A DNA stretch of 64,000 nt from Janthinobacterium sp. TB1-E2 (GTDB lineage Bacteria > Pseudomonadota > Gammaproteobacteria > Burkholderiales > Burkholderiaceae_D), in assembly GCF_036885605.1 (NCBI RefSeq), contig NZ_CP142523.1, positions 1,240,001 through 1,304,000 of the forward strand, in the 5' to 3' direction. The position numbers were made by a program, and so were the translations under genes. The notes beneath the pieces were generated by a model. The model saw only the letters and a list, made by a program, of their open reading frames with translations, had not been told where the DNA came from and did no database searches. This document shows positions 1 through 64,000 of this stretch, piece by piece; the first letter of the stretch is position 1, and each line of letters begins with the position of its first letter.

Positions 1-2805
1 CTGATCGACTCGGGCAACCTGGCGCAGCAGCACACCAAGGATGTCAGCGACGTCTACCACATGGTGGCCGATTCGCTGTTCGAGGATTTCGCCTCGGCCG
101 ACTTCGCACGCGCCAAGCGTTCGATCGCCGTCAACCAGGCGCAGCACAAGAACTCGCTGTACAACGCGCCCGTGCCGCAAGACCGCTTCGGCGACATGCG
201 CCTGTATTTCTCCAAGCGCTTTTCCTCGTTCGGCATGGCCGTGCTCGATACGCGCCAGGAAGCGGCGCGCGACGAGCGGGCCCACCGCTGGGCCGGCGCC
301 ATGCTGCAAGCGTTCTTTGGCGTGGGCGGCACGGATGCGGGCGCCAACCGGGCCACGGATACGCAGCGCGATAACTTCCTCGCTGCCAATATGTTCCTGA
401 AGGGCACGCCGTTCAGCGATTTCCCCGAGTTTTCCGACAAGAGCATCGAACTGAAGCGCTCGAGCGGCGACTTCATCGATTTCCGCGTCGTCGACGAATT
501 GCTGGAAGACCGCCACGGCCACTTGCTGGCCGGCGTGGAAAACCGGGTCAACACGCGCATCAACGATATCCGCACGGGCTTTGACCGCAGCGAATGGCCG
601 GCGCAAGTGCGCGATGCCATGAAGCACCTGGAACGCGACGCCGTGCGCGACCAGGATTCCACGGCCGACACGACGGAAGACCGCATCAGCAAGCGCCGCC
701 GCGAAGTGCTCGACGACGTCAAGAAAGTCGTGCGCGACCAGCTGTATGGCTACCTGGACAACAAGGAATTCGGCGGCCTCGAATACGTGCTGTCCTTGGT
801 GGAACAGATCAAGGATCGCATCGAGGCGCCGGGCAGCGGACTGACGGCGCAGATCGGTAACAATGCCGAGCGCTACCGCGAAATCAAGGAAGCCGTGCGC
901 TCGCGCGAATACGAACGCCTGCTGAACAATCTGGAACAGACGCGCAGCACCTTCGGTTTCCTCAGCAACGGTGAAAAGCAGGCCGGCGTGGTGATGGACC
1001 ATTTGCGCACGGAAATGGCGAATGCCCTGAAATTCCATCTGCGCGCCAAGGCGGCGGACGAGTCCGTCATCCTGCTGGGCGAACTGTCGCGCTGGCTGGG
1101 CAACCGGGTCGGCGTCGATGCGCAAGGCCGCGCGCAGTGGAATGGCCTGGTGGGCGAGCTGCAAACGGGCCGCGAAGGCGTGCTGGCCATGCTGGCGGAA
1201 CTCAAAACGGCGAATACGATTTTGCAGAAGGACCTGGACAAGGAACACGCAACCCTGATCGTCATTCCCGTCACAGAAAATGACATCGCGCTGCCATCGG
1301 CGGCCACCTTGCGCCAGTGGGCCGATGAAGCGTTCAAGGACATGGGCGGCTCGAAAGCGCTGTTCCCCATGCTGGGCGAACCGGCGCAACGGGGCTTGAT
1401 CCTGGCCAAAGTCACGCGCATGGCCGAGAACATGATCGCCACGACGAGCCTGGTGGAAGGCGCGACAAGCACGCCCGACCCCCTGTTCGAGGCGCTGGAA
1501 CAGATGGATGTGTCCGAACGCCTGGACCGCTTCCGCAAGCTGCTGGCCTGTTCGATGCCGTGGATCGACGCCAATATGGCGGGCGACTTCACGGTCGTGT
1601 CAGACCAGTTCAAGTGCGTGATCGGCGTGGCCAACGCGGCCGCCTTCAAGGCGAAATTCGGCGCCGAGCTCGAATCGTGCGTGCCGACCCAGGTGGGCAT
1701 CACGGTGAGCCAGCTGGAAATCGTCGAGACGGGCATCCGCGGGCGCGCCGTCTGCTATTGCGAACTGGCCGGCGTGCCGATGACGGTGCTGCGGGGCCTG
1801 GAAGGCTGGCGCACCAGTTACCGCAAGGAAGGCGACAACGACAAGGCGCCGACCCACACGCACATCGATCCGACGCAATTCACGCACCCGATCGCACCGA
1901 ACACGGATGAGATGAAGCGCCTGGCGGAAGACTTCGGCGAATTCCTGCAAGCGATCATGCTGGGCGTGCTGACGCGCCACACGGGCCGCGTCGTGCCGCC
2001 GGGCCAGTACCAGTTTGCCGTCGAGCCGGGCGACTTGCGCCGCATCGGCAACGAGCGGGCCATCCGCCAGAACGGCATGCCTGCTTCGTACGAGAAAAAT
2101 ATCGCCCTGCGCATCGAAGAAAAATTGACGGCGCTTGACGCCGTGCAGACTGCCGCCATGGCGGCGCTGGCAAAATACTATGAACGCACCGTGTATGCGC
2201 CCAAGCTGGTGGCGCAGGCCGATGGTTCGCAACTGCCCTACGTCGGTTTTGGCAGCGCCATTTCCGCCGAAGTGGGCGCGCGCCTGCGCGAATCGGCGCG
2301 CCGCAAGGGCATGGCCAGCGATGAGCTCGACCGCACGGTGCAAACCCTGCTGGGCCGCCTGAAGGAGTGGGCGAACGTCATCGGCGACTCCGACAGCGAT
2401 GCCTACGACTGGGAAGTGCGCGAGCCGGAAGCGGACGGTCAGCCACGTTTGAAATATGCGATCAAGGCGGAAATGCTGGAAGCGGGGCGCCTCGAACAAT
2501 TGCTGCGCCCGGCCGGCGCGGCCGCTGCTCCGGCGGCAGCCGTGTTCGGCATGGCGCCGCCACCGCTGGGTGGCATGCCGCCGCCGCTGGTGGAATACCA
2601 GTATTTCCTGGGTATTAATGGCCAGCAGCAGGGACCGTTCACGGCCCAGCAGATCGTGCAATACGTGCAGGCGGGACAGGTCGCACCAGGCACCACCAAG
2701 GTGTGGCGCGCGGGCTTGCCGGCCTGGGCCGACCTGGCCCAGTTCCCCGAACTGTCGCCCTTGTTCCTCAGCGCGCCGCCACCGTTGATGCCGCCGCCAC
2801 TGTGA
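1..2805 (+). CDS. GYF_2-domain protein, 5' truncated; possibly tubulin-like upstream
   Basis: The frame is open from base 1, so the N-terminus lies outside the window; 934 codons are visible. Most of the protein is a charged, helix-rich region without a motif I can name with certainty. Residues about 838-864 are an Ala/Pro linker, about 865-920 form a GYF_2-type domain (YFLG...GPF...VWRAGLPAW), and the tail is proline-rich. GYF_2 domains usually bind proline-rich peptides. The downstream neighbour has a long proline-rich segment, so the two products may interact (inference). The early SSFG-containing stretch recalls the region after the GTPase core of bacterial tubulin-like (PF13809) proteins, but the core itself is not visible. 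It is probably cotranscribed with the next gene, 33 bp downstream. Confidence 0.8.
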   Translation: MIDSGNLAQQHTKDVSDVYHMVADSLFEDFASADFARAKRSIAVNQAQHKNSLYNAPVPQDRFGDMRLYFSKRFSSFGMAVLDTRQEAARDERAHRWAGAMLQAFFGVGGTDAGANRATDTQRDNFLAANMFLKGTPFSDFPEFSDKSIELKRSSGDFIDFRVVDELLEDRHGHLLAGVENRVNTRINDIRTGFDRSEWPAQVRDAMKHLERDAVRDQDSTADTTEDRISKRRREVLDDVKKVVRDQLYGYLDNKEFGGLEYVLSLVEQIKDRIEAPGSGLTAQIGNNAERYREIKEAVRSREYERLLNNLEQTRSTFGFLSNGEKQAGVVMDHLRTEMANALKFHLRAKAADESVILLGELSRWLGNRVGVDAQGRAQWNGLVGELQTGREGVLAMLAELKTANTILQKDLDKEHATLIVIPVTENDIALPSAATLRQWADEAFKDMGGSKALFPMLGEPAQRGLILAKVTRMAENMIATTSLVEGATSTPDPLFEALEQMDVSERLDRFRKLLACSMPWIDANMAGDFTVVSDQFKCVIGVANAAAFKAKFGAELESCVPTQVGITVSQLEIVETGIRGRAVCYCELAGVPMTVLRGLEGWRTSYRKEGDNDKAPTHTHIDPTQFTHPIAPNTDEMKRLAEDFGEFLQAIMLGVLTRHTGRVVPPGQYQFAVEPGDLRRIGNERAIRQNGMPASYEKNIALRIEEKLTALDAVQTAAMAALAKYYERTVYAPKLVAQADGSQLPYVGFGSAISAEVGARLRESARRKGMASDELDRTVQTLLGRLKEWANVIGDSDSDAYDWEVREPEADGQPRLKYAIKAEMLEAGRLEQLLRPAGAAAAPAAAVFGMAPPPLGGMPPPLVEYQYFLGINGQQQGPFTAQQIVQYVQAGQVAPGTTKVWRAGLPAWADLAQFPELSPLFLSAPPPLMPPPL

Positions 2806-2838
2806 ACGCTGGAATGACGTTGGAATGAAGGATTAGTT

Positions 2839-4044
2839 TTGGATATCTGTAACAAATGCAAGACGGGTCTGTGGACCGTTGTCAGCCATTGCCCGTACTG
2901 CGGTCATGCGGTGGCGGGCGCGGCCAAGCCAGCCGCGGCCGTGCCGCCGCCGCTGCCTGTGCCTCCGCCAGTAGCGCCCAAGCCACCGCCTGTGCCGGTG
3001 GCGCCTGCGCCCGCACCGAAAGCGCCACCGAAACCGGCTGTCGTTCCACCGCCAGCGCCGCCGAAGCCGGCCCAGACGCAAGCCGTGCCCAAGCCCGCGC
3101 CCGTGCCGCCATCGGTGCCACCCGTGTCGCCACCGCCGCGCAAGTGGCTGCGCTGGCTGGGCGGCATCGCCGTGCTGGCGGCCGTCATCGTCTACATGAA
3201 TGGCAAGCCGGGCGGCAAGAATGAATCGGCCTGCAATGACGCCATCGATAGCGGCCTCAAGTTGGTAGCGAATGGCAGCCTGGACGGCGCCCGCCAGAAG
3301 CTGGCGACGGCGAAGAATGTGTGTACGGGCAAGTCCAGCGCCAAGGCTGACGATTTGCAGGCGGCCATCGGCAAGGCCGGTGCCGCATCCAGCGGTTGCC
3401 AGCGCAGTGTGCGCGCCATCGAGCGCGCGATCGATGGCCATCAATTGCAAAGCGCCGCCAAGGGCATCGCCGCGCTCGACATCGATTGCGCGGGCGCTGC
3501 CAGCGTGGATTCCTTGCGCAAGCAGCTGGCGCGCCAGCAAGCGGCAGCCGCGTCCGTGCTGGTGGGCGTGCGTCAGGCGCTCGACGGCAAGGATGCGGTG
3601 GCGGCACGCAATGGCATCGCCAGACTGGAAGCGATCGACCGCGAAGCGGTGGAATTGCCGCAGTTGAAGGCTGACGTGCAGGCGCTGTCGGCGGCTGCGG
3701 CGCCGGCGCCCGTTGCAGCTCCGGTTGCGGTCCCGGCGCCCGTGCCGACGTCGGCACAGCAGGAACCGGCGCCCGCGCGCGCGGTCGAACGTTCAGCGGT
3801 GGCCGAACGCCGCCCGCTGGAAACGTCGCCCGTCGATAGCGGCGCGGCCATGCGCAACGAAATGGCGCAATCGTTCCTGCGTGATGCCGAGCGTTCTTTG
3901 CTGGAAGGTAAGTTCGATGCGGCCAAGACGTATCTGGAAAGCGCGCGCCGCGTCGATCCGGGCAATGCGCGCATCGACAATCTGTCGCGCCGCATCCGCG
4001 AGCGCGAACGGCAAGTGTTGCAGACGGAAACAACGATCAATTAG
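2839..4044 (+). CDS. Zinc-ribbon, proline-rich single-pass membrane protein
   Basis: The 401-residue product starts at TTG (GAAGGA lies about 7 nt upstream; no ATG or GTG fits). Cys4, Cys7, Cys18 and Cys21 form a four-cysteine zinc ribbon. Residues about 30-98 are Pro/Ala/Lys-rich, and about 102-118 form one hydrophobic segment. The remainder is Ala-rich helical sequence ending in a TPR-like stretch (residues about 340-395). The order suggests a cytoplasmic zinc ribbon on a flexible arm with a periplasmic helical domain, although the opposite topology is possible. It sits between the GYF_2 gene and a lipoprotein gene (17-bp gap), so the three probably form one envelope-associated unit. Specific function unknown. 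Confidence 0.8.
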   Translation: MDICNKCKTGLWTVVSHCPYCGHAVAGAAKPAAAVPPPLPVPPPVAPKPPPVPVAPAPAPKAPPKPAVVPPPAPPKPAQTQAVPKPAPVPPSVPPVSPPPRKWLRWLGGIAVLAAVIVYMNGKPGGKNESACNDAIDSGLKLVANGSLDGARQKLATAKNVCTGKSSAKADDLQAAIGKAGAASSGCQRSVRAIERAIDGHQLQSAAKGIAALDIDCAGAASVDSLRKQLARQQAAAASVLVGVRQALDGKDAVAARNGIARLEAIDREAVELPQLKADVQALSAAAAPAPVAAPVAVPAPVPTSAQQEPAPARAVERSAVAERRPLETSPVDSGAAMRNEMAQSFLRDAERSLLEGKFDAAKTYLESARRVDPGNARIDNLSRRIRERERQVLQTETTIN

Positions 4045-4061
4045 CTATCTGGGGAGTCACC

Positions 4062-4811
4062 ATGCTGAACCACACCACCTTGCGCGCGGCCGCTGCGCTG
4101 ACCATCGCGGCCATGCTGGCCGGCTGCGCCACAGCGCCGATGAACCCGAACGGCGTGCGCCAGGACGGTTCCTATCCGCAAGGTGGAAGCCAGGCGGCCA
4201 CGGATGAAGACCCGTGCAGCGTGGGCACGTCGGCTGCTGCCGGCGCGGCCGTAGGGGCATTGCTGGGCGCGCTGGCGGGCGGCAAGAATGGCGCGCTGAA
4301 GGGGGCTGCCATCGGCGGCGGCCTGGCGGCGGCCGGTTGCCTGGCCATCAATGTCAATTCGCGCCAGACCAAGACGGCGGCGCAGGCGGACCGCGACTAT
4401 ATCCGCACGCGCGGCGCGCTGCCGCGCGAGCCGCAAGTGGTGTCGTACACGCCGCAGCTGAGCGCCTCGACCGTCAAGCGCGGCCAGCCGTTCAAGGTCA
4501 ATTCGGTGGTGGAGCTGGTCAATGGCAGCGCGCAAAGCATCAACGACGTGCGCGAAGAGCTGGTGGTGCTCGACCCGCAAGGCCAGCCGTTCAAGTCCGG
4601 CTCGAAAGCCCTGGCCAGCAACAACAAGTCGGGCGGGCGCTTTGAAAACTCGTTCCAGCTGACCTTTCCAGAAGGCGTATCGCAAGGCGTGTATGGCGTC
4701 AAGACGAATCTGTACGTGAACGGCAAGCTGGCCGCCACGCGCGACTTGCGTACGCAGCTGGTGATGCTGGATGTGGATACGCGCGTTGACGCGCAGCTGG
4801 CGCTGCGCTGA
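4062..4811 (+). CDS. Glycine-zipper lipoprotein
   Basis: The 249-residue product has a type II signal peptide with lipobox LAGC (Cys22), so it should be an outer- or inner-membrane lipoprotein. Residues about 58-92 are a Gly/Ala-rich glycine-zipper-like segment (GAAVGALLGALAGG), as in 17-kDa surface antigen-type proteins, which can insert in or span membranes. The C-terminal part (about 125-245) looks like a beta-rich domain. ATG 4062 follows a GGGGAG ribosome-binding site. It is the last gene of the group starting at the window edge; a palindromic repeat follows immediately. Function unknown. Confidence 0.82.
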   Translation: MLNHTTLRAAAALTIAAMLAGCATAPMNPNGVRQDGSYPQGGSQAATDEDPCSVGTSAAAGAAVGALLGALAGGKNGALKGAAIGGGLAAAGCLAINVNSRQTKTAAQADRDYIRTRGALPREPQVVSYTPQLSASTVKRGQPFKVNSVVELVNGSAQSINDVREELVVLDPQGQPFKSGSKALASNNKSGGRFENSFQLTFPEGVSQGVYGVKTNLYVNGKLAATRDLRTQLVMLDVDTRVDAQLALR

Positions 4812-4828
4812 TCGCCGTATGCAAATGG

Positions 4829-4928
4829 GTAGGTCGGATTAGCGGGGTAAAGCCCCGCGTAATCCGACAACACCACTAACGCCAACAATGTTGTCGGATT
4901 ACGGCCCCTTGGGCCTAATCCGACCTAC
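4829..4928. repeat. REP-like intergenic palindrome
   Basis: Perfect 13-bp terminal inverted repeats (gtaggtcggatta at 4829-4841 and its complement at 4916-4928) enclose two smaller hairpins: gcggggt/agccccgc on the left and ggcccc/gggcc on the right. There is an internal pair tccgaca/tgtcgga. The architecture, a GTCGGATTA head with two back-to-back imperfect hairpins between convergent genes, is typical of bacterial REP/BIME elements. The right end overlaps the trmL stop codon (4925-4927). It may also serve as a bidirectional transcription stop. Confidence 0.65.
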
Positions 4929-5395
4929 GCGCCGCCCTGGTAGCCATGCTGGCGCCACGCTTCATACACGACGACGGCCACCGTATTCGATAAATTCAAA
5001 CTGCGGTTGTCCGGGCGCATCGGCAGGCGGATGCGTTGCTCCGCTGGAAAACCGTCGCGCAGGGCCGGGTCCAGGCCTTTCGTTTCCGAACCGAACACGA
5101 ACACGTCGCCCGGCAGGAAGGCCACGTCGCCGAACGGGCGCGAGCCGCGCGTCGTCATGGCGAACATGCGGGATGGGTCGGGTTGGGTGTCGGCCAGGAA
5201 CGCGTCCCAATTCTTGTGCACCTTCATGTTGGCGTAATCGTGGTAATCGAGGCCGGCGCGCTTCATCTTGGCATCGTCGAGCGGAAAGCCCAGCGGTTCG
5301 ACCAGGTGCAGCTGCGCGCCCGTGTTCGCGCACAAGCGGATGACGTTACCCGTATTGGGCGGGATTTCAGGTTCTACCAAAACAACGTGAAACAA
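4925..5395 (-). CDS. trmL: tRNA (cytidine(34)-2'-O)-methyltransferase TrmL
   Basis: A 156-residue SPOUT-class methyltransferase, the usual TrmL length. The N-terminus ([20 protein letters not shown]) and the C-terminal knot ([19 protein letters not shown]) match the family. TrmL 2'-O-methylates the wobble nucleotide of the two tRNA-Leu isoacceptors with SAM. Its last codons and stop lie inside the right arm of a palindromic repeat, so the repeat may have set the present C-terminus. comF lies 24 bp upstream on the same strand, and the two may be cotranscribed. Confidence 0.93.
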
Positions 5396-5419
5396 AATGC
5401 TCTCCTTATATAAGTGATG

Positions 5420-6181
5420 CTAGCGTGGCGGCGTGCGCGCCACCACCAATATGCTGACCCTGGCCGCGCCTTCGCTCTTGCAGGCGGCGGCCAGGGCGTT
5501 GACGGTATGGCCGCTGCTCATCACGTCGTCGACGATGCCGACATGACACCCTTGCAATAGCGGTGCGTGTTCGGGCGCGATGGCGAACGCGTGCGCCAGG
5601 TTGGCTTGCCGTTCCTGCGGCGCCACGCCGCTTTGCGCCCTGGTTTCGCGTACCCGCAGCGCCAGGCGGGGCTGTAAAGCTACGTCCAGCAGGCGCGCCA
5701 GCGGACGGGCAATTTCCAGCGCCTGGTTAAAACCCCGCTCGGCCAGCCGGGCCGGGCCCAGAGGCACGGGGCACAGCAACTGCGGCGCTTCCCACTCTGG
5801 TTGTTGCTGAATGGCAACGTGCAGCAGTTCTGCCAACAGGGGCGCCAGCGCCAGGCGCGCGCCGAATTTCAGCTGCAGCAGCAACTGGTCGACGGGCGCC
5901 GCATAATCAAACGCCGTGATCGCGGCGTCGTACGCGGGCCGCTGGCGCAAACAGCGCCCGCACAGCAGCGCCACATCGTCGAGCGGATTGGCGCACTGGC
6001 GGCAGCGGTGGCGCAGTTGCCCGCGTCCTTGTCCCAGGTACTGCGCGCGGCAGGGCGGGCACAGCATTTGCGGGCAGCCGATGCCGCACAGCGCGCACTG
6101 GGCCGGCAACACCGTGGCGCCCAGCCACTGGCGCAGCGCCTGCCACGCGGCATCAAGGCGGTGCCGGCTGGCGGTTCGCAT
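5420..6181 (-). CDS. comF: ComF family phosphoribosyltransferase-like protein
   Basis: 253 residues. The N-terminal part carries paired CxxC-type zinc-binding cysteines (CALCGIGC, CPPC, CRQC, CGRC; residues about 28-85). The C-terminal domain has the phosphoribosyltransferase PRPP loop (VGIVDDVMSSGHTV). ComF/GntX proteins help take up or process single-stranded DNA during transformation in competent bacteria; the exact chemistry is unsettled. It is divergent from bioC with 57 bp between starts, an arrangement common in Burkholderiales. Confidence 0.9.
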   Translation of the reverse strand: MRTASRHRLDAAWQALRQWLGATVLPAQCALCGIGCPQMLCPPCRAQYLGQGRGQLRHRCRQCANPLDDVALLCGRCLRQRPAYDAAITAFDYAAPVDQLLLQLKFGARLALAPLLAELLHVAIQQQPEWEAPQLLCPVPLGPARLAERGFNQALEIARPLARLLDVALQPRLALRVRETRAQSGVAPQERQANLAHAFAIAPEHAPLLQGCHVGIVDDVMSSGHTVNALAAACKSEGAARVSILVVARTPPR

Positions 6182-6238
6182 CGCGATGGCGTCGTTCCAT
6201 GTACACTGCCGACATTATCTCACCTCACCCGATTCAAC

Positions 6239-7162
6239 ATGCCAGTTCCCACCAGTCCGCCCAAAATGAGTGCGCCCATCGATGCGGTGCAAGTACGCGA
6301 TTTCTTTTCCCGTCCGGCGCGCGTCGCGCCATCGGACTTCCTGCGCCGCGAAGTGTCGGCACGCATGCACGAGCGCCTGGAGCTGGTGAAAATCACGCCG
6401 CACCGGGTGCTTGACGCCGGCTGCGGCCCTGGCGCGGACTTGGCGCAGCTGCAAAAGGATTATCCCGCCGCGCAGATTATCGGTCTCGATGCAGCGCAAG
6501 CGATGATGCAGGCGGCGCGCGCGCCCGCGTCGAAACTGGCCAGCCTGAACCAGTTCCTCAGCAAACTCTTGCCGGCCAAGGCGGGCGTGGATTTATTGTG
6601 CGGCGACCTCGGCGACTTGCCGCTGGCGCAAGGCAGCATCGACCTCGTGTGGTCCAACCTGGCGCTGCACTGGCATGCCCAGCCCGACCGCGTGTTTGCC
6701 GAATGGCGGCGCGCGCTGCGCCTCGATGGTTTGCTGATGTTTTCCTGTTTCGGTCCGGACACCTTCCGCGAAGTGCGCGACGCCTTTGCCGAGGCGGACT
6801 TGTATCCGCATGCCTTGCCCTTTGTCGACATGCACGACTTTGGCGACATGCTGGTCGAGACGGGTTTTTCCACGCCCGTGCTGGATATGGAGATCATCAC
6901 GGTGACCTACGACACGGCGGAAAAACTGCTGGCGGACGTGCGCGCCTTTGGCGGCAACCCGCTGACCACGCGCCGCCGCGGCCTGATGGGCAAGGCGGCC
7001 TGGCAGCGCATGCTGGCCGCGCTGGAAAAAACGCGCCGTCCCGATGGCAAGCTGGGCCTGAGTTTCGAGGTGATCTATGGCCACGCCTTCCGTCCCGCGC
7101 CGCGCGTGACGCGCAACGGGGAAGCCATCATTCGATTTGACTTGCCGCGCAAACCCAAATAA
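6239..7162 (+). CDS. bioC: Malonyl-[acyl-carrier protein] O-methyltransferase BioC
   Basis: A 307-residue class I SAM methyltransferase. Motif I is VLDAGCGPGADL (residues about 58-69), followed by IGLDAA and the DLVWSNLALHWH segment typical of BioC. BioC methylates malonyl-ACP so it can prime pimeloyl synthesis in the biotin pathway. I chose ATG 6239; ATG 6266 (MSAPID) is an alternative nine codons in. The frame is open further upstream, but that part overlaps comF antisense and is not coding. No other bio gene is adjacent in the window. Confidence 0.85.
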   Translation: MPVPTSPPKMSAPIDAVQVRDFFSRPARVAPSDFLRREVSARMHERLELVKITPHRVLDAGCGPGADLAQLQKDYPAAQIIGLDAAQAMMQAARAPASKLASLNQFLSKLLPAKAGVDLLCGDLGDLPLAQGSIDLVWSNLALHWHAQPDRVFAEWRRALRLDGLLMFSCFGPDTFREVRDAFAEADLYPHALPFVDMHDFGDMLVETGFSTPVLDMEIITVTYDTAEKLLADVRAFGGNPLTTRRRGLMGKAAWQRMLAALEKTRRPDGKLGLSFEVIYGHAFRPAPRVTRNGEAIIRFDLPRKPK

Positions 7163-7628
7163 AAGCGCAAAGAAACCGACACTTGGTCGGCATCCGCGCG
7201 TTAATGTTGCAGCAAGCGTTGCAAAGCGCGCGGCGGCCGGGAGAAGGGCGCGCACAAAGCCGATTATTGCTTGATGGATTCAAGTTTACTTGATTATAAT
7301 CGTTGATTGTTTGTCAGCTTGTTAAGTAGAAAAAACAAGGGCTGCATACAAAATAAAAAAAACAAAGCGAGACGAATTCGAAGTTACTGCATTAGTATAG
7401 TAACCATCTTCCACACGAGGCCATTTCGATGTGGGGAAGAAAAACAGGGTTCCAGCATGGTTGCGCGCCGCCGTTTTTGCTGCGGCAGCCAGCATGGAAT
7501 TCGCTGGTGCTTGACGCACATGGCCGCATTCTGGCCGTGTTGCTTTCATGGAGGAGCGGCAGCGGTCCAGTACGGAGAAGTCCGCAGCCGTTTAAAATAT
7601 CATTATTTTTTGGGTGGTTGGGGAAAAC
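7163..7628 (+). other. 466-bp leader region upstream of coxB
   Basis: There is no convincing gene here. The first 100 bp are GC-rich, bases 7270-7400 are AT-rich and contain a good sigma70 promoter, and bases 7430-7600 are again GC-rich with only unsupported short frames (for example a 67-codon frame at 7429 that resembles nothing I know). If the promoter at 7271-7300 is used, coxB has an untranslated leader of roughly 320 nt. Confidence 0.5.
7271..7300 (+). promoter_or_regulatory. Putative sigma70 promoter of the cox operon
   Basis: TTGATG (7271-7276), an 18-bp spacer and a perfect TATAAT (7295-7300) in the only AT-rich stretch upstream of coxB. It is a sequence match only; the start point would be near 7307. 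Confidence 0.5.
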
Positions 7629-8837
7629 ATGACACATGCAAAGCGACTTCAATCGTTGCTGCTCGGGCTGTCTTTGACAGCGTTTGGCATCGGGCGATGG
7701 GCCACGGCGGCACCGGCTGCCGGCACCTATCCCGGCACCGGCGGTCCCGTGCCGTTCGAAATGAATCTGCAACCGCCGGCGACACAGATCGCCCATGAAA
7801 TCTACGATTTGCACACCCTGATGATGATCATCTGCCTGGTGATCTTCGTGGCCGTGTTCGGCGTCATGTTTTATTCCATCTTCAAGCACCGCAAGTCCCT
7901 GGGCCACAAACCGGCCACTTTCCACGAAAGCACCACCGTCGAGATCGCCTGGACCGTCGTGCCTTTCCTGATCGTCATCGGCATGGCCCTGCCTGCCACG
8001 CGCACCGTCGTCGGCATGAAGGATACGTCGAACGCCGACATCACCATCAAGGCCACTGGCATGCAGTGGAAATGGGGCTATGACTACCTGAAAGGCGAGG
8101 GCGAAGGCATCTCCTTCCTTTCCAACCTGGCCACGCCGCGCTCGCAAGTGGGAGCGCCAGGCGCGCCGCCGACGGAAAAACGCGGTGAAAACTACCTGAT
8201 CGAAGTCGATAACGAAGTCGTCGTGCCGGTCAACAAGAAAATCCGCGTGGTGCTGACGGCCAACGACGTCATCCACGCCTGGTCCGTGCCCGCCTTTGGC
8301 GTCAAGCAGGATGCGATTCCCGGTTTCGTGCGCGACACCTGGTTCAAGTCCGACCATATCGGTACCTTCCGCGGCAATTGCGCCGAGCTGTGCGGCAAGG
8401 AGCACGCGTTCATGCCCATCGTCGTCAAGGTCGTATCAGCCGATGACTACAAGGCTTGGGTTGATGTAAAACAAAAGGAAATGGCGGCATTGGCTGATGA
8501 TCCAAGCAAGGTGTGGACCATCGACGAATTGAAAGTCAAGGGCGAGAAAGTATATGCGGCCAACTGCGTGGTCTGCCACCAGGCGACAGGCAAGGGCGTG
8601 CCCGGTGCGTTCGCGCCGCTGGACGGCTCGGCGGTGGTGAACGGTCCGAAAGCGGATCAGATCCACGTCTTGCTGAACGGGCAAAAGAGCGGCAAGTATC
8701 CCGCTGAAATGCCAGCCTGGAAACAGCTGTCCGATACGGAAATTGCCGCAGTGATCACTTACACGCGCAATTCCTGGTCGAACAAGGCCGCAGAGAACAT
8801 CGTTCAACCAGCCGAAATCGTGGCTGCACGCAAGTAA
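7629..8837 (+). CDS. coxB: Cytochrome c oxidase subunit II with C-terminal cytochrome c domain
   Basis: 402 residues. An N-terminal signal peptide is followed by two TM helices (about 58-80 and 103-125) and a periplasmic cupredoxin domain whose CuA ligands are visible as Cys251, Cys255, His259 and Met262 (CAELCGKEHAFM). A fused cytochrome c domain follows with CVVCH at 313-317. The fusion makes this a caa3-like enzyme that carries its own heme c electron entry site. ATG 7629 gives a normal signal peptide; an in-frame GTG at 7614 is the alternative. It heads the oxidase operon. Confidence 0.95.
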   Translation: MTHAKRLQSLLLGLSLTAFGIGRWATAAPAAGTYPGTGGPVPFEMNLQPPATQIAHEIYDLHTLMMIICLVIFVAVFGVMFYSIFKHRKSLGHKPATFHESTTVEIAWTVVPFLIVIGMALPATRTVVGMKDTSNADITIKATGMQWKWGYDYLKGEGEGISFLSNLATPRSQVGAPGAPPTEKRGENYLIEVDNEVVVPVNKKIRVVLTANDVIHAWSVPAFGVKQDAIPGFVRDTWFKSDHIGTFRGNCAELCGKEHAFMPIVVKVVSADDYKAWVDVKQKEMAALADDPSKVWTIDELKVKGEKVYAANCVVCHQATGKGVPGAFAPLDGSAVVNGPKADQIHVLLNGQKSGKYPAEMPAWKQLSDTEIAAVITYTRNSWSNKAAENIVQPAEIVAARK

Positions 8838-8850
8838 TTAGGAGCCGCAT

Positions 8851-10455
8851 ATGAGTACTAGCACGAGCACTAGCACCTTGGACCACGCCGGTCACGATCA
8901 CGACCATGCCCACGACCACCCCACCGGCTACCGCCGCTGGCTGTTTGCCACCAACCACAAGGATATCGGTACCCTGTACCTGTGGTTCTCGTTCATCATG
9001 CTGCTGTCGGGCGGCGTGCTGGCCCTGATGATCCGTACTGAACTGTTTCACCCAGGCCTGCAATTTTTCCACCCTGAATTTTTTAATCAACTGACCACCA
9101 TGCACGGCCTGGTGATGGTGTTTGGCGCCATCATGCCGGCCTTCGTCGGCTACGCCAACTGGATGATCCCGCTGCAAGTGGGCGCGTCCGACATGGCGTT
9201 TGCCCGCATGAACAACTTCTCGTTCTGGCTGCTGCCGCCGGCCGCGCTGCTGCTGGCCACGTCCTTCCTCGTGCCGGGCGGCGCCACGGCTGCCGGCTGG
9301 ACCCTGTATGCGCCGCTGTCGACGCAGATGGGCCCTGGCATGGACATGGCCATTTTCGCCATGCACCTGATGGGCGCCTCGTCCATCATGGGTTCGATCA
9401 ACATCATCGTCACCATCCTGAACATGCGCGCACCGGGCATGACCCTGATGAAAATGCCGATGTTCTGCTGGACCTGGCTCATTACCGCGTATCTGCTGAT
9501 CGCCGTGATGCCCGTGCTGGCCGGCGCCATCACCATGACGCTGACGGACCGCCATTTCGGCACCTCGTTCTTTAACGCGGCAGGCGGCGGCGACCCCGTC
9601 ATGTACCAGCACATCTTCTGGTTCTTCGGCCACCCCGAGGTCTACATCATGATTCTGCCGGCCTTCGGCATCGTCTCGCAGATCCTGCCCGCGTTTGCCC
9701 GCAAACCGCTGTTCGGCTACGCCTCGATGGTCTACGCTACCGCTTCCATCGCGATTCTGTCCTTCATCGTCTGGGCGCATCACATGTTTACCACCGGCAT
9801 GCCGGTGACGAGCCAGCTGTTCTTCATGTACGCGACCATGCTGATCGCCGTGCCGACGGGCGTGAAAGTGTTCAACTGGATCGCCACGATGTGGAAGGGT
9901 TCCATGACGTTCGAGACGCCGATGCTGTTCTCGGTCGGCTTCATCTTCGTGTTTACCATGGGCGGCTTCACGGGCCTGATCCTGGCCGTCACGCCGATCG
10001 ACATCCAGTTGCAGGATACCTATTATGTGGTGGCGCATTTCCACTACGTGCTGGTGGCCGGTTCGCTGTTTGCCCTGTTCGCCGGTTTCTACTACTGGTC
10101 GCCGAAATGGACGGGCCATATGTACAACGAGACGCGCGGCAAGATCCACTTCTGGCTGTCCCTGATCACGTTCAACGTGACCTTCTTCCCGATGCACTTC
10201 CTGGGCCTGGCCGGCATGCCGCGCCGCTACGCCGACTATCCGGCGCAGTTCACGGACTTCAACATGATCGCTTCGATCGGCGGCTTCGGTTTTGGCCTGA
10301 TGCAGGTGTACTTCCTGTTCTTCGTGGTCTTGCCGACCATCCGCGGCGGCAAGGCTGCGCCAGCGAAACCATGGGAAGGCGCGGAAGGCCTGGAGTGGAC
10401 CGTGCCGAGCCCGGCGCCTTTCCACACGTTTGAAACGCCGCCGACCGTGAAATAA
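8851..10455 (+). CDS. coxA: Cytochrome c oxidase subunit I
   Basis: A 534-residue heme-copper oxidase catalytic subunit with 12 TM helices. The active-site segment [14 protein letters not shown] is present, including the CuB-ligand His and the Tyr of the His-Tyr crosslink, as is the double-His AHFHYVLV heme-ligand segment. It reduces O2 to water at heme a3-CuB and pumps protons. The N-terminus (residues about 11-22) is unusually His/Asp-rich and could bind metal. It starts 13 bp after coxB with GGAG before the ATG. Confidence 0.97.
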
Positions 10456-10506
10456 GGTATCCCGGGCCGGCGTGTTGCGCGGCCCGTCTTGAATAAAGTG
10501 CCTGTC

Positions 10507-10623
10507 ATGACCGAAGTGAAAACTGAGCGTAAAAAACCGAACAACCTGCGTACCGGACTGATACTGGGGGGCCTGGCGGCCTTCTTCTTCCTGTCCGTGT
10601 TCGTCAAGCGCATGTGGCTCTGA
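10507..10623 (+). CDS. Cytochrome oxidase small assembly protein
   Basis: A 38-residue ORF: a charged N-terminus (MTEVKTERKKPNNLRTG), one TM helix (LILGGLAAFFFLSVFV) and a short basic end (KRMWL). Its place between coxA and ctaG and its layout match the small cox assembly peptides annotated in Burkholderiales. GTG 10498 is in frame and could be used instead. The stop is 1 nt before the ctaG start, so translation is probably coupled. The peptide is short enough to be missed by length filters. Confidence 0.75.
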   Translation: MTEVKTERKKPNNLRTGLILGGLAAFFFLSVFVKRMWL

Positions 10624-10624
10624 C

Positions 10625-11197
10625 GTGACGACGCCCCATCAACAGGAAACACGCGGCCTGAACCGCAAGATGCTGGGCAAGCTGCTCGTCATTGCCGTGC
10701 TGATGTTCGGCTTCGGCTATGCCCTGATTCCCGTCTACAAGCAGATTTGCGAAGTGATGGGCATCAACGTGCTGACGCAAAAAGATGGCACGGTGGCTTA
10801 CGACAACAATACGCAGGTCGACACGACGCGCAGCATCACCGTCGAGTTCGACGGCAATGCGCAGGGGCCATGGCGCTTCCGCCCGACCGTGTCGAGCATG
10901 CAGGTGCATCCGGGCGAACTGGTGACCGTCATGTATGAAGTGGTCAACACGCAAAACCGCGTCGTCAACGCGCAAGCGATCCCCAGCTACGCGCCGCAGA
11001 GCGCCACGCCGCATTTCAAGAAGGTCGAGTGCTTCTGCTTCAAGCAGCAGACCTTGAAGGCCAAGGAAGCGCGGCAGATGCCGGTGGTGTTCTTCCTCGA
11101 TCCGGCCCTGCCGAAAGAGGTCAAGACCATCACGCTGTCGTACACGTTTTTCGAGATTGCCGGTCTGAGCCAGGCTCAGACGCCGGCCGTCCAATAG
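10625..11197 (+). CDS. ctaG: Cytochrome c oxidase assembly protein CtaG/Cox11
   Basis: 190 residues. One N-terminal TM anchor (about 18-38) is followed by a periplasmic immunoglobulin-like domain with the copper-binding CFCF motif (Cys136, Cys138) and the QQTL that follows it. Cox11 delivers copper to the CuB site of subunit I. The start is GTG 10625, directly after the small assembly ORF. The length is usual for the family. Confidence 0.93.
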   Translation: MTTPHQQETRGLNRKMLGKLLVIAVLMFGFGYALIPVYKQICEVMGINVLTQKDGTVAYDNNTQVDTTRSITVEFDGNAQGPWRFRPTVSSMQVHPGELVTVMYEVVNTQNRVVNAQAIPSYAPQSATPHFKKVECFCFKQQTLKAKEARQMPVVFFLDPALPKEVKTITLSYTFFEIAGLSQAQTPAVQ

Positions 11198-11206
11198 GAG
11201 AGTGGC

Positions 11207-11413
11207 ATGGGCGAATCCAAGCAGCCTGAAAAAGCGTCGTTCCTGTATTCGCTGCGCGCCGTCGTGTGGTCGTTCACGGGACTGCGCCGCAAGAGCGATT
11301 TCGACACGGATTCGGCCAAGCTCAATCCCGTGCACATTGTCATCGCCGGCTTCCTGGTGGTGGCTTGCCTGATCGGCATCCTGATTTCAATTGTTAAATT
11401 CGTCGTTTTATAA
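11207..11413 (+). CDS. DUF2970 domain protein
   Basis: 68 residues. A soluble N-terminus containing SLRAVVWSFTGLRRKSDF, the DUF2970 hallmark, is followed by one C-terminal TM helix (IVIAGFLVVACLIGILISIV). These small proteins recur between ctaG and coxC in Burkholderiales cox operons and are presumed to be oxidase accessory or assembly factors; no activity is established. GGAG lies just before ATG 11207, 9 bp after ctaG. Confidence 0.85.
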   Translation: MGESKQPEKASFLYSLRAVVWSFTGLRRKSDFDTDSAKLNPVHIVIAGFLVVACLIGILISIVKFVVL

Positions 11414-11453
11414 ATTATAAAAAACCACCCTATAAGTTTTTGAGGAGATGATG

Positions 11454-12314
11454 ATGAGTTCCAACCACGCCGCCGTACCTTATTATTTCGTACCCGGCCC
11501 GTCGCGCTGGCCCATGCTGGGCGGCGCCAGCCTGCTGCTGACCATGATCGGCGCCTCGGCCTGGGTCAACGACGTCTCCTGGGGGCCGTACGTCAATTAC
11601 CTGGGCCTGGCCGGCATCCTGCTGGTGCTGTATTTCTGGTTCGGCGACGCCATCAGCGAATCGGAGCAGGGCCTGTACAGCGAGCGCATCGACCACTCGT
11701 TCCGCTGGAGCATGAGCTGGTTCATCTTTTCCGAAGTCATGTTCTTCGCCGCCTTCTTTGGCGCCCTGTTCTATGCGCGCAGCATCTCGATGCCATGGCT
11801 GGCCGACCTCGACCACAAGGTGATCTGGCCCGATTTCGCCGCTCAATGGGGCAATACGGGCCCGGCCGGCACGGTGCAGGAATTCACCACCATGACGCCG
11901 TTCTGGATTCCGACCATCAATACGGCCTTGCTGCTGCTGTCGGGCGTCACATTGACCATTTCGCACCACGCGCTGCGCGCCGGCCACCGGGGCATGACGG
12001 CCCTGTTCCTGTTCGCCACGATCTTGCTGGGCGCCATCTTCATGGGCTTCCAGGTCTACGAATACATGCACGCCTACAGCGAACTGAACTTGAAATTGAC
12101 GTCCGGCATCTACGGCGCCACCTTCTTCATGCTGACGGGTTTCCACGGCTTCCACGTGACCCTGGGCGCCATCATGCTGTCCGTCATCCTGTACCGCGTG
12201 CTGAAAGGCCATTTCACGCCGGAACACCACTTCGGCTTCGAAGGCGCCGCCTGGTACTGGCACTTTGTCGACGTCGTCTGGCTGGGCCTGTACGTGGTCG
12301 TGTATTGGTTATAA
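11454..12314 (+). CDS. coxC: Cytochrome c oxidase subunit III
   Basis: 286 residues with seven TM helices of the CoxC/CtaE family (WSMSWFIFSEVMFFAAFFGALF; TGFHGFHVTLGAI; HFGFEGAAWYWHFVDVVW). Subunit III stabilises the catalytic core and the proton-uptake route. Three ATGs lie in tandem at 11448, 11451 and 11454. GAGGAG at 11442-11447 touches the first, so the third has the best spacing (6 nt) and I used it. A strong terminator follows. Confidence 0.93.
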   Translation: MSSNHAAVPYYFVPGPSRWPMLGGASLLLTMIGASAWVNDVSWGPYVNYLGLAGILLVLYFWFGDAISESEQGLYSERIDHSFRWSMSWFIFSEVMFFAAFFGALFYARSISMPWLADLDHKVIWPDFAAQWGNTGPAGTVQEFTTMTPFWIPTINTALLLLSGVTLTISHHALRAGHRGMTALFLFATILLGAIFMGFQVYEYMHAYSELNLKLTSGIYGATFFMLTGFHGFHVTLGAIMLSVILYRVLKGHFTPEHHFGFEGAAWYWHFVDVVWLGLYVVVYWL

Positions 12315-12358
12315 TGGCGGGGCAGGGCACGCGTCGTTGATGCGTGCGCCGGCACCAG

Positions 12359-12398
12359 AAAAAAAGCCGTACCGGGACATCCTGGGTACGGCTTTTTT
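12359..12398. terminator. Bidirectional rho-independent terminator after coxC
   Basis: Seven A, the stem GCCGTACC / GGTACGGC (12366-12373 with 12385-12392) and six T. The A and T tracts let it work for the oxidase operon on the plus strand and for the minus-strand twin-TM gene. Confidence 0.9.
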
Positions 12399-12409
12399 CT
12401 TAGTTTAAG

Positions 12410-12474
12410 AATTTTGCTAACCAAGCAACGTCGTTAGCACCGGGCTCAGTCCCGCCGGGTCTGACCCCAGCATT
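12410..12474. repeat. Possible short intergenic repeat with GGGTCTGACCCC core
   Basis: Between the terminator and the next gene lies a segment with GCTAAC...GTTAGC inverted arms and a GGGTCTGACCCC palindrome. GGGGTCAGACCC-type sequence is, from memory, frequent between genes in Massilia-like genomes. Only one copy is present in this window, so the repeat status is unproven. Confidence 0.3.
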
Positions 12475-12674
12475 TAATGTATGCCCGTCGGCTGGATGTA
12501 GCCGAGCTTGTGCGCCAGCAGGATCAGCAGGAACAGAGTGATCGACAAGCCCACGCGCAGGGCCAGCGCCTGCACGGTGCGGTTGCTCTTGCCCTTGTCG
12601 CGCATGAGGAAGAACAGGGCCGAGCCCAGGCTGCCCAGGATCAGGATGAAGGCGATGGCAACGAGGATTTTCAT
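12474..12674 (-). CDS. Twin transmembrane protein (DUF2909 family)
   Basis: A 66-residue protein made of two TM helices (ILVAIAFILILGSLGSALFFL and ALRVGLSITLFLLILLAH) joined by a short basic loop (RDKGKSNR), as in DUF2909 proteins of beta/gammaproteobacterial cox loci. ATG 12674 (MKILVA) fits the family; the frame runs 18 codons further upstream, but that would cover the SURF1 ribosome-binding site. It is the only minus-strand gene in the oxidase locus, divergent from SURF1 by 36 bp. A role in oxidase assembly is inferred from position only. Confidence 0.8.
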   Translation of the reverse strand: MKILVAIAFILILGSLGSALFFLMRDKGKSNRTVQALALRVGLSITLFLLILLAHKLGYIQPTGIH

Positions 12675-12710
12675 GGATGGTAACGCCAGGCTTGAGGAGG
12701 TTTCATTGTA

Positions 12711-13457
12711 ATGCGTATCCGCTTCCATTTTAGATGGATTCCATTTGTTGTAATGCTGCTACTGGTGGCCCTGGGCGTGTCGCTGGCGCAATGGCAGCAG
12801 CGCCGTGGCGACGAGAAAGTCGCGCGCGCTGCCAGGCTCGAGGCGGGCAACCAGGCCGCGCCCCTGGCATTGACGGCCGCCCCCATGTTGCCGAGCGACG
12901 CGCAAGCGATCGAATATCGCAGGATCACCGTCACGGGCCATTTCGTGCCCGCCTGGACGGTGTACCTGGACAACCGCCCCTACAAGGGCCAGGCCGGTTT
13001 TCACGTGCTCACGCCATTCCGGATCGACGGTTCAGCCATGCACGTTCTCGTGGCGCAAGGCTGGCTGCCGCGCAACAATGCCGAGCGTACGCGCATTCCC
13101 GACTACTCGACACCGGCCGGCACGGTGACGATTTCCGGCATCGCGCGCCTGAACGCGGGCCATGTGATGGAGCTGGGTACGGCGCCGGCCCTGGCGCCGC
13201 ACGCCATCGTGCAAAATGCCGATATCGGCCAGCTGGCCCAGGCCAGTGGCCTGGCCTTGCAGCCATTCATTCTCGAACAAACAGTCGACCCAGCAGCGGC
13301 GCCAGCGTCCAGCCAGCTTCCCGTGCGCGACTGGCCGGCGCCGGACCTGGGCGCCGACAAGCACCGCGGCTATGCATTCCAGTGGTACGCACTGGCACTG
13401 ATGGCTTTTCTATTTTTTGTCTTTACAGGATTTCGACGTGCAAACAAACAACCCTGA
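12711..13457 (+). CDS. SURF1 family cytochrome oxidase biogenesis protein
   Basis: 248 residues with the SURF1 layout: an N-terminal TM helix (about 8-25), a periplasmic domain and a C-terminal TM helix (about 226-242). Conserved pieces include LGVSLAQWQQRR, YLDNRPYKGQAGFHVLTPF and VAQGWLPRN. SURF1 helps insert or retain heme a during assembly of subunit I. GAGGAGG lies 9 nt before the ATG. The 3' end overlaps the next gene by 20 bp. Confidence 0.9.
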   Translation: MRIRFHFRWIPFVVMLLLVALGVSLAQWQQRRGDEKVARAARLEAGNQAAPLALTAAPMLPSDAQAIEYRRITVTGHFVPAWTVYLDNRPYKGQAGFHVLTPFRIDGSAMHVLVAQGWLPRNNAERTRIPDYSTPAGTVTISGIARLNAGHVMELGTAPALAPHAIVQNADIGQLAQASGLALQPFILEQTVDPAAAPASSQLPVRDWPAPDLGADKHRGYAFQWYALALMAFLFFVFTGFRRANKQP

Positions 13458-14067
13458 AGCAACGCAAGACAGCAGCAATAAACAGGCACAAAATACGGGA
13501 CGCTGGAAACTGCTGGCCGTCGTGGCCGTGTGCGCGTTTCCCATCATTGCCTCGTATTTCACGTATTACATCATCAAGCCCACGGGCCGCAACAACTATG
13601 GCGCCCTGATCGACCCGCGTTTGTACCCGATACCCGAGGTGCAACTGCAGGTGACGGAACTGGACGGCAAGGCGTCGCCGCTGGCGCAATTCAAGGGCAA
13701 GTGGGTGCTGCTGCAGACAGGGCCGTCCGATTGCCAGGAAGCATGCAAGAAGCAATTGTTTGACATGCAACAGCTGCGCCTCATGCAGGGCAAGGAACGC
13801 GAACGCCTGGAACGGGTCTGGCTGGTGACGGATGCCCAGCCACTCGACACGCTCGTGATGCGCGAATTCGACGGCACCAGCATGCTGCGCGTCAATAGCG
13901 ACGCCTTGAAAGCATGGCTGCCCGTGGAGCCGGGCGGCAAGACCAGCGACCATTTCTACCTGATCGATCCGCTGGGCAATCTGATGATGCGCTTCCCGAA
14001 AGACGCGGACCCGAACAAGATCAAGAAAGACATCGCCAAGCTGCTCAAAGCTTCGGCGATCGGTTGA
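13438..14067 (+). CDS. SCO/thioredoxin-like membrane protein of the cox cluster
   Basis: A 209-residue protein: one TM helix (about 25-42), then a periplasmic thioredoxin-like domain. FKGKWVLLQ and DCQEACKKQL (CxxxC) align with the copper site of SCO proteins, and the later DHFYLIDPLGNLMMRFP matches the SCO C-terminal half with a His in the usual ligand region. Overall similarity to true SCO looks low. GTG 13438 follows AGGA at good spacing; a TTG at 13417 in frame has no such site. It lies between SURF1 and ctaA; a copper or thiol role in oxidase assembly is inferred. Confidence 0.75.
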   Translation: MQTNNPEATQDSSNKQAQNTGRWKLLAVVAVCAFPIIASYFTYYIIKPTGRNNYGALIDPRLYPIPEVQLQVTELDGKASPLAQFKGKWVLLQTGPSDCQEACKKQLFDMQQLRLMQGKERERLERVWLVTDAQPLDTLVMREFDGTSMLRVNSDALKAWLPVEPGGKTSDHFYLIDPLGNLMMRFPKDADPNKIKKDIAKLLKASAIG

Positions 14068-14076
14068 GGGGTCTGC

Positions 14077-15255
14077 ATGCCGACGATGCATCTCTCCGCG
14101 CTGGCCCAGCTGGGCTTGACGGGTCTGCTGGTGGCGCTGCTGCCGCTGACCATGGTCTGGGTGTCCGCGGACGCCAATAAATACCGCAAGCTCGTGTGGA
14201 TCGCCGTCTTTTTGACGGTCGACCTGATCATGTTTGGCGGCTTTACGCGCCTGTCCGATTCCGGCCTCGGTTGCCCGGACTGGCCCGGCTGCTATGGCTC
14301 GGCCAATCCTTTCCTCGCGCACGAGCACATCGTGGCGGCGGAAACGCTGATGCCGACGGGCCCCGTGACGGTGGTGAAAGCGTGGATCGAAATGACGCAC
14401 CGCTACCTGGCCATGGCCATAGGCGTCTTGATCGTGGCGATGATGGTGCAGGCGTGGCGCCAGTGGAAGAAAAGCAAACGCGAGGAATTTGCGCCCGCGC
14501 TGCCCACGGCGCTGTTTTTGTTCGTCTGCCTGCAGGGCGCGTTCGGGGCCTGGACCGTGACCTTGAAACTGCAGCCCGTGATCGTCACCATCCACTTGCT
14601 GCTGGGCATGGGCTTGCTGGCCATGCTGACATGGCTGGGCGGGCGCCAGGACCATGCCGTCCAACCCCTGCTGCGCGCCGATGCGGACGCTGCCGTGCTG
14701 CGCCCTGTGCGCGCGCTGGCTATCTTTTCGCTGGTGCTGTTGACCGTGCAGATCGCACTGGGCGGCTGGGTGAGCACCAACTACGCCACCCTGGCCTGCA
14801 CGGATTTCCCCTTGTGCGGCGGCAAGGTCATTCCGGAAATGGATTTCGAGCATGGTTTCCATCTGTGGCGCGAACTGGGCAAGACGGCCGCCGGCCATTA
14901 TTTACCGTTTTCCGCGCTGACGGCCATCCACTGGGTGCACCGCAATTTCGCCTTCATCGTGCTGGCTGGCATCGGCTATACGGTGTTTCGCGCGTGGAAA
15001 CTGCCGTCCTTGCGCAGCACGGCCCGCTGGGTGGCGCTGGTGCTGGTTCTGCAGGCGGCCACGGGCCTGGCGACGATTTACCTGAGCTGGCCATTGTCGA
15101 TTGCCGTCCTGCATAACGGCGGGGCGGCGCTGCTCGTGTTATTGCTGACCATGTTAAACTACAAGGCTAAATTCCAACTCGATGTAGCGCGGAAATCTGC
15201 TTCCGCCTCCGCGCCAGTGCCCTCGGCACCAGCCAGTCCTTCCCGTATCGCATAA
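14077..15255 (+). CDS. ctaA: Heme A synthase (COX15/CtaA)
   Basis: A 392-residue, eight-TM protein. GGFTRLSDSGLGCPDWPGCYG is the CtaA/Cox15 signature after TM1; the EMTHRYLAM and AIHWVHRNFAF segments give histidines expected to ligate heme. The enzyme oxidises the C8 methyl of heme O to a formyl group to give heme A for subunit I. It is one step after CtaB, whose gene starts at the very next base. The last 25 or so residues are a Ser/Pro/Ala tail without family similarity. Confidence 0.93.
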   Translation: MPTMHLSALAQLGLTGLLVALLPLTMVWVSADANKYRKLVWIAVFLTVDLIMFGGFTRLSDSGLGCPDWPGCYGSANPFLAHEHIVAAETLMPTGPVTVVKAWIEMTHRYLAMAIGVLIVAMMVQAWRQWKKSKREEFAPALPTALFLFVCLQGAFGAWTVTLKLQPVIVTIHLLLGMGLLAMLTWLGGRQDHAVQPLLRADADAAVLRPVRALAIFSLVLLTVQIALGGWVSTNYATLACTDFPLCGGKVIPEMDFEHGFHLWRELGKTAAGHYLPFSALTAIHWVHRNFAFIVLAGIGYTVFRAWKLPSLRSTARWVALVLVLQAATGLATIYLSWPLSIAVLHNGGAALLVLLLTMLNYKAKFQLDVARKSASASAPVPSAPASPSRIA

Positions 15256-16155
15256 ATGACTACTCAGACCATCAGCCGTAAACCATCCCCCCGCATCGCC
15301 CAATATTGGGCGCTGACCAAGCCCCGCGTGACGCAACTGGCCGTGTTTTGCGCCGTCATCGGCATGTTCCTGGCCAGCGAGGAGTTGCCTGACTGGCGCG
15401 CGGTGGTGTTCGGCACCATCGGTATCTGGCTGCTGGCCGGCGCCGCGTTTGCCGTCAATTGCCTGGCCGAGCGCGAGATCGATGCGCGCATGGCCCGCAC
15501 GGCGCGCCGTCCGATGGCCATGGGCGACATCACGGTGAAACAGACGGTGGTATTCGCGCTGGTGATCGGCGGCCTGGGCATGGCGATTCTGTATCACCTC
15601 GTCAATCCGCTGACCATGTGGCTGACCTTTGTCACCTTTGTCGGCTATGCCTTGATCTACACCATGGTGCTCAAACCCGCCACGCCACAGAACATCGTCA
15701 TCGGCGGCCTGTCCGGCGCCATGCCGCCCGCACTGGGCTGGGCGGCCGTCGCCAACGACGTGCCGATGCAGGCCTGGCTGCTGGTCCTGATCATTTTTGT
15801 GTGGACGCCGCCGCATTTCTGGGCCCTGGCCATGTACCGCCGCGACGATTACGCGCGCTCGGGCCTGCCCATGCTGCCCGTCACGCACGGCTTGAAGTTC
15901 ACGCAATTTCACGTCTGGCTGTATTCGATCGCGCTGGCCGCCACCACCTTGCTGCCGTACGCCGTGCGCATGAGCGGCCTGATCTACCTGGCTTCGGCCG
16001 TGGTGCTCAACGCCGGCTTCCTGTATTACGCGTGGAAGATGTACCGCCATTACACGGACTTGATCGCGCGCAAGGCGTTTACGTTTTCCATCATCTACCT
16101 GGCCTTGCTGTTCGCGGCCTTGCTGGTCGACCACTACATTCCTATCGGCACATGA
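15256..16155 (+). CDS. ctaB: Protoheme IX farnesyltransferase (heme O synthase)
   Basis: A 299-residue UbiA-family prenyltransferase with about nine TM helices. The first Asp motif ([19 protein letters not shown]) and the second ([15 protein letters not shown]) are both intact. It attaches a farnesyl group to the heme B vinyl to make heme O, the substrate of CtaA. ATG follows the ctaA stop with no gap. Its stop overlaps the start of the SCO gene (ATGA), indicating coupled translation. Confidence 0.95.
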
Positions 16156-16745
16156 AAAAAACCCTGACCCTGTTGTTGGCGGCCGCGCTGGTCGCCGTCC
16201 TGGCCGGCTGCGGCAAGCCTGCGGCGACCAAGCTGGCCTTCAAGAACACGGACGTGACGGGCCTCGGCTACGCGCGCGAGTTTGCGCTGACGGACCACAC
16301 GGGCCACCCGCGCACCCTGGCCGACTACAAGGGCAAGCTGGTGCTGGTGTTCTTCGGCTATACGCAATGCCCGGACGTGTGCCCCACCACCATGGCCGAC
16401 ATGGCCCAGGTGATGCGGGAAATGGGCCCGCAGGCGGACAAAGTGCAAGTGCTGTTCGTCACCGTCGACCCCGAGCGCGACACGCAAACCTTGCTGGCCG
16501 AATATGTGCCGGCCTTCGACAAGCGTTTCGTCGGCCTGTATGGCGACGCGGCCGCGACGGCCAAGGTGGCCAAGGAATTCAAGGTGTATTACGCCAAGGT
16601 CGAGGGCGAGACGGACAGCAGCTACACGGTCGACCACACGGCCGGTACCTATGTCTTCGACCGCGACGGCAAGATCCGCCTGTTCGTGCGCCACGGCGAA
16701 AAGCCGGCCGCCATCGCGCACGATCTTAAACTTCTGCTATCCTGA
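16152..16745 (+). CDS. SCO family copper chaperone lipoprotein
   Basis: 197 residues. Lipobox LAGC with Cys20 predicts membrane anchoring by lipid. The thioredoxin-fold domain has the SCO copper site [10 protein letters not shown] (CxxxC) and the distant His in [14 protein letters not shown]1/SenC proteins metallate the CuA centre of subunit II. It overlaps ctaB by 4 bp and ends the oxidase locus. This is the canonical SCO of the cluster, in contrast to the divergent one at 13438. Confidence 0.92.
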
Positions 16746-16778
16746 TCCGGTCGCGCCGCTAGGCGCCATCTTCAGGAC

Positions 16779-17864
16779 ATGCAGTACATGGACAAACGTT
16801 TCGAGCCCCACGCCCGCCTGGCAGCCATCATCTTCCTGTTGATCGGCTGCTTTTTCGTCTTGCGGCCCTTCCTGGCCGCCATGCTGTTTGCCGCCTGCGT
16901 GGGCATTTCCAGCTGGCCTTTGTACCTGCTGCTGCTCGAACGCCTGAAAGGCCGGCGCAACTGGGCGGCCGCCATCATGACCCTGTCGCTGCTGCTCGTC
17001 ATCGTGCTGCCGCTGGCCCTCGTTACCTACAACCTGGCCGACAATGTGTCGCGCATCTATGAACAGCTGCGCGCGGCACTGGAAACGGGCAGCCTGCATC
17101 CACCGGCCTGGCTGGCCAGCATTCCCGTGGTGGGCGAAACCATCGCCGGCTACGTGGACCGCCTGCTCGCCGACCGCGAGGAATTACTCAATTTAGGCAA
17201 GACGATGCTGGAACCGGCGCGCCATTTCCTCGCTTCCGGCGGCATCCTGCTGGGTACGGGCCTGGCACAGACCAGCCTGGCCGTGTTCGTCAGCTTCTTC
17301 CTCTACCGCGACGGCCAGCAGCTGAGCCGCGCCCTGATGACGGGCGCCGGCCGCATCATCGGCGACAGCGCGCCGGGCGTGGGCCTGACCATCAGCCGCA
17401 CCGTGCGCGGTGTCATGTACGGCTTGCTGGGCACGGCGCTGGCGCAAGCGCTGGTGGCCGTGGTGGGTTTTCTGATCGCCGGCGTGCCGGCCGTGGCCCT
17501 CTTGGGCGTGGCCACCTTTATCTTTTCGCTGATCCCCGTGGGACCGCCCTTGATCTGGGGCGGCGCGGCCATCTGGCTGTTCAATGACGGCCAGACGGGC
17601 TGGGGCATCTTCATGCTGGTGTGGGGAGGCTTGCTGATCAGCGGCGTGGATAACGTGGTGAAACCCATGCTGATCAGCCGCGGCAGCAGCCTGCCGTTTT
17701 TGCTTGTGCTGCTCGGTGTGCTGGGCGGCGTGCTGGCCTTCGGCTTCGTCGGCATCTTTATCGGGCCGACCCTGCTGGCCGTGCTGTACAGCTTGCTGCA
17801 AACATGGACGGTAGGCGAGACCACCGTGCCGCAGGGCAAAGATACCCTGACGAGCAAGAAGTAG
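16779..17864 (+). CDS. AI-2E family transporter (PerM-like)
   Basis: A 361-residue integral membrane protein with about eight TM helices in the AI-2E/PerM pattern: a paired N-terminal hairpin, a central soluble helical stretch (about 70-145) and C-terminal helices with LIPVGPPLIWGGAAIWLF and GFVGIFIGPTLLAV. Members export varied substrates and the substrate here cannot be told. ATG 16788 (MDKRF) is an equally good start. The stop codon directly abuts the stop of the convergent next gene. Confidence 0.85.
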   Translation: MQYMDKRFEPHARLAAIIFLLIGCFFVLRPFLAAMLFAACVGISSWPLYLLLLERLKGRRNWAAAIMTLSLLLVIVLPLALVTYNLADNVSRIYEQLRAALETGSLHPPAWLASIPVVGETIAGYVDRLLADREELLNLGKTMLEPARHFLASGGILLGTGLAQTSLAVFVSFFLYRDGQQLSRALMTGAGRIIGDSAPGVGLTISRTVRGVMYGLLGTALAQALVAVVGFLIAGVPAVALLGVATFIFSLIPVGPPLIWGGAAIWLFNDGQTGWGIFMLVWGGLLISGVDNVVKPMLISRGSSLPFLLVLLGVLGGVLAFGFVGIFIGPTLLAVLYSLLQTWTVGETTVPQGKDTLTSKK

Positions 17865-19238
17865 TTAATCTCTTAAATCCGCATCCAGATCGCGCTCCTG
17901 CTTCGGGATCACTTTAATGAGCACGATGCGGGGCCCGTTCATCTTCTTGACGACGATGTCGAAGTCGACAAAGGTGATGCGCTGGCCCTGCTTCGGAATG
18001 TCACCGAGCTTGACCATGATCAAGCCGCCCACCGATTCCACGTCGTCCAGCCCCAGTTCCTCGTTTTCGATATCGATGCCGAGGATGCGTTCGAGCGAGA
18101 AGATGGGCAGGCTGGCCTTGCCGATCAGGGTGCCGTCGCTCTGCTTGAGCCAGTCGTTTTCATTGCGGCGGAATTCATCGCGGATTTCGCCGACCATGGC
18201 GCCGAGCAAGTTATCCAGGGTGATGAAGCCCAGCGGGCGCTTGCCCTTTTCGCCGATCAGGGCGAAGTGGGGCGCGCCGTCGCGAAAGCGGCGGAACAGT
18301 TCCAGTGCCGGCGTGCGGGCGGAAATGATGTCCACGGGACGCAGGAACGGCGTGAGCGAGGTGATCGGCTTGCCCGCCTGCTGGGCAAAGAACAGATCCT
18401 TGAGGTGCACGACACCGAGCACGTCGTCTTCATTCGTGTCGAAATACGGGTAGCGGCTGAAGCGGTTACGCAGCACCGTGTCGAGGTTTTCTTCCAGGGT
18501 ATTCGACGCGTGCAGGGCGATCACTTCATTGATCGGGCGCATCAGGTCCGACACCGTCATCTGTTCGAAATCGAGCGACTGCGCCAGGATGTTGCGCTCG
18601 TCGCGCGTAAACTTTTCGCCGGGCTGGCTGGTGCGCAGGATCAGTTTCAGTTCTTCGGACGAGTAATGGGCATCGTGGCCGCCCTTGCCGGACAGGCCCG
18701 CCAGGCGCAGCACCCAGTTGGCGCTGGCGTTGAGCAGGTAGATGGCCGGATACATGGTCCAGTAAAAGCCGTACAGAGGAATCGCGCTCCACAGGCCGAC
18801 GGCTTCCGGGTTGCGGATGGCCATTGATTTAGGCGCCAGTTCGCCCACGACGATGTGCAGGAAGGAAATCACGCTGAAGGCGACGACGAAGGAGACGCCA
18901 TGGATCAGCTCTTGCGACGTGACGCCGATGGCGCCGAACAGCGGCTCGAGCAAGCCGGCGAACGCCGGTTCGCCGACCCAGCCCAGGCCCAGCGACGCCA
19001 GGGTGATACCCAGCTGGCAGGCGGACAGATAGGCGTCCAGCTGGCCATGCACCTTGGCCAGGATGCGGCCCCGCAGTCCCTGCGTCTTGGCGATGGCGCG
19101 GATGCGCGTGCGCCGCAATGTGACGATGCCAAACTCGGCGGCAACAAAAAAACCGTTCAGCGCGACCAGGAAGAGGGCGAGCAGGACTAGCAAGACATTG
19201 TGCATGGGGGCGCTGAAGATGGGCTGGTAAAACGTCAT
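17865..19238 (-). CDS. CNNM/CBS-domain membrane protein (hemolysin C/CorC type)
   Basis: 457 residues: a DUF21/CNNM membrane domain (about 10-200, NGFFVAAEFGIVTLRRTR), a CBS pair (about 220-345) and a CorC_HlyC/TtcA-type C-terminal domain (about 360-445). The family is linked to Mg2+/Co2+ transport or ion homeostasis. The name hemolysin is historical and should not be read as toxin activity. It is convergent with the AI-2E gene; the two stop codons touch. Confidence 0.9.
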   Translation of the reverse strand: MTFYQPIFSAPMHNVLLVLLALFLVALNGFFVAAEFGIVTLRRTRIRAIAKTQGLRGRILAKVHGQLDAYLSACQLGITLASLGLGWVGEPAFAGLLEPLFGAIGVTSQELIHGVSFVVAFSVISFLHIVVGELAPKSMAIRNPEAVGLWSAIPLYGFYWTMYPAIYLLNASANWVLRLAGLSGKGGHDAHYSSEELKLILRTSQPGEKFTRDERNILAQSLDFEQMTVSDLMRPINEVIALHASNTLEENLDTVLRNRFSRYPYFDTNEDDVLGVVHLKDLFFAQQAGKPITSLTPFLRPVDIISARTPALELFRRFRDGAPHFALIGEKGKRPLGFITLDNLLGAMVGEIRDEFRRNENDWLKQSDGTLIGKASLPIFSLERILGIDIENEELGLDDVESVGGLIMVKLGDIPKQGQRITFVDFDIVVKKMNGPRIVLIKVIPKQERDLDADLRD

Positions 19239-19292
19239 CTTAAACGACGAAGGGCGCAGTATCCTAATTTCCGGCGAATCGGCCCTGCGGTT

Positions 19293-19970
19293 TTACACGA
19301 TGCTGCGGCGTGCGGCGTCGACCAGCGGCGCGGCGCCCTGGTCGCCCAGCGTCTGCAACAAGTCCTCGAAGTCGTGCGTGCGGCCATGCGCCAGCTCGGC
19401 AGCGCTGAGGCCGATAATCTGCAGGAAGGCAAATTTTCCCGAGACCAGTGCATATTCTTCGGGGTAATGTTCGCTGGGCACCATGATGATGGCGCTCAGC
19501 GCGGACTGCTGGCCATCGATGGGGCCGCCAACGGACATGCGGTCCCAGGCGTCCAGCGGTTCCTGGTCACCGAAGCGGCCAGCCGCCAGCAGCATCTGAT
19601 ACGCGGCGAACCTGCGCACCAGCGCCAGCGCCCATGGCGACTGCTGCGGGCATTCCAGCAGCAGTTCGCGGCCCAGTCCCGTCCACTCTTCGTCCGCATC
19701 GGGTTCGTCGTCCCATGGATTGGACAGGCCCGACGACACATAGACCCAGTGCGGCCGCTCGGGTGTCGGCGGGCATTCGAACACGCCGATATGCAGCCAG
19801 CGCGGATCGACTTGGGTGCAGTTGAACATCTGTTCGAACAGCGACAGGTCGAGCGGATAGATGCCCGGTCCCAGGTCCCCGAACAGGGCTCTGTAGAGCG
19901 TTTCTTCGCGCTGGGTCCAGGCTGTTTCCAGAAGGCTGCTTGCGGCGCCGTCATTGGCAAGATTGGTCAT
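19293..19970 (-). CDS. Suppressor of fused (SUFU) domain protein
   Basis: 225 residues, nearly all one SUFU-like domain (WLHIGVFECPPTPERPHWVYVSSGLSNPW; GPIDGQQSALSAIIMVP). Bacterial SUFU proteins are widespread; some behave as immunity proteins in contact-dependent toxin systems, others have no known role. No toxin gene adjoins it, so an orphan immunity or regulatory role is only a possibility. It is flanked by the CNNM gene and an MFS permease on the same strand without overlap. Confidence 0.85.
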   Translation of the reverse strand: MTNLANDGAASSLLETAWTQREETLYRALFGDLGPGIYPLDLSLFEQMFNCTQVDPRWLHIGVFECPPTPERPHWVYVSSGLSNPWDDEPDADEEWTGLGRELLLECPQQSPWALALVRRFAAYQMLLAAGRFGDQEPLDAWDRMSVGGPIDGQQSALSAIIMVPSEHYPEEYALVSGKFAFLQIIGLSAAELAHGRTHDFEDLLQTLGDQGAAPLVDAARRSIV

Positions 19971-20056
19971 GTCGGTTCACTGAAATGGATGAGCATTTGA
20001 GTATAAAACATGCAACTTTATGACGGCGTACGGTTCAACTAGCCAATGCGCCGGCC

Positions 20057-21400
20057 TCAGGCCGCTACCTTGGCGGGGGCCGCTTGCGGCCCGCCGCGCA
20101 TGGCAAAGACCATGACGGCCGAGACGATGGCCGGGATGGCGACGACGAGGAAAATCGTGCTGTTGGGCCAGTTCAGGCGGATCAGCTCGCCGCCAAGCAC
20201 GGGGCCGATGATGGAGCCGATGCGCCCGATGCCCAGGCTCCAGCCGATGCCCGTCGAGCGCAGGGTGGTCGGATAGTAGCTGGCCGCCAGGGCGTTGACG
20301 GCAGGCTGGCCGCCCACCACGCAAAAGCCGGCGATGAAAATCGTGATGAACAGGAAGGCCAGCGACACGTCCGGACGGCCGATCAGGGCAATGGCCACGG
20401 CGGCGACCAGGAAGCACGGCAGCAGGATGCGGCGGAAGCTCGAGCGGTCGATCAGCTGGCCCATGACGAGGGTGCCGATGGTGCCGCCCACTTGCAGGGC
20501 CGTGCCGGCTAGCACGGCGTTGGCCGTCGACAGGCCCGCTTCCTTGGCGATGGTCGGCAGCCAGTTTGACAGGAAATACAAGTTCAGCAAATTCATGAAG
20601 TTGATGACCCACAGCAGTATCGTCATCTTGGCGCGGCCGCCTGTAAACAATTGCAGCACGGGCGCGCCCTTGTGTTCCTTCTCATGCACGACGTATTGCG
20701 TGTCGGCCGTGATGGTGACCGTCGGGTCGATGCGTTTGAGCCACTTGGCGACCTTGTCCAGCTTGCGTTTCTTGAGCACGAGGAATTGCATCGATTCCGG
20801 CAGCAGGAAGAACATCAGCACGCCGATGACCAGCGGCACCACGCCGCCCACGTAAAACACGGATTGCCAGCCGAAGGCGGGAATCAGCGCGGCGGACAGC
20901 AAGCCACCGAGCACGGCGCCCAGGGTAAAGCCGCACGAGACCAGCATCATCAGCGTGACTTTCTTGCGCAGGGGGCTGTATTCGCCAGCCAGGGCCATGG
21001 CGTTCGGCATCACGGCGCCCAGGCCCAGTCCCGTGATGAAACGGATCAGCTGCAATTGCTCGATGGTCGTTGCCAGCGGCGTGACCAGCATGCAGAGCGA
21101 AAAGAAGATGGTCGAGCCGATCAGCACGGGACGGCGGCCGAATTTGTCGGCCGTGATGCTGAAGACGAGCGAGCCGACCAGCATGCCCAGCAAGCCCGCG
21201 CCAAACACGGGGCCCAGGTTGGCTTTGCTCACGTGCCAGTCGGCAATGATGGCCGGGGCCACATAGCCCATCGCCTGCACGTCGAAGCCATCCATGATGA
21301 CGCACAGCCCGCACAGGATCAGCATGCCGATCTGGAAGGAGCCGATCTTGTTGTTATTGATGAGATCGGGAATATCGATCGTCTTGCCTGCCGTGGACAT
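20057..21400 (-). CDS. MFS transporter, aromatic acid:H+ symporter family
   Basis: 447 residues, 12 TM helices, sugar/AAHS branch of the MFS. Hallmarks are CGLCVIMDGFDVQAMGYVAP in TM1, with the acidic DGFD motif, and DKFGRRPVLIG between TM2 and TM3. Relatives (PcaK, BenK, MhpT) import benzoates, protocatechuate or phenylpropionates. No aromatic catabolic gene is nearby, so the substrate is open. A LysR gene lies 123 bp upstream on the same strand. Confidence 0.88.
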   Translation of the reverse strand: MSTAGKTIDIPDLINNNKIGSFQIGMLILCGLCVIMDGFDVQAMGYVAPAIIADWHVSKANLGPVFGAGLLGMLVGSLVFSITADKFGRRPVLIGSTIFFSLCMLVTPLATTIEQLQLIRFITGLGLGAVMPNAMALAGEYSPLRKKVTLMMLVSCGFTLGAVLGGLLSAALIPAFGWQSVFYVGGVVPLVIGVLMFFLLPESMQFLVLKKRKLDKVAKWLKRIDPTVTITADTQYVVHEKEHKGAPVLQLFTGGRAKMTILLWVINFMNLLNLYFLSNWLPTIAKEAGLSTANAVLAGTALQVGGTIGTLVMGQLIDRSSFRRILLPCFLVAAVAIALIGRPDVSLAFLFITIFIAGFCVVGGQPAVNALAASYYPTTLRSTGIGWSLGIGRIGSIIGPVLGGELIRLNWPNSTIFLVVAIPAIVSAVMVFAMRGGPQAAPAKVAA

Positions 21401-21523
21401 GGTGCCGCTCCTGTTTTTTATGGTGATCGCGCCCTGCCGGCGAGGGCTGGGCGCGTGTTTGTCTCAGGCTTTATTACAATCGCTTTTGATTGATTATTCA
21501 AACGTTATTTTCGAATGGATTTA

Positions 21524-22438
21524 TCAGCTTTCCTTGTGAATCTTTGTCGTCCCCTGGATGGCCGCCAGGATCACGTCGAGCGCCGGGTGCATGATCTTGC
21601 GCTCGTTCGAGATGACGTAAAACTGTTCGCGCAGGGATGAGGCGTCGCCGACCAGCACGGCGCCGAATTGTTCCTCGATATCGGCCGCCAGGCTGGCGGA
21701 CGCGAAGAACAGGCCCAGGCCCTTGCGGCCAAACGCGTTGAGCATGGCGTTGTCCTCGAATTCGCCGACCACGTCCGGGCGCACGCCTTGCTGCACCATC
21801 CATTCGTCGATGCGCCCGCGCAAGGCGTTGTTGCGCGCGGGCAGCAGGAATGGCGCACCGTGCAGGCTGTGCGGGAAATTGTCGCGGTACTGTTCCGCCA
21901 GCGCGGGGATGCCGAACAGCTTCATGGCGCTCTCGCCCCACAGGTGGCTGGACACGCGCAGGCTGGCGCCGGCCGGCACGGCACGGTCCGTCAGCACCAG
22001 ATCCAGCTTGTGCAGGGCCAAGTCGGCCAGCAGAGATTCGAATTCATCTTCCAGGCACACGAGTTTGATGGGCTGGTCCAGGCTGCGCGTGGCGTCGAGC
22101 ATGCGATACGCCATCAGTTTCGGCAGGGAATCGGAAATGCCCACCGTCAGGCGCATCTTTTCCGCGTCCGCATCGGCCAGCGCGTCCTGCATCTGCTCGC
22201 CCAGCAAAAAAATCTGGTCCGCATAGCCGAGCGCCAGGCGGCCCGCTTCCGTCGGCACCAAACGCCGTCCCTGCGGCTGCAGCAGGGATTTGCCCAATTC
22301 TTTTTCCAGCAGGGCCAGCTGCGTGCTGATGGTTTGCACGGCCAGTCCCAGCCGTTCAGCCGCGCGCGTCACGCCGCCTTCCTTGGCGACCACCCAAAAG
22401 AAGTACAAATGGCGGTAATTGAAGCCCGTGGTTTTCAT
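21524..22438 (-). CDS. NhaR-like LysR family transcriptional regulator
   Basis: 304 residues. The N-terminal winged helix (FNYRHLYFFWVVAKEGGVTRAAERLGLAVQTIS) is of the NhaR subgroup, followed by a LysR effector domain (about 90-295). In E. coli NhaR responds to Na+ and activates the nhaA antiporter gene and an envelope-stress gene. Here the divergent neighbour, 116 bp away, is the DUF475/TerD module, and the downstream neighbour is an MFS permease. LysR regulators commonly control the divergent gene, so the ter-like module is the first candidate target. Confidence 0.87.
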   Translation of the reverse strand: MKTTGFNYRHLYFFWVVAKEGGVTRAAERLGLAVQTISTQLALLEKELGKSLLQPQGRRLVPTEAGRLALGYADQIFLLGEQMQDALADADAEKMRLTVGISDSLPKLMAYRMLDATRSLDQPIKLVCLEDEFESLLADLALHKLDLVLTDRAVPAGASLRVSSHLWGESAMKLFGIPALAEQYRDNFPHSLHGAPFLLPARNNALRGRIDEWMVQQGVRPDVVGEFEDNAMLNAFGRKGLGLFFASASLAADIEEQFGAVLVGDASSLREQFYVISNERKIMHPALDVILAAIQGTTKIHKES

Positions 22439-22554
22439 CGCTACACCCTCTATCTTCTGTTTTTACGAAGTAATACTTCCATTATCTTCTATTTTTAAAT
22501 GTGTCGCACGTCCCTATACTACGTTCCATTGAATTTGGATAAAGGGAACTATCG

Positions 22555-23637
22555 ATGAAACATTTCAGAGTGTCATTTCTAGTGACATTTATCTGCCTGG
22601 GCATTTCCGCCTGGTGGGGTTACACGCACGGTGGCGTGCAGACGATGCTGGCGGCGCTCGGTATCGCGGTGATCCTGGGCGTGATGGAAGTCTCGCTGTC
22701 GTTCGACAACGCGGTGGTCAATGCTTCGGTGCTGAAGAACTGGGACAAGTTCTGGCAGGGCCTATTTCTGGGCGTCGGCATCATCATCGCCGTCTTCGGC
22801 ATGCGTTTGCTGTTCCCGCTGGTCATCGTGGCGCAAGCGGCGGACCTGGGCTTGATGGAAGTCTGGAATCTGGCACTGAGCAATCCTGAACAGTACTCGA
22901 TGCACCTGACGAATCACCATGCGGAAGTGGCGGCCTTCGGCGGCATCTTCCTGCTGCTGGTGTTCCTGAACTTCCTGCTGGACGATGAAAAAGAAACGCA
23001 CTGGTTGGGCCGTATTGAAGAAAAACTGGGCGCGCTGGGCAAGGTATCATCGATTTCCGTGATGATCGCGCTGGGCACCCTGATGGCCAGCCTGTCGATG
23101 ATCGAAGAAGGCCAGAAACTGGTGGTCCTGACGGCCGGCCTGTGGGGTATCCTGACCTACGTGGGTGTCGACGTGATCAGCGGCTTGCTGGAAGGCGATA
23201 ACGGCGACGGCAACATGGGCGACATCGTCAAGCGCGGCGGTATTGGCGGCTTCCTGTATCTGGAAGTGCTCGACGCTTCGTTCAGCTTTGACGGCGTGAT
23301 CGGCGCGTTTGCCATCACCAAGGATGTCGTGATCATCATGCTGGGCCTGGCTATCGGCGCGATGTTCGTGCGTTCGATGACGGTGTTCCTGGTGCGCAAG
23401 GGTACGCTCGACGAGTTTGTTTATCTGGAGCACGGCGCGCACTATGCGATCGGTATCCTGGCCGTGATCATGTTGGTCAGCATGAAGTTCCACATTCCCG
23501 AGATCTTCACGGGTCTGATCGGCGTGGCCTTCATTCTCGCCTCGCTGTGGTCGTCGATCCGTTACAAGCGACGCATGGCCTTGCTGGAAGGCACGGAAGA
23601 TAAACAGCCTGAGCTGGAAGCAGCAGCCAAGGCGTAA
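22555..23637 (+). CDS. DUF475 family (TerC-like) integral membrane protein
   Basis: 360 residues with about nine TM helices. The repeated acidic TM motifs MEVSLSFDNAVVNA (about 43-56) and LEVLDASFSFDGVIGAF (about 237-253) are those of DUF475, a branch of the TerC superfamily. Such proteins are thought to move or sense metal ions next to TerD proteins. The final 20 residues are a charged tail. It opens the module and is divergent from the NhaR-like gene. The 147-bp gap to the first TerD gene could hold another promoter. Confidence 0.88.
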   Translation: MKHFRVSFLVTFICLGISAWWGYTHGGVQTMLAALGIAVILGVMEVSLSFDNAVVNASVLKNWDKFWQGLFLGVGIIIAVFGMRLLFPLVIVAQAADLGLMEVWNLALSNPEQYSMHLTNHHAEVAAFGGIFLLLVFLNFLLDDEKETHWLGRIEEKLGALGKVSSISVMIALGTLMASLSMIEEGQKLVVLTAGLWGILTYVGVDVISGLLEGDNGDGNMGDIVKRGGIGGFLYLEVLDASFSFDGVIGAFAITKDVVIIMLGLAIGAMFVRSMTVFLVRKGTLDEFVYLEHGAHYAIGILAVIMLVSMKFHIPEIFTGLIGVAFILASLWSSIRYKRRMALLEGTEDKQPELEAAAKA

Positions 23638-23784
23638 GAGATACGCGGCAAACGCCACACCCGTTTGCCAGCGTGATGCAGCAAGCGCCGCCGCCGGCCT
23701 GGGGAGTCGGGCCGGTGGAGGGCGCCAGGTGTTTTGCAAGTTAATTATTCGCTGGACTTTTATTTCACATAGGAGAAATACATC

Positions 23785-24360
23785 ATGGCAATCAGTCTGC
23801 AAAAAGGCGGCAACGTCAACCTGAGCAAAGAAGCTCCTGGCATCTCGAAGATGATCATCGGCCTGGGCTGGGATGCCCGCGCCACCGATGGCGCCGCGTT
23901 CGACATCGACGGTTCCGTATTCCTGTTGAAGGCGGACGGCAAGGTACGCGCCGACGTCGACATGATTTTCTACAACAACCTGAAATCGAGCGACGGTTCC
24001 GTCACCCACTCGGGCGACAACACCACGGGCGCTGGCGATGGCGATGATGAAACCGTCATGGTCGACCTGGCCACAGTGCCAGCCGAGATCGACAAGATCG
24101 CCGTCTGCGTCACGATTCACGATGCCGAAGCGCGCAAGCAAAACTTTGGTATGGTATCGAAGGCGTACGTGCGTTGCGTGAATGCCAACGGCAACACGGA
24201 AATCGCCCGCTTCGACCTGTCGGAAGACGGCTCGGCCGAAACGGCGATGGTCTTCGGCGAAATCTACCGCAATGGCGCCGATTGGAAATTCAAGGCCATC
24301 GGCCAGGGATATAAGGGCGGTCTGGGCCCACTGGCTGCCTCCTTTGGTGTCGGTGTTTAA
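23785..24360 (+). CDS. TerD family protein (first copy)
   Basis: A 191-residue single TerD domain. Acidic calcium-binding loops are visible as DIDGSVFLL and GDNTTGAGDGDDETV, spaced as in TerD/TerE. TerD proteins bind Ca2+ and support tellurite, phage and stress resistance by a mechanism not worked out. AGGAG lies 9 nt before the ATG. A GGCGGTCC/GGACCGCC hairpin (24376-24398) follows the gene without a T tract and may stabilise the mRNA or partly end transcription. Confidence 0.92.
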   Translation: MAISLQKGGNVNLSKEAPGISKMIIGLGWDARATDGAAFDIDGSVFLLKADGKVRADVDMIFYNNLKSSDGSVTHSGDNTTGAGDGDDETVMVDLATVPAEIDKIAVCVTIHDAEARKQNFGMVSKAYVRCVNANGNTEIARFDLSEDGSAETAMVFGEIYRNGADWKFKAIGQGYKGGLGPLAASFGVGV

Positions 24361-24430
24361 GTTGTAAGCACTCAAGGCGGTCCGCAGTGTGGACCGCCCC
24401 CATCATTACTGAGTTGAGGAAGGAACAGGT

Positions 24431-25126
24431 ATGCCAGTTTTCAATATTACCGGGGACGTCGACCCGTTCCTGCATGTGTCGCTTGCCAAGGGTGAGAAGA
24501 TTTATTGCGAATCCAATGCGATGGTGATGATGGAAACCAATCTTGAGCTGAAAGGCAAGATGACTGGCGGCATAGGCGCCGCGCTGATGCGCACCTTTGC
24601 CAACGGGGAATCGTTCTTTCAGCAGCATATCGAAGCCATGCGGGGCGACGGCGACTGTCTGTTGTCGCCGACTCTGCCTGGCGCGATGCGGGTGCTCGAG
24701 GTTGGCGCCCAGCAATACATGATCAGCGACGGCGCCTTCGTGGCGGCCAGTTCTGGCGTGGAATTGAAGGTGCGCACGCAGAGCCTTGGCAATGCGCTGT
24801 TTGCCCAGAGCGGTGGTTTTTTCATTACCGAGACGGCAGGCAGCGGCCAGTTGGCGGTGTCCGGTTTTGGCGCGATGTCGATACTGGAAGTGACGCCTGG
24901 CAAAGACGTGGTGATCGATAACTCGCACGTCGTGTGCTGGGATAACCGCCTGCAATACGAAATTTCCATGACGACCGGCAGCAGCGGCGGCTTTCTGGGC
25001 AATTTGATCAATAGCCAGACCAGCGGCGAGGGCATGGTATTGAAGTTTTCAGGCACGGGAAAAATCCTCGTGTGCTCGCGCAACCGCGCGGCCTTCCTCG
25101 CCTGGACCCAAAGCAAGCCGGCGTAA
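24431..25126 (+). CDS. AIM24 family protein (TIGR00266 type)
   Basis: 231 residues of the AIM24/TIGR00266 beta-solenoid family (ITGDVDPFLHVSLAKGEKIYC; LSPTLPGAMRVLEV; GSGQLAVSGFGAM). Bacterial members are cytoplasmic proteins of unknown activity found repeatedly beside TerD genes and proposed as scaffolds or lipid/protein-binding partners. It lies between the two TerD genes with ribosome-binding site GAGGAAGGAA, which supports membership of the same stress module. Confidence 0.88.
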   Translation: MPVFNITGDVDPFLHVSLAKGEKIYCESNAMVMMETNLELKGKMTGGIGAALMRTFANGESFFQQHIEAMRGDGDCLLSPTLPGAMRVLEVGAQQYMISDGAFVAASSGVELKVRTQSLGNALFAQSGGFFITETAGSGQLAVSGFGAMSILEVTPGKDVVIDNSHVVCWDNRLQYEISMTTGSSGGFLGNLINSQTSGEGMVLKFSGTGKILVCSRNRAAFLAWTQSKPA

Positions 25127-25165
25127 CTAATATTTGATGTAACCAAGCAAACAGGAGCTATGCGT

Positions 25166-25747
25166 ATGTCTGTCAATTTGAGCAAAGGCCAGAAGATTTC
25201 TCTGGACAAAGAAGCTGGTACCACCCTGACCCGTATCACCATGGGCCTGGGCTGGGATGCGGCCAAGACCAAGGGTTTCCTCGGTTTCGGTTCGAAGACG
25301 GAAGCCGTCGACCTGGACGCGTCGTGCGTCATGTTCGATGAAAACAAGAGCACGTCCGACATCGTCTGGTTCCGCCAGCTGAAAAGCAAGGACGGCAGCA
25401 TTGTCCACACGGGCGACAACCGTACGGGCGCGGGCGATGGCGACGACGAACAGATCAATGTCGATCTGTCGAAAGTGCCGGCACACGTGAAAAGCCTCGT
25501 TTTCACCGTCAACAGCTTTACTGGCCAGAATTTCTCGCAGGTGGAAAACGCCTATTGCCGCATCTTGAATGCCAGCAATAACCAGGAAGTCGCGCGTTTC
25601 AACCTGTCTGTGCAAGGTACCCACACGGCACAGATCATGGCCAAGCTGTACCGCCATAACGGCGAATGGAAGATGCACGCCATCGGCGAAAACGGCAACG
25701 GTCGCACGTTTGACGACCTGATGCCGCAGATAGCCGTGCATCTATAA
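25166..25747 (+). CDS. TerD family protein (second copy)
   Basis: A 193-residue TerD-domain protein closer to the TerX/TerZ type: KEAGTTLTRITMGLGWDAAK, VDLDASCVMFDENK and GDNRTGAGDGDDEQIN supply the Ca2+-binding acids. It shares the GLGWDA and TGAGDGDDE blocks with the copy at 23785 but has an extra GFLGFGSK insertion. I chose ATG 25166 because AGGAG (25153-25157) sits 8 nt before it; ATG 25160 is only 2 nt from that site. Confidence 0.92.
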   Translation: MSVNLSKGQKISLDKEAGTTLTRITMGLGWDAAKTKGFLGFGSKTEAVDLDASCVMFDENKSTSDIVWFRQLKSKDGSIVHTGDNRTGAGDGDDEQINVDLSKVPAHVKSLVFTVNSFTGQNFSQVENAYCRILNASNNQEVARFNLSVQGTHTAQIMAKLYRHNGEWKMHAIGENGNGRTFDDLMPQIAVHL

Positions 25748-25824
25748 GGAGCAGTACGCAGCGGGCGGGGGACGGACCGGATACCGGCCCTTGTCCGCTG
25801 CTCTATTTTGAAGGAGAGTATGTC

Positions 25825-26046
25825 GTGATGCGATTGCTGATAGCCTTGCTACTTCCGTGTCTCACGTTTTTCATGCTGGGGCGCCCGCTGGCCGGTGCCG
25901 CCGCCTTGATCTTGCAGTGCACTGTGATCGGCTGGGTGCCGGCGGCCCTGTGGGCCCTGTACACGGTGAACCAGCATAAATCGGAGCAGGAACTGGAAGG
26001 TGCGTTAAGCCGCAGCTACATGCGCAGGCGTAGTCGGTTGATCTAA
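25825..26046 (+). CDS. YqaE/Pmp3-like small membrane protein
   Basis: 73 residues with two TM helices (LLIALLLPCLTFFMLGRPLAGAAALILQC and VIGWVPAALWALYTV) in the Pmp3/YqaE arrangement, then a basic tail. Pmp3 proteins affect membrane potential under salt stress. The start is GTG 25825 (8 nt after AAGGAG), or ATG 25828. The upstream gap (25749-25803) can fold into a long stem with GAGCAG/CTGCTC ends. It is the last gene of the Ter-like module; a terminator follows. Confidence 0.72.
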   Translation: MMRLLIALLLPCLTFFMLGRPLAGAAALILQCTVIGWVPAALWALYTVNQHKSEQELEGALSRSYMRRRSRLI

Positions 26047-26075
26047 ATCAACCGGGCGCTTGGAATCCTTGCGCT

Positions 26076-26107
26076 AAAGCCCGCACGAGCGATCGTGCGG
26101 GCTTTTT
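26076..26107. terminator. Rho-independent terminator after the Ter-like module
   Basis: Perfect 12-bp stem AAAGCCCGCACG / CGTGCGGGCTTT around a 6-nt loop, followed by T residues. The A tract on the left means it could also stop the convergent patatin transcript. Confidence 0.92.
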
Positions 26108-26116
26108 CGTGCCCGC

Positions 26117-27790
26117 TCACTTCTTGCAGCGTATCGGCACGTTCACGGAATTGCCGTCCGAACTCAAGTTGCGGTACTGCAAATCTTCGCTTTCGATGGC
26201 AAAACGGGGCACGGCGTGCACATAGCGCTGCTTGCAGACGGTGTCGTCATTGATCAGCTGGCCCGCCAGCATGTAGTCGCACAGGGCGAAGCGCGATTCC
26301 TCGTCGTCGAGGATCAGCACGCGCGCCGCGCTGTACAGCGCCGATTGCAGCACTTCCGGGCTGCAATTTTCCGGGCCCGTCAGCTTCAGATGGGTTTTCG
26401 TCTGCGTGGCCAGGCGTTGCAGCTTGACGAGGGCGGCGCGCTCTTCCTTGCGGGCACCATCGACTTGCGCATCGCCGCTGGCCAGGCGCAGCGCCAGCGA
26501 GGCGATCTGGTCGATGGAAATATGCCAGGCAAAGCCTTCGAGCCGCGTGCGGATCTGGCCCGGCAGCGGATCGGCCGCGTCGACTTCGCAGCGGTACTGG
26601 CCCAAGTGGGGACGGCACAGTACGGGGATGGCAAAGGCCGAGGTCCGCTTGCCCTTGACGAATTTCTGGCTCAGGTCGCCAAAATTTTCATGCGTGATGG
26701 TATCGAAGCGCGCTTGCCCAAAGCCCATCTTGACGAGGTTTTCCTTGCGCTGGCGCGAAAACAGGGCGTCGACGGCATCGTAGATATTCTTGTTGAAGAT
26801 GCGGTCCAGCGGCTGGCGCTCGTCCGACATCTTTTCGAATACGGCGCTGGAATTGGGCGCGTTGGCATCGATGGAAATGAGGATGAAGGGCTTGCTGTTC
26901 AAACGCGGCGGCACGACGGCCATGTCGTTGCCGTACAGCTGCGTCAAGGCCACGTCCCACAGGGTTTCCACGCCCAGGTTGTCGGCCGCGCCGCCATCGA
27001 ACAGGTGCACGTACGACGGCGATTCGCGCGACTCGGAACCGAGCTCCGGCACGAAGGTGTTTTTCGGGCGGAAACGCTCGAAGGTGACGGAATCGAACAC
27101 GCCGGGAAAGGCGGCCGAGGTGGCCACGGCCGTGGCCAGGCGGATATCCTGGATCGGCGAATGCAGGGTGCCGTAAAAATACTCATAGGAAAACACCACG
27201 CGCTTGCCGCCATCGGTGGCGTCCGTCGCGTTGGCCAGGAAGATGGGACCGTCGTGCGGCAAGTCCTCGTAGGTTTTCTTGTCGTACAGCACATCGTCAA
27301 ACACGTCGGACAGGAACGAGGTACGCGTCTTGTTCGTCAACAACATCGTCGTCAGGTTGGCCGGTTTCAGAATGGTCTGGCCGAAGAAATCCGTTTTCAG
27401 CTTGCTGCGCAGCAAGGGCCAGTCCGTCTGCTTGCCATGCAGCGCATAGTAGCCGCCCGCGATGGCGCCGCCCGACACGCCGGAGATGGCCGAGGCACCG
27501 CTGACGAGGCCGAACTGTTCCAGTTGCTCCAGCGAGGCGGCCGAGAAATTGGCCGCGCGGCTGCCTCCGCCGGACAGGGCGATGCCGATGAAGTGGTCGT
27601 TGGGCATGGGGTTCTGGATGCGCGCCTTGGGCGCGTCGATGCGCAGGCGCGGGGTTTCCTGCACGGTGAACGTGCGGTTTTCGACGCCGCTGTTGGGGCG
27701 CAGGGCGAGTACCGTGCAGCCGCTCAGCAGCGCAACGAGGATACATGGTGCAAACAGGCGTGGATTCATGCGTGATCTGTGCGTAGTCAT
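26117..27790 (-). CDS. Patatin-like phospholipase lipoprotein
   Basis: 557 residues. The signal peptide ends in lipobox LLSGC, so the product is lipid-anchored. The patatin domain (about 65-330) has the oxyanion GGGSRA, the nucleophile elbow GVSGG and the catalytic Asp in DGGAADN. The serine-aspartate dyad is intact, so lipase or phospholipase activity on membrane lipids is expected. The C-terminal 200 residues resemble no domain I know. ATG 27769 (MNPRLF) gives a more usual signal peptide and is the alternative start. It is convergent with the Ter-like module. Confidence 0.88.
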   Translation of the reverse strand: MTTHRSRMNPRLFAPCILVALLSGCTVLALRPNSGVENRTFTVQETPRLRIDAPKARIQNPMPNDHFIGIALSGGGSRAANFSAASLEQLEQFGLVSGASAISGVSGGAIAGGYYALHGKQTDWPLLRSKLKTDFFGQTILKPANLTTMLLTNKTRTSFLSDVFDDVLYDKKTYEDLPHDGPIFLANATDATDGGKRVVFSYEYFYGTLHSPIQDIRLATAVATSAAFPGVFDSVTFERFRPKNTFVPELGSESRESPSYVHLFDGGAADNLGVETLWDVALTQLYGNDMAVVPPRLNSKPFILISIDANAPNSSAVFEKMSDERQPLDRIFNKNIYDAVDALFSRQRKENLVKMGFGQARFDTITHENFGDLSQKFVKGKRTSAFAIPVLCRPHLGQYRCEVDAADPLPGQIRTRLEGFAWHISIDQIASLALRLASGDAQVDGARKEERAALVKLQRLATQTKTHLKLTGPENCSPEVLQSALYSAARVLILDDEESRFALCDYMLAGQLINDDTVCKQRYVHAVPRFAIESEDLQYRNLSSDGNSVNVPIRCKK

Positions 27791-27848
27791 TGGTTGGGAT
27801 ACGGACGGAAATCGTGTGCGATTCTAGCAAACTTGTCTGTGCCTGTAT

Positions 27849-30167
27849 CTATCCTTGCAACTGGTACGCGAGGAGGGCGGCGTTGTAGCCTGCATGCACC
27901 AGCATGGGCGCCAGCAGCGAGCCGCTGCGCTCGTATGCGATGCCCGCGCACAGGCCCAGCGCGAAGGCGGGCAGCATGGCGGCCGGTGGATGCACGATGG
28001 CAAACAGGGCGGCGGCGACAGTGATCGCCTGCCAGGCCGGCAGCGAGCGGCGCAAGCCGCCCTGCAGCAAACCACGGAAGATGAATTCCTCGCACAGGGG
28101 CGCGGCCAGCACGCCCAGGGCCAGCAGCCACAGCCCGTTGCCATTGATATGCATCAATGGTGACGATGCTGGCGGCAACAGGGCCGCGTAGCCGATGCCG
28201 AACAGCGCCGCGGCACAGGCGCCGGCGACTCCCCAGCGCCACGGCTGGCGGCCCTGTGCGATGCGCGGCACGCCGGCCGTCCTGCTGCGCCAGTAGACCA
28301 GGCGCACCAGCGCGTACGTGAGCGCGCCGGCGCCGCCGAAGGCGATGGCCACTTGCGCCAGCGGCTCGGCCACCTTGCCCTTAAGCAGGAGCAAGGCCAG
28401 GGTTTGCAGGGTGAAGAACAGCATGGCGGCGATCAGGCCGTCCGACGCGGAAACTCTGGCTGGCGGCGAGGCGGCCGGATCGAGCAGGTAGGGTATTTCA
28501 TCGCGCGCTTTTTGCCACAGGGCCACAGCCAGTGCCGCCGTCAGCACGACGAAGGCCAGCTGCTGCGCCAGGCTGCCGGCCGCCAGCGCGGTGATGTACA
28601 GGCCGGTCAGCAGCAGGTACAGATACGTGCAGGCAGGCCGTATTTTTGACGTCGCCTCGGTCGCCAGAGGATCGCTGGCAAACACGCCCAGCGCCACGGC
28701 GATCAGCGAATACAGGGGGATGCCGGCCAGCGCCAGCAGCATCAAACCCGCCATTTCCCAGCGCCAGGCGTCTTGCCATGCCAGCGCCGCGCCGAACAGT
28801 ATCAATGGATACAGCAGGGCCAGCGCGGCCCACAGCTGTGCCTTTTGCCGCAGTGCCTGTTCGACGGAAACGGGAAACGTGTACAGCAGCCACAGCGCGC
28901 CGCCTTCCTTGTTGAGGGTCTGGAAGGCCGACATCATCAGCACATACGTGCCGAGGAAAAAGCCGGTGGAGGCCAGCAAGGCGGGGCTGGACAGCAATTC
29001 GTGCAGGTCGCGCGCCTGACCCGAGAATACGGCCTGACCGCCGAGGATCAGCAAGGGCAGCAGCAGGGTTTGCACGAGAAAATTGCGGTCGCGCAGCAGC
29101 AAGGTCAGTTCGCGGCGCTGGATCACCGTACCGATGCTGGCGTGCCACTTGCCTGTGGGCGGTGCCGCCGGGAACGGCTTGCGGCTGGCTTCGCGCTGGC
29201 CGGCGCCCACCACGCCGTGGCGCAGCTGGCGGCGCAGCAGCGCCATGCCCAGCAGCATCAGGCACAGGCATTGCGCCAGCAGCAGGGCGGCCGGCAGCGC
29301 TGCCGCCGCACCCTTGGCATTGAGCAAACTCACCAGCAGGCCCGGTGGCGTCCAGGCGCTCCAGGCGGGCATGGCCGCCGCCCACGCGTGGGCAAAGCCG
29401 CCCGTGCCCATGCCGAACGACATGCCCATATACATGGGAAACAGGCCGGCAACCGACAGCAGCGCCTGCAGGTTGCCCAGCTGCGCGGGGCTGAGCGACA
29501 GGCGCAAGCCCGTGTCGACCAGGGTACGCAGCATGGCCGCCAGGGCCAGCAGGAGCAGGCAGGCAAGGAGACCCGACAGCGGCGAAAACCAGCCCTGGCC
29601 CGAATACCAGGCGATCATGGTGGTGCACGGCCACAGCACCAGCAGGCCGAGCGGGTTGACCAGCGTGCGTTCGAGCACGCGCGCCCATAGCAAATTGCTT
29701 TTCTCGACGGGCAGGGTGACCAGCCATTCCAGGTACCAGTCCGGCTTCGACAGTTCTCCCATGCCCAGCGGCAGCAGAACGCTGACCAGCCACAGCAGGG
29801 CCAATTGCAGGGTCAGGGCGCCCGCCAGCGCCGTACTGAAGGGTTGCTCGATCAAGTGGGCGATGACGGGCGCCAGCACGCGCTCGCCCGCGTTCATGCT
29901 GCCCTTGGCCTGGCAAACGGCCACTTGGTCGAGCAGGCAATGCATGTTCAGCAGGTTGTGGCGGGCGATATTGCCGGAGGAAAACAGCATGGGCAAGAGC
30001 AGCAGCGCGCCCAGCAGCCAGCGTCCCCGTTTCTTGCCTGGCGTGGCGGGCCGGCTCTTGCCCCCCCGATTGAACGCCAAGCCCCGGCCGCTGACGTTGA
30101 GCAGGAGCTGCAGGCGCAAGCGGGTCAGCAGCCAGACGGCGCGCCAGGCGCCTGGTGGTGCGGGCAT
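27849..30167 (-). CDS. ABC-2 type permease fused to a CPBP intramembrane protease
   Basis: A 772-residue polytopic protein. The first about 550 residues look like an ABC-2/NatB-type permease with two sets of TM helices and large loops. The last about 230 form a CPBP (Abi/CAAX-type) domain with its three motifs: EEFIFRG, FAIVHPP and HAGYNAAL, supplying the Glu and His residues needed for a glutamyl-type intramembrane protease. ATG 30167 shares its A with the TGA stop of the ATPase gene, so the two are translationally coupled. Substrate unknown; peptide or ion export is possible. Confidence 0.85.
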   Translation of the reverse strand: MPAPPGAWRAVWLLTRLRLQLLLNVSGRGLAFNRGGKSRPATPGKKRGRWLLGALLLLPMLFSSGNIARHNLLNMHCLLDQVAVCQAKGSMNAGERVLAPVIAHLIEQPFSTALAGALTLQLALLWLVSVLLPLGMGELSKPDWYLEWLVTLPVEKSNLLWARVLERTLVNPLGLLVLWPCTTMIAWYSGQGWFSPLSGLLACLLLLALAAMLRTLVDTGLRLSLSPAQLGNLQALLSVAGLFPMYMGMSFGMGTGGFAHAWAAAMPAWSAWTPPGLLVSLLNAKGAAAALPAALLLAQCLCLMLLGMALLRRQLRHGVVGAGQREASRKPFPAAPPTGKWHASIGTVIQRRELTLLLRDRNFLVQTLLLPLLILGGQAVFSGQARDLHELLSSPALLASTGFFLGTYVLMMSAFQTLNKEGGALWLLYTFPVSVEQALRQKAQLWAALALLYPLILFGAALAWQDAWRWEMAGLMLLALAGIPLYSLIAVALGVFASDPLATEATSKIRPACTYLYLLLTGLYITALAAGSLAQQLAFVVLTAALAVALWQKARDEIPYLLDPAASPPARVSASDGLIAAMLFFTLQTLALLLLKGKVAEPLAQVAIAFGGAGALTYALVRLVYWRSRTAGVPRIAQGRQPWRWGVAGACAAALFGIGYAALLPPASSPLMHINGNGLWLLALGVLAAPLCEEFIFRGLLQGGLRRSLPAWQAITVAAALFAIVHPPAAMLPAFALGLCAGIAYERSGSLLAPMLVHAGYNAALLAYQLQG

Positions 30168-30898
30168 CACGCGGTGGCCGTTTCGTCGGTGAGCTGTAAA
30201 AAGAGGTCTTCCAGGCTGCCGTCGCTGGACAGCTGCCGGCGGATATCGTCCAGGCTGCCCGTGGCGACCAGGGCGCCCCGGTGGATGATGGCAACGCGGC
30301 TGCACAGTTTTTGCGCCATATCGAGCAAATGCGTGGAAACGAAGATGGTGGTGCCGGCCGCGGCGATGCGCAGCAAGCGTTCCTGCACGTCGCGCGAAGC
30401 ACGCGGGTCGAGGCCGTTGATCGGTTCGTCGAGGATCAGCACGGCCGGATCGTGTATCAGCGCACAAGCCAGGCCCAGTTTCTTTTTCATGCCCAGCGAG
30501 TAATTGACGGCGAAATCCTCGCTCGCTTCATCGAGGCCGAATTCCGCCAGCAGACGCGCGGCGCGGGCGGCCGCTTCCATGCGTGAAAAACCATGCATTT
30601 CGGCCACGAATTGCAGGATTTCACGGCCCCGCAAATAGTCGTAAAAGATGGGATTGTCGGGCAAATAGCCGACCTTGCGCTTGACGGCGGCGCCGTCGCG
30701 GTGGCAGTCGAGACCGTCAACCAGCACGCGCCCGCTGCTGGGCACGAGGATGCCCATCAGCATGCGGATGGTGGTGGTCTTGCCCGCCCCGTTCGGGCCC
30801 AGGAAGCCGAAGACTTCTCCTTTGCCCACTTGCAAGGTCAGCGGCTTGACGGCTTCGAAGCTGCCGTACTGTTTGGCCAGGCCCTGGAATGTGATCAT
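30167..30898 (-). CDS. ABC transporter ATP-binding protein
   Basis: 243 residues. Walker A is GPNGAGKTT (about 33-41), the signature loop is the relaxed NYSLGMKKKL, Walker B is VLILDEPINGLDP, and the switch His is in STHLLD. This is the DrrA/NatA-type ATPase that drives ABC-2 exporters. It lies between an ArsR-type regulator and its permease. ATG 30898 is 10 bp after the regulator stop. Confidence 0.93.
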   Translation of the reverse strand: MITFQGLAKQYGSFEAVKPLTLQVGKGEVFGFLGPNGAGKTTTIRMLMGILVPSSGRVLVDGLDCHRDGAAVKRKVGYLPDNPIFYDYLRGREILQFVAEMHGFSRMEAAARAARLLAEFGLDEASEDFAVNYSLGMKKKLGLACALIHDPAVLILDEPINGLDPRASRDVQERLLRIAAAGTTIFVSTHLLDMAQKLCSRVAIIHRGALVATGSLDDIRRQLSSDGSLEDLFLQLTDETATA

Positions 30899-30908
30899 CG
30901 TCTGTCCC

Positions 30909-31601
30909 TCAGCAAGCGCCGAAGGCGGCCAGCAGGCGCCGCTCGCCGGCCGGCGTGATGCGCAGGGCGCGGCTGTCGAGTTCGCGCTCGGCCCAGCGCT
31001 GGCGCAGGGCCAGTTGCAGCAGGGCGGCTCCCAGCGCGCCGCCCAGGTGGGCACGCCGTTCGCTCCAGTCCAGGCAGGCGCAGGCGAAGCGGCGGCGCTG
31101 CTGGAGCAATTGCTGCACGTCGATGCCCAGGGCCGCCATGCCGGCCGCGCCCGCTTCCGACAGACGATATTCTCCGCCGTCGTCCAGCAGCCAGCCCTGC
31201 GCGTGCAACTGGTCGTGCAGGGCGACGGCGACGGTGCCGGCCATGTGGTCGTAGCAGGTGCGCGCATGGCGCAAGCGGTCCGGTGTCGAAGGGGTAAACG
31301 GCGTTGCCGGCACGCCGGCCACCACCAGCAGCGCTTCGAGGGCTTGGCCCACTTCCGCGCTGGCCAGGCGGTAATAGCGGTGCTTGCCCTGCGCCACCAT
31401 TGACAGCAAGCCATCGTCGCGCAAGCGGGTCAGATGGGCGCTGGCCGTCGAGGCGCCCACTTCGGCCAGCGTCGACAATTCCGTGGCCGTGCGCGCATGG
31501 CCATCGAGCAGGCTGCACAGCATGCGCGCGCGGGCCGGTTCGGCGATGGCGCCGGCCAGTTGCGCCAGGCCCATGTCGGCCGAGGGAAGTTTGTCATCCA
31601 T
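30909..31601 (-). CDS. ArsR-type winged-helix transcriptional regulator
   Basis: 230 residues. The N-terminal ArsR-like HTH (about 8-90: IAEPARARMLCSLLDG, TATELSTLAEVGASTASAHLTRL, LSMVAQGKHRYYRL) is followed by a 130-residue C-terminal domain with no motif I recognise. It contains a CAC pair (RFACACLDW) that could bind metal or a thiol ligand. The start is ATG 31601 (MDDKLP). As first gene of an operon with the ABC exporter it probably represses that operon; the signal is unknown. Confidence 0.85.
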   Translation of the reverse strand: MDDKLPSADMGLAQLAGAIAEPARARMLCSLLDGHARTATELSTLAEVGASTASAHLTRLRDDGLLSMVAQGKHRYYRLASAEVGQALEALLVVAGVPATPFTPSTPDRLRHARTCYDHMAGTVAVALHDQLHAQGWLLDDGGEYRLSEAGAAGMAALGIDVQQLLQQRRRFACACLDWSERRAHLGGALGAALLQLALRQRWAERELDSRALRITPAGERRLLAAFGAC

Positions 31602-31671
31602 GATTCGTTCGCTGGCGAAGTGTTGTGGTGGAAGGACCAGCATACTCGTGTCCCCACCTCACTGCAATGGA

Positions 31672-32781
31672 ATGCGCATGCATCTCGCCGATCCCGCCGA
31701 CCCTTTTTCCGCCGTCACCCATGCGGCGCCGTATGACTACTATCGCCGCCTGGCGGACGGCCCGCCGCTGCGTTTCGATGCGGCACTCGATTGCTGGCTG
31801 GCGACGGGCGCGGCCGGCGTGCAGGCCGTGCTCGAGCATCCCGCTTGCCGCGTGCGCCCGCCGGGCTTGGGCGTGCCGCAGAATCTGGCAGGCACGCCGT
31901 GCGGTGCGATTTTTGCCGAACTGGTGCGCATGAACGATGGCGAGCGGCATGCCGTGCCGAAACAGGTGCTGGCGCGCGCCTTGGCCCAGGTGGACCTGGC
32001 GCGGCTGCAGCGGCAGGTCGCACATCTCGCTGGTGACCGCGTTCCCGCCAGCGCCGCCCAGCTGAACGAGGCGATTTTTCAACTGCCGCTGTTCGTCATG
32101 GCCCACTTGCTGGGCTTTGCGCCAGCGCAATGGCCGGCGCTGGCCGCCTGGACGCGCGATTTTGTTGCTTGCCTGTCGCCGCTGAGCAATGGTGAACAAC
32201 TGGCTGGCGCGCAGGAGGCTGCCGATTCCCTGCTGCAAGGTTTGGGCCACTTGCTGCGCGAGGGCAACGCGAGGCCGGGCAGCCTGCTGGCCAGTATCGC
32301 GACAGAGACCGATGCCATGGGGAGCGGCCTGCTGGCCAACCTCGTGGGCTTGCTGTCGCAGACGTGCGACGCCACGGCCGGCTTGCTGGGCAATGCCATC
32401 GTTGCCTTGCACGCGCAGCCGGAGTTGCTGGCGCAACTGCGCGCGTCGCCTGAGCGCTGGCCGGCCATGCTGCGCGAAGTCAGCCGGCATGATCCCTCGA
32501 TCCATAACACGCGCCGCTACACGGTGGACGTTGTGGAATGCGATGGCGTGCGCGTGCCTGCGGGGCAGATGATCGTCGTCGTGCTGGCCAGCGCCGGCCA
32601 TGCGGAGTCGGGCTTTGGCCATGGCCGCCACGTCTGTCCGGGCCAGTCCATCGCGCACGCCATCGCCGCAGCTTGTTTGCAAGCGTGGGCCGACAGGCTG
32701 GAAGACTTGCCGCTGACATGGTCATACCTGCCGTCGCTGAATGCCCGCATCCCTGTTTTCAGCATGGGAGAAATAGCATGA
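31672..32781 (+). CDS. Cytochrome P450, short form
   Basis: 369 residues, somewhat short for a bacterial P450. The heme-ligand loop is FGHGRHVCPGQ with Cys322. The K-helix ExxR is EVSR, and the I-helix position reads QTCDATAG (acid and Thr kept). The stretch between the K helix and the heme loop that normally holds the meander and a conserved Asn-Arg-Asp-Pro segment is missing: the strand VVVLASAGH runs almost straight into the heme loop. Whether the enzyme still folds as a monooxygenase is open. ATG 31678 is an alternative start. It overlaps the next gene by ATGA. Confidence 0.82.
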   Translation: MRMHLADPADPFSAVTHAAPYDYYRRLADGPPLRFDAALDCWLATGAAGVQAVLEHPACRVRPPGLGVPQNLAGTPCGAIFAELVRMNDGERHAVPKQVLARALAQVDLARLQRQVAHLAGDRVPASAAQLNEAIFQLPLFVMAHLLGFAPAQWPALAAWTRDFVACLSPLSNGEQLAGAQEAADSLLQGLGHLLREGNARPGSLLASIATETDAMGSGLLANLVGLLSQTCDATAGLLGNAIVALHAQPELLAQLRASPERWPAMLREVSRHDPSIHNTRRYTVDVVECDGVRVPAGQMIVVVLASAGHAESGFGHGRHVCPGQSIAHAIAAACLQAWADRLEDLPLTWSYLPSLNARIPVFSMGEIA

Positions 32782-33125
32782 TTGCCGTGATTTTTGAAGT
32801 GTGGCCTAGCGCCGAAGGGCGCCAGCAGTATCTGGACCTGGCCGCTGCGCTGCGGCCCTTGCTTGATGAAGTCGATGGTTTCATTTCCATCGAGCGCTTC
32901 AGCAGCCTCAGCGATCCAGGCAAATTGCTATCGCTGTCATTCTTTCGCGACGAGGCGGCGTTGGCGCAGTGGCGGCAGCTGGAAGCGCATCGCGCGGCGC
33001 AAGCGGCTGGCCGGCAGGGCGTATTTGACGATTACCGGCTGCGCATCGCCGCCGTCGTGCGCGATTACGGCATGCTGGAGCGGCAACAGGCGCCGACCGA
33101 CAGCCGCCAGCGCCACGATGCCTAG
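32778..33125 (+). CDS. Antibiotic biosynthesis monooxygenase (ABM) family protein
   Basis: A 115-residue ferredoxin-like ABM fold protein (IAVIFEVWPSAEGRQQYLDLAA; DGFISIERFSS; SLSFFRDEAALAQWR). ABM enzymes include cofactor-free quinone-forming oxygenases and heme-degrading enzymes; many remain uncharacterised. Coupling to the P450 by a 4-bp overlap suggests the two act on the same compound (inference). Confidence 0.85.
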   Translation: MIAVIFEVWPSAEGRQQYLDLAAALRPLLDEVDGFISIERFSSLSDPGKLLSLSFFRDEAALAQWRQLEAHRAAQAAGRQGVFDDYRLRIAAVVRDYGMLERQQAPTDSRQRHDA

Positions 33126-33128
33126 CGC

Positions 33129-33581
33129 TTAGCGGGGCAGGGCGCCCTGCGTGATCTTGACCTTGACCCGGTAGGTGGGCTCGGCTGTGTTAAGTGCGGG
33201 CGGCGTGGCCGGGTCGACGTCGAGCAAGGTAAACGTCAGGTGGTTGACGGTGATGGAACTGGAAGCGCCGGGCATGGAATCGGACAGGACGATGTCCGTG
33301 GCGCCCGCGCTGTTGAGCAAGCTGAAACTGTAGCTGACGTAGCCTTTCCATACGCACACAGCGCCTTTGCGGCAGCGGCTGTCGTTGACGCGCTCGAGTT
33401 TCAGGGTATCGGTGGCCGTGATGGCGACCTGTTCGCCCGGCGACAGCACGTGGGTGACGCTGCGCGGCGTGTTTTCCGCGTCGCCAGCGCTGCCGGCCGC
33501 GCCGCAGCCGGCCAGTACGGCCAGGCAGGCGAAGAACAGGGGAAGCAGCATGGTGCGGCAAGAGCGGGTCAGAGAATGCAT
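33129..33581 (-). CDS. Small secreted lipoprotein
   Basis: 150 residues. The signal peptide has lipobox LAGC, then a mature domain of about 120 residues with two nearby cysteines (SRCRKGAVCVWKG) likely to form a disulfide. I do not recognise a specific family; the beta-strand-rich pattern suggests a compact periplasmic domain. ATG 33581 has AAAGGA 6 nt upstream and was preferred to an in-frame ATG at 33623. It is convergent with the P450/ABM pair, 3 bp between stops. Confidence 0.75.
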   Translation of the reverse strand: MHSLTRSCRTMLLPLFFACLAVLAGCGAAGSAGDAENTPRSVTHVLSPGEQVAITATDTLKLERVNDSRCRKGAVCVWKGYVSYSFSLLNSAGATDIVLSDSMPGASSSITVNHLTFTLLDVDPATPPALNTAEPTYRVKVKITQGALPR

Positions 33582-33759
33582 GTTTTTCCTTTCAGGTAGA
33601 GCGTCCCGGGCGTGCCTGTGCACGCGTGGGATAAAATGATAGTAACAAAATGATATTTTTCTGGCGCACTATTGACGTGCTGCCGATGAATTCACGCGCC
33701 AGCCACGCGGCGCGCCGATTACTGCGTAAAATGGCTGTTTTGAAAATCAGGAAACAACC

Positions 33760-34026
33760 ATGAAAAAAACCGACCTGGCCAAAAGCGATGCCAAGAAACT
33801 GATGGGAAAGATGAATGTTCCCGGCGCCGGTGCATTCGGTAAGGAAGCGGTGGTCGTCGACCGCCGCGAGCAGCGCAAGCGCGACCAGGCCCTGGGTCTG
33901 GTGCCATTCGCCGTCAAGCTGAACAGCGATCTGGTCTTGCAATTGCAGACCCTGGCCAAGGAGCGCGGCGCGGATCTGAATGAATTGGTCGCCGAAATCC
34001 TCGTCAAGGGCTTGGCCGCAGCTTAA
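33760..34026 (+). CDS. Conserved small basic protein
   Basis: 88 residues with a Lys-rich N-terminus (KKTDLAKSDAKKLMGKMN), a middle segment with RREQRKRDQ, and a C-terminal helix pair (LNSDLVLQLQTLAKERGADLNELVAEILVKGL) resembling a ribbon-helix-helix DNA-binding region. I infer a possible nucleic-acid-binding role; I do not recognise a named family. AGGAAA precedes the ATG. It is followed by a strong shared terminator. Confidence 0.7.
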   Translation: MKKTDLAKSDAKKLMGKMNVPGAGAFGKEAVVVDRREQRKRDQALGLVPFAVKLNSDLVLQLQTLAKERGADLNELVAEILVKGLAAA

Positions 34027-34071
34027 TGGGCTGCCATGTTTATCTGTTGATAAACATCAACTTGTAAAACT

Positions 34072-34095
34072 AAAAGGCGCCTTGCGGCGCCTTTT
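34072..34095. terminator. Bidirectional terminator between the small basic gene and rpoH
   Basis: Perfect AAAAGGCGCC / GGCGCCTTTT stem with TTGC loop, symmetric so that it can end both convergent transcripts. Confidence 0.92.
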
Positions 34096-34116
34096 GCATT
34101 GCGGCATTGCTTGCGA

Positions 34117-35016
34117 TTACACCCAGGCGGCCAAGGCGCCCTTCATTTTTTTCAGCGCCGCCACTTCGATCTGGCGGATGCGTTCGGCCGATACGCCGAA
34201 CTCTTCTGCCAGCGCGTGCAGGGTGGCACCCGAGCCGTCGTCGTTGGCCAGCCAGCGCGCTTCGATGATACGGCGCGAGCGGGCGTCCAGCTTGCTCAAG
34301 GCCGTTTCCAGGCCTTCCGATTGCAAACGCGTCACTTGTTCCGCTTCCAGCACCTTGGTCGGCTCGCTTTGCTCCGACGACAGGTAGGCGATCGGCGAAA
34401 ACTTGTCGTCTTCATCGTCGGTCGGCGATTCCAGTGCAATGTCGCGGCCGCTCAAGCGCGTTTCCATCTCGATCACTTCTTCGCGCTTCACGTCGAGCAG
34501 CTTGGCCAGCGCATCGATCTGCTTCGGCGTCATCGCGTCCAGGCCCGTCTTGTGGCTGCGCAGGTTGAAGAACAGCTTGCGCTGTGCCTTCGTCGTCGCG
34601 ACCTTGACCAGGCGCCAGTTTTTCAGGATGTACTCATGCATCTCGGCTTTCACCCAATGCATGGCGTACGACACCAGGCGCACGCCTTGGTCCGGATCGA
34701 AACGTTTCACGGCTTTCATCAAGCCGATGTTGCCTTCCTGAATCAGGTCGGCATGCGGCAAGCCATAGCCCAGATAGCCGCGGGCAATCGAGACCACCAG
34801 GCGCAGGTGCGACAGCACCAGCTCTTGCGCGGCGGCCAGGTCATTTTTTTCGCGCAGGCGTTTCGCCAGCGAAATTTCTTCGTCGTGGGTCAACATGGGC
34901 AGGCGGTTCACGGCCGAAATATAGGCGTCGATATTGCCCAGATTGCCAGTGAAACCGAGGCCCAGCGCATTACTTTTGGTCGGAACCAATGCGGACGTTG
35001 CGGACATCATAGTCAT
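34117..35016 (-). CDS. rpoH: RNA polymerase sigma factor RpoH (sigma-32)
   Basis: 299 residues. Sigma70 regions 1.2-4.2 are in order: LPMLTHDEEISLAKRL, the region 2 core (HLRLVVSIARGYLGYGLPHADLIQEGNIGL), the RpoH box QRKLFFNLR and the region 4 HTH (LHALAEEFGVSAERIRQIE). It directs heat-shock transcription. ATG 35016 has GGGAG 8 nt upstream; the frame extends upstream through the leader but that part is not conserved-looking. The promoter contains a CIRCE operator, so HrcA probably represses rpoH. Confidence 0.96.
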   Translation of the reverse strand: MTMMSATSALVPTKSNALGLGFTGNLGNIDAYISAVNRLPMLTHDEEISLAKRLREKNDLAAAQELVLSHLRLVVSIARGYLGYGLPHADLIQEGNIGLMKAVKRFDPDQGVRLVSYAMHWVKAEMHEYILKNWRLVKVATTKAQRKLFFNLRSHKTGLDAMTPKQIDALAKLLDVKREEVIEMETRLSGRDIALESPTDDEDDKFSPIAYLSSEQSEPTKVLEAEQVTRLQSEGLETALSKLDARSRRIIEARWLANDDGSGATLHALAEEFGVSAERIRQIEVAALKKMKGALAAWV

Positions 35017-35172
35017 GTTTTCTCCCTCGTAGTCTTGCTTTGTTCCAGTTGGCCACGTCACGCGACGTGGTCCTGTTGTCTGTTCGTTTTTGCGTATTCG
35101 GTCTTGCACTTTGCAGAGCGCGGCACCATCTTCATCTGGCGTCCATGGCGCTTCTGCCTTTGGTATGTCCCT

Positions 35173-35202
35173 ATATTAGCACTCTCTGCGTGAGAGTGCC
35201 AA
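35173..35202 (-). promoter_or_regulatory. rpoH sigma70 promoter
   Basis: Reading the minus strand: TTGGCA (35197-35202), 18-bp spacer, TAATAT (35173-35178). The -35 and the first base pairs of the -10 are also part of the CIRCE palindrome, so repressor and polymerase would compete. Confidence 0.7.
35176..35202. promoter_or_regulatory. CIRCE element (HrcA operator) at rpoH
   Basis: TTAGCACTC, nine bases, GAGTGCCAA: the CIRCE consensus TTAGCACTC-N9-GAGTGCTAA with a single mismatch. CIRCE is bound by the heat-labile repressor HrcA. hrcA itself is not in the window. Confidence 0.88.
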
Positions 35203-35402
35203 TCAGCACATTTAATCGTCCTGATAGCCTAAATACTATGGCGGATTAATGCTTGATATATATCTCTGAACAGCGATTTGACCACGTAGCTAGTCTACGG
35301 CCTCTGGCTGAAGCGAGCCTTAAGAATACTTGCTTAATATCAAGATAACAGCAGTATGGGAGACGCATGGCGGCACCGAAGGCGCCGCCATGGAAGGGAT
35401 GG

Positions 35403-36323
35403 TCAGTTCAGGCGCGCCAGGTGGCGCTGTACGCAGAGGAAGGCGCCGATCAGGCCCAGGCCGGCGCTGACGGCCAGCAGGCCCGCCATCGGCAGCGGCG
35501 CCAGCGGCACCAGCTGGAATTCGGACGCATACAGGCGGGCAAATTCGGCAATCGCGGTATTGAGCGGTTGCAAGGCCAGCGCCACGGCGCCCAGGGCCAG
35601 CGCGCCGGCGCACAGGCCCAGCAGAGCACCCGTGTAATAGAAGGGGCGATGGATGAAGGTGTCCGTCGCGCCGATCAGTTTCGAGATGCTGATTTCATCG
35701 CGCTGCTGCATCACTTGCAGGCGGATGGTATTGAAGACCACGGCGATCACGGCCACGCCCAGGGTGATGGCCAGCAGCAGCAGCACCAGGCGCAGCACGC
35801 CCAGCAGGGCCGCCAGGCGCTTGACCCAGGCCGAATCGACTTGCGCCGATTCCACGCCGGGCAAGTGGCGCAGCTGTTCCGCCACCGCATCGACGTCCTG
35901 CGCTTCGCTGGCGCTGCTGAAGGCGTCGAGTTTCAGCACATAGCTGTCGGGCAAGGGATTGTCGCCCAAGGTGCTCAGTACATCGGCCAGGCCATTCTTG
36001 TTTTTCAGGGTGTCGAGCGCCTGTTCGCGCGGGATGAAGACGATCTTTGCCTTTTGCTCGCCCACGATCTTGCGCATGGAACTGGCCAGGGCCACGGCTT
36101 GTTCGCGCGGCGTGTCGATCTTCAGGAAGACGCTGATTTCCGGATCGACCGACATCTGTTCCGACATCGGGCGCACATTGTCGAGCATGGTCAAGCCGGC
36201 GAACGGCAGCGACAGGGCAATGGCGACGACGACGACGTTCAACAGAAAGCCGCCTGGCGACTTGCGTAAATGAATCAGCGCCGAGCCCAGCGCGAAGCGG
36301 TGTTGACGGAACCAGCCTCTCAT
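35403..36323 (-). CDS. ftsX: Cell division protein FtsX
   Basis: 306 residues, four TM helices (about 28-48, 175-200, 228-250, 272-295) with a periplasmic domain between TM1 and TM2 and the FtsX-type permease half at the C-terminus (QVMQQRDEISISKLIGATDTFIHRPF). FtsEX couples ATP use to activation of septal amidases during division. It overlaps ftsE by ATGA and is the last gene of the ftsY-ftsE-ftsX operon. Confidence 0.95.
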   Translation of the reverse strand: MRGWFRQHRFALGSALIHLRKSPGGFLLNVVVVAIALSLPFAGLTMLDNVRPMSEQMSVDPEISVFLKIDTPREQAVALASSMRKIVGEQKAKIVFIPREQALDTLKNKNGLADVLSTLGDNPLPDSYVLKLDAFSSASEAQDVDAVAEQLRHLPGVESAQVDSAWVKRLAALLGVLRLVLLLLAITLGVAVIAVVFNTIRLQVMQQRDEISISKLIGATDTFIHRPFYYTGALLGLCAGALALGAVALALQPLNTAIAEFARLYASEFQLVPLAPLPMAGLLAVSAGLGLIGAFLCVQRHLARLN

Positions 36324-37063
36324 GGCTGTTCTCCCTGCGCGTCGTCCAAGCCGGGGGACGGTGCAAAATCGGGATCGGGCGGCGCGAAGACGGGCGCTTG
36401 CGTGGCCTTGTCGATGGCCACCAGCTGGCCGTTTTTCAGGTGGATCACGCGGGCGGCGGCGTCGAGCATCTGTTCGTCATGGCTGGAAATGAGGCAGGTC
36501 ACGCCCACCGAGTGGAAGGCTTTCAGGGCGTCGAGCACCTTGTTGGCGCTGGCGCGGTCCAGGTTGGCCGTCGGTTCGTCGGCCAGGATGATCTGCGGCC
36601 GGTTGACGATGGCGCGCGCGATCGACACGCGCTGCTGCTCGCCGCCCGACAGCGACAGCGGCCGCGCCATGGCGCGGTCCAGCAATCCCACCTTGTCGAG
36701 CGCGGCGCGCGCGCGCTGCTCGGCGGCCGCCTTGTGGGCGCCCACGACGAGCAGCGGCAGCATGACGTTGGCCAGGATGGAGCGGTCGTTCAATAACTTT
36801 TGCTGCTGGAAGATCAGGCCCATGTTGCGGCGCAGGAAGGGCACGCCGGCCGGCTTGATCTTTGCCATGTCCTGGCCATTGACGATCAGCTTGCCCGACG
36901 TGGGGCGTTCCATGGCGGCGATCATTTTCAGCAAGGTGGATTTGCCGGCGCCGGACGGGCCGGCCAGAAACACCAGCTCGCCCTTGGCAATACTGAGCGA
37001 AATGTCGCTGAGCGCCACGGCATCGGGGGAGTATTGCTTGGAGACGTGCTGAAATTCAATCAT
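36320..37063 (-). CDS. ftsE: Cell division ATP-binding protein FtsE
   Basis: 247 residues. Walker A GPSGAGKST (about 36-44), Q-loop FQQQ, signature LSGGEQQR, Walker B IILADEPTANLD. The C-terminal 25 residues are a Pro/Asp-rich tail longer than in E. coli FtsE. I took ATG 37063 (MIEFQHVSKQY) because the family begins there; the frame continues upstream into ftsY. Ten bp separate it from ftsY. Confidence 0.95.
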   Translation of the reverse strand: MIEFQHVSKQYSPDAVALSDISLSIAKGELVFLAGPSGAGKSTLLKMIAAMERPTSGKLIVNGQDMAKIKPAGVPFLRRNMGLIFQQQKLLNDRSILANVMLPLLVVGAHKAAAEQRARAALDKVGLLDRAMARPLSLSGGEQQRVSIARAIVNRPQIILADEPTANLDRASANKVLDALKAFHSVGVTCLISSHDEQMLDAAARVIHLKNGQLVAIDKATQAPVFAPPDPDFAPSPGLDDAQGEQP

Positions 37064-37073
37064 GTAGGTAGGC

Positions 37074-38141
37074 TTATCCGAGCAGCGCTTCGACAAATTC
37101 GGCAGCCACGAACGGCTGCAAGTCTTCAATTTTCTCACCGATGCCGATGAAGTACACGGGCACGGGACGCACGCGGGCTATCGCCGCCAGCACGCCGCCC
37201 TTGGCGGTGCCGTCCAGCTTGGTGATCACCAGGCCGCTTAACTGCAGGGCATCGTCGAACGCCTTCACTTGCGTGAGGGCGTTCTGGCCTGTGTTGCCGT
37301 CGATGACGAGCAGGGTTTCATGCGGCGCGCCATCCATGCCCTTGCCGATCACGCGCTTGATTTTCTTCAATTCTTCCATCAGGTGCAACTGCGTGGGCAA
37401 GCGGCCCGCCGTGTCGACCATCACCACGTCGATGCCGCGCGCTTTCGCCGATTGCACGGAGTCGTAGGCCACGGCGGCCGGGTCGCCCGATTCCTGCGAA
37501 ATCACGGTAACGTTGTTGCGCTCGCCCCAGACCATCAGCTGTTCGCGCGCGGCGGCGCGGAAGGTGTCGCCCGCAGCCAGCAGCACGGACTGGTTGTTCG
37601 ACTGCATGTGCTTGGCGAGCTTGCCGATGGTGGTGGTCTTGCCGGCGCCATTCACGCCGGAAATCATCATCACGAGCGGCTTGTGGCGGCCCAGCTCGAA
37701 GCGCTTTTCCAGTGGCGAGAGCAGGTCGATCAGCAGCACTTTCAGCGCGGCCTTGACGGCGGCGGCATCGAGCAGCTTGTCTTCCTTGACCTTTTTCTTC
37801 AATTCCGTGAGCAGGAATTCCGTGGCGTCGATGCCCGCGTCGGACATCAGCAGGGCCGCTTCCAGCTCTTCGTACAGGGCGTCGTCGATCTTCGCGCCGA
37901 CGAACAGCACGGACAAGGTGTTCGAGGTTTTCGACAAGCCGGCCTTCAGGCGCGTCATCCACGATTTTTTCTCGGGTTCGGCGGCCACGATCACGGGCAC
38001 GAGCTCGGCCGGCGCGCCGCTCAGCGGTTCAGCGGACGGGGCTGCTGCTGGCGCGGCAGGCGGCGTGGCGGCGGGAAGGACGAGAGGCTCGGCTGGCGCA
38101 GCCTCGGGAGCGATGGGTTTTTTCTTGAAGAAACTAAACAT
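37074..38141 (-). CDS. ftsY: Signal recognition particle receptor FtsY
   Basis: 355 residues: a short Pro/Ala-rich acidic A-region (about 10-55), then the N domain (about 60-145) and the SRP GTPase G domain with GVNGAGKTTTIGKLA, the DTFRAAA insertion box, VDTAGRLP and TKLDGTAKGG. It docks SRP-ribosome complexes at the membrane for co-translational insertion. First gene of the ftsY-ftsE-ftsX operon. Confidence 0.96.
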   Translation of the reverse strand: MFSFFKKKPIAPEAAPAEPLVLPAATPPAAPAAAPSAEPLSGAPAELVPVIVAAEPEKKSWMTRLKAGLSKTSNTLSVLFVGAKIDDALYEELEAALLMSDAGIDATEFLLTELKKKVKEDKLLDAAAVKAALKVLLIDLLSPLEKRFELGRHKPLVMMISGVNGAGKTTTIGKLAKHMQSNNQSVLLAAGDTFRAAAREQLMVWGERNNVTVISQESGDPAAVAYDSVQSAKARGIDVVMVDTAGRLPTQLHLMEELKKIKRVIGKGMDGAPHETLLVIDGNTGQNALTQVKAFDDALQLSGLVITKLDGTAKGGVLAAIARVRPVPVYFIGIGEKIEDLQPFVAAEFVEALLG

Positions 38142-38305
38142 GGATGTGTGGTGGCGGGTGCTGACCTAAGGCCCGGCGGCGCCGGACACTGTTGATCCGG
38201 CTATTCTACCAGAGCGCGCCCGGCCCTTCATGCTTTACTGTTCGATTGGCAACATTGCGCGGCTATCCACGGAGATCGCCGCAGTTGCCGCGCTTTCCAG
38301 CCGGT

Positions 38306-39289
38306 TCAGTGGGTTTGCAGGGCGAGCGCCTGATGGCGGCGGCGCCAGTCGGCGATGCTTTCGTCGACTTGCCGCAAGTCCAGCACATGCAAAAACGGTG
38401 GCGGCTGCTTGTACAGCACGGGACTACGTCCGCCGGCCCACAATTCCATCTCTGGCGGCAAGCTTGCATGCAGCTGCTGCAGGCTGTCGCGCGTCTGCCG
38501 TTGCTTGCTGGCGCTGGAAAACGACAGCGCGACGATGTCGGCCCGCTGCGCGCGGGCGGCCGCGACGATGTCCGTCAGCGGCGTTTCCACGCCCAGCGAC
38601 ATGCAATGGGCGCCGGCCGCCGCGCACAGCGCCTCGGCCATCAGCAGCCCCAGGCCATGACGCTCCTGCGGCAAGGTGCTGAGGACGATGCGCGGCGTGC
38701 GCGTGGACGGGCTGCTTGCTTGCGGCAGGGAAAAGATGGCGTGGCGCATCACCGTTTGCAAGGTTTCGCTATACAGATGCTCTTCATATACGGCCAGGTC
38801 GCCGCAAGCCCACGCTTCGCCCACCATGCCCGTGAGGGGGGCGATGACGTCGATGGTGAACGCTTTCAAGCCCAGCACGGCCAGCGCCTGGCGCAGGGCG
38901 TCGCCCAGTTCCGCCATCTGGTGGCCACGGCACAGCGACAGGTAGTGTTCGAGCTGGGGTGCGGGCGTTGACGGCGCCGCACTGCCGGCGCTGGCCAGCT
39001 GCTGCAGTTGCACGGTGCTGTGTTGCATGATTTTTCCCGGACGAAATCCGAGGTCCAGCAGGCGCTTAACCATGCGCAGCTTCTGCACTTGCTCGGCCGG
39101 ATAGCTGCGTTCGCCAAAAGCATCGCGCTGGGGCTGGGGAAAGGCGTAGCGGCGCTCCCACACACGCAAGGTTTCCTTGGCCAGCCCGGTATCGCGCTCG
39201 ACATCGCTGATGCTGAAGGCGGAAGTAGGTTGCAGGTCAGTATCCATACCAGGGGGCTTGCTCGCATGCCAAAAGAACGTGGAGTGCAT
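38306..39289 (-). CDS. MerR-family adenosylcobalamin photoreceptor (CarH/LitR type)
   Basis: 327 residues. An N-terminal MerR helix-turn-helix (about 26-95: FSISDVERDTGLAKETLRVWERRY) is followed by a helical bundle and a B12-binding domain. The light-sensor marks are present: Trp160, nine residues, Glu170-His171 (the Wx9EH adenosyl-capping motif) and ERHGLG with His211 as lower cobalt ligand (ExHxxG). CarH/LitR proteins bind DNA as tetramers in the dark and fall apart on illumination, releasing repression. ATG 39289 has GGAAGG upstream; ATG 39247 (MDTDLQ) is the alternative. It is divergent from the eight-gene operon it most likely controls. Confidence 0.87.
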   Translation of the reverse strand: MHSTFFWHASKPPGMDTDLQPTSAFSISDVERDTGLAKETLRVWERRYAFPQPQRDAFGERSYPAEQVQKLRMVKRLLDLGFRPGKIMQHSTVQLQQLASAGSAAPSTPAPQLEHYLSLCRGHQMAELGDALRQALAVLGLKAFTIDVIAPLTGMVGEAWACGDLAVYEEHLYSETLQTVMRHAIFSLPQASSPSTRTPRIVLSTLPQERHGLGLLMAEALCAAAGAHCMSLGVETPLTDIVAAARAQRADIVALSFSSASKQRQTRDSLQQLHASLPPEMELWAGGRSPVLYKQPPPFLHVLDLRQVDESIADWRRRHQALALQTH

Positions 39290-39376
39290 TTTACGCCTTC
39301 CGCCGCCCCGGACCAAATAGCTGAATCCGATTGAAAATTGCCGACGTATAAGTTTCTGAACGGCTGAGAGCGCTCA

Positions 39377-39405
39377 TTGACATAAATCAATATTTCATCG
39401 ATTAT
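39377..39405 (+). promoter_or_regulatory. Putative sigma70 promoter of the light-response operon
   Basis: Perfect TTGACA (39377-39382), 17-bp spacer, GATTAT (39400-39405), in the AT-rich divergent region between the MerR gene and the oxidoreductase gene. Transcription would begin near 39412. Confidence 0.65.
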
Positions 39406-39417
39406 CCATGAGGCTTA

Positions 39418-39432
39418 TTTGTCCAGGACAAA
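39418..39432. promoter_or_regulatory. Candidate operator palindrome for the MerR/B12 regulator
   Basis: TTTGTCCAGGACAAA, a perfect 7+1+7 palindrome at about +6 to +20 of the predicted start, where a bound repressor would block early transcription. I infer the binding protein from position only. Confidence 0.5.
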
Positions 39433-39450
39433 CTTAACACAGGTGCACTC

Positions 39451-40761
39451 ATGAAAATTGCCGTCGTCGGAGCAGGAATCGCAGGATTGTCGTGTGCCTA
39501 TCGCCTGGCGCAAGCGGGCCAGGACGTCACCTTGTACGAGGCGGGCGACTATTTTGGCGGCCACAGCCATACGGTGGACGTCACGCTCGATGGCGTCACG
39601 CATGGCGTCGACACGGGTTTTCTCGTGTTTAACCACGCCACCTACCCGAACCTGGTGCAGCTGTTTGACGAACTCGGTGTCGAGGCGGCCGACAGCGACA
39701 TGTCGTTTTCCGTCAAAATGCCGCTGGGCACGGCATCCGATGCGCGCGTGCTGGAATGGGCGGGCGCCAATCTCGATACCGTGTTTACCCAGCGCAGCAA
39801 CCTGCTGCGCCCCGCCTTTTTGCGCATGCTGCGCGACATTGTGCGCTTCAACCGCCAGGCCAGCGCCCTGGCCACGGCCAGCGTGCCGGCGCCGGCCATG
39901 TCGCTGGGCGAATACCTTGACCTGCACAACTATGGCGACGAGTTCCGCCACTGGTATCTGCTGCCGATGGCCGCATGCATCTGGTCGTGCCCGGCGCGCC
40001 AGATGCTGGCTTTTCCCTTGGCCACGTTCATCCGTTTCTGCCACAACCATGGCTTGCTGCAAGTGAGTGACCGTCCGCAATGGCGCACGGTGCGGGGCGG
40101 ATCGCGCGTGTACGTGGAAAAACTGCTGGCCGGCATCCCGCAGCAGCGCCTCGCTTGCCCCGTGCTGGCCGTGCGCCGCCAGCCGCACGGTGGCGCGCGC
40201 ATGGTCGAGCTGCATACGGCCGCCGGCGTCGAGCATGTCGATCATGTCGTGCTCGCTTGCCACAGCGACCAGTCGCTGGCCCTGCTGGGAGATATCCGCG
40301 ACGATGAGCGCTCCGTGCTCGAAGCCGTGCGTTACCAGCCGAATCGAGCTGTGCTGCATACGGATGCGTCCTGCCTGCCGCAGCGCCGCAAGGCATGGTC
40401 GGCCTGGAATTACCAGGGCAGGCCGGCCGCGCAAGGCGATGCGCCGCAAGTGTGCGTGCATTATTTGCTGAACCAGCTGCAACCCTTGCCCTTTACCACG
40501 CCCGTTATCGTGTCGCTTAACCCGCTCGACGAGCCCGCTCCGGCGAGCATCATCGACGAATTTTCGTATGCCCACCCCGTGTTCGATGGCGCGGCCATTG
40601 CCGCCCAGGCGCGCCTGGCCGGTTTCCAGGGCGCGCAGCATACGTGGTTCGCGGGCGCCTGGACGGGTTATGGTTTCCACGAGGACGGCTTGAAGTCGGG
40701 CCTGGCCGTGGCGCAAATACTCAATGGCATGGCGGCGGCGGAGCTCGGCCATGCCGCGTGA
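39451..40761 (+). CDS. FAD/NAD(P)-binding oxidoreductase (COG2907 type)
   Basis: 436 residues. The N-terminal dinucleotide fold VVGAGIAGLSCAYRLAQAG and the GGHSHT motif place it among amine-oxidase-like flavoproteins; the C-terminal FAD segment is FAGAWTGYGFHEDGLKSG. Members of this group sit beside DUF1365 and CFA-synthase-like genes in singlet-oxygen and light-induced operons, and some act as fatty-acid desaturases or oxidases in furan fatty acid synthesis. Activity on membrane acyl chains is inferred. First gene of the operon; GTGCACTC rather than a strong ribosome site precedes the ATG. Confidence 0.87.
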   Translation: MKIAVVGAGIAGLSCAYRLAQAGQDVTLYEAGDYFGGHSHTVDVTLDGVTHGVDTGFLVFNHATYPNLVQLFDELGVEAADSDMSFSVKMPLGTASDARVLEWAGANLDTVFTQRSNLLRPAFLRMLRDIVRFNRQASALATASVPAPAMSLGEYLDLHNYGDEFRHWYLLPMAACIWSCPARQMLAFPLATFIRFCHNHGLLQVSDRPQWRTVRGGSRVYVEKLLAGIPQQRLACPVLAVRRQPHGGARMVELHTAAGVEHVDHVVLACHSDQSLALLGDIRDDERSVLEAVRYQPNRAVLHTDASCLPQRRKAWSAWNYQGRPAAQGDAPQVCVHYLLNQLQPLPFTTPVIVSLNPLDEPAPASIIDEFSYAHPVFDGAAIAAQARLAGFQGAQHTWFAGAWTGYGFHEDGLKSGLAVAQILNGMAAAELGHAA

Positions 40762-41548
40762 TCCATCGCCGCCCGTGGCACCGCAGCCCCAGCTGTGCCT
40801 GGGACAGGTGCGCCATGCGCGGCTGCGCCCACGCGCACATGCTTTTGCTTACGGCATGTTTTATCTGCGCCTGCCTTTGCGCAGCATGGGGGCGCGCGAT
40901 TTTCCTGCCCGGCTGATGTCGCGCAACGGCGCCAATGTGCTGTCCTTCCGCGACAGCGACCACGGCGATGGCGCGACGCCGCTGCTGGACTGGATCGACG
41001 GCTTGCTGCGTGAACATGGCGTGGCGGATGCGGGTGGTGAAATCTGGCTGCAAACCATGCCGCGCATGTTCGGTTATGTCTTCAATCCCGTCAGCTTCTG
41101 GTTTTGCCACCGCCCGGATGGCGCGCTGCGCGCCGTGGTCTGCGATGTGCGCAATACCTTTGGCGAGCGCCATCTGTACCTGCTCGAGCAGGGCGGCGCC
41201 ATCGCGTATGGCAGCGAGCTGCGCGCCAATAAAATTTTCCACGTCTCGCCGTTTTGCAAGGTGGAGGGAAATTATCGTTTCCATTTCCTGCGTAACAGCG
41301 AACAGGGCGGCGAGCGCCACCTGGCCCGGGTCGACTATGACGACCTCGACGGCCCGCTGCTGCAGACGAGCTTGTCCGGCACGGCGCAGCCGCTGCGCGA
41401 TGGCGCCATCGCCTGGGCCCTGCTGCGCTATCCGTTGATGACGTTAGGCGTGATGGCGCGCATTCATTGGCAAGCCTTGCGCCTGTGGCTGCGCCGCGTG
41501 CCGTTTTTCAGCAAACCCCTTCCACCACAAGAAAAGGTGTCCCGATGA
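40751..41548 (+). CDS. DUF1365 family protein
   Basis: A 265-residue DUF1365 protein (VRHARLRPRAHAFAYGMFYLRL; MFGYVFNPVSFWFCHR; NKIFHVSPFCKVEGNYRF). The biochemical role is unknown; the gene nearly always lies between the FAD oxidoreductase and the CFA-like gene, so a part in the same lipid modification is likely. The start is ATG 40751, overlapping the previous gene by 11 bp; the frame also runs nine codons upstream. It overlaps the next gene by ATGA. Confidence 0.87.
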   Translation: MPRDPSPPVAPQPQLCLGQVRHARLRPRAHAFAYGMFYLRLPLRSMGARDFPARLMSRNGANVLSFRDSDHGDGATPLLDWIDGLLREHGVADAGGEIWLQTMPRMFGYVFNPVSFWFCHRPDGALRAVVCDVRNTFGERHLYLLEQGGAIAYGSELRANKIFHVSPFCKVEGNYRFHFLRNSEQGGERHLARVDYDDLDGPLLQTSLSGTAQPLRDGAIAWALLRYPLMTLGVMARIHWQALRLWLRRVPFFSKPLPPQEKVSR

Positions 41549-42792
41549 GCTCCGATTTCCTGCCGACCGGCCTGCAGGCGCGCGCCTGCGTCCGTCCCGA
41601 CCACACGGCCGATCACACGCACCTGGACGTGCCCGCCTCCGGGCGCGTGATCTTGCGCTTGCTGGAAAAACTGCAGCATGGCGCCCTGCGCCTGCGCACG
41701 CCTGACGGCAGTATCTTGCTGTATGGCGACGGCAGCCACCCCGTCACCCTGGACTTGCACAATTGGCGTTTGTGCTCGGCCGTGCTGCGCTCGGGCGATA
41801 TCGGCTTTGCGGAAACGTTTATCGCCGGCGACTGGCGCACGGACAATTTGCCGGGCCTGATCGAGCTGATGATACGCAACCGCGCGCAGATCGAATCGCT
41901 GATCTATGGCAACTGGTGGGGCAACCTCGTCTACAAGCTGCGGCACTTGCTCAACCGCAATTCGCGGGCCGGCAGCAAGAAGAATATCCACGCCCATTAC
42001 GACATCGGCAACGCCTTTTATCAGTTGTGGCTGGATCCGTCGATGACGTATTCGAGCGCGCTGTTCAGCGAAGGCGCCAGCCTGGAGCAGGCGCAAGGTG
42101 CGAAATACCGGCGCATCGCCGACCAGCTGCAGCTGCAGCCGGGCGCCAAGGTGCTGGAAATCGGCTGCGGCTGGGGCGGCTTTGCGGAAACGGCGGCGCG
42201 CAGCTACGGCGCCCACGTGACGGGTTTGACTCTATCTACGGAGCAACTTGCCTATGCGCGCCAGCGCCTGCAGGACGCGGGGCTGGCGCAGCAGGCTGAT
42301 TTGCAACTGTGCGACTACCGCGACAGCGCCGGCCAGTACGACGCCATCGCCTCGATCGAGATGTTCGAAGCCGTGGGGCAAAGCTACTGGCCCGGCTATT
42401 TCGAGTGCGTGGCGCGCAACCTGAAGCAGGGCGGACGCGCCTGCATCCAGACCATCGTCATTGCCGACGACTTGTTCGAGCGCTACAGCAAGAGCACGGA
42501 TTTTATTCAACAGTACATTTTCCCGGGCGGCATGCTGCCGTCGCCGGCCGAGTTTCGCCGCGCCGCCGAGGCGCAGGGTTTGCGCGTGGAAGACGCCTTC
42601 AGCTTCGGCCTCGATTACGCGGAAACCTTGCGCCAGTGGCGCGCCAGCTTCCTGGTCCAGCGCACGGCGCTGGAAAAGCAGGGTTTCGATGGCCGTTTCC
42701 TGCTGACCTGGGAGTTTTACCTCGCGTATTGCGAGGCCGCCTTCCAGGCGCACAACACGGATGTGATGCAATTTACCCTGATCAAGGACTGA
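41545..42792 (+). CDS. Cyclopropane-fatty-acyl-phospholipid synthase family methyltransferase
   Basis: 415 residues. The N-terminal lipid-binding region (about 1-130) is followed by a SAM methyltransferase domain with VLEIGCGWGGFAE (motif I), EMFEAVGQSYW and the FIQQYIFPGGMLPS segment typical of CFA synthases. It methylates unsaturated acyl chains of phospholipids, giving cyclopropane or methyl-branched products; the latter are precursors of furan fatty acids. The neighbours fit either product. ATG 41545 overlaps the DUF1365 stop. Confidence 0.9.
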   Translation: MSSDFLPTGLQARACVRPDHTADHTHLDVPASGRVILRLLEKLQHGALRLRTPDGSILLYGDGSHPVTLDLHNWRLCSAVLRSGDIGFAETFIAGDWRTDNLPGLIELMIRNRAQIESLIYGNWWGNLVYKLRHLLNRNSRAGSKKNIHAHYDIGNAFYQLWLDPSMTYSSALFSEGASLEQAQGAKYRRIADQLQLQPGAKVLEIGCGWGGFAETAARSYGAHVTGLTLSTEQLAYARQRLQDAGLAQQADLQLCDYRDSAGQYDAIASIEMFEAVGQSYWPGYFECVARNLKQGGRACIQTIVIADDLFERYSKSTDFIQQYIFPGGMLPSPAEFRRAAEAQGLRVEDAFSFGLDYAETLRQWRASFLVQRTALEKQGFDGRFLLTWEFYLAYCEAAFQAHNTDVMQFTLIKD

Positions 42793-42794
42793 CC

Positions 42795-43343
42795 ATGCGC
42801 CGCCTGCTTGCCACTATTGTGCTGTCATTGACCGTGTTGGGTGCCGCGGCCGCGCCGCCGGCCTTTATCGCTGCCGACGTGCCCGAAGCCCGGCTGGCGG
42901 GCGAGGGCGAATACACGTGGTTCGGCATGCGTATTTATCGGGCGCAACTGTGGGTGGGCCCGCAAGGCTACCAGGGCGCGGCGTCCGAAACGGCGCCGTT
43001 TGTGCTGGAACTGCGCTACGCACGCGCGCTCGACGGCAAGAAGATCGCCGAAGCCAGTCATGAACAGATGCAAAAGTTGGGCGTGGGCACGGAAGCGCAG
43101 CGCCTGGCCTGGCTGTCCACCATGCAGCGCATCTTTCCTGACGTTAAGGAAGACCAGCGCATCGCGGGCGTCTACCGGGCCGGCATCGCGCCCGGCGTAC
43201 GCTTTTACCTCGACGGCAAGGTACTGGCGGACGTGACGGATGGCGACTTCGCGCGTGCGTTCTTTGCCATCTGGCTGTCGCCATCGACGACGGCGCCGAA
43301 GCTGCGCGCGGCCTTGCTGCAGAGTGCGGCGCCGCTGCCATGA
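42795..43343 (+). CDS. Chalcone isomerase-fold periplasmic protein
   Basis: 182 residues. A signal peptide (cleavage near AAA-AP, about residue 20) precedes a chalcone-isomerase-like domain (GEGEYTWFGMRIYRAQLWVG; FVLELRYARALDGKKIAEAS; VKEDQRIAGVYRAGIAPGVRFYLDGK). Bacterial members are not flavonoid enzymes; plant and fungal relatives bind fatty acids, which fits an operon for lipid modification. Two bases separate it from the methyltransferase gene and it overlaps the next by ATGA. Confidence 0.83.
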   Translation: MRRLLATIVLSLTVLGAAAAPPAFIAADVPEARLAGEGEYTWFGMRIYRAQLWVGPQGYQGAASETAPFVLELRYARALDGKKIAEASHEQMQKLGVGTEAQRLAWLSTMQRIFPDVKEDQRIAGVYRAGIAPGVRFYLDGKVLADVTDGDFARAFFAIWLSPSTTAPKLRAALLQSAAPLP

Positions 43344-44620
43344 ATGCCGTGGGCGGCGCCTTGAGCTTGCAAGCCTTGTTCAGTTATGGCCTGTTCGGCT
43401 TGCCGCTGGCCATGCTGGCGCTGCCCATCTATATATATGTAGCGCCGTTTTATGCGCAGCGCAGCAGCCTGGATCTGGCGCAGATCGGCGCCGTGCTGCT
43501 GGCGGCCCGCATCGCCGCCGCCTTCATCGATCCGGCCCTCGGTGCCTGGATGGCGCGTGGCGGGCGCAGCTATGCTGTATATGTCGGCGCCTCCTTGCCC
43601 TTGCTGCTGCTGGGCTTTGGCGCCCTGTTCCATCCACCGGCCATGCGGGAAACGGCGACCCTGGCCTGGTTCCTGGCTGCCTTGCTGCTCGTCTACACCG
43701 CGTATGGCCTTGCCGGCATCGCGCACCAGAGCTGGGGTGCGGCCCTGAGCCAGCTGCGCGCGCAGCGGGCGCGGGTGACGGCCGTGCGCGAAGGCTGCGG
43801 CTTGTTCGGTGTGATCCTGGCGGCGGGCCTCACTTCCGTGTTCGGCTATGACGGCTTGTCGCTGGCCTTTGCCGTCTGCCTGCTGGCGGCGGGCGCGCTG
43901 CTGCTGGCGCGCGCGCCGCGTCCCGCCTTGCGCAGTGCCGCAGAAGCGGTTTCCGGCAATGGCTGGAAGCTGCCGTTTCGCCAGCGCGCGTTTCGCTGGC
44001 TGTTTGCCGTTTTGCTCGTCAATGGCGTGGCGGCCGCCATCCCCGCCACTCTGTTCCTGTTCTTTGCCACCGACTACTTGCGCCTCGGCCATTACGCCGG
44101 ACCGTTTTTGATCGTCTACTTTTGCGCGGCGGCAGCCTCGATGCCCGCGTGGGTAGCCCTGGCGCGGCGCTTTGGCGAGGCGCGCGCCTGGGGCGGCGCC
44201 ATGCTGCTGGCAGCTTGCGTGTTTGTCTGGGCGTATGGCCTGGGCGCGGGCGCCGCCTGGGGTTTTGCCACGATCTGCCTGCTGTCGGGCCTGGCGCTGG
44301 GCGCCGACCTGGCCTTGCCTCCGGCCCTGTTGGCAGGACTGATCGGCGCGGCTGGCCATGCCGGGCGGCACGAAGCCGCGTATTTCGGCTGGTGGAACTG
44401 GGGCGTACAGATGAGCCTGGCGCTGGCGGCCGGCATCGCCTTGCCCCTGCTGGCCTGGCTCGGCTATGTGCCTGGCAACAGCGGCGGCGGCTTGCCGGCC
44501 CTGTCCGCCGCCTATGCCTTGCTGCCCTGCGCCCTGAAACTGCTGGCCGCGCTGCTGCTGTGGCGCGCGCCTCTACAACATATATATAGTGAAACCGGGG
44601 AGTATCGACCATGTATCTGA
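43340..44620 (+). CDS. MFS transporter (MelB/GPH-like)
   Basis: 426 residues, about 12 TM helices, with the acid-bearing AAFIDPALGAWMARGG loop after TM2 and YTAYGLAGIAHQSWGAALSQL, similar to MFS_2/GPH symporters. The substrate is unknown; within the operon it could move a lipid or lipid precursor (inference). It overlaps both neighbours. Confidence 0.82.
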   Translation: MNAVGGALSLQALFSYGLFGLPLAMLALPIYIYVAPFYAQRSSLDLAQIGAVLLAARIAAAFIDPALGAWMARGGRSYAVYVGASLPLLLLGFGALFHPPAMRETATLAWFLAALLLVYTAYGLAGIAHQSWGAALSQLRAQRARVTAVREGCGLFGVILAAGLTSVFGYDGLSLAFAVCLLAAGALLLARAPRPALRSAAEAVSGNGWKLPFRQRAFRWLFAVLLVNGVAAAIPATLFLFFATDYLRLGHYAGPFLIVYFCAAAASMPAWVALARRFGEARAWGGAMLLAACVFVWAYGLGAGAAWGFATICLLSGLALGADLALPPALLAGLIGAAGHAGRHEAAYFGWWNWGVQMSLALAAGIALPLLAWLGYVPGNSGGGLPALSAAYALLPCALKLLAALLLWRAPLQHIYSETGEYRPCI

Positions 44621-45171
44621 TGAAATGTTGCCGGCGCGGCATGACGGCAGCCGCCTTGCTGCTGGCGCTGGCCGCCTGTTCCACGCCGCCCACGCCTGCC
44701 ACCTACGCGCAGGAAACACCCAAGCTGGACTTGCAGCAGTACTTCAACGGCACGCTGGACGCCCACGGCATCTTCCAGGACCGCGCCGGCAAGGTGGTCA
44801 AGCGCTTCACCGTCGTGATGCGGGCCAGCTGGACGGGCGAGATTGGCACCCTGGACGAGGATTTCACGTATTCCGACGGCAGCAAACAACGGCGCGTGTG
44901 GACCTTGCGCAAGACGGCGCCCGGGCGCTTCATCGGCACGGCGCCCGACGTGATCGGGGAAGCCGTCGGCGAAGTGGCCGGCAATGCGCTGCGCTGGCAA
45001 TACGTGCTGGCGCTGCCCGTCGATGGCACGGTCTACCACGTCGACTTCGAGGACTGGATGTTCCTGATGGATGACAAGGTCATGCTGAACCGCGCCGCCA
45101 TGAGCAAGTTCGGTTTCAGCCTGGGCGCCGTCACCTTGTCGTTCAGCAAGCGTCCGCAGGCGGTCCCATGA
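44611..45171 (+). CDS. DUF3833 family lipoprotein
   Basis: 186 residues. Lipobox LAAC follows a basic N-terminus, then a lipocalin-like DUF3833 domain (LDLQQYFNGTLDAHGIFQDRAGK; FTYSDGSKQRRVWTLRK). DUF3833 genes recur in light- and singlet-oxygen-regulated clusters; a lipid-carrying role in the periplasm would suit the fold. ATG 44611 lies 10 bp inside the MFS gene. Confidence 0.85.
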   Translation: MYLMKCCRRGMTAAALLLALAACSTPPTPATYAQETPKLDLQQYFNGTLDAHGIFQDRAGKVVKRFTVVMRASWTGEIGTLDEDFTYSDGSKQRRVWTLRKTAPGRFIGTAPDVIGEAVGEVAGNALRWQYVLALPVDGTVYHVDFEDWMFLMDDKVMLNRAAMSKFGFSLGAVTLSFSKRPQAVP

Positions 45172-45935
45172 ACCGCAAGATCACCAGCTGGGCCGGCAAG
45201 CATGTGTGGATCATCGGCGCTTCCAGCGGCATCGGCGCCGCGTGCGCGACCTTGCTGCTGGAGCAGGGCGCGAGCGTAGCCTTGTCGGCACGTCACCGCG
45301 CCAGCCTCGAGCGACTGTGCGAGGGGCAGCCGCTGGCGCAGGCATTGCCGCTCGATATCACGCAGCACGCGCAGCTGCGGGCCGTCTGCGCGCAATTGCA
45401 GCAGCAATGGACGCATATCGACCTGATACTGGTGGTCGCTGGCGGCTATCAGGCCATGCGCGCCGATAGCTTCGACCTTGAGGCGGCCCAGGGCTTGCTG
45501 GCGCTGAATGTGGGCGGCGTCTTCAATTGCCTGGACCAGGCCTTGCCGTGGCTATTGCGCCAAGGTAGCGGCGGCATCGGCATCGTCGCCTCGGTGGCCG
45601 GTTATGGCGGTTTGCCGAAAGCCCTCGCGTACGGCGCCAGCAAGGCGGCGCTGATCAACCTGACGGAGTCGCTGTATCTGGATCTGCATGCACGCGGAAT
45701 TGATGTGTATCAAATCAACCCCGGTTTTGTCGCCACGCCTTTGACGGCGGACAACGATTTCACGATGCCAGCTCTGATGACGGCGCAGGACGCGGCCGCC
45801 GCCATGCTCGACGGCATCGAGCGGGGCCAGTTCCACATCCACTTTCCCAAACGCTTTACCAATACCATGCGCCTGGCGCGGCTGTTGCCGTACCGCGCCT
45901 ATTTCTGGCTGATCCGCAAGGTGACGGGCGTATGA
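45168..45935 (+). CDS. Short-chain dehydrogenase/reductase
   Basis: A 255-residue classical SDR. The cofactor motif IGASSGIGAACA (about 16-27) and catalytic YGASK (Tyr and Lys, about 156-160) with the upstream Ser in IVASVAG are intact; NP at VYQINPGFV follows. The C-terminus has FPKRFTNTMRLARLLPYRAYFWLI, typical of the SDRs of these clusters. It probably reduces or oxidises a lipid-derived carbonyl or alcohol. ATGA overlaps at both ends. Confidence 0.9.
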   Translation: MNRKITSWAGKHVWIIGASSGIGAACATLLLEQGASVALSARHRASLERLCEGQPLAQALPLDITQHAQLRAVCAQLQQQWTHIDLILVVAGGYQAMRADSFDLEAAQGLLALNVGGVFNCLDQALPWLLRQGSGGIGIVASVAGYGGLPKALAYGASKAALINLTESLYLDLHARGIDVYQINPGFVATPLTADNDFTMPALMTAQDAAAAMLDGIERGQFHIHFPKRFTNTMRLARLLPYRAYFWLIRKVTGV

Positions 45936-46390
45936 GCACAAGTATGCTGGACACGACGGAAGGCGTGGAAGCGGCGCTGGCGCGCCTGGTGGGGTTTTAC
46001 GAGCACCTGAGCCTGGAAAGCCTGGCCCAGCTGGGCGCCGTGTATGCGCCGAACGCCCATTTCAAGGACCCGTTCAACGAGGTGGTGGGGCATGCCGCCA
46101 TCCTGGCCATCTTCGAGCACATGTTCGTGCAAGTCGATGCGCCCCGGTTTGTCGTGCTGGAAAGCGTGGGGCAGGGGCAGCAAGCGTTCCTGACGTGGGA
46201 GTTTCGCTTCCGCATGAAACGACTGGTATCTGGCGAACAGTGCATTCGTGGCGCAACCCATGTGCGTTTCGATACGCAGGGACGGGTGGTCGTGCATCGC
46301 GATTATTGGGATGCGGCGGAAGAATTGTATGAAAAACTGCCGTTGCTGGGCGGTTTCATGCGCATGCTGCGGCGGGCAAGCCAGCGCTAA
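45932..46390 (+). CDS. NTF2-like/SnoaL-type protein
   Basis: 152 residues with an NTF2-like cone fold (LARLVGFYEHLSLESLAQLGAVYAPNAHFKDPFNEVVGH; GATHVRFDTQGRVVVHRDYWDAAEELYEKLP). The nuclear transport factor 2 superfamily includes small isomerases, hydrolases and binding proteins; no active site can be assigned with certainty. Last gene of the operon. No clear terminator follows. Confidence 0.83.
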   Translation: MSTSMLDTTEGVEAALARLVGFYEHLSLESLAQLGAVYAPNAHFKDPFNEVVGHAAILAIFEHMFVQVDAPRFVVLESVGQGQQAFLTWEFRFRMKRLVSGEQCIRGATHVRFDTQGRVVVHRDYWDAAEELYEKLPLLGGFMRMLRRASQR

Positions 46391-47364
46391 GGTGGTTTCT
46401 TGATGCTTTTAAGCAAAAAATGCAAAAAAGAAAAAGTAAATTGTGCGGAATGGGTCAGGCGAAAACTTGATTTCGGTCAAAGTGTCGTTTTTTAGACACA
46501 AATATATCAAAATATTGAGAAGGCAACATTGTAAGAAATTGTTTCAAGTGATGCGCAATTTGCAAGCAAGAGTCGTCCTCATCCGTTCCAATCGGATAAC
46601 TGAAGCGTAGTCCGGAAAACACGGAAAACATTTCTATGTGAGCAATTTAAATTACCGGAAAGTCAGTAATTCCGTTGCTACTCTGGCTATTTTTCCGACG
46701 CGCGCGCCGACGTCGAAAATGGCGCCTACGCCCCTGAATAATGCGGCAACGCACCAAAAACGGGCGCTTTATTTCCCATTTTTGTGCGTTCGGCAGCAAA
46801 CATTGGCGATGCCGTGTATGCTTCGTCCCGTTTATCCATTATCGCCTGACAAATTGCGCGCTTTGTCGCGTAAATCTTGGAGGGCAAATGACGGGTAAAG
46901 CATGTTGACGTTTTAATCACTCGCCTGATACTGTTGCACTAATACAACGGGTGTCGACAAGGCATGCGCTATGATGGAATGGTCAATCAGGCCAATGCAT
47001 TGGTTGGCAAGGGGCACTGGCTCTGTCGCGTAGTACGGTTGGCGATGGTCGGGATGCCTGAAAAAGCCCTCGGCCTGGTACCGGAAGTAACATGTTGGAA
47101 CTTGATGGAATGTGAAACGGTCGTTATAGTGCCGCTTCCGGTGCCGTTTGAGCACCGAACCGGCGCACGAATGACGGTCGTTATGCAGCCTTCAAGCTTA
47201 TCGGTGCAATAGCGTGCCGATACCGATATGAATGTTCCCCTGACCGGAACAGCAATGTGGCAGGTGGAGACCTTGCCCTCACTCATAAAAAGCGCTCTGC
47301 TAGAGCGCAGCTCGAGATGCATAGGCTGTATTACTTTTTGCTTCAAAAATTAAAGGAAATCGCA
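46391..47364. other. 974-bp gene-free, lower-GC region upstream of the porin
   Basis: Base composition is visibly more AT-rich than the flanks, especially 46400-46720. Open frames of 60-120 codons exist on both strands but none has a ribosome site, usable composition or a recognisable motif. A possible promoter (TTGACG 46905-46910, 18 bp, TACTGT 46929-46934) and a GCGCTCT/AGAGCGC hairpin (47292-47308) flanked by A residues lie before the porin. The latter would act as a terminator only on the minus strand. A decayed gene or mobile element is possible but I could not identify it. Confidence 0.45.
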
Positions 47365-48429
47365 ATGAAAAAAACTCTGATCACCCTGGCAGTTCTGGCA
47401 GCAGCCACTGGCGTAGCCCAAGCTCAATCGAGCGTTGTCATCTACGGTACCGTTGACGCTGGTTTCGTCAGCGAGCGCGGCGGTGTTAACGGCAACGTTA
47501 ACAAACTGGACAGCGGCATTGCTTCGGCTTCCCGTATCGGCTTCAAAGGCACCGAAGATCTGGGCAGCGGCCTGTCGGCACTGTTCGTTCTGGAATCGGG
47601 CTTCGGCGTTGACAACGGTCAACAAGACGTTGCTGGTACCTTGTTCAATCGTCAAGCTTACGTTGGTCTGAGCAGCAAAACGACCGGTACCTTGACCCTG
47701 GGTCGTCAATACACCCCTTGGTACAACACCCTGTCGAAAGTTGCTGATCCATTCGCAGCTGGCTACGCTGGTTCCGCTAAAAACTTGTTCCCAGCGAACA
47801 CCCGCACCAGCAACACCGTGCTGTACACCTCGCCAAACTTCAACGGCTTTGACGCTGACGTGGCTTACACCTTCGGCGAAAACGCTGAGTCGAACAAAAT
47901 CGGCCGCAAAATCGGCGCGTCGGCTGGCTACTCGAACGGTCCTCTGAACGCTCGTATCGCTTACAACAACACCAGCAACGACACCGCGCTGACCGAAACC
48001 GGTAGCGGCCGTAACTGGTTGGCTGCAGCTAACTACGACTTCGCAGTTGCTAAAGCTTACGTCGCATACGGCGTGAACAAAGGCCAAAACAGCGCCATCC
48101 GCAACAACGGCAACGTTAACGCGTTTGACTACACTTCGGCTGGCTTCAGCACCGACAGCACCACCGCTCTGATCGGCGCAACGGTACCAGTTGGTCCAGC
48201 AGGCACCGTGATGGCTTCGATCATCCACGTGAACGACAAAAACAGCGCAAACGCCGATGCTAACCAGTTCTCGCTGGGCTACTCGTACGCTCTGTCGAAG
48301 CGCACCAGCACCTACGCTTCGTACGCTAAAATCTCGAACAAAAACAACGCTGGCTACACCGTTGGTAACAACAGCAATGTTGGTACGGGCGACAAAGCCT
48401 TCAACGTTGGCGTTCGTCACTCGTTCTAA
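47365..48429 (+). CDS. Gram-negative porin (betaproteobacterial OmpC-like trimeric porin)
   Basis: 354 residues. The signal peptide (MKKTLITLAVLAAATGVAQA) is followed by a 16-strand porin barrel: VVIYGTVDAGFVSE opening strand, loop 3 region near LGRQYTPWYNTLSKVADPF, and a C-terminal Phe needed for Bam recognition. It forms a general diffusion pore in the outer membrane. AAAGGA precedes ATG 47365. Codons are strongly biased to the highly expressed set (CGT, GGT, GCT, AAA) unlike the neighbours, which points to an abundant protein. Confidence 0.95.
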   Translation: MKKTLITLAVLAAATGVAQAQSSVVIYGTVDAGFVSERGGVNGNVNKLDSGIASASRIGFKGTEDLGSGLSALFVLESGFGVDNGQQDVAGTLFNRQAYVGLSSKTTGTLTLGRQYTPWYNTLSKVADPFAAGYAGSAKNLFPANTRTSNTVLYTSPNFNGFDADVAYTFGENAESNKIGRKIGASAGYSNGPLNARIAYNNTSNDTALTETGSGRNWLAAANYDFAVAKAYVAYGVNKGQNSAIRNNGNVNAFDYTSAGFSTDSTTALIGATVPVGPAGTVMASIIHVNDKNSANADANQFSLGYSYALSKRTSTYASYAKISNKNNAGYTVGNNSNVGTGDKAFNVGVRHSF

Positions 48430-48460
48430 TATTCGCGCAAGCGAAGCTTAGTTCCGCTGC

Positions 48461-48482
48461 CAGCATCCCTTCGGGGATGCTG
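48461..48482 (+). promoter_or_regulatory. UUCG-capped hairpin after the porin
   Basis: Perfect 9-bp stem CAGCATCCC/GGGATGCTG closed by a TTCG tetraloop, about 30 nt after the stop and before the true terminator. No T tract; it more likely protects the abundant porin mRNA from 3' decay. Confidence 0.6.
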
Positions 48483-48492
48483 ATAAGCAAGG

Positions 48493-48529
48493 AAACGCGT
48501 CTCCAGGCTAGTCCTGGCGGCGCGTTTTT
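48493..48529 (+). terminator. Rho-independent terminator of the porin gene
   Basis: AAACGCG pairs with CGCGTTT around an inner CCAGG/CCTGG stem, followed by five T. Confidence 0.85.
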
Positions 48530-48580
48530 GCATTGGCGGCGCCAGTTATAATGGCGCCGTTACTCAAGTAAAGGAATGCC

Positions 48581-49123
48581 ATGTATTCATACACATCGCC
48601 GCGCCTGGCTGCCATGCTGGCCGCGCTGCTGCTGGCTGGCGCCACGGGCGCCGCTGCCGCTGCCGTCAAGGGCAAGAAGCCGGCCGGACTGGAGCGCTAC
48701 GGCGTGGCCGTCTACTCCGACCTGTGCCTGCAAAAGGATAGCGGCGAAATCGGCGGCCAGCGCGTCACCTTGCACCGCTTTGCCGAGGCCGATTCCGTCA
48801 TCTATGAATTCACGGCCGGCGCGCTGAGCTGGCCCATCGTGGCCAACGACGTCAACCTGGACGCCGCCACGGGCGTTTTCGACTTCACCATCGCCGGCGC
48901 CGACAGCGAGGAGCGCACCATCGTCGGCAAGTTTTCCAAGGATGGCCAGACCCTGACCCTGGAAGGCGATTACTGCGGCGGCAACGTGCGCATGCCGATG
49001 AAACTGAGCCGCGTGCGCGATTTCGGCCGTCCCCTGAAAAACTGCACGCCATGCCCGCCGATGCCGCAAGCGCCGGTCGAACCAGTGCCTGCCGAGGAAA
49101 GCGCGACTGTGCCCGCAGCCTGA
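48581..49123 (+). CDS. Secreted hypothetical protein
   Basis: 180 residues. The N-terminal signal peptide ends in an Ala-rich stretch (about residue 28). The mature part is a single beta-rich domain with cysteines (DLCLQK, DYCGGN, NCTPCPP) and a Pro/Ala/Glu tail. I do not recognise a family. It is monocistronic: a terminator precedes it and another follows. Confidence 0.75.
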   Translation: MYSYTSPRLAAMLAALLLAGATGAAAAAVKGKKPAGLERYGVAVYSDLCLQKDSGEIGGQRVTLHRFAEADSVIYEFTAGALSWPIVANDVNLDAATGVFDFTIAGADSEERTIVGKFSKDGQTLTLEGDYCGGNVRMPMKLSRVRDFGRPLKNCTPCPPMPQAPVEPVPAEESATVPAA

Positions 49124-49146
49124 GCGATTGCCGCTGTCAAAAAGAA

Positions 49147-49172
49147 AAAGGCCCGGTATCGACCGGGCCTTT
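49147..49172. terminator. Bidirectional terminator
   Basis: Perfect AAAGGCCCGGT / ACCGGGCCTTT stem with ATCG loop, between two convergent genes. Confidence 0.9.
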
Positions 49173-49196
49173 GTTATTTGCAGCGTTGCAAGGAGC

Positions 49197-50900
49197 TTAT
49201 TTGGCCGCCTGCGCCTTTTCCGCCGTGGCGCGGATGGTGGCCAGGGTCGCGTTCGGCGTGATCAGGTTGCCGTCGTAGCGCAGCTCGATCAGGGCCGGCA
49301 AGTTGTGCGCCTTGGCGTGCGCCAGCGCCCGTTGCAGGGCCGGGGCGAACTCTTCCGTCGTATTCACCACTTCGCCATGCGCGCCGTACGCTTGCGCCAG
49401 TGCCGCGAAATCCGGGTTGTGCAGGGTCGTGCCCGACACGCGGCCCGGGTAGTCGCGCTCCTGGTGCATGCGGATGGTGCCGAACATCTGGTTATTGAAG
49501 ACGATGATGACCACGCCCGCCTGGTATTGCACGGCCGTGGCCAGTTCCTGGCCATTCATCATGTATTCGCCGTCGCCGGCAAACGTGATCACGGTGCGCT
49601 CGGGATGGACGATCTTGGCCGCCACGCCTGACGGCACACCGTAGCCCATGGCGCCGTTGGTTGGCGCCAGCTGGGTGCGCATGCCGCCGTAGCGGTAGAA
49701 ACGGTGGGCCCACGAAGCGTAGTTGCCGGCGCCATTCGTCAGGATGGTGTCGGGCGGCACTTGCGCCATGATCTCCTGCGTCACTTGCCACAGGTCCAGC
49801 GGCGCCTGGCCATCCTGGAAGATGGGCGGCTGTTCCTGGTAGGCGGCCAGCTCGGCCTTGGCTTCGGCCGGCGTATGTTTCCATGCGGAAGCATCGACGG
49901 GGGCCATGGCGGCCAGCATGGCGCACACTTGCGGCATGCCGCTGTTGATCATCAGCTCAGCCTGGTAGACGCTGCCCAGTTCCTCGGCATCCGTATGGAT
50001 GTGCACGAGGCGCTGGCGCGGCACGGGCGAATCGAACAGGGTGTAGCCGCCCGTCGTCATCTCGCCCAGGCGCGGGCCGATGGCGATCACCAGGTCGGCA
50101 TTTTTCACGCGCGCGGCCAGTTTCGGGTTGATGCCGATGCCGACGTCGCCGATGTAGTTCGGGTGCGCATTGTCGAGCAAGTCCTGGAAGCGGAAGGCGC
50201 AGGCGACGGGCAGCTGATTGTTTTCCGCGAACTGCTGCAGGTCGGCGCACGCTTGCGGCGTCCAGGTGGTGCCGCCCAGCAAGACCAGCGGCTGCTTCGC
50301 GGTGGCCAGCATGCCGCGCAACTGCTGCAATTGGGCGCCGGACGGCGCCGCTTGCACCGGCTGGTAGGCGCGCGTGTCGGCCACGGTGGCCAGCGAGATC
50401 AGCATGTCTTCCGGCAGGGCCAGCACGACGGGACCGGGACGCCCGCTGGTGGCCACCTGGAAGGCGCGCGCCAGGTATTCGGGGATGCGTTCGGCGCGGT
50501 CGATCTGCGCCACCCACTTGGCCATCTGGCCATACATGCGGCGGTAGTCGATTTCCTGGAACGCTTCGCGGTCGACGAAATCGTTGCCCACCTGGCCGAT
50601 GAACAGGATCATCGGCGTGGAATCCTGGTAAGCCGTGTGCACGCCGATCGAGGCATTGGTGGCGCCCGGTCCGCGCGTGACGAAGCAGATGCCCGGCTTG
50701 CCCGTCAGCTTGCCGTAGGCTTCGGCCATGAAGGCGGCGCCGCCTTCCTGGCGGTTGATGATGAAGCGGATGCCCGAGTCGTGCAGGGCGTCGAGCACGT
50801 CCAGGTAGCTTTCGCCAGGCACGCCAAAAGCGGTGTCGACACCGTGGATCTGCAGGGCATCGACCAGGATCTGGCCGCCGGTACGGGATTGTTGCGTCAT
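49197..50900 (-). CDS. Thiamine diphosphate-dependent enzyme, acetolactate synthase-like
   Basis: 567 residues with the three-domain ThDP layout. The N-terminal PYR domain has the catalytic Glu in RQEGGAAFMAEAYG, the middle domain is DHS-like, and the C-terminal PP domain has GDGEYMMNGQELATAVQ with the Mg/ThDP-binding GDG...NN. It looks like the IlvB/BenM-type ThDP lyases. No regulatory small subunit (ilvH/ilvN) or ilvC is adjacent, so it is probably not the branched-chain synthase; acetoin, oxalyl-CoA or another 2-oxoacid role is open. ATG 50900 (MTQQSR) is the family-like start. Confidence 0.87.
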   Translation of the reverse strand: MTQQSRTGGQILVDALQIHGVDTAFGVPGESYLDVLDALHDSGIRFIINRQEGGAAFMAEAYGKLTGKPGICFVTRGPGATNASIGVHTAYQDSTPMILFIGQVGNDFVDREAFQEIDYRRMYGQMAKWVAQIDRAERIPEYLARAFQVATSGRPGPVVLALPEDMLISLATVADTRAYQPVQAAPSGAQLQQLRGMLATAKQPLVLLGGTTWTPQACADLQQFAENNQLPVACAFRFQDLLDNAHPNYIGDVGIGINPKLAARVKNADLVIAIGPRLGEMTTGGYTLFDSPVPRQRLVHIHTDAEELGSVYQAELMINSGMPQVCAMLAAMAPVDASAWKHTPAEAKAELAAYQEQPPIFQDGQAPLDLWQVTQEIMAQVPPDTILTNGAGNYASWAHRFYRYGGMRTQLAPTNGAMGYGVPSGVAAKIVHPERTVITFAGDGEYMMNGQELATAVQYQAGVVIIVFNNQMFGTIRMHQERDYPGRVSGTTLHNPDFAALAQAYGAHGEVVNTTEEFAPALQRALAHAKAHNLPALIELRYDGNLITPNATLATIRATAEKAQAAK

Positions 50901-51061
50901 GTTCGGCTCTTTATATTCTAGTGGGTGGCAAAGAAATGGGGCAAGCGGTACGCATGCGCCTGCATGCAAGCAGCTTGCCTCATTCTATGTGAGCCGATTT
51001 GGCCCGGCTTTTGAAATGGCGACACCGAATTACACAATCCCCCGGCCGGTGCGGCGCGCTT

Positions 51062-51091
51062 TTGCAGAAACATGCTGCGGCGCGGTACAAT
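51062..51091 (+). promoter_or_regulatory. rnpB promoter
   Basis: TTGCAG (51062-51067), 18-bp spacer, TACAAT (51086-51091). Predicted initiation near 51097-51098 coincides with the 5' end of the RNase P RNA. Confidence 0.75.
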
Positions 51092-51096
51092 GGCGG

Positions 51097-51436
51097 GTGA
51101 AGCAGGCCAGACAGTCGCTGGCCGGCGCAGTAATGCGCTGGCGGGAGGAAGGTCCGGACTCCATAGAGCGGGGTGACGGTTAACGGCCGTCCGCTGAAAG
51201 CCGCAAGGTATAAGGCGAGGAATAGGGCCACAGAGACGAGCGTATTAAGTTACGGTGAAACGCGGTAACCTCCACCTGGTGCAATTTCAAATAGGCACGC
51301 GATGATGCTGCTCGCGGAGCGTGCGGGTAGAAAGCTTGAGCGCCCGAGTAATCTGGCGCCTAGAGGAATGACTGTCATAGCGCCGACCTGCAAGGGAAGG
51401 CGCCGTAACAAAATCCGGCCTATCGGCCTGCTTCAC
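51097..51436 (+). ncRNA. rnpB: RNase P RNA (M1 RNA, bacterial class A)
   Basis: About 340 nt. P1 is a perfect 10-bp pairing of GTGAAGCAGG (51097-51106) with CCTGCTTCAC (51427-51436). Universal blocks are present: GGAGGAAGGTCCGGACTCCA-type CR-I near 51145, ACAGAGACGAG, GGTGAAACGCGGTAACCTCCACCTG near 51250, AGAGGAATGACTG, and the 3' ACAAAATCCGG block. It is the catalytic RNA that matures tRNA 5' ends. A promoter abuts the 5' end and a terminator follows 70 nt downstream. Confidence 0.97.
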
Positions 51437-51505
51437 TTGAATTCCTGCTCCCTGGTCTGCCAGGGGGCATCTCGGACGCAGCAGCTTTGCCTGCTGCGCG
51501 CCAAC

Positions 51506-51533
51506 CAAAAAGCCCCCGCAACGGGGCTTTTTT
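51506..51533 (+). terminator. rnpB terminator
   Basis: AAAAAGCCCC / GGGGCTTTTTTT stem with a 6-nt loop. Between the mature rnpB 3' end and this stem are two more hairpins (CCCTGG/CCAGGG and GCAGCAG/CTGCTGC), probably removed during 3' processing. Confidence 0.92.
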
Positions 51534-51977
51534 TGTTTCTAAAAATAGTGCGGGGAAGATAAAGTTGTATATACAACTAAAGTGAACAATTGGTTAAAGT
51601 TTCTTGGTTCTAATTAATTGCTGCATTGCAAAAATAGTTTTCCCGCGTCAGGCCAGCCCCTGAAAACAGGGCCGGTACGCGCCGTGGACGATTATTTTTT
51701 GCTTTAAACCAAGTCTTTCACTGCGCTGGATTGCTGTTGTGCCTGGATAAGGAAATTATTGTCATGTGTCAACTAACTGTAAAAAATTCAATTATTTGAT
51801 TTCGTTTTTTTCGATGTTTACGGTAGGAAAACACATGTGTGCAGATGAGGTAGCACATTCACTATCTTTCATAAGTATCTAATTTATCGATATATTTTTA
51901 TTTGAGACTCCTTCAACGATATGCGCTAAGTCCTTAATTTCATTAATAAAATTCCTGTTTTGCCAATCGGAAACCGC
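51534..51977. other. 444-bp AT-rich spacer before the dcw promoter
   Basis: No open frame or motif worth calling. The stretch is much richer in A and T than the flanks, as often seen ahead of strong or regulated promoters. Confidence 0.5.
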
Positions 51978-52006
51978 TTGACCACTATCTTTGCTTCCTC
52001 TAAAGT
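51978..52006 (+). promoter_or_regulatory. Pmra promoter of the dcw cluster
   Basis: TTGACC (51978-51983), 17-bp spacer, TAAAGT (52001-52006), placing initiation near 52013, inside the MraZ box array. Confidence 0.65.
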
Positions 52007-52040
52007 GGGCAACTGTGTGAAAAAGTGTGTTTTTGTGGGA
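52005..52040 (+). promoter_or_regulatory. MraZ box array
   Basis: Four direct repeats at exact 10-bp spacing: GTGGGC (52005), GTGTGA (52015), GTGTGT (52025), GTGGGA (52035), each separated by 4 nt. MraZ is known to bind GTGGG-type repeats with this period ahead of its own gene, so autorepression is expected. The inner two copies have T for G at position 4. Confidence 0.82.
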
Positions 52041-52100
52041 AATTTTCCCTTTTTATCGTGATGCGCAAGCATCGCAACCCAAGCTCAAAAAAGGTCTTCC

Positions 52101-52529
52101 GTGTTTCAAGGCGCGTCCGCAATCAATCTCGATGCCAAAGGCAGGATGTCTATCCCTGCCAAGCACCGTGACGCGCTGGCGATTCAATGCGAAGGCCGTT
52201 TGACCCTGACCAAACACCCCGATGGCTGCCTGCTGTTTTTCCCCCGTCCCGTGTGGGAAAGCCACCGCCAGCAAATCGCCGCCTGGCCCATGTCGGCGCG
52301 CGCCTGGCAGCGCATCTTCCTCGGCAACGCCGTCGACGTCGAGCTGGACTCGGCCGGCCGTGTGCTGATCTCGCCCGAATTGCGCAACGCCGTCGGGCTG
52401 GCGCGCGAAGTGATGATGATCGGCATGGGCAGCCACTTTGAAATATGGGATGCCGCCAAATTGGCCGACAAAGAACAGCAGGCGATCGATGCCGGCACCC
52501 CCGATGTACTTTCCAATTTTTCTTTCTAA
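52101..52529 (+). CDS. mraZ: Transcriptional regulator MraZ
   Basis: 142 residues with two AbrB-like SpoVT folds, each holding the DxxGR core: [15 protein letters not shown] and [15 protein letters not shown]. MraZ forms ring oligomers and represses the dcw operon. The start is GTG 52101. An array of MraZ boxes lies 60 bp upstream. It is the first gene of the division/cell-wall cluster, 9 bp before rsmH. Confidence 0.95.
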
Positions 52530-52538
52530 GGCTCCGTA

Positions 52539-53516
52539 ATGACACAACTCACGGTGCCGGAATTTCAGCATCGCACGGTGCTGCTCGATGAAGCGGTCGA
52601 TGCCCTCGACCTGACGGGCGACCGCGCGCACGGCGTTTACGTCGATGGCACGTTTGGCCGCGGCGGCCATAGCCGCTTGATTTTGTCGCGCCTGGCCGAT
52701 GACGCGCGCCTGATCGGTTTCGACAAGGATTTGCAAGCGATTGCCACGGCCGAGCAGATCGCCGACCCCCGTTTCCAGATCGTCCATGACAGCTTTGCCA
52801 CCATGACGGCCAGCCTGGCCGAACGCGGCGTGCGGCAGGTGGACGGCATTTTGCTCGACCTGGGCATCTCGTCGCCGCAGGTTGACGACGCGGCGCGCGG
52901 TTTCAGCTTCCGCAACGACGGACCGCTGGACATGCGCATGGATACCACGCGCGGCATCTCCGCGGCCGAATGGCTGGCGGTGGAAACCGAGCAGAATTTA
53001 GAGAAAGTGATACGCGATTATGGGGAAGAACGGTTTGCTTTTCAGATTGCAAAGGCGATTGTTGCTGGCCGGGCAGTCCAGCCAATTTCAAGCACACGAC
53101 AGCTTGCCGGCATCGTGGCAGGCGCCGTCAAGACCCGCGAGAAGGGTAAGGACCCCGCTACCCGCACCTTTCAGGCCATACGCATTTTCATTAACAAAGA
53201 GCTCGAGGATCTCGAGATCGGCCTGAACCAGGCGTATGCCTGCCTGGCGCCCGGCGCGCGCATGGCCGTGATCAGCTTTCACTCGCTGGAAGACCGCATG
53301 GTCAAGCGCTTCTTCGCCTCGAAGGCGAACGTGGAGCAGCCTGACCGCCGCCTGCCGATCCGCGCGGTCGACTTGCCGCAGCCGGAAATGAAGCTGATTT
53401 CGAAGATGAAGCCGTCCGACGCCGAGATCGAGGGCAATCCGCGCTCGCGTTCGGCCGTGATGCGCGTGGCGCAGCGTTTGCCGCTGGCCTCCCCTGCAAA
53501 TGGCGGCGCCCGATGA
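52539..53516 (+). CDS. rsmH: 16S rRNA (cytosine(1402)-N(4))-methyltransferase RsmH
   Basis: 325 residues. SAM-binding motif [16 protein letters not shown] (about 32-47), the catalytic-side segment [15 protein letters not shown], and the [14 protein letters not shown] helical insert. It N4-methylates C1402 in the ribosomal P site. It overlaps ftsL by ATGA. Confidence 0.95.
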
Positions 53517-53782
53517 CTGGCAAGCTGTGTGTCGTGCTGTCGGCCCTGCTGGTGTGCTGCGGCCTGTCGCTGGTGAACGCGCAGTATCAGTCGCGCCACC
53601 TGCTGATCGACCTGGAACGCGCGCAAGCGCTGTCGCGCCAGCTCGACATCGACTGGGCGCAACTGCAGCTGGACCAGTCCACTTTGGGCAAGCATGAACG
53701 CATCGAATCGATCGCGCGGCGCGACCTGAGCATGACGCCGCTGACGGCGGCGCGTACGCAATACCTGACGGAGGGCGAATAA
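53513..53782 (+). CDS. ftsL: Cell division protein FtsL
   Basis: 89 residues: one N-terminal TM helix (about 5-22) and a periplasmic leucine-zipper-like coiled coil ([29 protein letters not shown]). Length and position between rsmH and ftsI are as expected. FtsL forms the FtsQLB complex that activates septal synthesis. Its stop TAA shares its last base with the ftsI ATG. Confidence 0.92.
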
Positions 53783-55560
53783 TGAAGTTGGGCGGTAATA
53801 GCAACGGCCGGGTGGCGGCATCGAAAGGCGTGCCATTCTCGAAGAACCCCGTACTGGCGGTGCGTCTGCCTGTCTGGCGTTCGCGCGTCGTGCTGTTCCT
53901 GCTGTTCTTCGCTTTCGCCGGCCTGGGCGCGCGCGCGCTGTGGCTGCAGGGCGTGTCGACGCAGTTCCTGCAAAAGCAGGGCAAGGCGCGCTATGAGCGC
54001 ACGCTCGAATTGCCGGCCACGCGCGGCAAGATCACCGACCGCAATGGCCAGGTGCTCGCTTCGTCCGTCCCCGTGAAAGCCATCTGGGCCATTCCCGACG
54101 ACGTGCTGCAGGCGTCGCCCGAAAAAATCAATGCGCTGGCCGGCCTGCTGGAAATGAACGTCAACGAATTGCGCAAGAAGCTCGATTCGGACCGCAGCTT
54201 CGTTTACCTGAAACGCCAGGTCGAGATGGACGTGGCCGACAAGATCTCCAAGCTGGGCATCGACGGCATCGACGAGCGCAAGGAATACAAGCGCTTCTAT
54301 CCGCAGGGCGAAGTGATGACCCACGTGGTCGGCTTTACCAACGTGGAAGACGTGGGCCAGGAAAGCATGGAACTGGCGCAGCAGAAAACCCTCGTCGGCA
54401 CCACCGGCAGCCGCCGCGTGATCAAGGACCGCCTGGGCCACATCGTCGAAGACATCGGTTTCATCCACGAACCGCATGACGGCAAGGACCTGACCCTGTC
54501 CGTCGACAGCAAGATCCAGTACATCGCCTTCACGCAGTTGAAGGAAGCGGTGGAGAAATTCAATGCCAAGGCCGGCGGCGCCGTGGTGCTCGACGTGCAT
54601 ACGGGAGAAGTGCTGGCCCTGGCCAATTACCCGAGCTACGACCCGAACGACCGCCGCAAGCTCACGGGCCAGCAGCTGCGCAATCGCGTCATGACCGATA
54701 CCTTCGAGCCAGGTTCGACCCTGAAGCCGATCACGGTCTCGCTGGCGCTCGACACGGGCCGGGTCAAGCCGGGCACCCTGATCGACACGGGCCCGGGCCG
54801 CTACACCATCGCCGACCGCACGATCACCGACACCAAGCCGCACGGCGTGATCAATGTCTCGGAAATCATCGAGATGTCGTCGAACATCGGTACCTCGAAA
54901 ATCGCGCTGGGCATGCCGTCGCAGGAAATGTGGGAAATGTTTACCAAGGTGGGCTTCGGCCAGCAGCCGAAATGGGGCTTCCCCGGTGCCGTGGCCGGCC
55001 GTGTGCGTCCATACAAATCGTGGCGCCCGGTGGAACAGGCCACCATGAGCTACGGTAACGGCATTTCCGTCTCGCTGATCCAACTGGCGCGCTCTTACAT
55101 GATGTTCGCGCGCGATGGCGACACCATTCCCCTGTCGTTCCAGAAGGTCAATGAACTGCCCGTGGGCCAGCAGGTGATCAAGCCGAAGACGGCCGCCGAA
55201 ATGCGCGCCATGCTCGAACTCGTGGTCTCCGGCGCGCACGGCTCGGCCAAGCGCGCCCAGGTTGCCGGCTACAGAGTCGGCGGCAAGACGGGTACCGCCT
55301 ATAAAGTGGAAAACGGCCGCTATGCGATGCCGCGCAAATACATCGGCTCTTTCGTGGGCATGGTGCCGATGTCGGCGCCGCGCTTCATCATTGCCGTGAT
55401 GATCGATGAACCGACCGGCCCCGCCCACTATGGCGGCCAGGTTGCCGCTCCCGCTTTCGCGGCGATTGCGACCAACGCGCTGCGCGCGATGAACGTACCG
55501 CCCGATTCCTCCGTTACCGAAATCGTGGTCCCGGCCAATGCCGGCCCGGAGGCCATGTGA
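53782..55560 (+). CDS. ftsI: Peptidoglycan D,D-transpeptidase FtsI (PBP3)
   Basis: 592 residues. The cytoplasmic tail and TM helix (about 32-52) are followed by the class B PBP pedestal and the transpeptidase domain with Ser312-T-L-K315 (SxxK), Ser366-S-N368 (SxN) and KTGT at 502-505. It crosslinks septal peptidoglycan and is a beta-lactam target. The start overlaps the ftsL stop. Confidence 0.96.
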   Translation: MKLGGNSNGRVAASKGVPFSKNPVLAVRLPVWRSRVVLFLLFFAFAGLGARALWLQGVSTQFLQKQGKARYERTLELPATRGKITDRNGQVLASSVPVKAIWAIPDDVLQASPEKINALAGLLEMNVNELRKKLDSDRSFVYLKRQVEMDVADKISKLGIDGIDERKEYKRFYPQGEVMTHVVGFTNVEDVGQESMELAQQKTLVGTTGSRRVIKDRLGHIVEDIGFIHEPHDGKDLTLSVDSKIQYIAFTQLKEAVEKFNAKAGGAVVLDVHTGEVLALANYPSYDPNDRRKLTGQQLRNRVMTDTFEPGSTLKPITVSLALDTGRVKPGTLIDTGPGRYTIADRTITDTKPHGVINVSEIIEMSSNIGTSKIALGMPSQEMWEMFTKVGFGQQPKWGFPGAVAGRVRPYKSWRPVEQATMSYGNGISVSLIQLARSYMMFARDGDTIPLSFQKVNELPVGQQVIKPKTAAEMRAMLELVVSGAHGSAKRAQVAGYRVGGKTGTAYKVENGRYAMPRKYIGSFVGMVPMSAPRFIIAVMIDEPTGPAHYGGQVAAPAFAAIATNALRAMNVPPDSSVTEIVVPANAGPEAM

Positions 55561-57080
55561 AGTCACTCATGACCATACAAGACATCAGTTTGTGGATCAA
55601 AACGGCTGCCCCGTCCGGGCAGCTGACGTCCGATTCGCGCCGCGTGCAGCGCGGCGACGTGTTTTTCGCCTATGCGGGCGCCACCGATTTCATCGCCGCC
55701 GCCATCGAGCAGGGCGCCGCCGCCATCGTGCATGACGCCGTGGAATGGAACGCCGCATGGAGCGAAGTGCCGCACCTGCTGGTCAGCGACCTGAAACGCC
55801 TGGCCGGCCCCGTGGCGCATGCTTTTTACGGCATGCCCGACAGCGCCATGTTCAGCGCCGGCGTGACGGGCACGAATGGCAAGACCTCGTGCGCGCTGTG
55901 GCTGGCGCAAGCGCTGGCGCGCCTGGGTGAAACATCGTCCGTCATCGGGACGTTGGGCGTCGGCCTGTGCAAGCCGCGCGGCGCCATCGAATTCGACGTC
56001 ACCGGCTACACGACGCCGGACGCCGTGCTGCTGGCGCGCAAACTGGCCGCGATGCGCGACGCAGGCGCCAAGGCCGTTGCCATCGAAGTGTCGTCGATCG
56101 GCCTGGACCAGGACCGCGCGGCCGGCATGCATTTCGATGTCGCCATGTTTACCAATCTGACGCGCGACCACCTCGACTACCATGGCGACATGGCGGCTTA
56201 CGAGGCGGCCAAAGTCAAACTGTTCGACTGGCCCGGCCTGAAAACGGCCGTCATCAACCTGGACGACCCCATGGGCCTGCGCCTCGTGCGTCACGTGGAT
56301 GGCAAGCTGTCCGGCGAATATCCCGTCATCGGCTACACCTTGCAGGATGCGGCAGCCTTGCCCGACTTGCCGGGTGTGCTGATGCTGCGCGCCAGCCAGT
56401 TCCGCAGCCGCAATGCCGGTACCGACTTCCATCTGGAATGCCCGCTGGGTGTAGCGCTGGTCAAGACGCAGCTGGTGGGCCACTTCAATATCAGCAACGC
56501 GCTGGCAGTGCTGGGCGCCTTGCTGGCGCACGGCACCGGCCTGCGCGCGGCCATCGACGGCATCGAATCGCTGCAGCCGGCCCCGGGTCGCATGCAGCAG
56601 GTGGGCGGCCAGGAAGCGCCGATGGTCGTCATCGATTACGCGCATACGCCGGACGCGCTGGAAAAAACCCTGGCTGCCTTGCGCCAGGTGGCGCAGGAGC
56701 GTGGCGGCCAGCTGTGGTGCGTGTTCGGCTGCGGCGGCGACCGCGATCCGGGCAAGCGTCCGCAGATGGGGGCCATCGCGCAGCTGGCCGATCACGTGCT
56801 CGTCACCAGCGACAATCCGCGTAGTGAAGATCCGCACGCCATCATCGCGCAGATCGTCGCCGGCATGCGCGCAGACGGCCCGCAGCCGCAAGCCATCGAA
56901 GACCGCGCCGCCGCGATCCTGTCGGCCATCAAGCACGCGGCCAAGCCGGACGTGATCCTGTTGGCGGGCAAGGGCCATGAGCCGTACCAGGAAATCAAGG
57001 GCAAGAAACTGCCGTTCTCCGACGCCGACCATGCGCAGCTGGCCCTGTCCGCGCGCCTGACGATGATGAGGACGAACTGA
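55557..57080 (+). CDS. murE: UDP-MurNAc-L-Ala-D-Glu:meso-diaminopimelate ligase MurE
   Basis: 507 residues. ATP loop GTNGKTSC with Lys109, the carbamate-Lys region, and the meso-DAP selecting motif DNPRSEDP, which indicates DAP rather than lysine is added. The final segment VILLAGKGHEPYQE is typical. GTG 55557 has GGAGG close upstream and overlaps ftsI by 4 bp; ATG 55569 (MTIQDIS) is the alternative. Third step of Mur ligation. Confidence 0.95.
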   Translation: MKSLMTIQDISLWIKTAAPSGQLTSDSRRVQRGDVFFAYAGATDFIAAAIEQGAAAIVHDAVEWNAAWSEVPHLLVSDLKRLAGPVAHAFYGMPDSAMFSAGVTGTNGKTSCALWLAQALARLGETSSVIGTLGVGLCKPRGAIEFDVTGYTTPDAVLLARKLAAMRDAGAKAVAIEVSSIGLDQDRAAGMHFDVAMFTNLTRDHLDYHGDMAAYEAAKVKLFDWPGLKTAVINLDDPMGLRLVRHVDGKLSGEYPVIGYTLQDAAALPDLPGVLMLRASQFRSRNAGTDFHLECPLGVALVKTQLVGHFNISNALAVLGALLAHGTGLRAAIDGIESLQPAPGRMQQVGGQEAPMVVIDYAHTPDALEKTLAALRQVAQERGGQLWCVFGCGGDRDPGKRPQMGAIAQLADHVLVTSDNPRSEDPHAIIAQIVAGMRADGPQPQAIEDRAAAILSAIKHAAKPDVILLAGKGHEPYQEIKGKKLPFSDADHAQLALSARLTMMRTN

Positions 57081-58522
57081 TGGATCGCCTGATGCACGCA
57101 AGCCTGACGGAACTGATGCCATCGCTGCAAGGTGCGCAGCTGACGGGCGACGCCGTTTTTGACGGCGTGTCCACCGACAGCCGCAGCGCCCCTGCCGGCT
57201 CGCTGTTCGTCGCCCTGCGCGGCGAGAGTTTCGACGCGCACGACTTTCTCGATCAGGTGGCCGCGCGCGGCGTTGCCGCCGTGGTGGTCGAGCGCCTGCC
57301 TGATGGCTGGGACAGCGGCAAGGTGCCGGCCATCGTGGTGGCCGATACCCTGGTCGCGCTGGGTCGCATCGCCAACCATTGGCGCCGCCGCTTCAATGTA
57401 CCTGTCATCGGCGTCACTGGCAGCAATGGCAAGACCACCGTCAAGGAGATGATTTCGTCCATCCTGGCCGCGGCCTTTGGCGAAGAAGCGCGCCTGGCTA
57501 CGCGCGGCAACCTGAATAACGAGATCGGCGTGCCACTGACCCTGTTCCGTCTGAATGAAGAACACAAGGCGGCCGTCATCGAGATGGGCATGAACCATCC
57601 GGGCGAGATCGCCCGCCTGGCCGCGATTGCCGCGCCGACCCTGGCGATGGTCAACAACGCGCAGCGCGAACATCAGGAATTCATGCATACGGTGGAAGCC
57701 GTGGCGCGCGAGAACGGCGCCGCGCTGGCGGCCCTGTCAGACGACGGCGTGGCCGTCTTCCCGCATGGCGACGAATTCACGCCCGTGTGGCGCGAGCTGG
57801 CCGGCGCGCGTGCCGTCATCACCTTCGGCCTGTCGAAAGACGCCGACGTCAGCTGCACGCACCGCGCCGCCGAGGATTTTGGCAGCGACCTGTTCGTCAG
57901 CGTGCGCGCGCAGGACGGCAGTCTGCGCCAGTTCTTTGTCGGCTTGCAGGCGGCCGGTGAACATAATGTGCGCAATGCGCTGGCCGCCGTGGCATGCGCC
58001 GTCGGCGCCGGCATCGCCATCGAACATATCAAGCAGGGCCTGGAGGCGTTTTCTCCCGTGAATGGCCGTCTGCAGAAAAAACGTGCCGCCAATGGCGCCA
58101 CCATCATCGACGACACGTATAACGCCAATCCGGATTCGGCGCGCGCGGCCATCGATGTGCTGGCGCAGGCCGCGGCACCGCGCATCCTGGTGCTGGGCGA
58201 GATGGGCGAGGTCGGCACGCAGGGGCAGCAGTTCCACGAAGAGATCGGCGCCTACGCCGCCGCCAAAGGCATCGAACACGTGCTGGCGACGGGCGGCCTG
58301 GCGCGCCATCTGGTCAATCCGGCGCAAGCTGCCGCGAGCCAGGAATCGGGCACGGTCGTGGAATATTTCGAACAGTTCGACGGTTTGCTGGCGGCGCTCG
58401 ATGCGCATTTGTCCGGCCGTTCGGATGCAACAGTATTAATCAAGGGCTCCCGTTTCATGAAGATGGAACGGGCCGTGCAGCATTTGATTGGTTCAAACAA
58501 CAATAACAAGGAAGCTCACTAA
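57080..58522 (+). CDS. murF: UDP-MurNAc-tripeptide:D-Ala-D-Ala ligase MurF
   Basis: 480 residues. N-terminal substrate domain ([18 protein letters not shown]), ATP loop [12 protein letters not shown] (about 115), and [11 protein letters not shown] with LGEMGEVG in the C-terminal half. It adds D-Ala-D-Ala to complete the pentapeptide. The start shares an A with the murE stop (TGATG). Confidence 0.95.
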
Positions 58523-58524
58523 TC

Positions 58525-59700
58525 ATGCTGCTCTGGCTCGCTCATTATTTCCAGGACGACATTGGCCCACTGCGGGTCTTTAACTTCATCACGTTCCGCG
58601 CCGTCTTCGCCACCTTGACGGCGATTTTGATCGGCCTGTGCGCCGGTCCCGCCGTGATCCGCATGCTCACGCGCATGAAGGTCGGCCAGGCCGTGCGTAC
58701 GGACGGCCCGCAAACGCATCTGAAAAAACACGGCACGCCCACCATGGGCGGTGTACTGATTCTCATCGCCATCGGCATTTCCACCCTGCTGTGGGCCGAC
58801 CTGTCGAACCGCTTCATCTGGCCGGTCTTGATCGTCACCCTGGGCTTTGGCGCCGTCGGCTGGGCCGACGACTACCGCAAGGTGGTGCACCAGGATCCGG
58901 AAGGCATGCGCTCGCGCGAAAAATACTTCTGGCAGTCGCTGATCGGCATCGTCGCCGCGTTTTACCTGGCGTTTTCCGTCTCCGTGTCGGAGCCTGACGC
59001 GGGCCACGTGTGGAATCTGATCTACGCCTGGGTGCAGTCGGGCTTCGCCATGGACCTGCCGCCGAAGGCCGACCTGATCGTCCCGTTCTTCAAGACCATC
59101 AGCTATCCGCTGGGCGTGTGGGGCTTCATCGCGCTGACCTATTGCGTCATCGTCGGCACCAGCAACGCCGTCAATTTTACCGATGGTCTCGATGGCCTGG
59201 CCATCATGCCGACTGTAATGGTCGGCACGGCCCTGGGCCTGTTCGCCTACCTGACGGGTAACGCCACGTATGCGCGCTACCTGTTCATCCCGCACATCCC
59301 GGGCGCCGGCGAACTGGTGATCTTCTGCGGCGCGCTGGCCGGTTCCGGCCTGGCCTTCCTCTGGTATAACACGCACCCCGCGAAAGTGTTCATGGGCGAC
59401 GTGGGCGCGCTGGCTCTGGGCGGCGCACTGGGCACCATCGCCGTCATCGTGCGCCAGGAAATCGTCCTGTTCATCATGGGCGGCATCTTCGTCGTCGAAA
59501 CGCTGTCCGTGATCATCCAGGTCGTCTGGTTCAAGTACACGAAGAAGCGCTATGGCGCCGGCCGCCGCGTCTTCCTGATGGCGCCATTGCATCACCATTT
59601 TGAACAAAAAGGCTGGAAGGAGACGCAGGTTGTCGTGCGTTTCTGGATCATCACCATGATGCTGGTGCTGCTCGGCCTGACCACCTTGAAGCTGCGCTGA
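58525..59700 (+). CDS. mraY: Phospho-MurNAc-pentapeptide transferase MraY
   Basis: 391 residues, ten TM helices. The acidic catalytic motifs [18 protein letters not shown] and the [11 protein letters not shown] loop are present, as is [13 protein letters not shown] near the N-terminus. It transfers phospho-MurNAc-pentapeptide to undecaprenyl phosphate to make lipid I. It begins 2 bp after murF and its stop overlaps the murD start. Confidence 0.96.
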
Positions 59701-61256
59701 TGATGTACGACGCTAAAACCGCACTGGTACTGGGCCTCGGCGAATCGGGGCTGGCCATGGCCCTGTGGCTGGCCCGCAGCGGTGCTTTAGTCCGCGTGGC
59801 AGATACAAGGGAAACCCCTGAGCGCCTGGCCGTGCTGCAGGCCGCCGTGCCGCAGGCGCAGTTCATCGCCGGCGCCTTCACGGCCGACCTGCTCGATGGC
59901 GTCGATTTCGTCGCCGTCAGCCCTGGCCTGGCGCCGGGCCGCGAACTGGCGCACATCGCGCCGGCCGCTGCTGAAAAAAATATCCCCGTGTGGGGCGAGA
60001 TCGAACTGTTCGCACAGGCGCTGGCCGCCTTGAAGGCGGAACGCGGCTATGCGCCGAAAGTCATCGCCATCACGGGCACCAACGGCAAGACGACGGTGAC
60101 CAGCCTGGTGGGCCTGCTGTGCGAGCGCGCGGGCCTGGCCACGCGCGTGGCCGGCAATATCAGCCCGGCCGCGCTCGACGTGCTGCGCGAAGTGCTTGAC
60201 GCCGAACCGGCGCCGCAGCCTGTGGCTGAAGGAGAAGAAGCGGCGGAACCCGTCGCCAGCAGCTTGCCGCAAGCCTGGATCCTGGAATTGTCCAGCTTCC
60301 AGCTGCACACGACGTTCAGCCTGCAGGCCGATGCGGCCACGGTCTTGAACCTGTCGCAGGACCACCTGGACTGGCATGGCGACATGGCCACCTACGCAGC
60401 CGACAAGGCGCGCATCTTCGGCGAGCAGACCGTGCGTATATTGAACCGCGACGATGCGGCCGTCATGCACATGGCCGATCCGCTGGCCGAGACGATCACC
60501 TTCGGCACGGGCGAACCGGTGGACGTGGACAGCTTTGGCCTCGTCAATGAACGCGGCATCTTCTGGCTGGCGCAAGCCGTGCCCAGCGAAGAAGTGATCG
60601 AGAAAAAGCGCAAGAAGAACGATCCGGCACCGGAACCGGTGCCGACGATGGCGAAAAAACTGATGCCGGCCGACGCGCTGAAAATCCGCGGCCAGCACAA
60701 TGCGTCGAATGCGCTGGCGGCGCTGGCCCTGTGCCGCGCCATCGGCTTGCCATTCGCGCCGCTGCTGCACGGCTTGCGCGAATACCAGGGCGAGCCGCAC
60801 CGCGTGGAGCTGATCACGGCCGTCAATGAAGTCGAATACTACGACGACAGCAAGGGCACGAACGTGGGCGCGACGGTGGCGGCCCTGTTCGGCCTGGGCA
60901 AGGCGTTTGGCGGCGCGGAACAGCGTCTGGTGCTGATCGCCGGCGGCGACGGCAAGGGACAGGATTTCTCGCCGCTGGCCGAACCCGTGTCGCGCTACGT
61001 GCGCGCCGTGGTGCTGATCGGGCGCGATGCGCCTGCGCTGCGCGCGGCCCTCGAGCCGGCCGGCGTGGACATCGTCGACTGCGCCACCTTGCCGGAAGCC
61101 GTCAAGCGCGCCAGCAGCCTGGCGCTGGCCGGCGATGCCGTGCTGCTGTCGCCCGCGTGCGCCAGCCTGGACATGTTCAAGAACTATGCGCACCGCGCGC
61201 AGGTGTTTGTCGACGCCGTGCGCGACATCGCCCTGGAAAACGGACAGGATATCTGA
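59700..61256 (+). CDS. murD: UDP-MurNAc-L-alanine:D-glutamate ligase MurD
   Basis: 518 residues, clearly longer than the about 440 of E. coli MurD. ATP loop [10 protein letters not shown] (about 125-134), [11 protein letters not shown], the [12 protein letters not shown] core and the C-terminal [13 protein letters not shown] are intact. The extra length comes partly from two low-complexity insertions: an Ala/Pro/Glu-rich one (about 167-188) and a Lys/Pro/Glu-rich one (about 301-322). Both fall at likely surface loops. It adds D-Glu to UDP-MurNAc-Ala. ATG 59700 or 59703. Confidence 0.94.
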
Positions 61257-62467
61257 TGGCCTTCCAACTGCCCTTCAGCTTTGGTTCCGGCTCGGCTGCC
61301 AAGCCGCTGGATAGCCGCGCGCGGCAGTCGAAGATGATGGACTACGACAAGCCGCTGGTGTGGGTGGTCCTGCTGCTCATGTTGCTGGGCATGGTGATGG
61401 TGTATTCGGCGTCGATCTCGCTGTCGGACGCGCGCAAGTTTGCCGCCTATACGAACAATTACTTTGTCGTGCGCCAGGCGCTGTTCATCGGTATTTCGAT
61501 CATCGTTGGCGCGCTGGTGTTCCGCATCCCCGTCGCCACCTGGCAAAAGATCGCGCCGTGGCTGTTCATCGGCACCCTGGTGCTGCTGGTAATGGTGCTG
61601 ATACCGGGCCTGGGCGTGTCGGTCAACGGCGGTCGCCGCTGGCTGAACCTGCCGGGCCTGCGGCCGCAGCCGTCCGAGCTGATGAAGGTGGTGATGGTGC
61701 TGTATGCGGCCGACTACACGGTGCGCAAGCAGGAATATATGCACAAGCTGACCAAGGGCTTCATGCCGATGGCGCTGGCCGTGAGCTTCGTCGGCTTGCT
61801 GCTGCTGATGGAGCCCGACCTGGGCGCCTTCGGCGTGATCGTCTGCATCGCCATGGGTATTTTGTTTCTGGGCGGCGTCAACGCCATCTGGTTCGGCGGC
61901 ATCGGCGCCATGCTGACGGCGATCTTCGTCACCATCATCGCCTTGTCGAAATTCCGCCGCGAGCGGTTTTTTGCGTATCTCGATCCGTGGCAGGAAGACA
62001 ATGCGCTGAACAAGGCTTACCAGCTGACGCATTCCTTGATCGCCTTCGGGCGCGGCGAACTGTTTGGCGTGGGCCTGGGCGGCAGCGTGGAAAAACTGCA
62101 TTACCTGCCCGAAGCGCATACGGACTTCTTGCTGGCCGTGATCGGCGAGGAACTGGGCCTGGTTGGCGTGCTGATCGTGATCGGCATGTTCTACTGGATT
62201 ATCAAGCGCGCGTTCGACATCGGCCGCCAGGCGATCGCCATCGACCAGACCTTTGCGGGCCTGACGGCGAAGGGCATCGCCATCTGGATCGGCGTGCAGA
62301 CCTTCATCAACATGGGCGTGAACCTGGGCCTGCTGCCGACCAAGGGCCTGACCTTGCCCCTGATGAGTTATGGCGGCACGGGCGTACTGATTAACTGTAT
62401 CGGCCTGGCGATTTTGCTGCGCATCGATTACGAAAACCGGATCCTCATGCGCGGAGGCCGGTTATGA
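61256..62467 (+). CDS. ftsW: Peptidoglycan glycosyltransferase FtsW
   Basis: A 403-residue SEDS protein with ten TM helices after a 33-residue cytoplasmic N-terminus. Signatures: [30 protein letters not shown], the catalytic-Asp-type EPDLGAFG, and [14 protein letters not shown]. It polymerises septal glycan together with FtsI. ATG 61256 shares its A with the murD stop. Confidence 0.95.
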
Positions 62468-63558
62468 ACAACGTGACAAACTTGAAAACGACGAAAAGAC
62501 TGATGATCATGGCGGCCGGCACCGGCGGCCATATCTTCCCGGGCCTGGCGATTGCGCAGACGATGCGCGCGCGCGGCTGGGAAGTGAGCTGGCTGGGCAC
62601 GACCCACGGCATGGAGCAGGACCTGGTGCCGAAAAGCGGCATTCCCATGGACGCCATTGCGTTCTCGGGCATGCGCGGCAAGGGCCTGGCGCACACGGTC
62701 AAGGGCGGCTTCAAGATGCTGGCCAGCTTCTTTGCCATCCGCCGCTTCATCGCGCGCCGCAAGCCGGACGTGGTGATGGGCATGGGCGGCTACGTCACCG
62801 TGCCGGGCGGCCTGATGGCGCGCCTCAAGGGCGTGCCGCTGGTGCTGGTCAATGCCGACGCGGCGCTGCTGCTGTCGAACAAGACCCTGGTGCCGCTGGC
62901 GCAGCAGGTGTGCTTTGGTTTCCCTGCCGATTTCGGCAGCGCCGCCGGCAAGGCCGTCGTGACGGGCAATCCCGTGCGCGCCGAGATCCTCGCGATGGCG
63001 CCGCCGGCGCTTCGCTTCGCGGGCCGCAGCGGACCGCTGCGCATCCTCGTGGTGGGCGGCAGCCTGGGCGCGAAAGCGCTGAACGACAATCTGCCCGCCG
63101 CGCTGGCGCTGATGCCGGAGGGCGAACGCCCGCTGGTGACGCACCAGTCGGGCAAGAAGAATATCGACGCCCTGCATGCCGCGTATGCGCAGGCGGGCGT
63201 GCAAGCCAATGTGGTCGACTTCATCGACGACATGGCCAAGGCATATACCGAGGCCGACCTGGTGATTTGCCGCGCAGGCGCCATCACCCTGTCGGAATTG
63301 ACGGCGGCCGGCGTGGCCAGCGTGCTCGTGCCGCTGGTGGCGTCGACCACCAGCCACCAGCGCGACAACGCGCAATGGATGGCAAAACAAGGCGCGGCGA
63401 TTCATCTGCCGCAAACGGAAATGAGTGCGGCGTCGCTGAGCACATTGCTGGCGTCCTTGACGCGGGATACCTGCCAGCACATGGCGCAAGCGGCACTGGC
63501 AGCAGGCAAGCGCGACGCCAATGAGGCGATCGCACACGTATTGGAAAAACTGGCATGA
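62464..63558 (+). CDS. murG: Lipid II synthase MurG (UDP-GlcNAc transferase)
   Basis: A 364-residue GT28 glycosyltransferase. N-terminal [15 protein letters not shown] (GxGGHxxP), [12 protein letters not shown] and the C-terminal UDP-GlcNAc site [20 protein letters not shown] and HQRDNAQWM. It adds GlcNAc to lipid I on the inner face of the membrane. It overlaps ftsW by ATGA. Confidence 0.95.
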
Positions 63559-63568
63559 GGTTAGCTCT

Positions 63569-64000
63569 GTGAAGCATAAAGTAAACAATATCCACTTTGT
63601 CGGCATTGGCGGCAGCGGCATGAGCGGCATCGCCGAAGTGCTGGTCAACCTCGGCTACAAGGTGTCGGGCTCCGACCTGGGCAGCAATGCGGCGACGCAG
63701 CGCCTGGCGAGCCTGGGCGCGACCGTCATGCTCGGCCACGCGGCCGAGAACATTGGCGACGCCGATGCGGTGGTCACGTCGGGCGCCGTCCCGCAAGACA
63801 ATCCGGAAGTGGCGGCCGCGCGTGCGCGCAAGATCCCGCTGGTGCCGCGCGCAGTGATGCTGGGCGAGTTGATGCGTTTGAAACGCGGCATTGCGATTGC
63901 CGGCACCCACGGCAAGACGACGACGACCAGCCTGGTCGCTTCTGTGCTGGCGCAGGGCGGTCTCGATCCTACTTTTGTGATCGGCGGCCGCCTGACCAGC
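63569..64000 (+). CDS. murC: UDP-MurNAc:L-alanine ligase MurC (3' truncated by window)
   Basis: The first 144 codons are visible. The Rossmann-like start ([22 protein letters not shown]) binds the UDP sugar, followed by [11 protein letters not shown] and the ATP loop [12 protein letters not shown] near residue 112. The start is GTG 63569 ([10 protein letters not shown]). It adds L-Ala to UDP-MurNAc. The reading frame continues past base 64000. Confidence 0.94.

Follow-up and report, generated by a model that had tools for sequence, protein, structure and literature searches.

What is known of furan fatty acid operons and of the regulators that control them? The chemistry and singlet-oxygen role of these lipids are described in PMC7380195, which reports that three protein families, a CFA-like methylase (UfaM), an FAD desaturase (UfaD) and a DUF1365 oxygenase (UfaO), make furan acid in two alphaproteobacteria, and that a Rhodobacter triple mutant made furan acid with just the R. 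palustris UfaM, UfaD and UfaO genes. The published RpoE-ChrR operon RSP1087-1091 of Rhodobacter sphaeroides is listed as encoding UfaD, UfaO, a GPH symporter (RSP1089), a 186-aa protein (RSP1088) and a short-chain dehydrogenase (SDR; RSP1087); with ufaM (RSP2144) it yields a furan fatty acid, as we propose for the Janthinobacterium operon. RSP1089, RSP1088 and RSP1087 are each reported to be deletable with fatty acids detectably unchanged (PMC7380195; gene names from PMC7074977). Unlike the Janthinobacterium operon, RSP1087-1091 is reported to be under a singlet-oxygen-responsive sigma factor and not a light sensor, its ufaM lies elsewhere, and neither a Chalcone_3 nor an NTF2-like protein is among its five listed genes. 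The Rhodobacter RpoE regulon is also reported to include FolE2, fasciclin and photolyase (PMC7074977).

Light-controlled counterparts have been described as well. In Pseudomonas mendocina, a cluster with an FAD oxidoreductase, an SDR and ufaM is reported to be light-induced, ufaM by 25-33 fold. As described in PMC9758184, the Pseudomonas PplR1/PmlR1 cluster resembles the Janthinobacterium locus in placing FAD oxidoreductase, UfaM and SDR genes beside a LitR, and has two operators at the promoter, one of them between the transcription start and the ATG; it differs in that its class II LitR has no Rossmann B12 domain, a short LOV protein senses light, the operator reads TGTACA-N12-TGTACA, and the cluster includes a photolyase gene. 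Class I LitR/CarH proteins, the AdoCbl photoreceptor-repressors of Thermus, Bacillus and Myxococcus, combine a MerR head with 4-helix and Rossmann B12 domains, Wx9EH and ExHx2G-x41-Sx-x22-27-GG. The classic form of the latter motif is given as D/ExHx2G/P-x41-SxT/V-x22-27-GG, and a His after the Trp is said to occur in many, not all, CarH proteins (PMC9304148). One paper describes TtCarH H132A as mostly tetrameric in the light, and an earlier report has it falling apart. CtMerR (PDB 8JBS), with Arg at the TtCarH 132 position, is reported to monomerise in the light (PMC11796333).

Layout of the Janthinobacterium locus

The window analysed here is a stretch of 64,000 nucleotides from a Janthinobacterium-like chromosome. 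All nine genes named by an earlier, sequence-only reading were confirmed in coordinates and strand, and Pfam bears out the families given for the eight packed plus-strand genes from which the LitR gene diverges (Table 1). The overlaps of 4-11 bp claimed for the operon hold for most genes, five of them measuring 4, 4, 10, 4 and 4 bp. The exceptions are the chalcone-isomerase-like gene, whose ATG at 42795 lies 2 bp past the CFA stop with no overlap, and the DUF1365 gene, which shares 38 bp with the FAD gene if it starts at ATG 40724 and 11 bp if at ATG 40751; the latter start yields 265 aa, the length given by five of seven close Janthinobacterium loci. A search of positions 35000-50000 against Rfam gave nothing at gathering score. 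The reading was also right that the operon has no photolyase gene; the genome's own lies elsewhere (C1:5692086).

Table 1. Features of the locus, with positions in the window.
Feature	Position	Strand	Basis or remark
LitR/CarH-like MerR regulator, 4-helix and Rossmann B12-binding domains	38306..39316	-	Pfam, PDB match, motifs, fold
Sigma-70-like promoter of the operon, TTGACA-N17-GATTAT	39377..39405	+	10/12 matches; shuffles mean 0.2
Putative LitR operator, perfect palindrome TTTGTCCAGGACAAA	39418..39432	.	ends 18 bp before first ATG
FAD-dependent oxidoreductase, UfaD-like (putative desaturase of methylated acyl chain)	39451..40761	+	Pfam Amino_oxidase, neighbourhood
DUF1365 protein, UfaO-like (putative furan-forming oxygenase)	40724..41548	+	start 40724 or 40751
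CFA-synthase-like SAM methyltransferase, putatively UfaM-like	41545..42792	+	Pfam CMAS
Chalcone_3 (chalcone-isomerase-like) protein	42795..43343	+	Pfam Chalcone_3
MFS_2/GPH-type transporter, likened by name to RSP1089	43340..44620	+	Pfam MFS_2
DUF3833 protein, 186 aa, matching RSP1088 in length	44611..45171	+	Pfam DUF3833
Short-chain dehydrogenase (SDR), same kind as RSP1087 by name	45168..45935	+	Pfam adh_short
SnoaL_2/NTF2-like protein	45932..46390	+	Pfam SnoaL_2

The UfaM, UfaD and UfaO families are all present and adjacent, a match at the level of domains. By domain, description and neighbourhood, the first three enzymes correspond to UfaD, UfaO (DUF1365) and UfaM, and their product is likely a singlet-oxygen-scavenging furan fatty acid. 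The CFA-like protein shares 28-38% identity with three paralogues in its own genome and 38-41% with the proteins of gammaproteobacterial trios, and its tree is weak, with long branches for the own paralogues. The model of the DUF1365 fold is confident, and a PDB search with it gave no match at E 0.001. The earlier suggestion that this core is kin to furan fatty acid synthesis agrees with the domains, the adjacency and the published account (PMC7380195). The further suggestion of a possibly undescribed full pathway does not stand, since papers already cover the core chemistry and several of the accessories (PMC7380195, PMC7074977), and the transporter and SDR have counterparts in RSP1087-1091 that are reportedly dispensable for the product. 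Both halves of the locus are of known kinds; what appears to be a new variant is the way they are paired, together with the DNA sites and a sensor that is itself unusual. Among the matches listed in a search of open-licence literature, no paper ties a B12-binding LitR to this operon, and a prior description may exist.

The LitR regulator and its candidate operator

The CarH/LitR marks claimed for the regulator, Wx9EH and ExHxxG, were confirmed, and the MerR protein is full-length. Its Pfam domains MerR_1, B12-binding_2 and B12-binding each score over the cut-off, TtCarH is its best PDB match (E 1.5e-27), and its predicted fold matches CarH. The MerR DNA-binding head contains RxWERRY, Wx9EH for the adenosyl group is kept, and the B12 motif reads ExHx2G-x41-SxS-x27-GG, with SxS replacing the SxT/V of the classic form. 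With the start uncertain (TTG 39316, ATG 39289 or ATG 39247), the residue numbers given earlier, W160, E170-H171 and H211, hold for a start at ATG 39289; counted along the longest ORF, from TTG 39316, they become W169, E179-H180 and H220. The adenosyl-contacting Trp and Glu and the lower His are kept, and the genome encodes both adenosyltransferase families. LitR is probably a CarH-type B12 regulator of class I. Class II, which keeps the 4-helix domain only, was rejected on the Rossmann B12 domain found by Pfam, and class III, described from Burkholderia with a C-terminus without similarity to B12 domains, on the presence of both B12-binding domains.

Unlike the class I proteins, the Janthinobacterium LitR adjoins a lipid operon and not carotenoid genes, and it lacks both the His after the Trp and the GxxH signature. 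The former residue, equated with TtCarH His132 through the LitR/TtCarH PDB-match alignment, belongs to the bis-His light state of TtCarH; it is Ala in LitR, and His is absent at this position in all 77 readable among the best 80 loci. Three of the four elements of the SignatureFinder set GxxW, EH, GxxH and GxxxP (PMC11796333) are present, with QERH where GxxH is expected. With no such residue to cap cobalt as in light-state TtCarH, release from DNA would have to proceed without a bis-His switch. CtMerR likewise has a MerR and a B12 domain and, as reported in PMC11796333, no His at the 132 position, with Arg there in place of Ala.

The palindrome TTTGTCCwGGACAAA stands directly downstream of the operon promoter, and relatives have a comparable promoter layout. 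It differs in kind from the TtCarH and BmCarH sites, which are described as 11-bp direct repeats. The class II operator T(G/A)TACA-N12-TGTA(C/T)A was not found by eye in the LitR-FAD intergenic sequence, which holds this different palindrome. Its 13-bp core has no second exact copy in the genome, and one-mismatch sites are not in excess (six, against 31 for the reversed pattern).

Conservation of the locus and of the palindrome

We surveyed the best 80 loci found on scanning named genomes and MAGs. They are related to one another, and the counts below are therefore not independent. The FAD-DUF1365-CFA trio lies beside the same regulator in 46 of the 80. Where more than 9.5 kb was available on the operon side (59 loci), 34 have the trio, 25 have all eight genes, and 25 have LitR without the trio, which suggests that LitR has other targets there. 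The divergent order is conserved across Burkholderiales, with glutathione peroxidase and FolE2 genes between LitR and the FAD gene in some members outside Janthinobacterium. Among diverse loci chosen by DUF1365, FAD and DUF1365 occur together in 19/19 and the trio in 18/19.

The operon core is also found beside other regulators, of LOV/class II LitR, ChrR-sigma E and TetR type. This exchange of regulators, the palindrome and the absent bis-His residue all go beyond the earlier reading. L241 is a locus of the PplR1/PmlR1 type that also has NTF2-like, DUF1365, DUF3833 and Chalcone_3 genes; we take its PAS protein to be LOV and its genome, like that of L242, to be Pseudomonas-like. At L254, presumably Rhodobacteraceae-like, sigma-70-type and ChrR-cupin genes adjoin FADox-DUF1365-MFS-SDR, likely the counterpart of the Rhodobacter operon. 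In three relatives the sole DUF1365 operon lies elsewhere, adjoining a TetR gene, and these relocated copies have no palindrome before the FAD gene. A gene at L072 is labelled IclR, and other genes carry the labels ftsX, ftsE, ftsY, porin, YqgE and MetH.

The palindrome core, at up to two mismatches, is present in 47 of the 51 regions between LitR and FAD genes, against 0/51 for the reversed pattern used as control. Pairs of palindromes 62-64 bp apart are found in 39 of the best 80 loci; this spacing accounts for 39 of 76 site pairs, and the control gave no pair at all. For 20 of these 39 loci, no FAD gene was seen in the examined DNA. Exact copies number 30 in 145 family genomes, 14 of them within 300 bp of LitR; among the other 16, 14 were examined, and two precede photolyase, three BLUF and one PYP genes. 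The photolyase gene of the Janthinobacterium genome itself has no palindrome site.

Photolyase and BLUF genes as general LitR targets were rejected, most such genes in LitR-bearing genomes being without a palindrome. We scanned the 300 bp before each domain match for the core, covering 70 photolyase genes (from 70 of 121 genomes with a match) and dropping seven loci of unreadable orientation (one photolyase, six BLUF). With at most two mismatches, sites precede 2/46 photolyase genes in LitR-bearing genomes and 0/24 in those without LitR, and 3/22 and 0/22 BLUF genes, respectively, the reversed pattern giving 0 throughout. These tallies count as LitR-bearing one genome, G108, with a head-domain match only (E 1.4e-12; 82% complete); leaving it out gives 2/45 for photolyase and 2/21 for BLUF, and the BLUF site of G108 has no full LitR match in the same genome. 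Allowing three mismatches brings the counts close to those of the controls: 7/46 and 2/24 for photolyase (reversed, 6 and 2) and 8/22 and 5/22 for BLUF (reversed, 3 and 0).

A proposed B12-based light repressor and its alternatives

From what was observed directly, namely the gene content, its conservation and the palindrome with its link to light genes in a few relatives, we consider it probable that a B12-based light repressor controls this operon, which would make furan fatty acids against photo-oxidative stress. B12 binding, the light response and repression we infer; the transcription start and every enzyme step are likewise predictions. In the dark, AdoCbl-bound LitR would occupy the palindrome just 3' of the -10 element and keep the operon off; in many relatives it may occupy a pair of palindromes, placed around the promoter with about six helical turns between the two. 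Light would break the Co-C bond, LitR would leave the DNA, and the enzymes would be made. UfaM would methylate cis-vaccenoyl chains of phospholipids, UfaD would then introduce a second double bond, and UfaO would close the furan ring with O2, giving a furan acid that could scavenge singlet oxygen. The SDR, GPH transporter, DUF3833, Chalcone_3 and NTF2-like proteins would be accessories, perhaps helping to repair, traffic or dispose of damaged lipids.

The B12-regulator reading is strengthened by the conservation of the palindrome, a putative operator, and by its presence, in a few relatives, ahead of photolyase, BLUF and PYP genes as well. Against the light-repressor explanation we count the absent bis-His residue, the missing GxxH, a palindrome in place of direct repeats, the site-free photolyase gene, the paired loci where no FAD gene was seen, and LitR without the trio. 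LitR might instead bind B12 and read another cue, such as cobalamin supply or redox state, with the operon serving general membrane stress; the two missing signatures and the trio-less loci would fit such a cue, but the conserved adenosyl contacts, the exact palindromes before light genes and the reported light response of CtMerR without bis-His (PMC11796333) make it unlikely. We regard as quite unlikely a methyl-branched or cyclopropane chain or other lipid as the product, with the FAD and DUF1365 proteins acting on another substrate. The modest identities of the CFA-like protein to both sets of relatives, the five accessory genes without a known step and the DUF1365 fold without a PDB match would allow it; the near-constant trio in loci chosen by DUF1365, and the furan acid that these families are reported to yield in two alphaproteobacteria (PMC7380195), speak against it. 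That LitR and the operon are chance neighbours, with another regulator in charge, is highly improbable: the TetR-linked operons of three relatives point that way, but those very copies lack the palindrome, which is otherwise nearly constant in the shared region, and the divergent order is kept across Burkholderiales.

More tentatively, and with somewhat less than even confidence, we suggest that across Burkholderiales a distinct B12-LitR lineage took over the alphaproteobacterial ChrR-sigma E photo-oxidative regulon (furan lipid genes, GPH transporter, SDR and FolE2, joined in some genomes by photolyase and fasciclin), and that its photoswitch does without bis-His and bridges a pair of palindromes set around the promoter, six helical turns from each other. 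If the light-repressor explanation is true, B12 light repressors gain a role outside carotenoids, and vitamin B12 becomes linked to the way soil and freshwater bacteria protect their membranes. It would also provide a natural bis-His-free CarH-like lineage for probing the light-switch mechanism, a defined operator usable for regulon prediction, and a case of one stress operon passed between unrelated light and oxidant sensors.

Finally, we note that one of the one-mismatch sites in the Janthinobacterium genome precedes a pyridoxamine-oxidase-like gene (locus L058), and that an exact palindrome may precede such a gene in genome G113 (locus L076) too.

A probable furan-fatty-acid operon divergent from a putative B12 regulator

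The operon divergent from the window's MerR-type regulator (LitR) is real and conserved, and is probably a light-controlled furan-fatty-acid operon. Each half, the B12-LitR and the furan fatty acid genes, is already known, and the variant is new in three respects: a full B12-LitR stands beside such genes, the palindromes come in pairs, and the sensor lacks the bis-His residue. Searches of an open-licence library showed no publication that joins these features, which does not exclude one.

All nine genes of the sequence-only reading, the regulator and its eight-gene operon, were confirmed in the window, which sits on a single 6.31-Mb contig (bases 1240001-1304000). The MerR head and the two B12-binding domains of the regulator all score above Pfam cut-offs. 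Among PDB sequences Thermus CarH matches it best (E 1.5e-27), and CarH is also the top structural match (E 1.7e-16) of its AlphaFold model (mean pLDDT 89.1). The genome encodes both cobalamin adenosyltransferase families; the B12-binding_2 domain occurs in it twice, once in this regulator. Among the matches listed, the seven closest named loci by regulator (89-96% identical) are all Janthinobacterium.

The first three operon genes (the trio) encode an FAD protein matching the published description of UfaD (FAD-binding, phytoene-desaturase-related), a protein with DUF1365, the UfaO domain, and a CMAS protein that is UfaM-like. The CMAS protein scores 284-286 bits, under the NCBI CFA synthase cut-offs of 400 and 600; of the four CMAS matches in the genome, three are full-length and one is partial. 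DUF1365 served to choose 20 loci from across the phylum, one of which was mis-specified and dropped; in the remaining 19 the FAD and DUF1365 genes always stand together, and the trio does so in 18. In Rhodobacter, UfaM, UfaD and UfaO yield a methylated furan fatty acid, a singlet oxygen scavenger, and single deletions of RSP1087, RSP1088 and RSP1089 leave the fatty acids without detectable change (PMC7380195). Two of the genes to which the sequence-only reading assigned no step, those for the MFS and SDR proteins, are of the same kinds as RSP1089 (GPH symporter) and RSP1087 (SDR; PMC7074977). The structural model of the DUF1365 protein is confident (pLDDT 91.7); a fold search of the PDB gave no match at E 0.001, and lipocalin-like proteins account for many of the weak hits.

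The palindrome and a possible, partial light regulon

A sigma-70-like promoter and a perfect palindrome, TTTGTCCAGGACAAA, lie between LitR and the FAD gene (Table), and the 13-bp palindrome core has a single exact copy in the genome. In the best 80 named loci of a longer LitR scan, the FAD gene is divergent from LitR in all 51 loci showing one. When up to two mismatches are allowed, the core lies between the two genes in 47 of the 51 and the reversed pattern in none. In the 80 loci, 450 bp around the start of LitR contain 76 site pairs in all; 39 of these, in 39 loci, are 62-64 bp apart, and the reversed pattern forms no pair at all. The loci are related, so these counts are not independent events. 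The FAD gene is shown in 19 of the 39 paired-site loci and absent from the sequence covered in 20; where it is shown, the pair, as judged by eye, usually flanks promoter-like sequence. The window retains the downstream palindrome only, with 8-12 mismatches 61-64 bp upstream.

Coordinates of palindrome-linked and related features
Feature	Location	Detail
Sigma-70-like promoter	39377-39405	TTGACA-N17-GATTAT
Perfect palindrome	39418-39432	downstream of promoter; putative operator
DUF1365 gene (UfaO-like)	40724-41548	second operon gene
Photolyase genes	L075:4768, L077:3254	exact core just upstream; two LitR-bearing genomes
BLUF genes	L066:4040, L067:3735, L078:4140	exact core 25-71 bp before start
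Photoactive yellow protein (PYP) gene	L071:4875-5367 (G015 C3)	exact core 115 bp upstream
Pyridoxamine-oxidase-like gene, own genome	L058:1501 (G000 C1:5027847)	one-mismatch palindrome 31 bp before gene
Glutathione peroxidase and/or FolE2-like	L235, L080, L291, L302, L308, L326, L333	between LitR and FAD gene
Diverged ufa-type operons	L337, L338, L339	beside TetR gene; genomes without LitR-linked copy

The 145 family genomes contain 30 exact copies of the core, spread over 24 of them, and 11 of the reversed pattern. A LitR gene lies within 300 bp of 14 of the 30 copies, and 14 of the remaining 16 were inspected. Of these 14, two precede photolyase genes, three BLUF genes and one a PYP gene (matching PYP at E 3.6e-55 over residues 1-125); one each precedes a fasciclin gene (249 bp), a PAS-GGDEF-EAL gene (38 bp) and, provided that it starts at an internal Met, a pyridoxamine-oxidase-like gene (G113, L076), to which the tabulated gene of the source genome is related; five are within genes or unclear. 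The BLUF blue-light sensors are perhaps under a B12 light repressor; the genome with the L067 site has no full LitR match. In genomes that carry LitR, the majority of photolyase and BLUF genes have no such site, and neither does the source genome's own photolyase gene. We propose that the palindrome may mark, in part, a light regulon.

In some other Burkholderiales, glutathione peroxidase and FolE2-like genes lie between LitR and the FAD gene. Pfam identifies the peroxidase in L235 (7376-7996) and L080 (8186-8839), and a fragment from L291 scores as FolE2-like (27.3 bits versus a cut-off of 25); the other loci were judged by eye.

A putative sensor without the bis-His residue

In TtCarH the cobalt of the light state is capped by His132, the residue after Trp; one paper (PMC10442372) finds that H132A mostly remains tetrameric, contrary to an earlier report. 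The window regulator has Ala here. Among 30 family sequences including its own, the residue is Ala in 28, Val in one and Glu in one; in the 77 readable of the best 80 named loci, which overlap those 30, it is Ala (52), Met (11), Ser (6), Val (3), Thr (2), Leu (2) or Ile (1), and never His. Of the 80, 73 keep the B12 motif when S or A is accepted at one position and the spacing to GG may be 20-29 residues. CtMerR, which likewise lacks His and has Arg at this position, still converts from tetramer to monomer in light (PMC11796333), so that light sensing by another route remains plausible.

Operon cores beside other regulators

A search of 13 LitR-family genomes placed DUF1365 next to LitR in five and only elsewhere in three (G048, G067, G113), and gave no match in five (G106, G133, G128, G141, G115). 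In the three, the FAD gene adjoins a TetR gene with no palindrome ahead (L339 stops after DUF1365). LitR stands without the trio in 25 of the 59 best-80 loci with more than 9.5 kb of operon-side sequence, 15 of the 25 being Duganella, Rugamonas or Pseudoduganella. Loci L262-L284, mostly of these genera, have no trio in the sequence covered and retain LitR, often with two palindromes spaced by 62 bp. Elsewhere, the operon core adjoins sigma-70-type and ChrR-cupin genes (L254), or has genes for a PAS protein and for a MerR protein with only the head close to it (L241). In Pseudomonas mendocina, light induces a cluster with FAD oxidoreductase, SDR and ufaM that stands beside a class II LitR, the increase for ufaM being 25-33 fold (PMC9758184).
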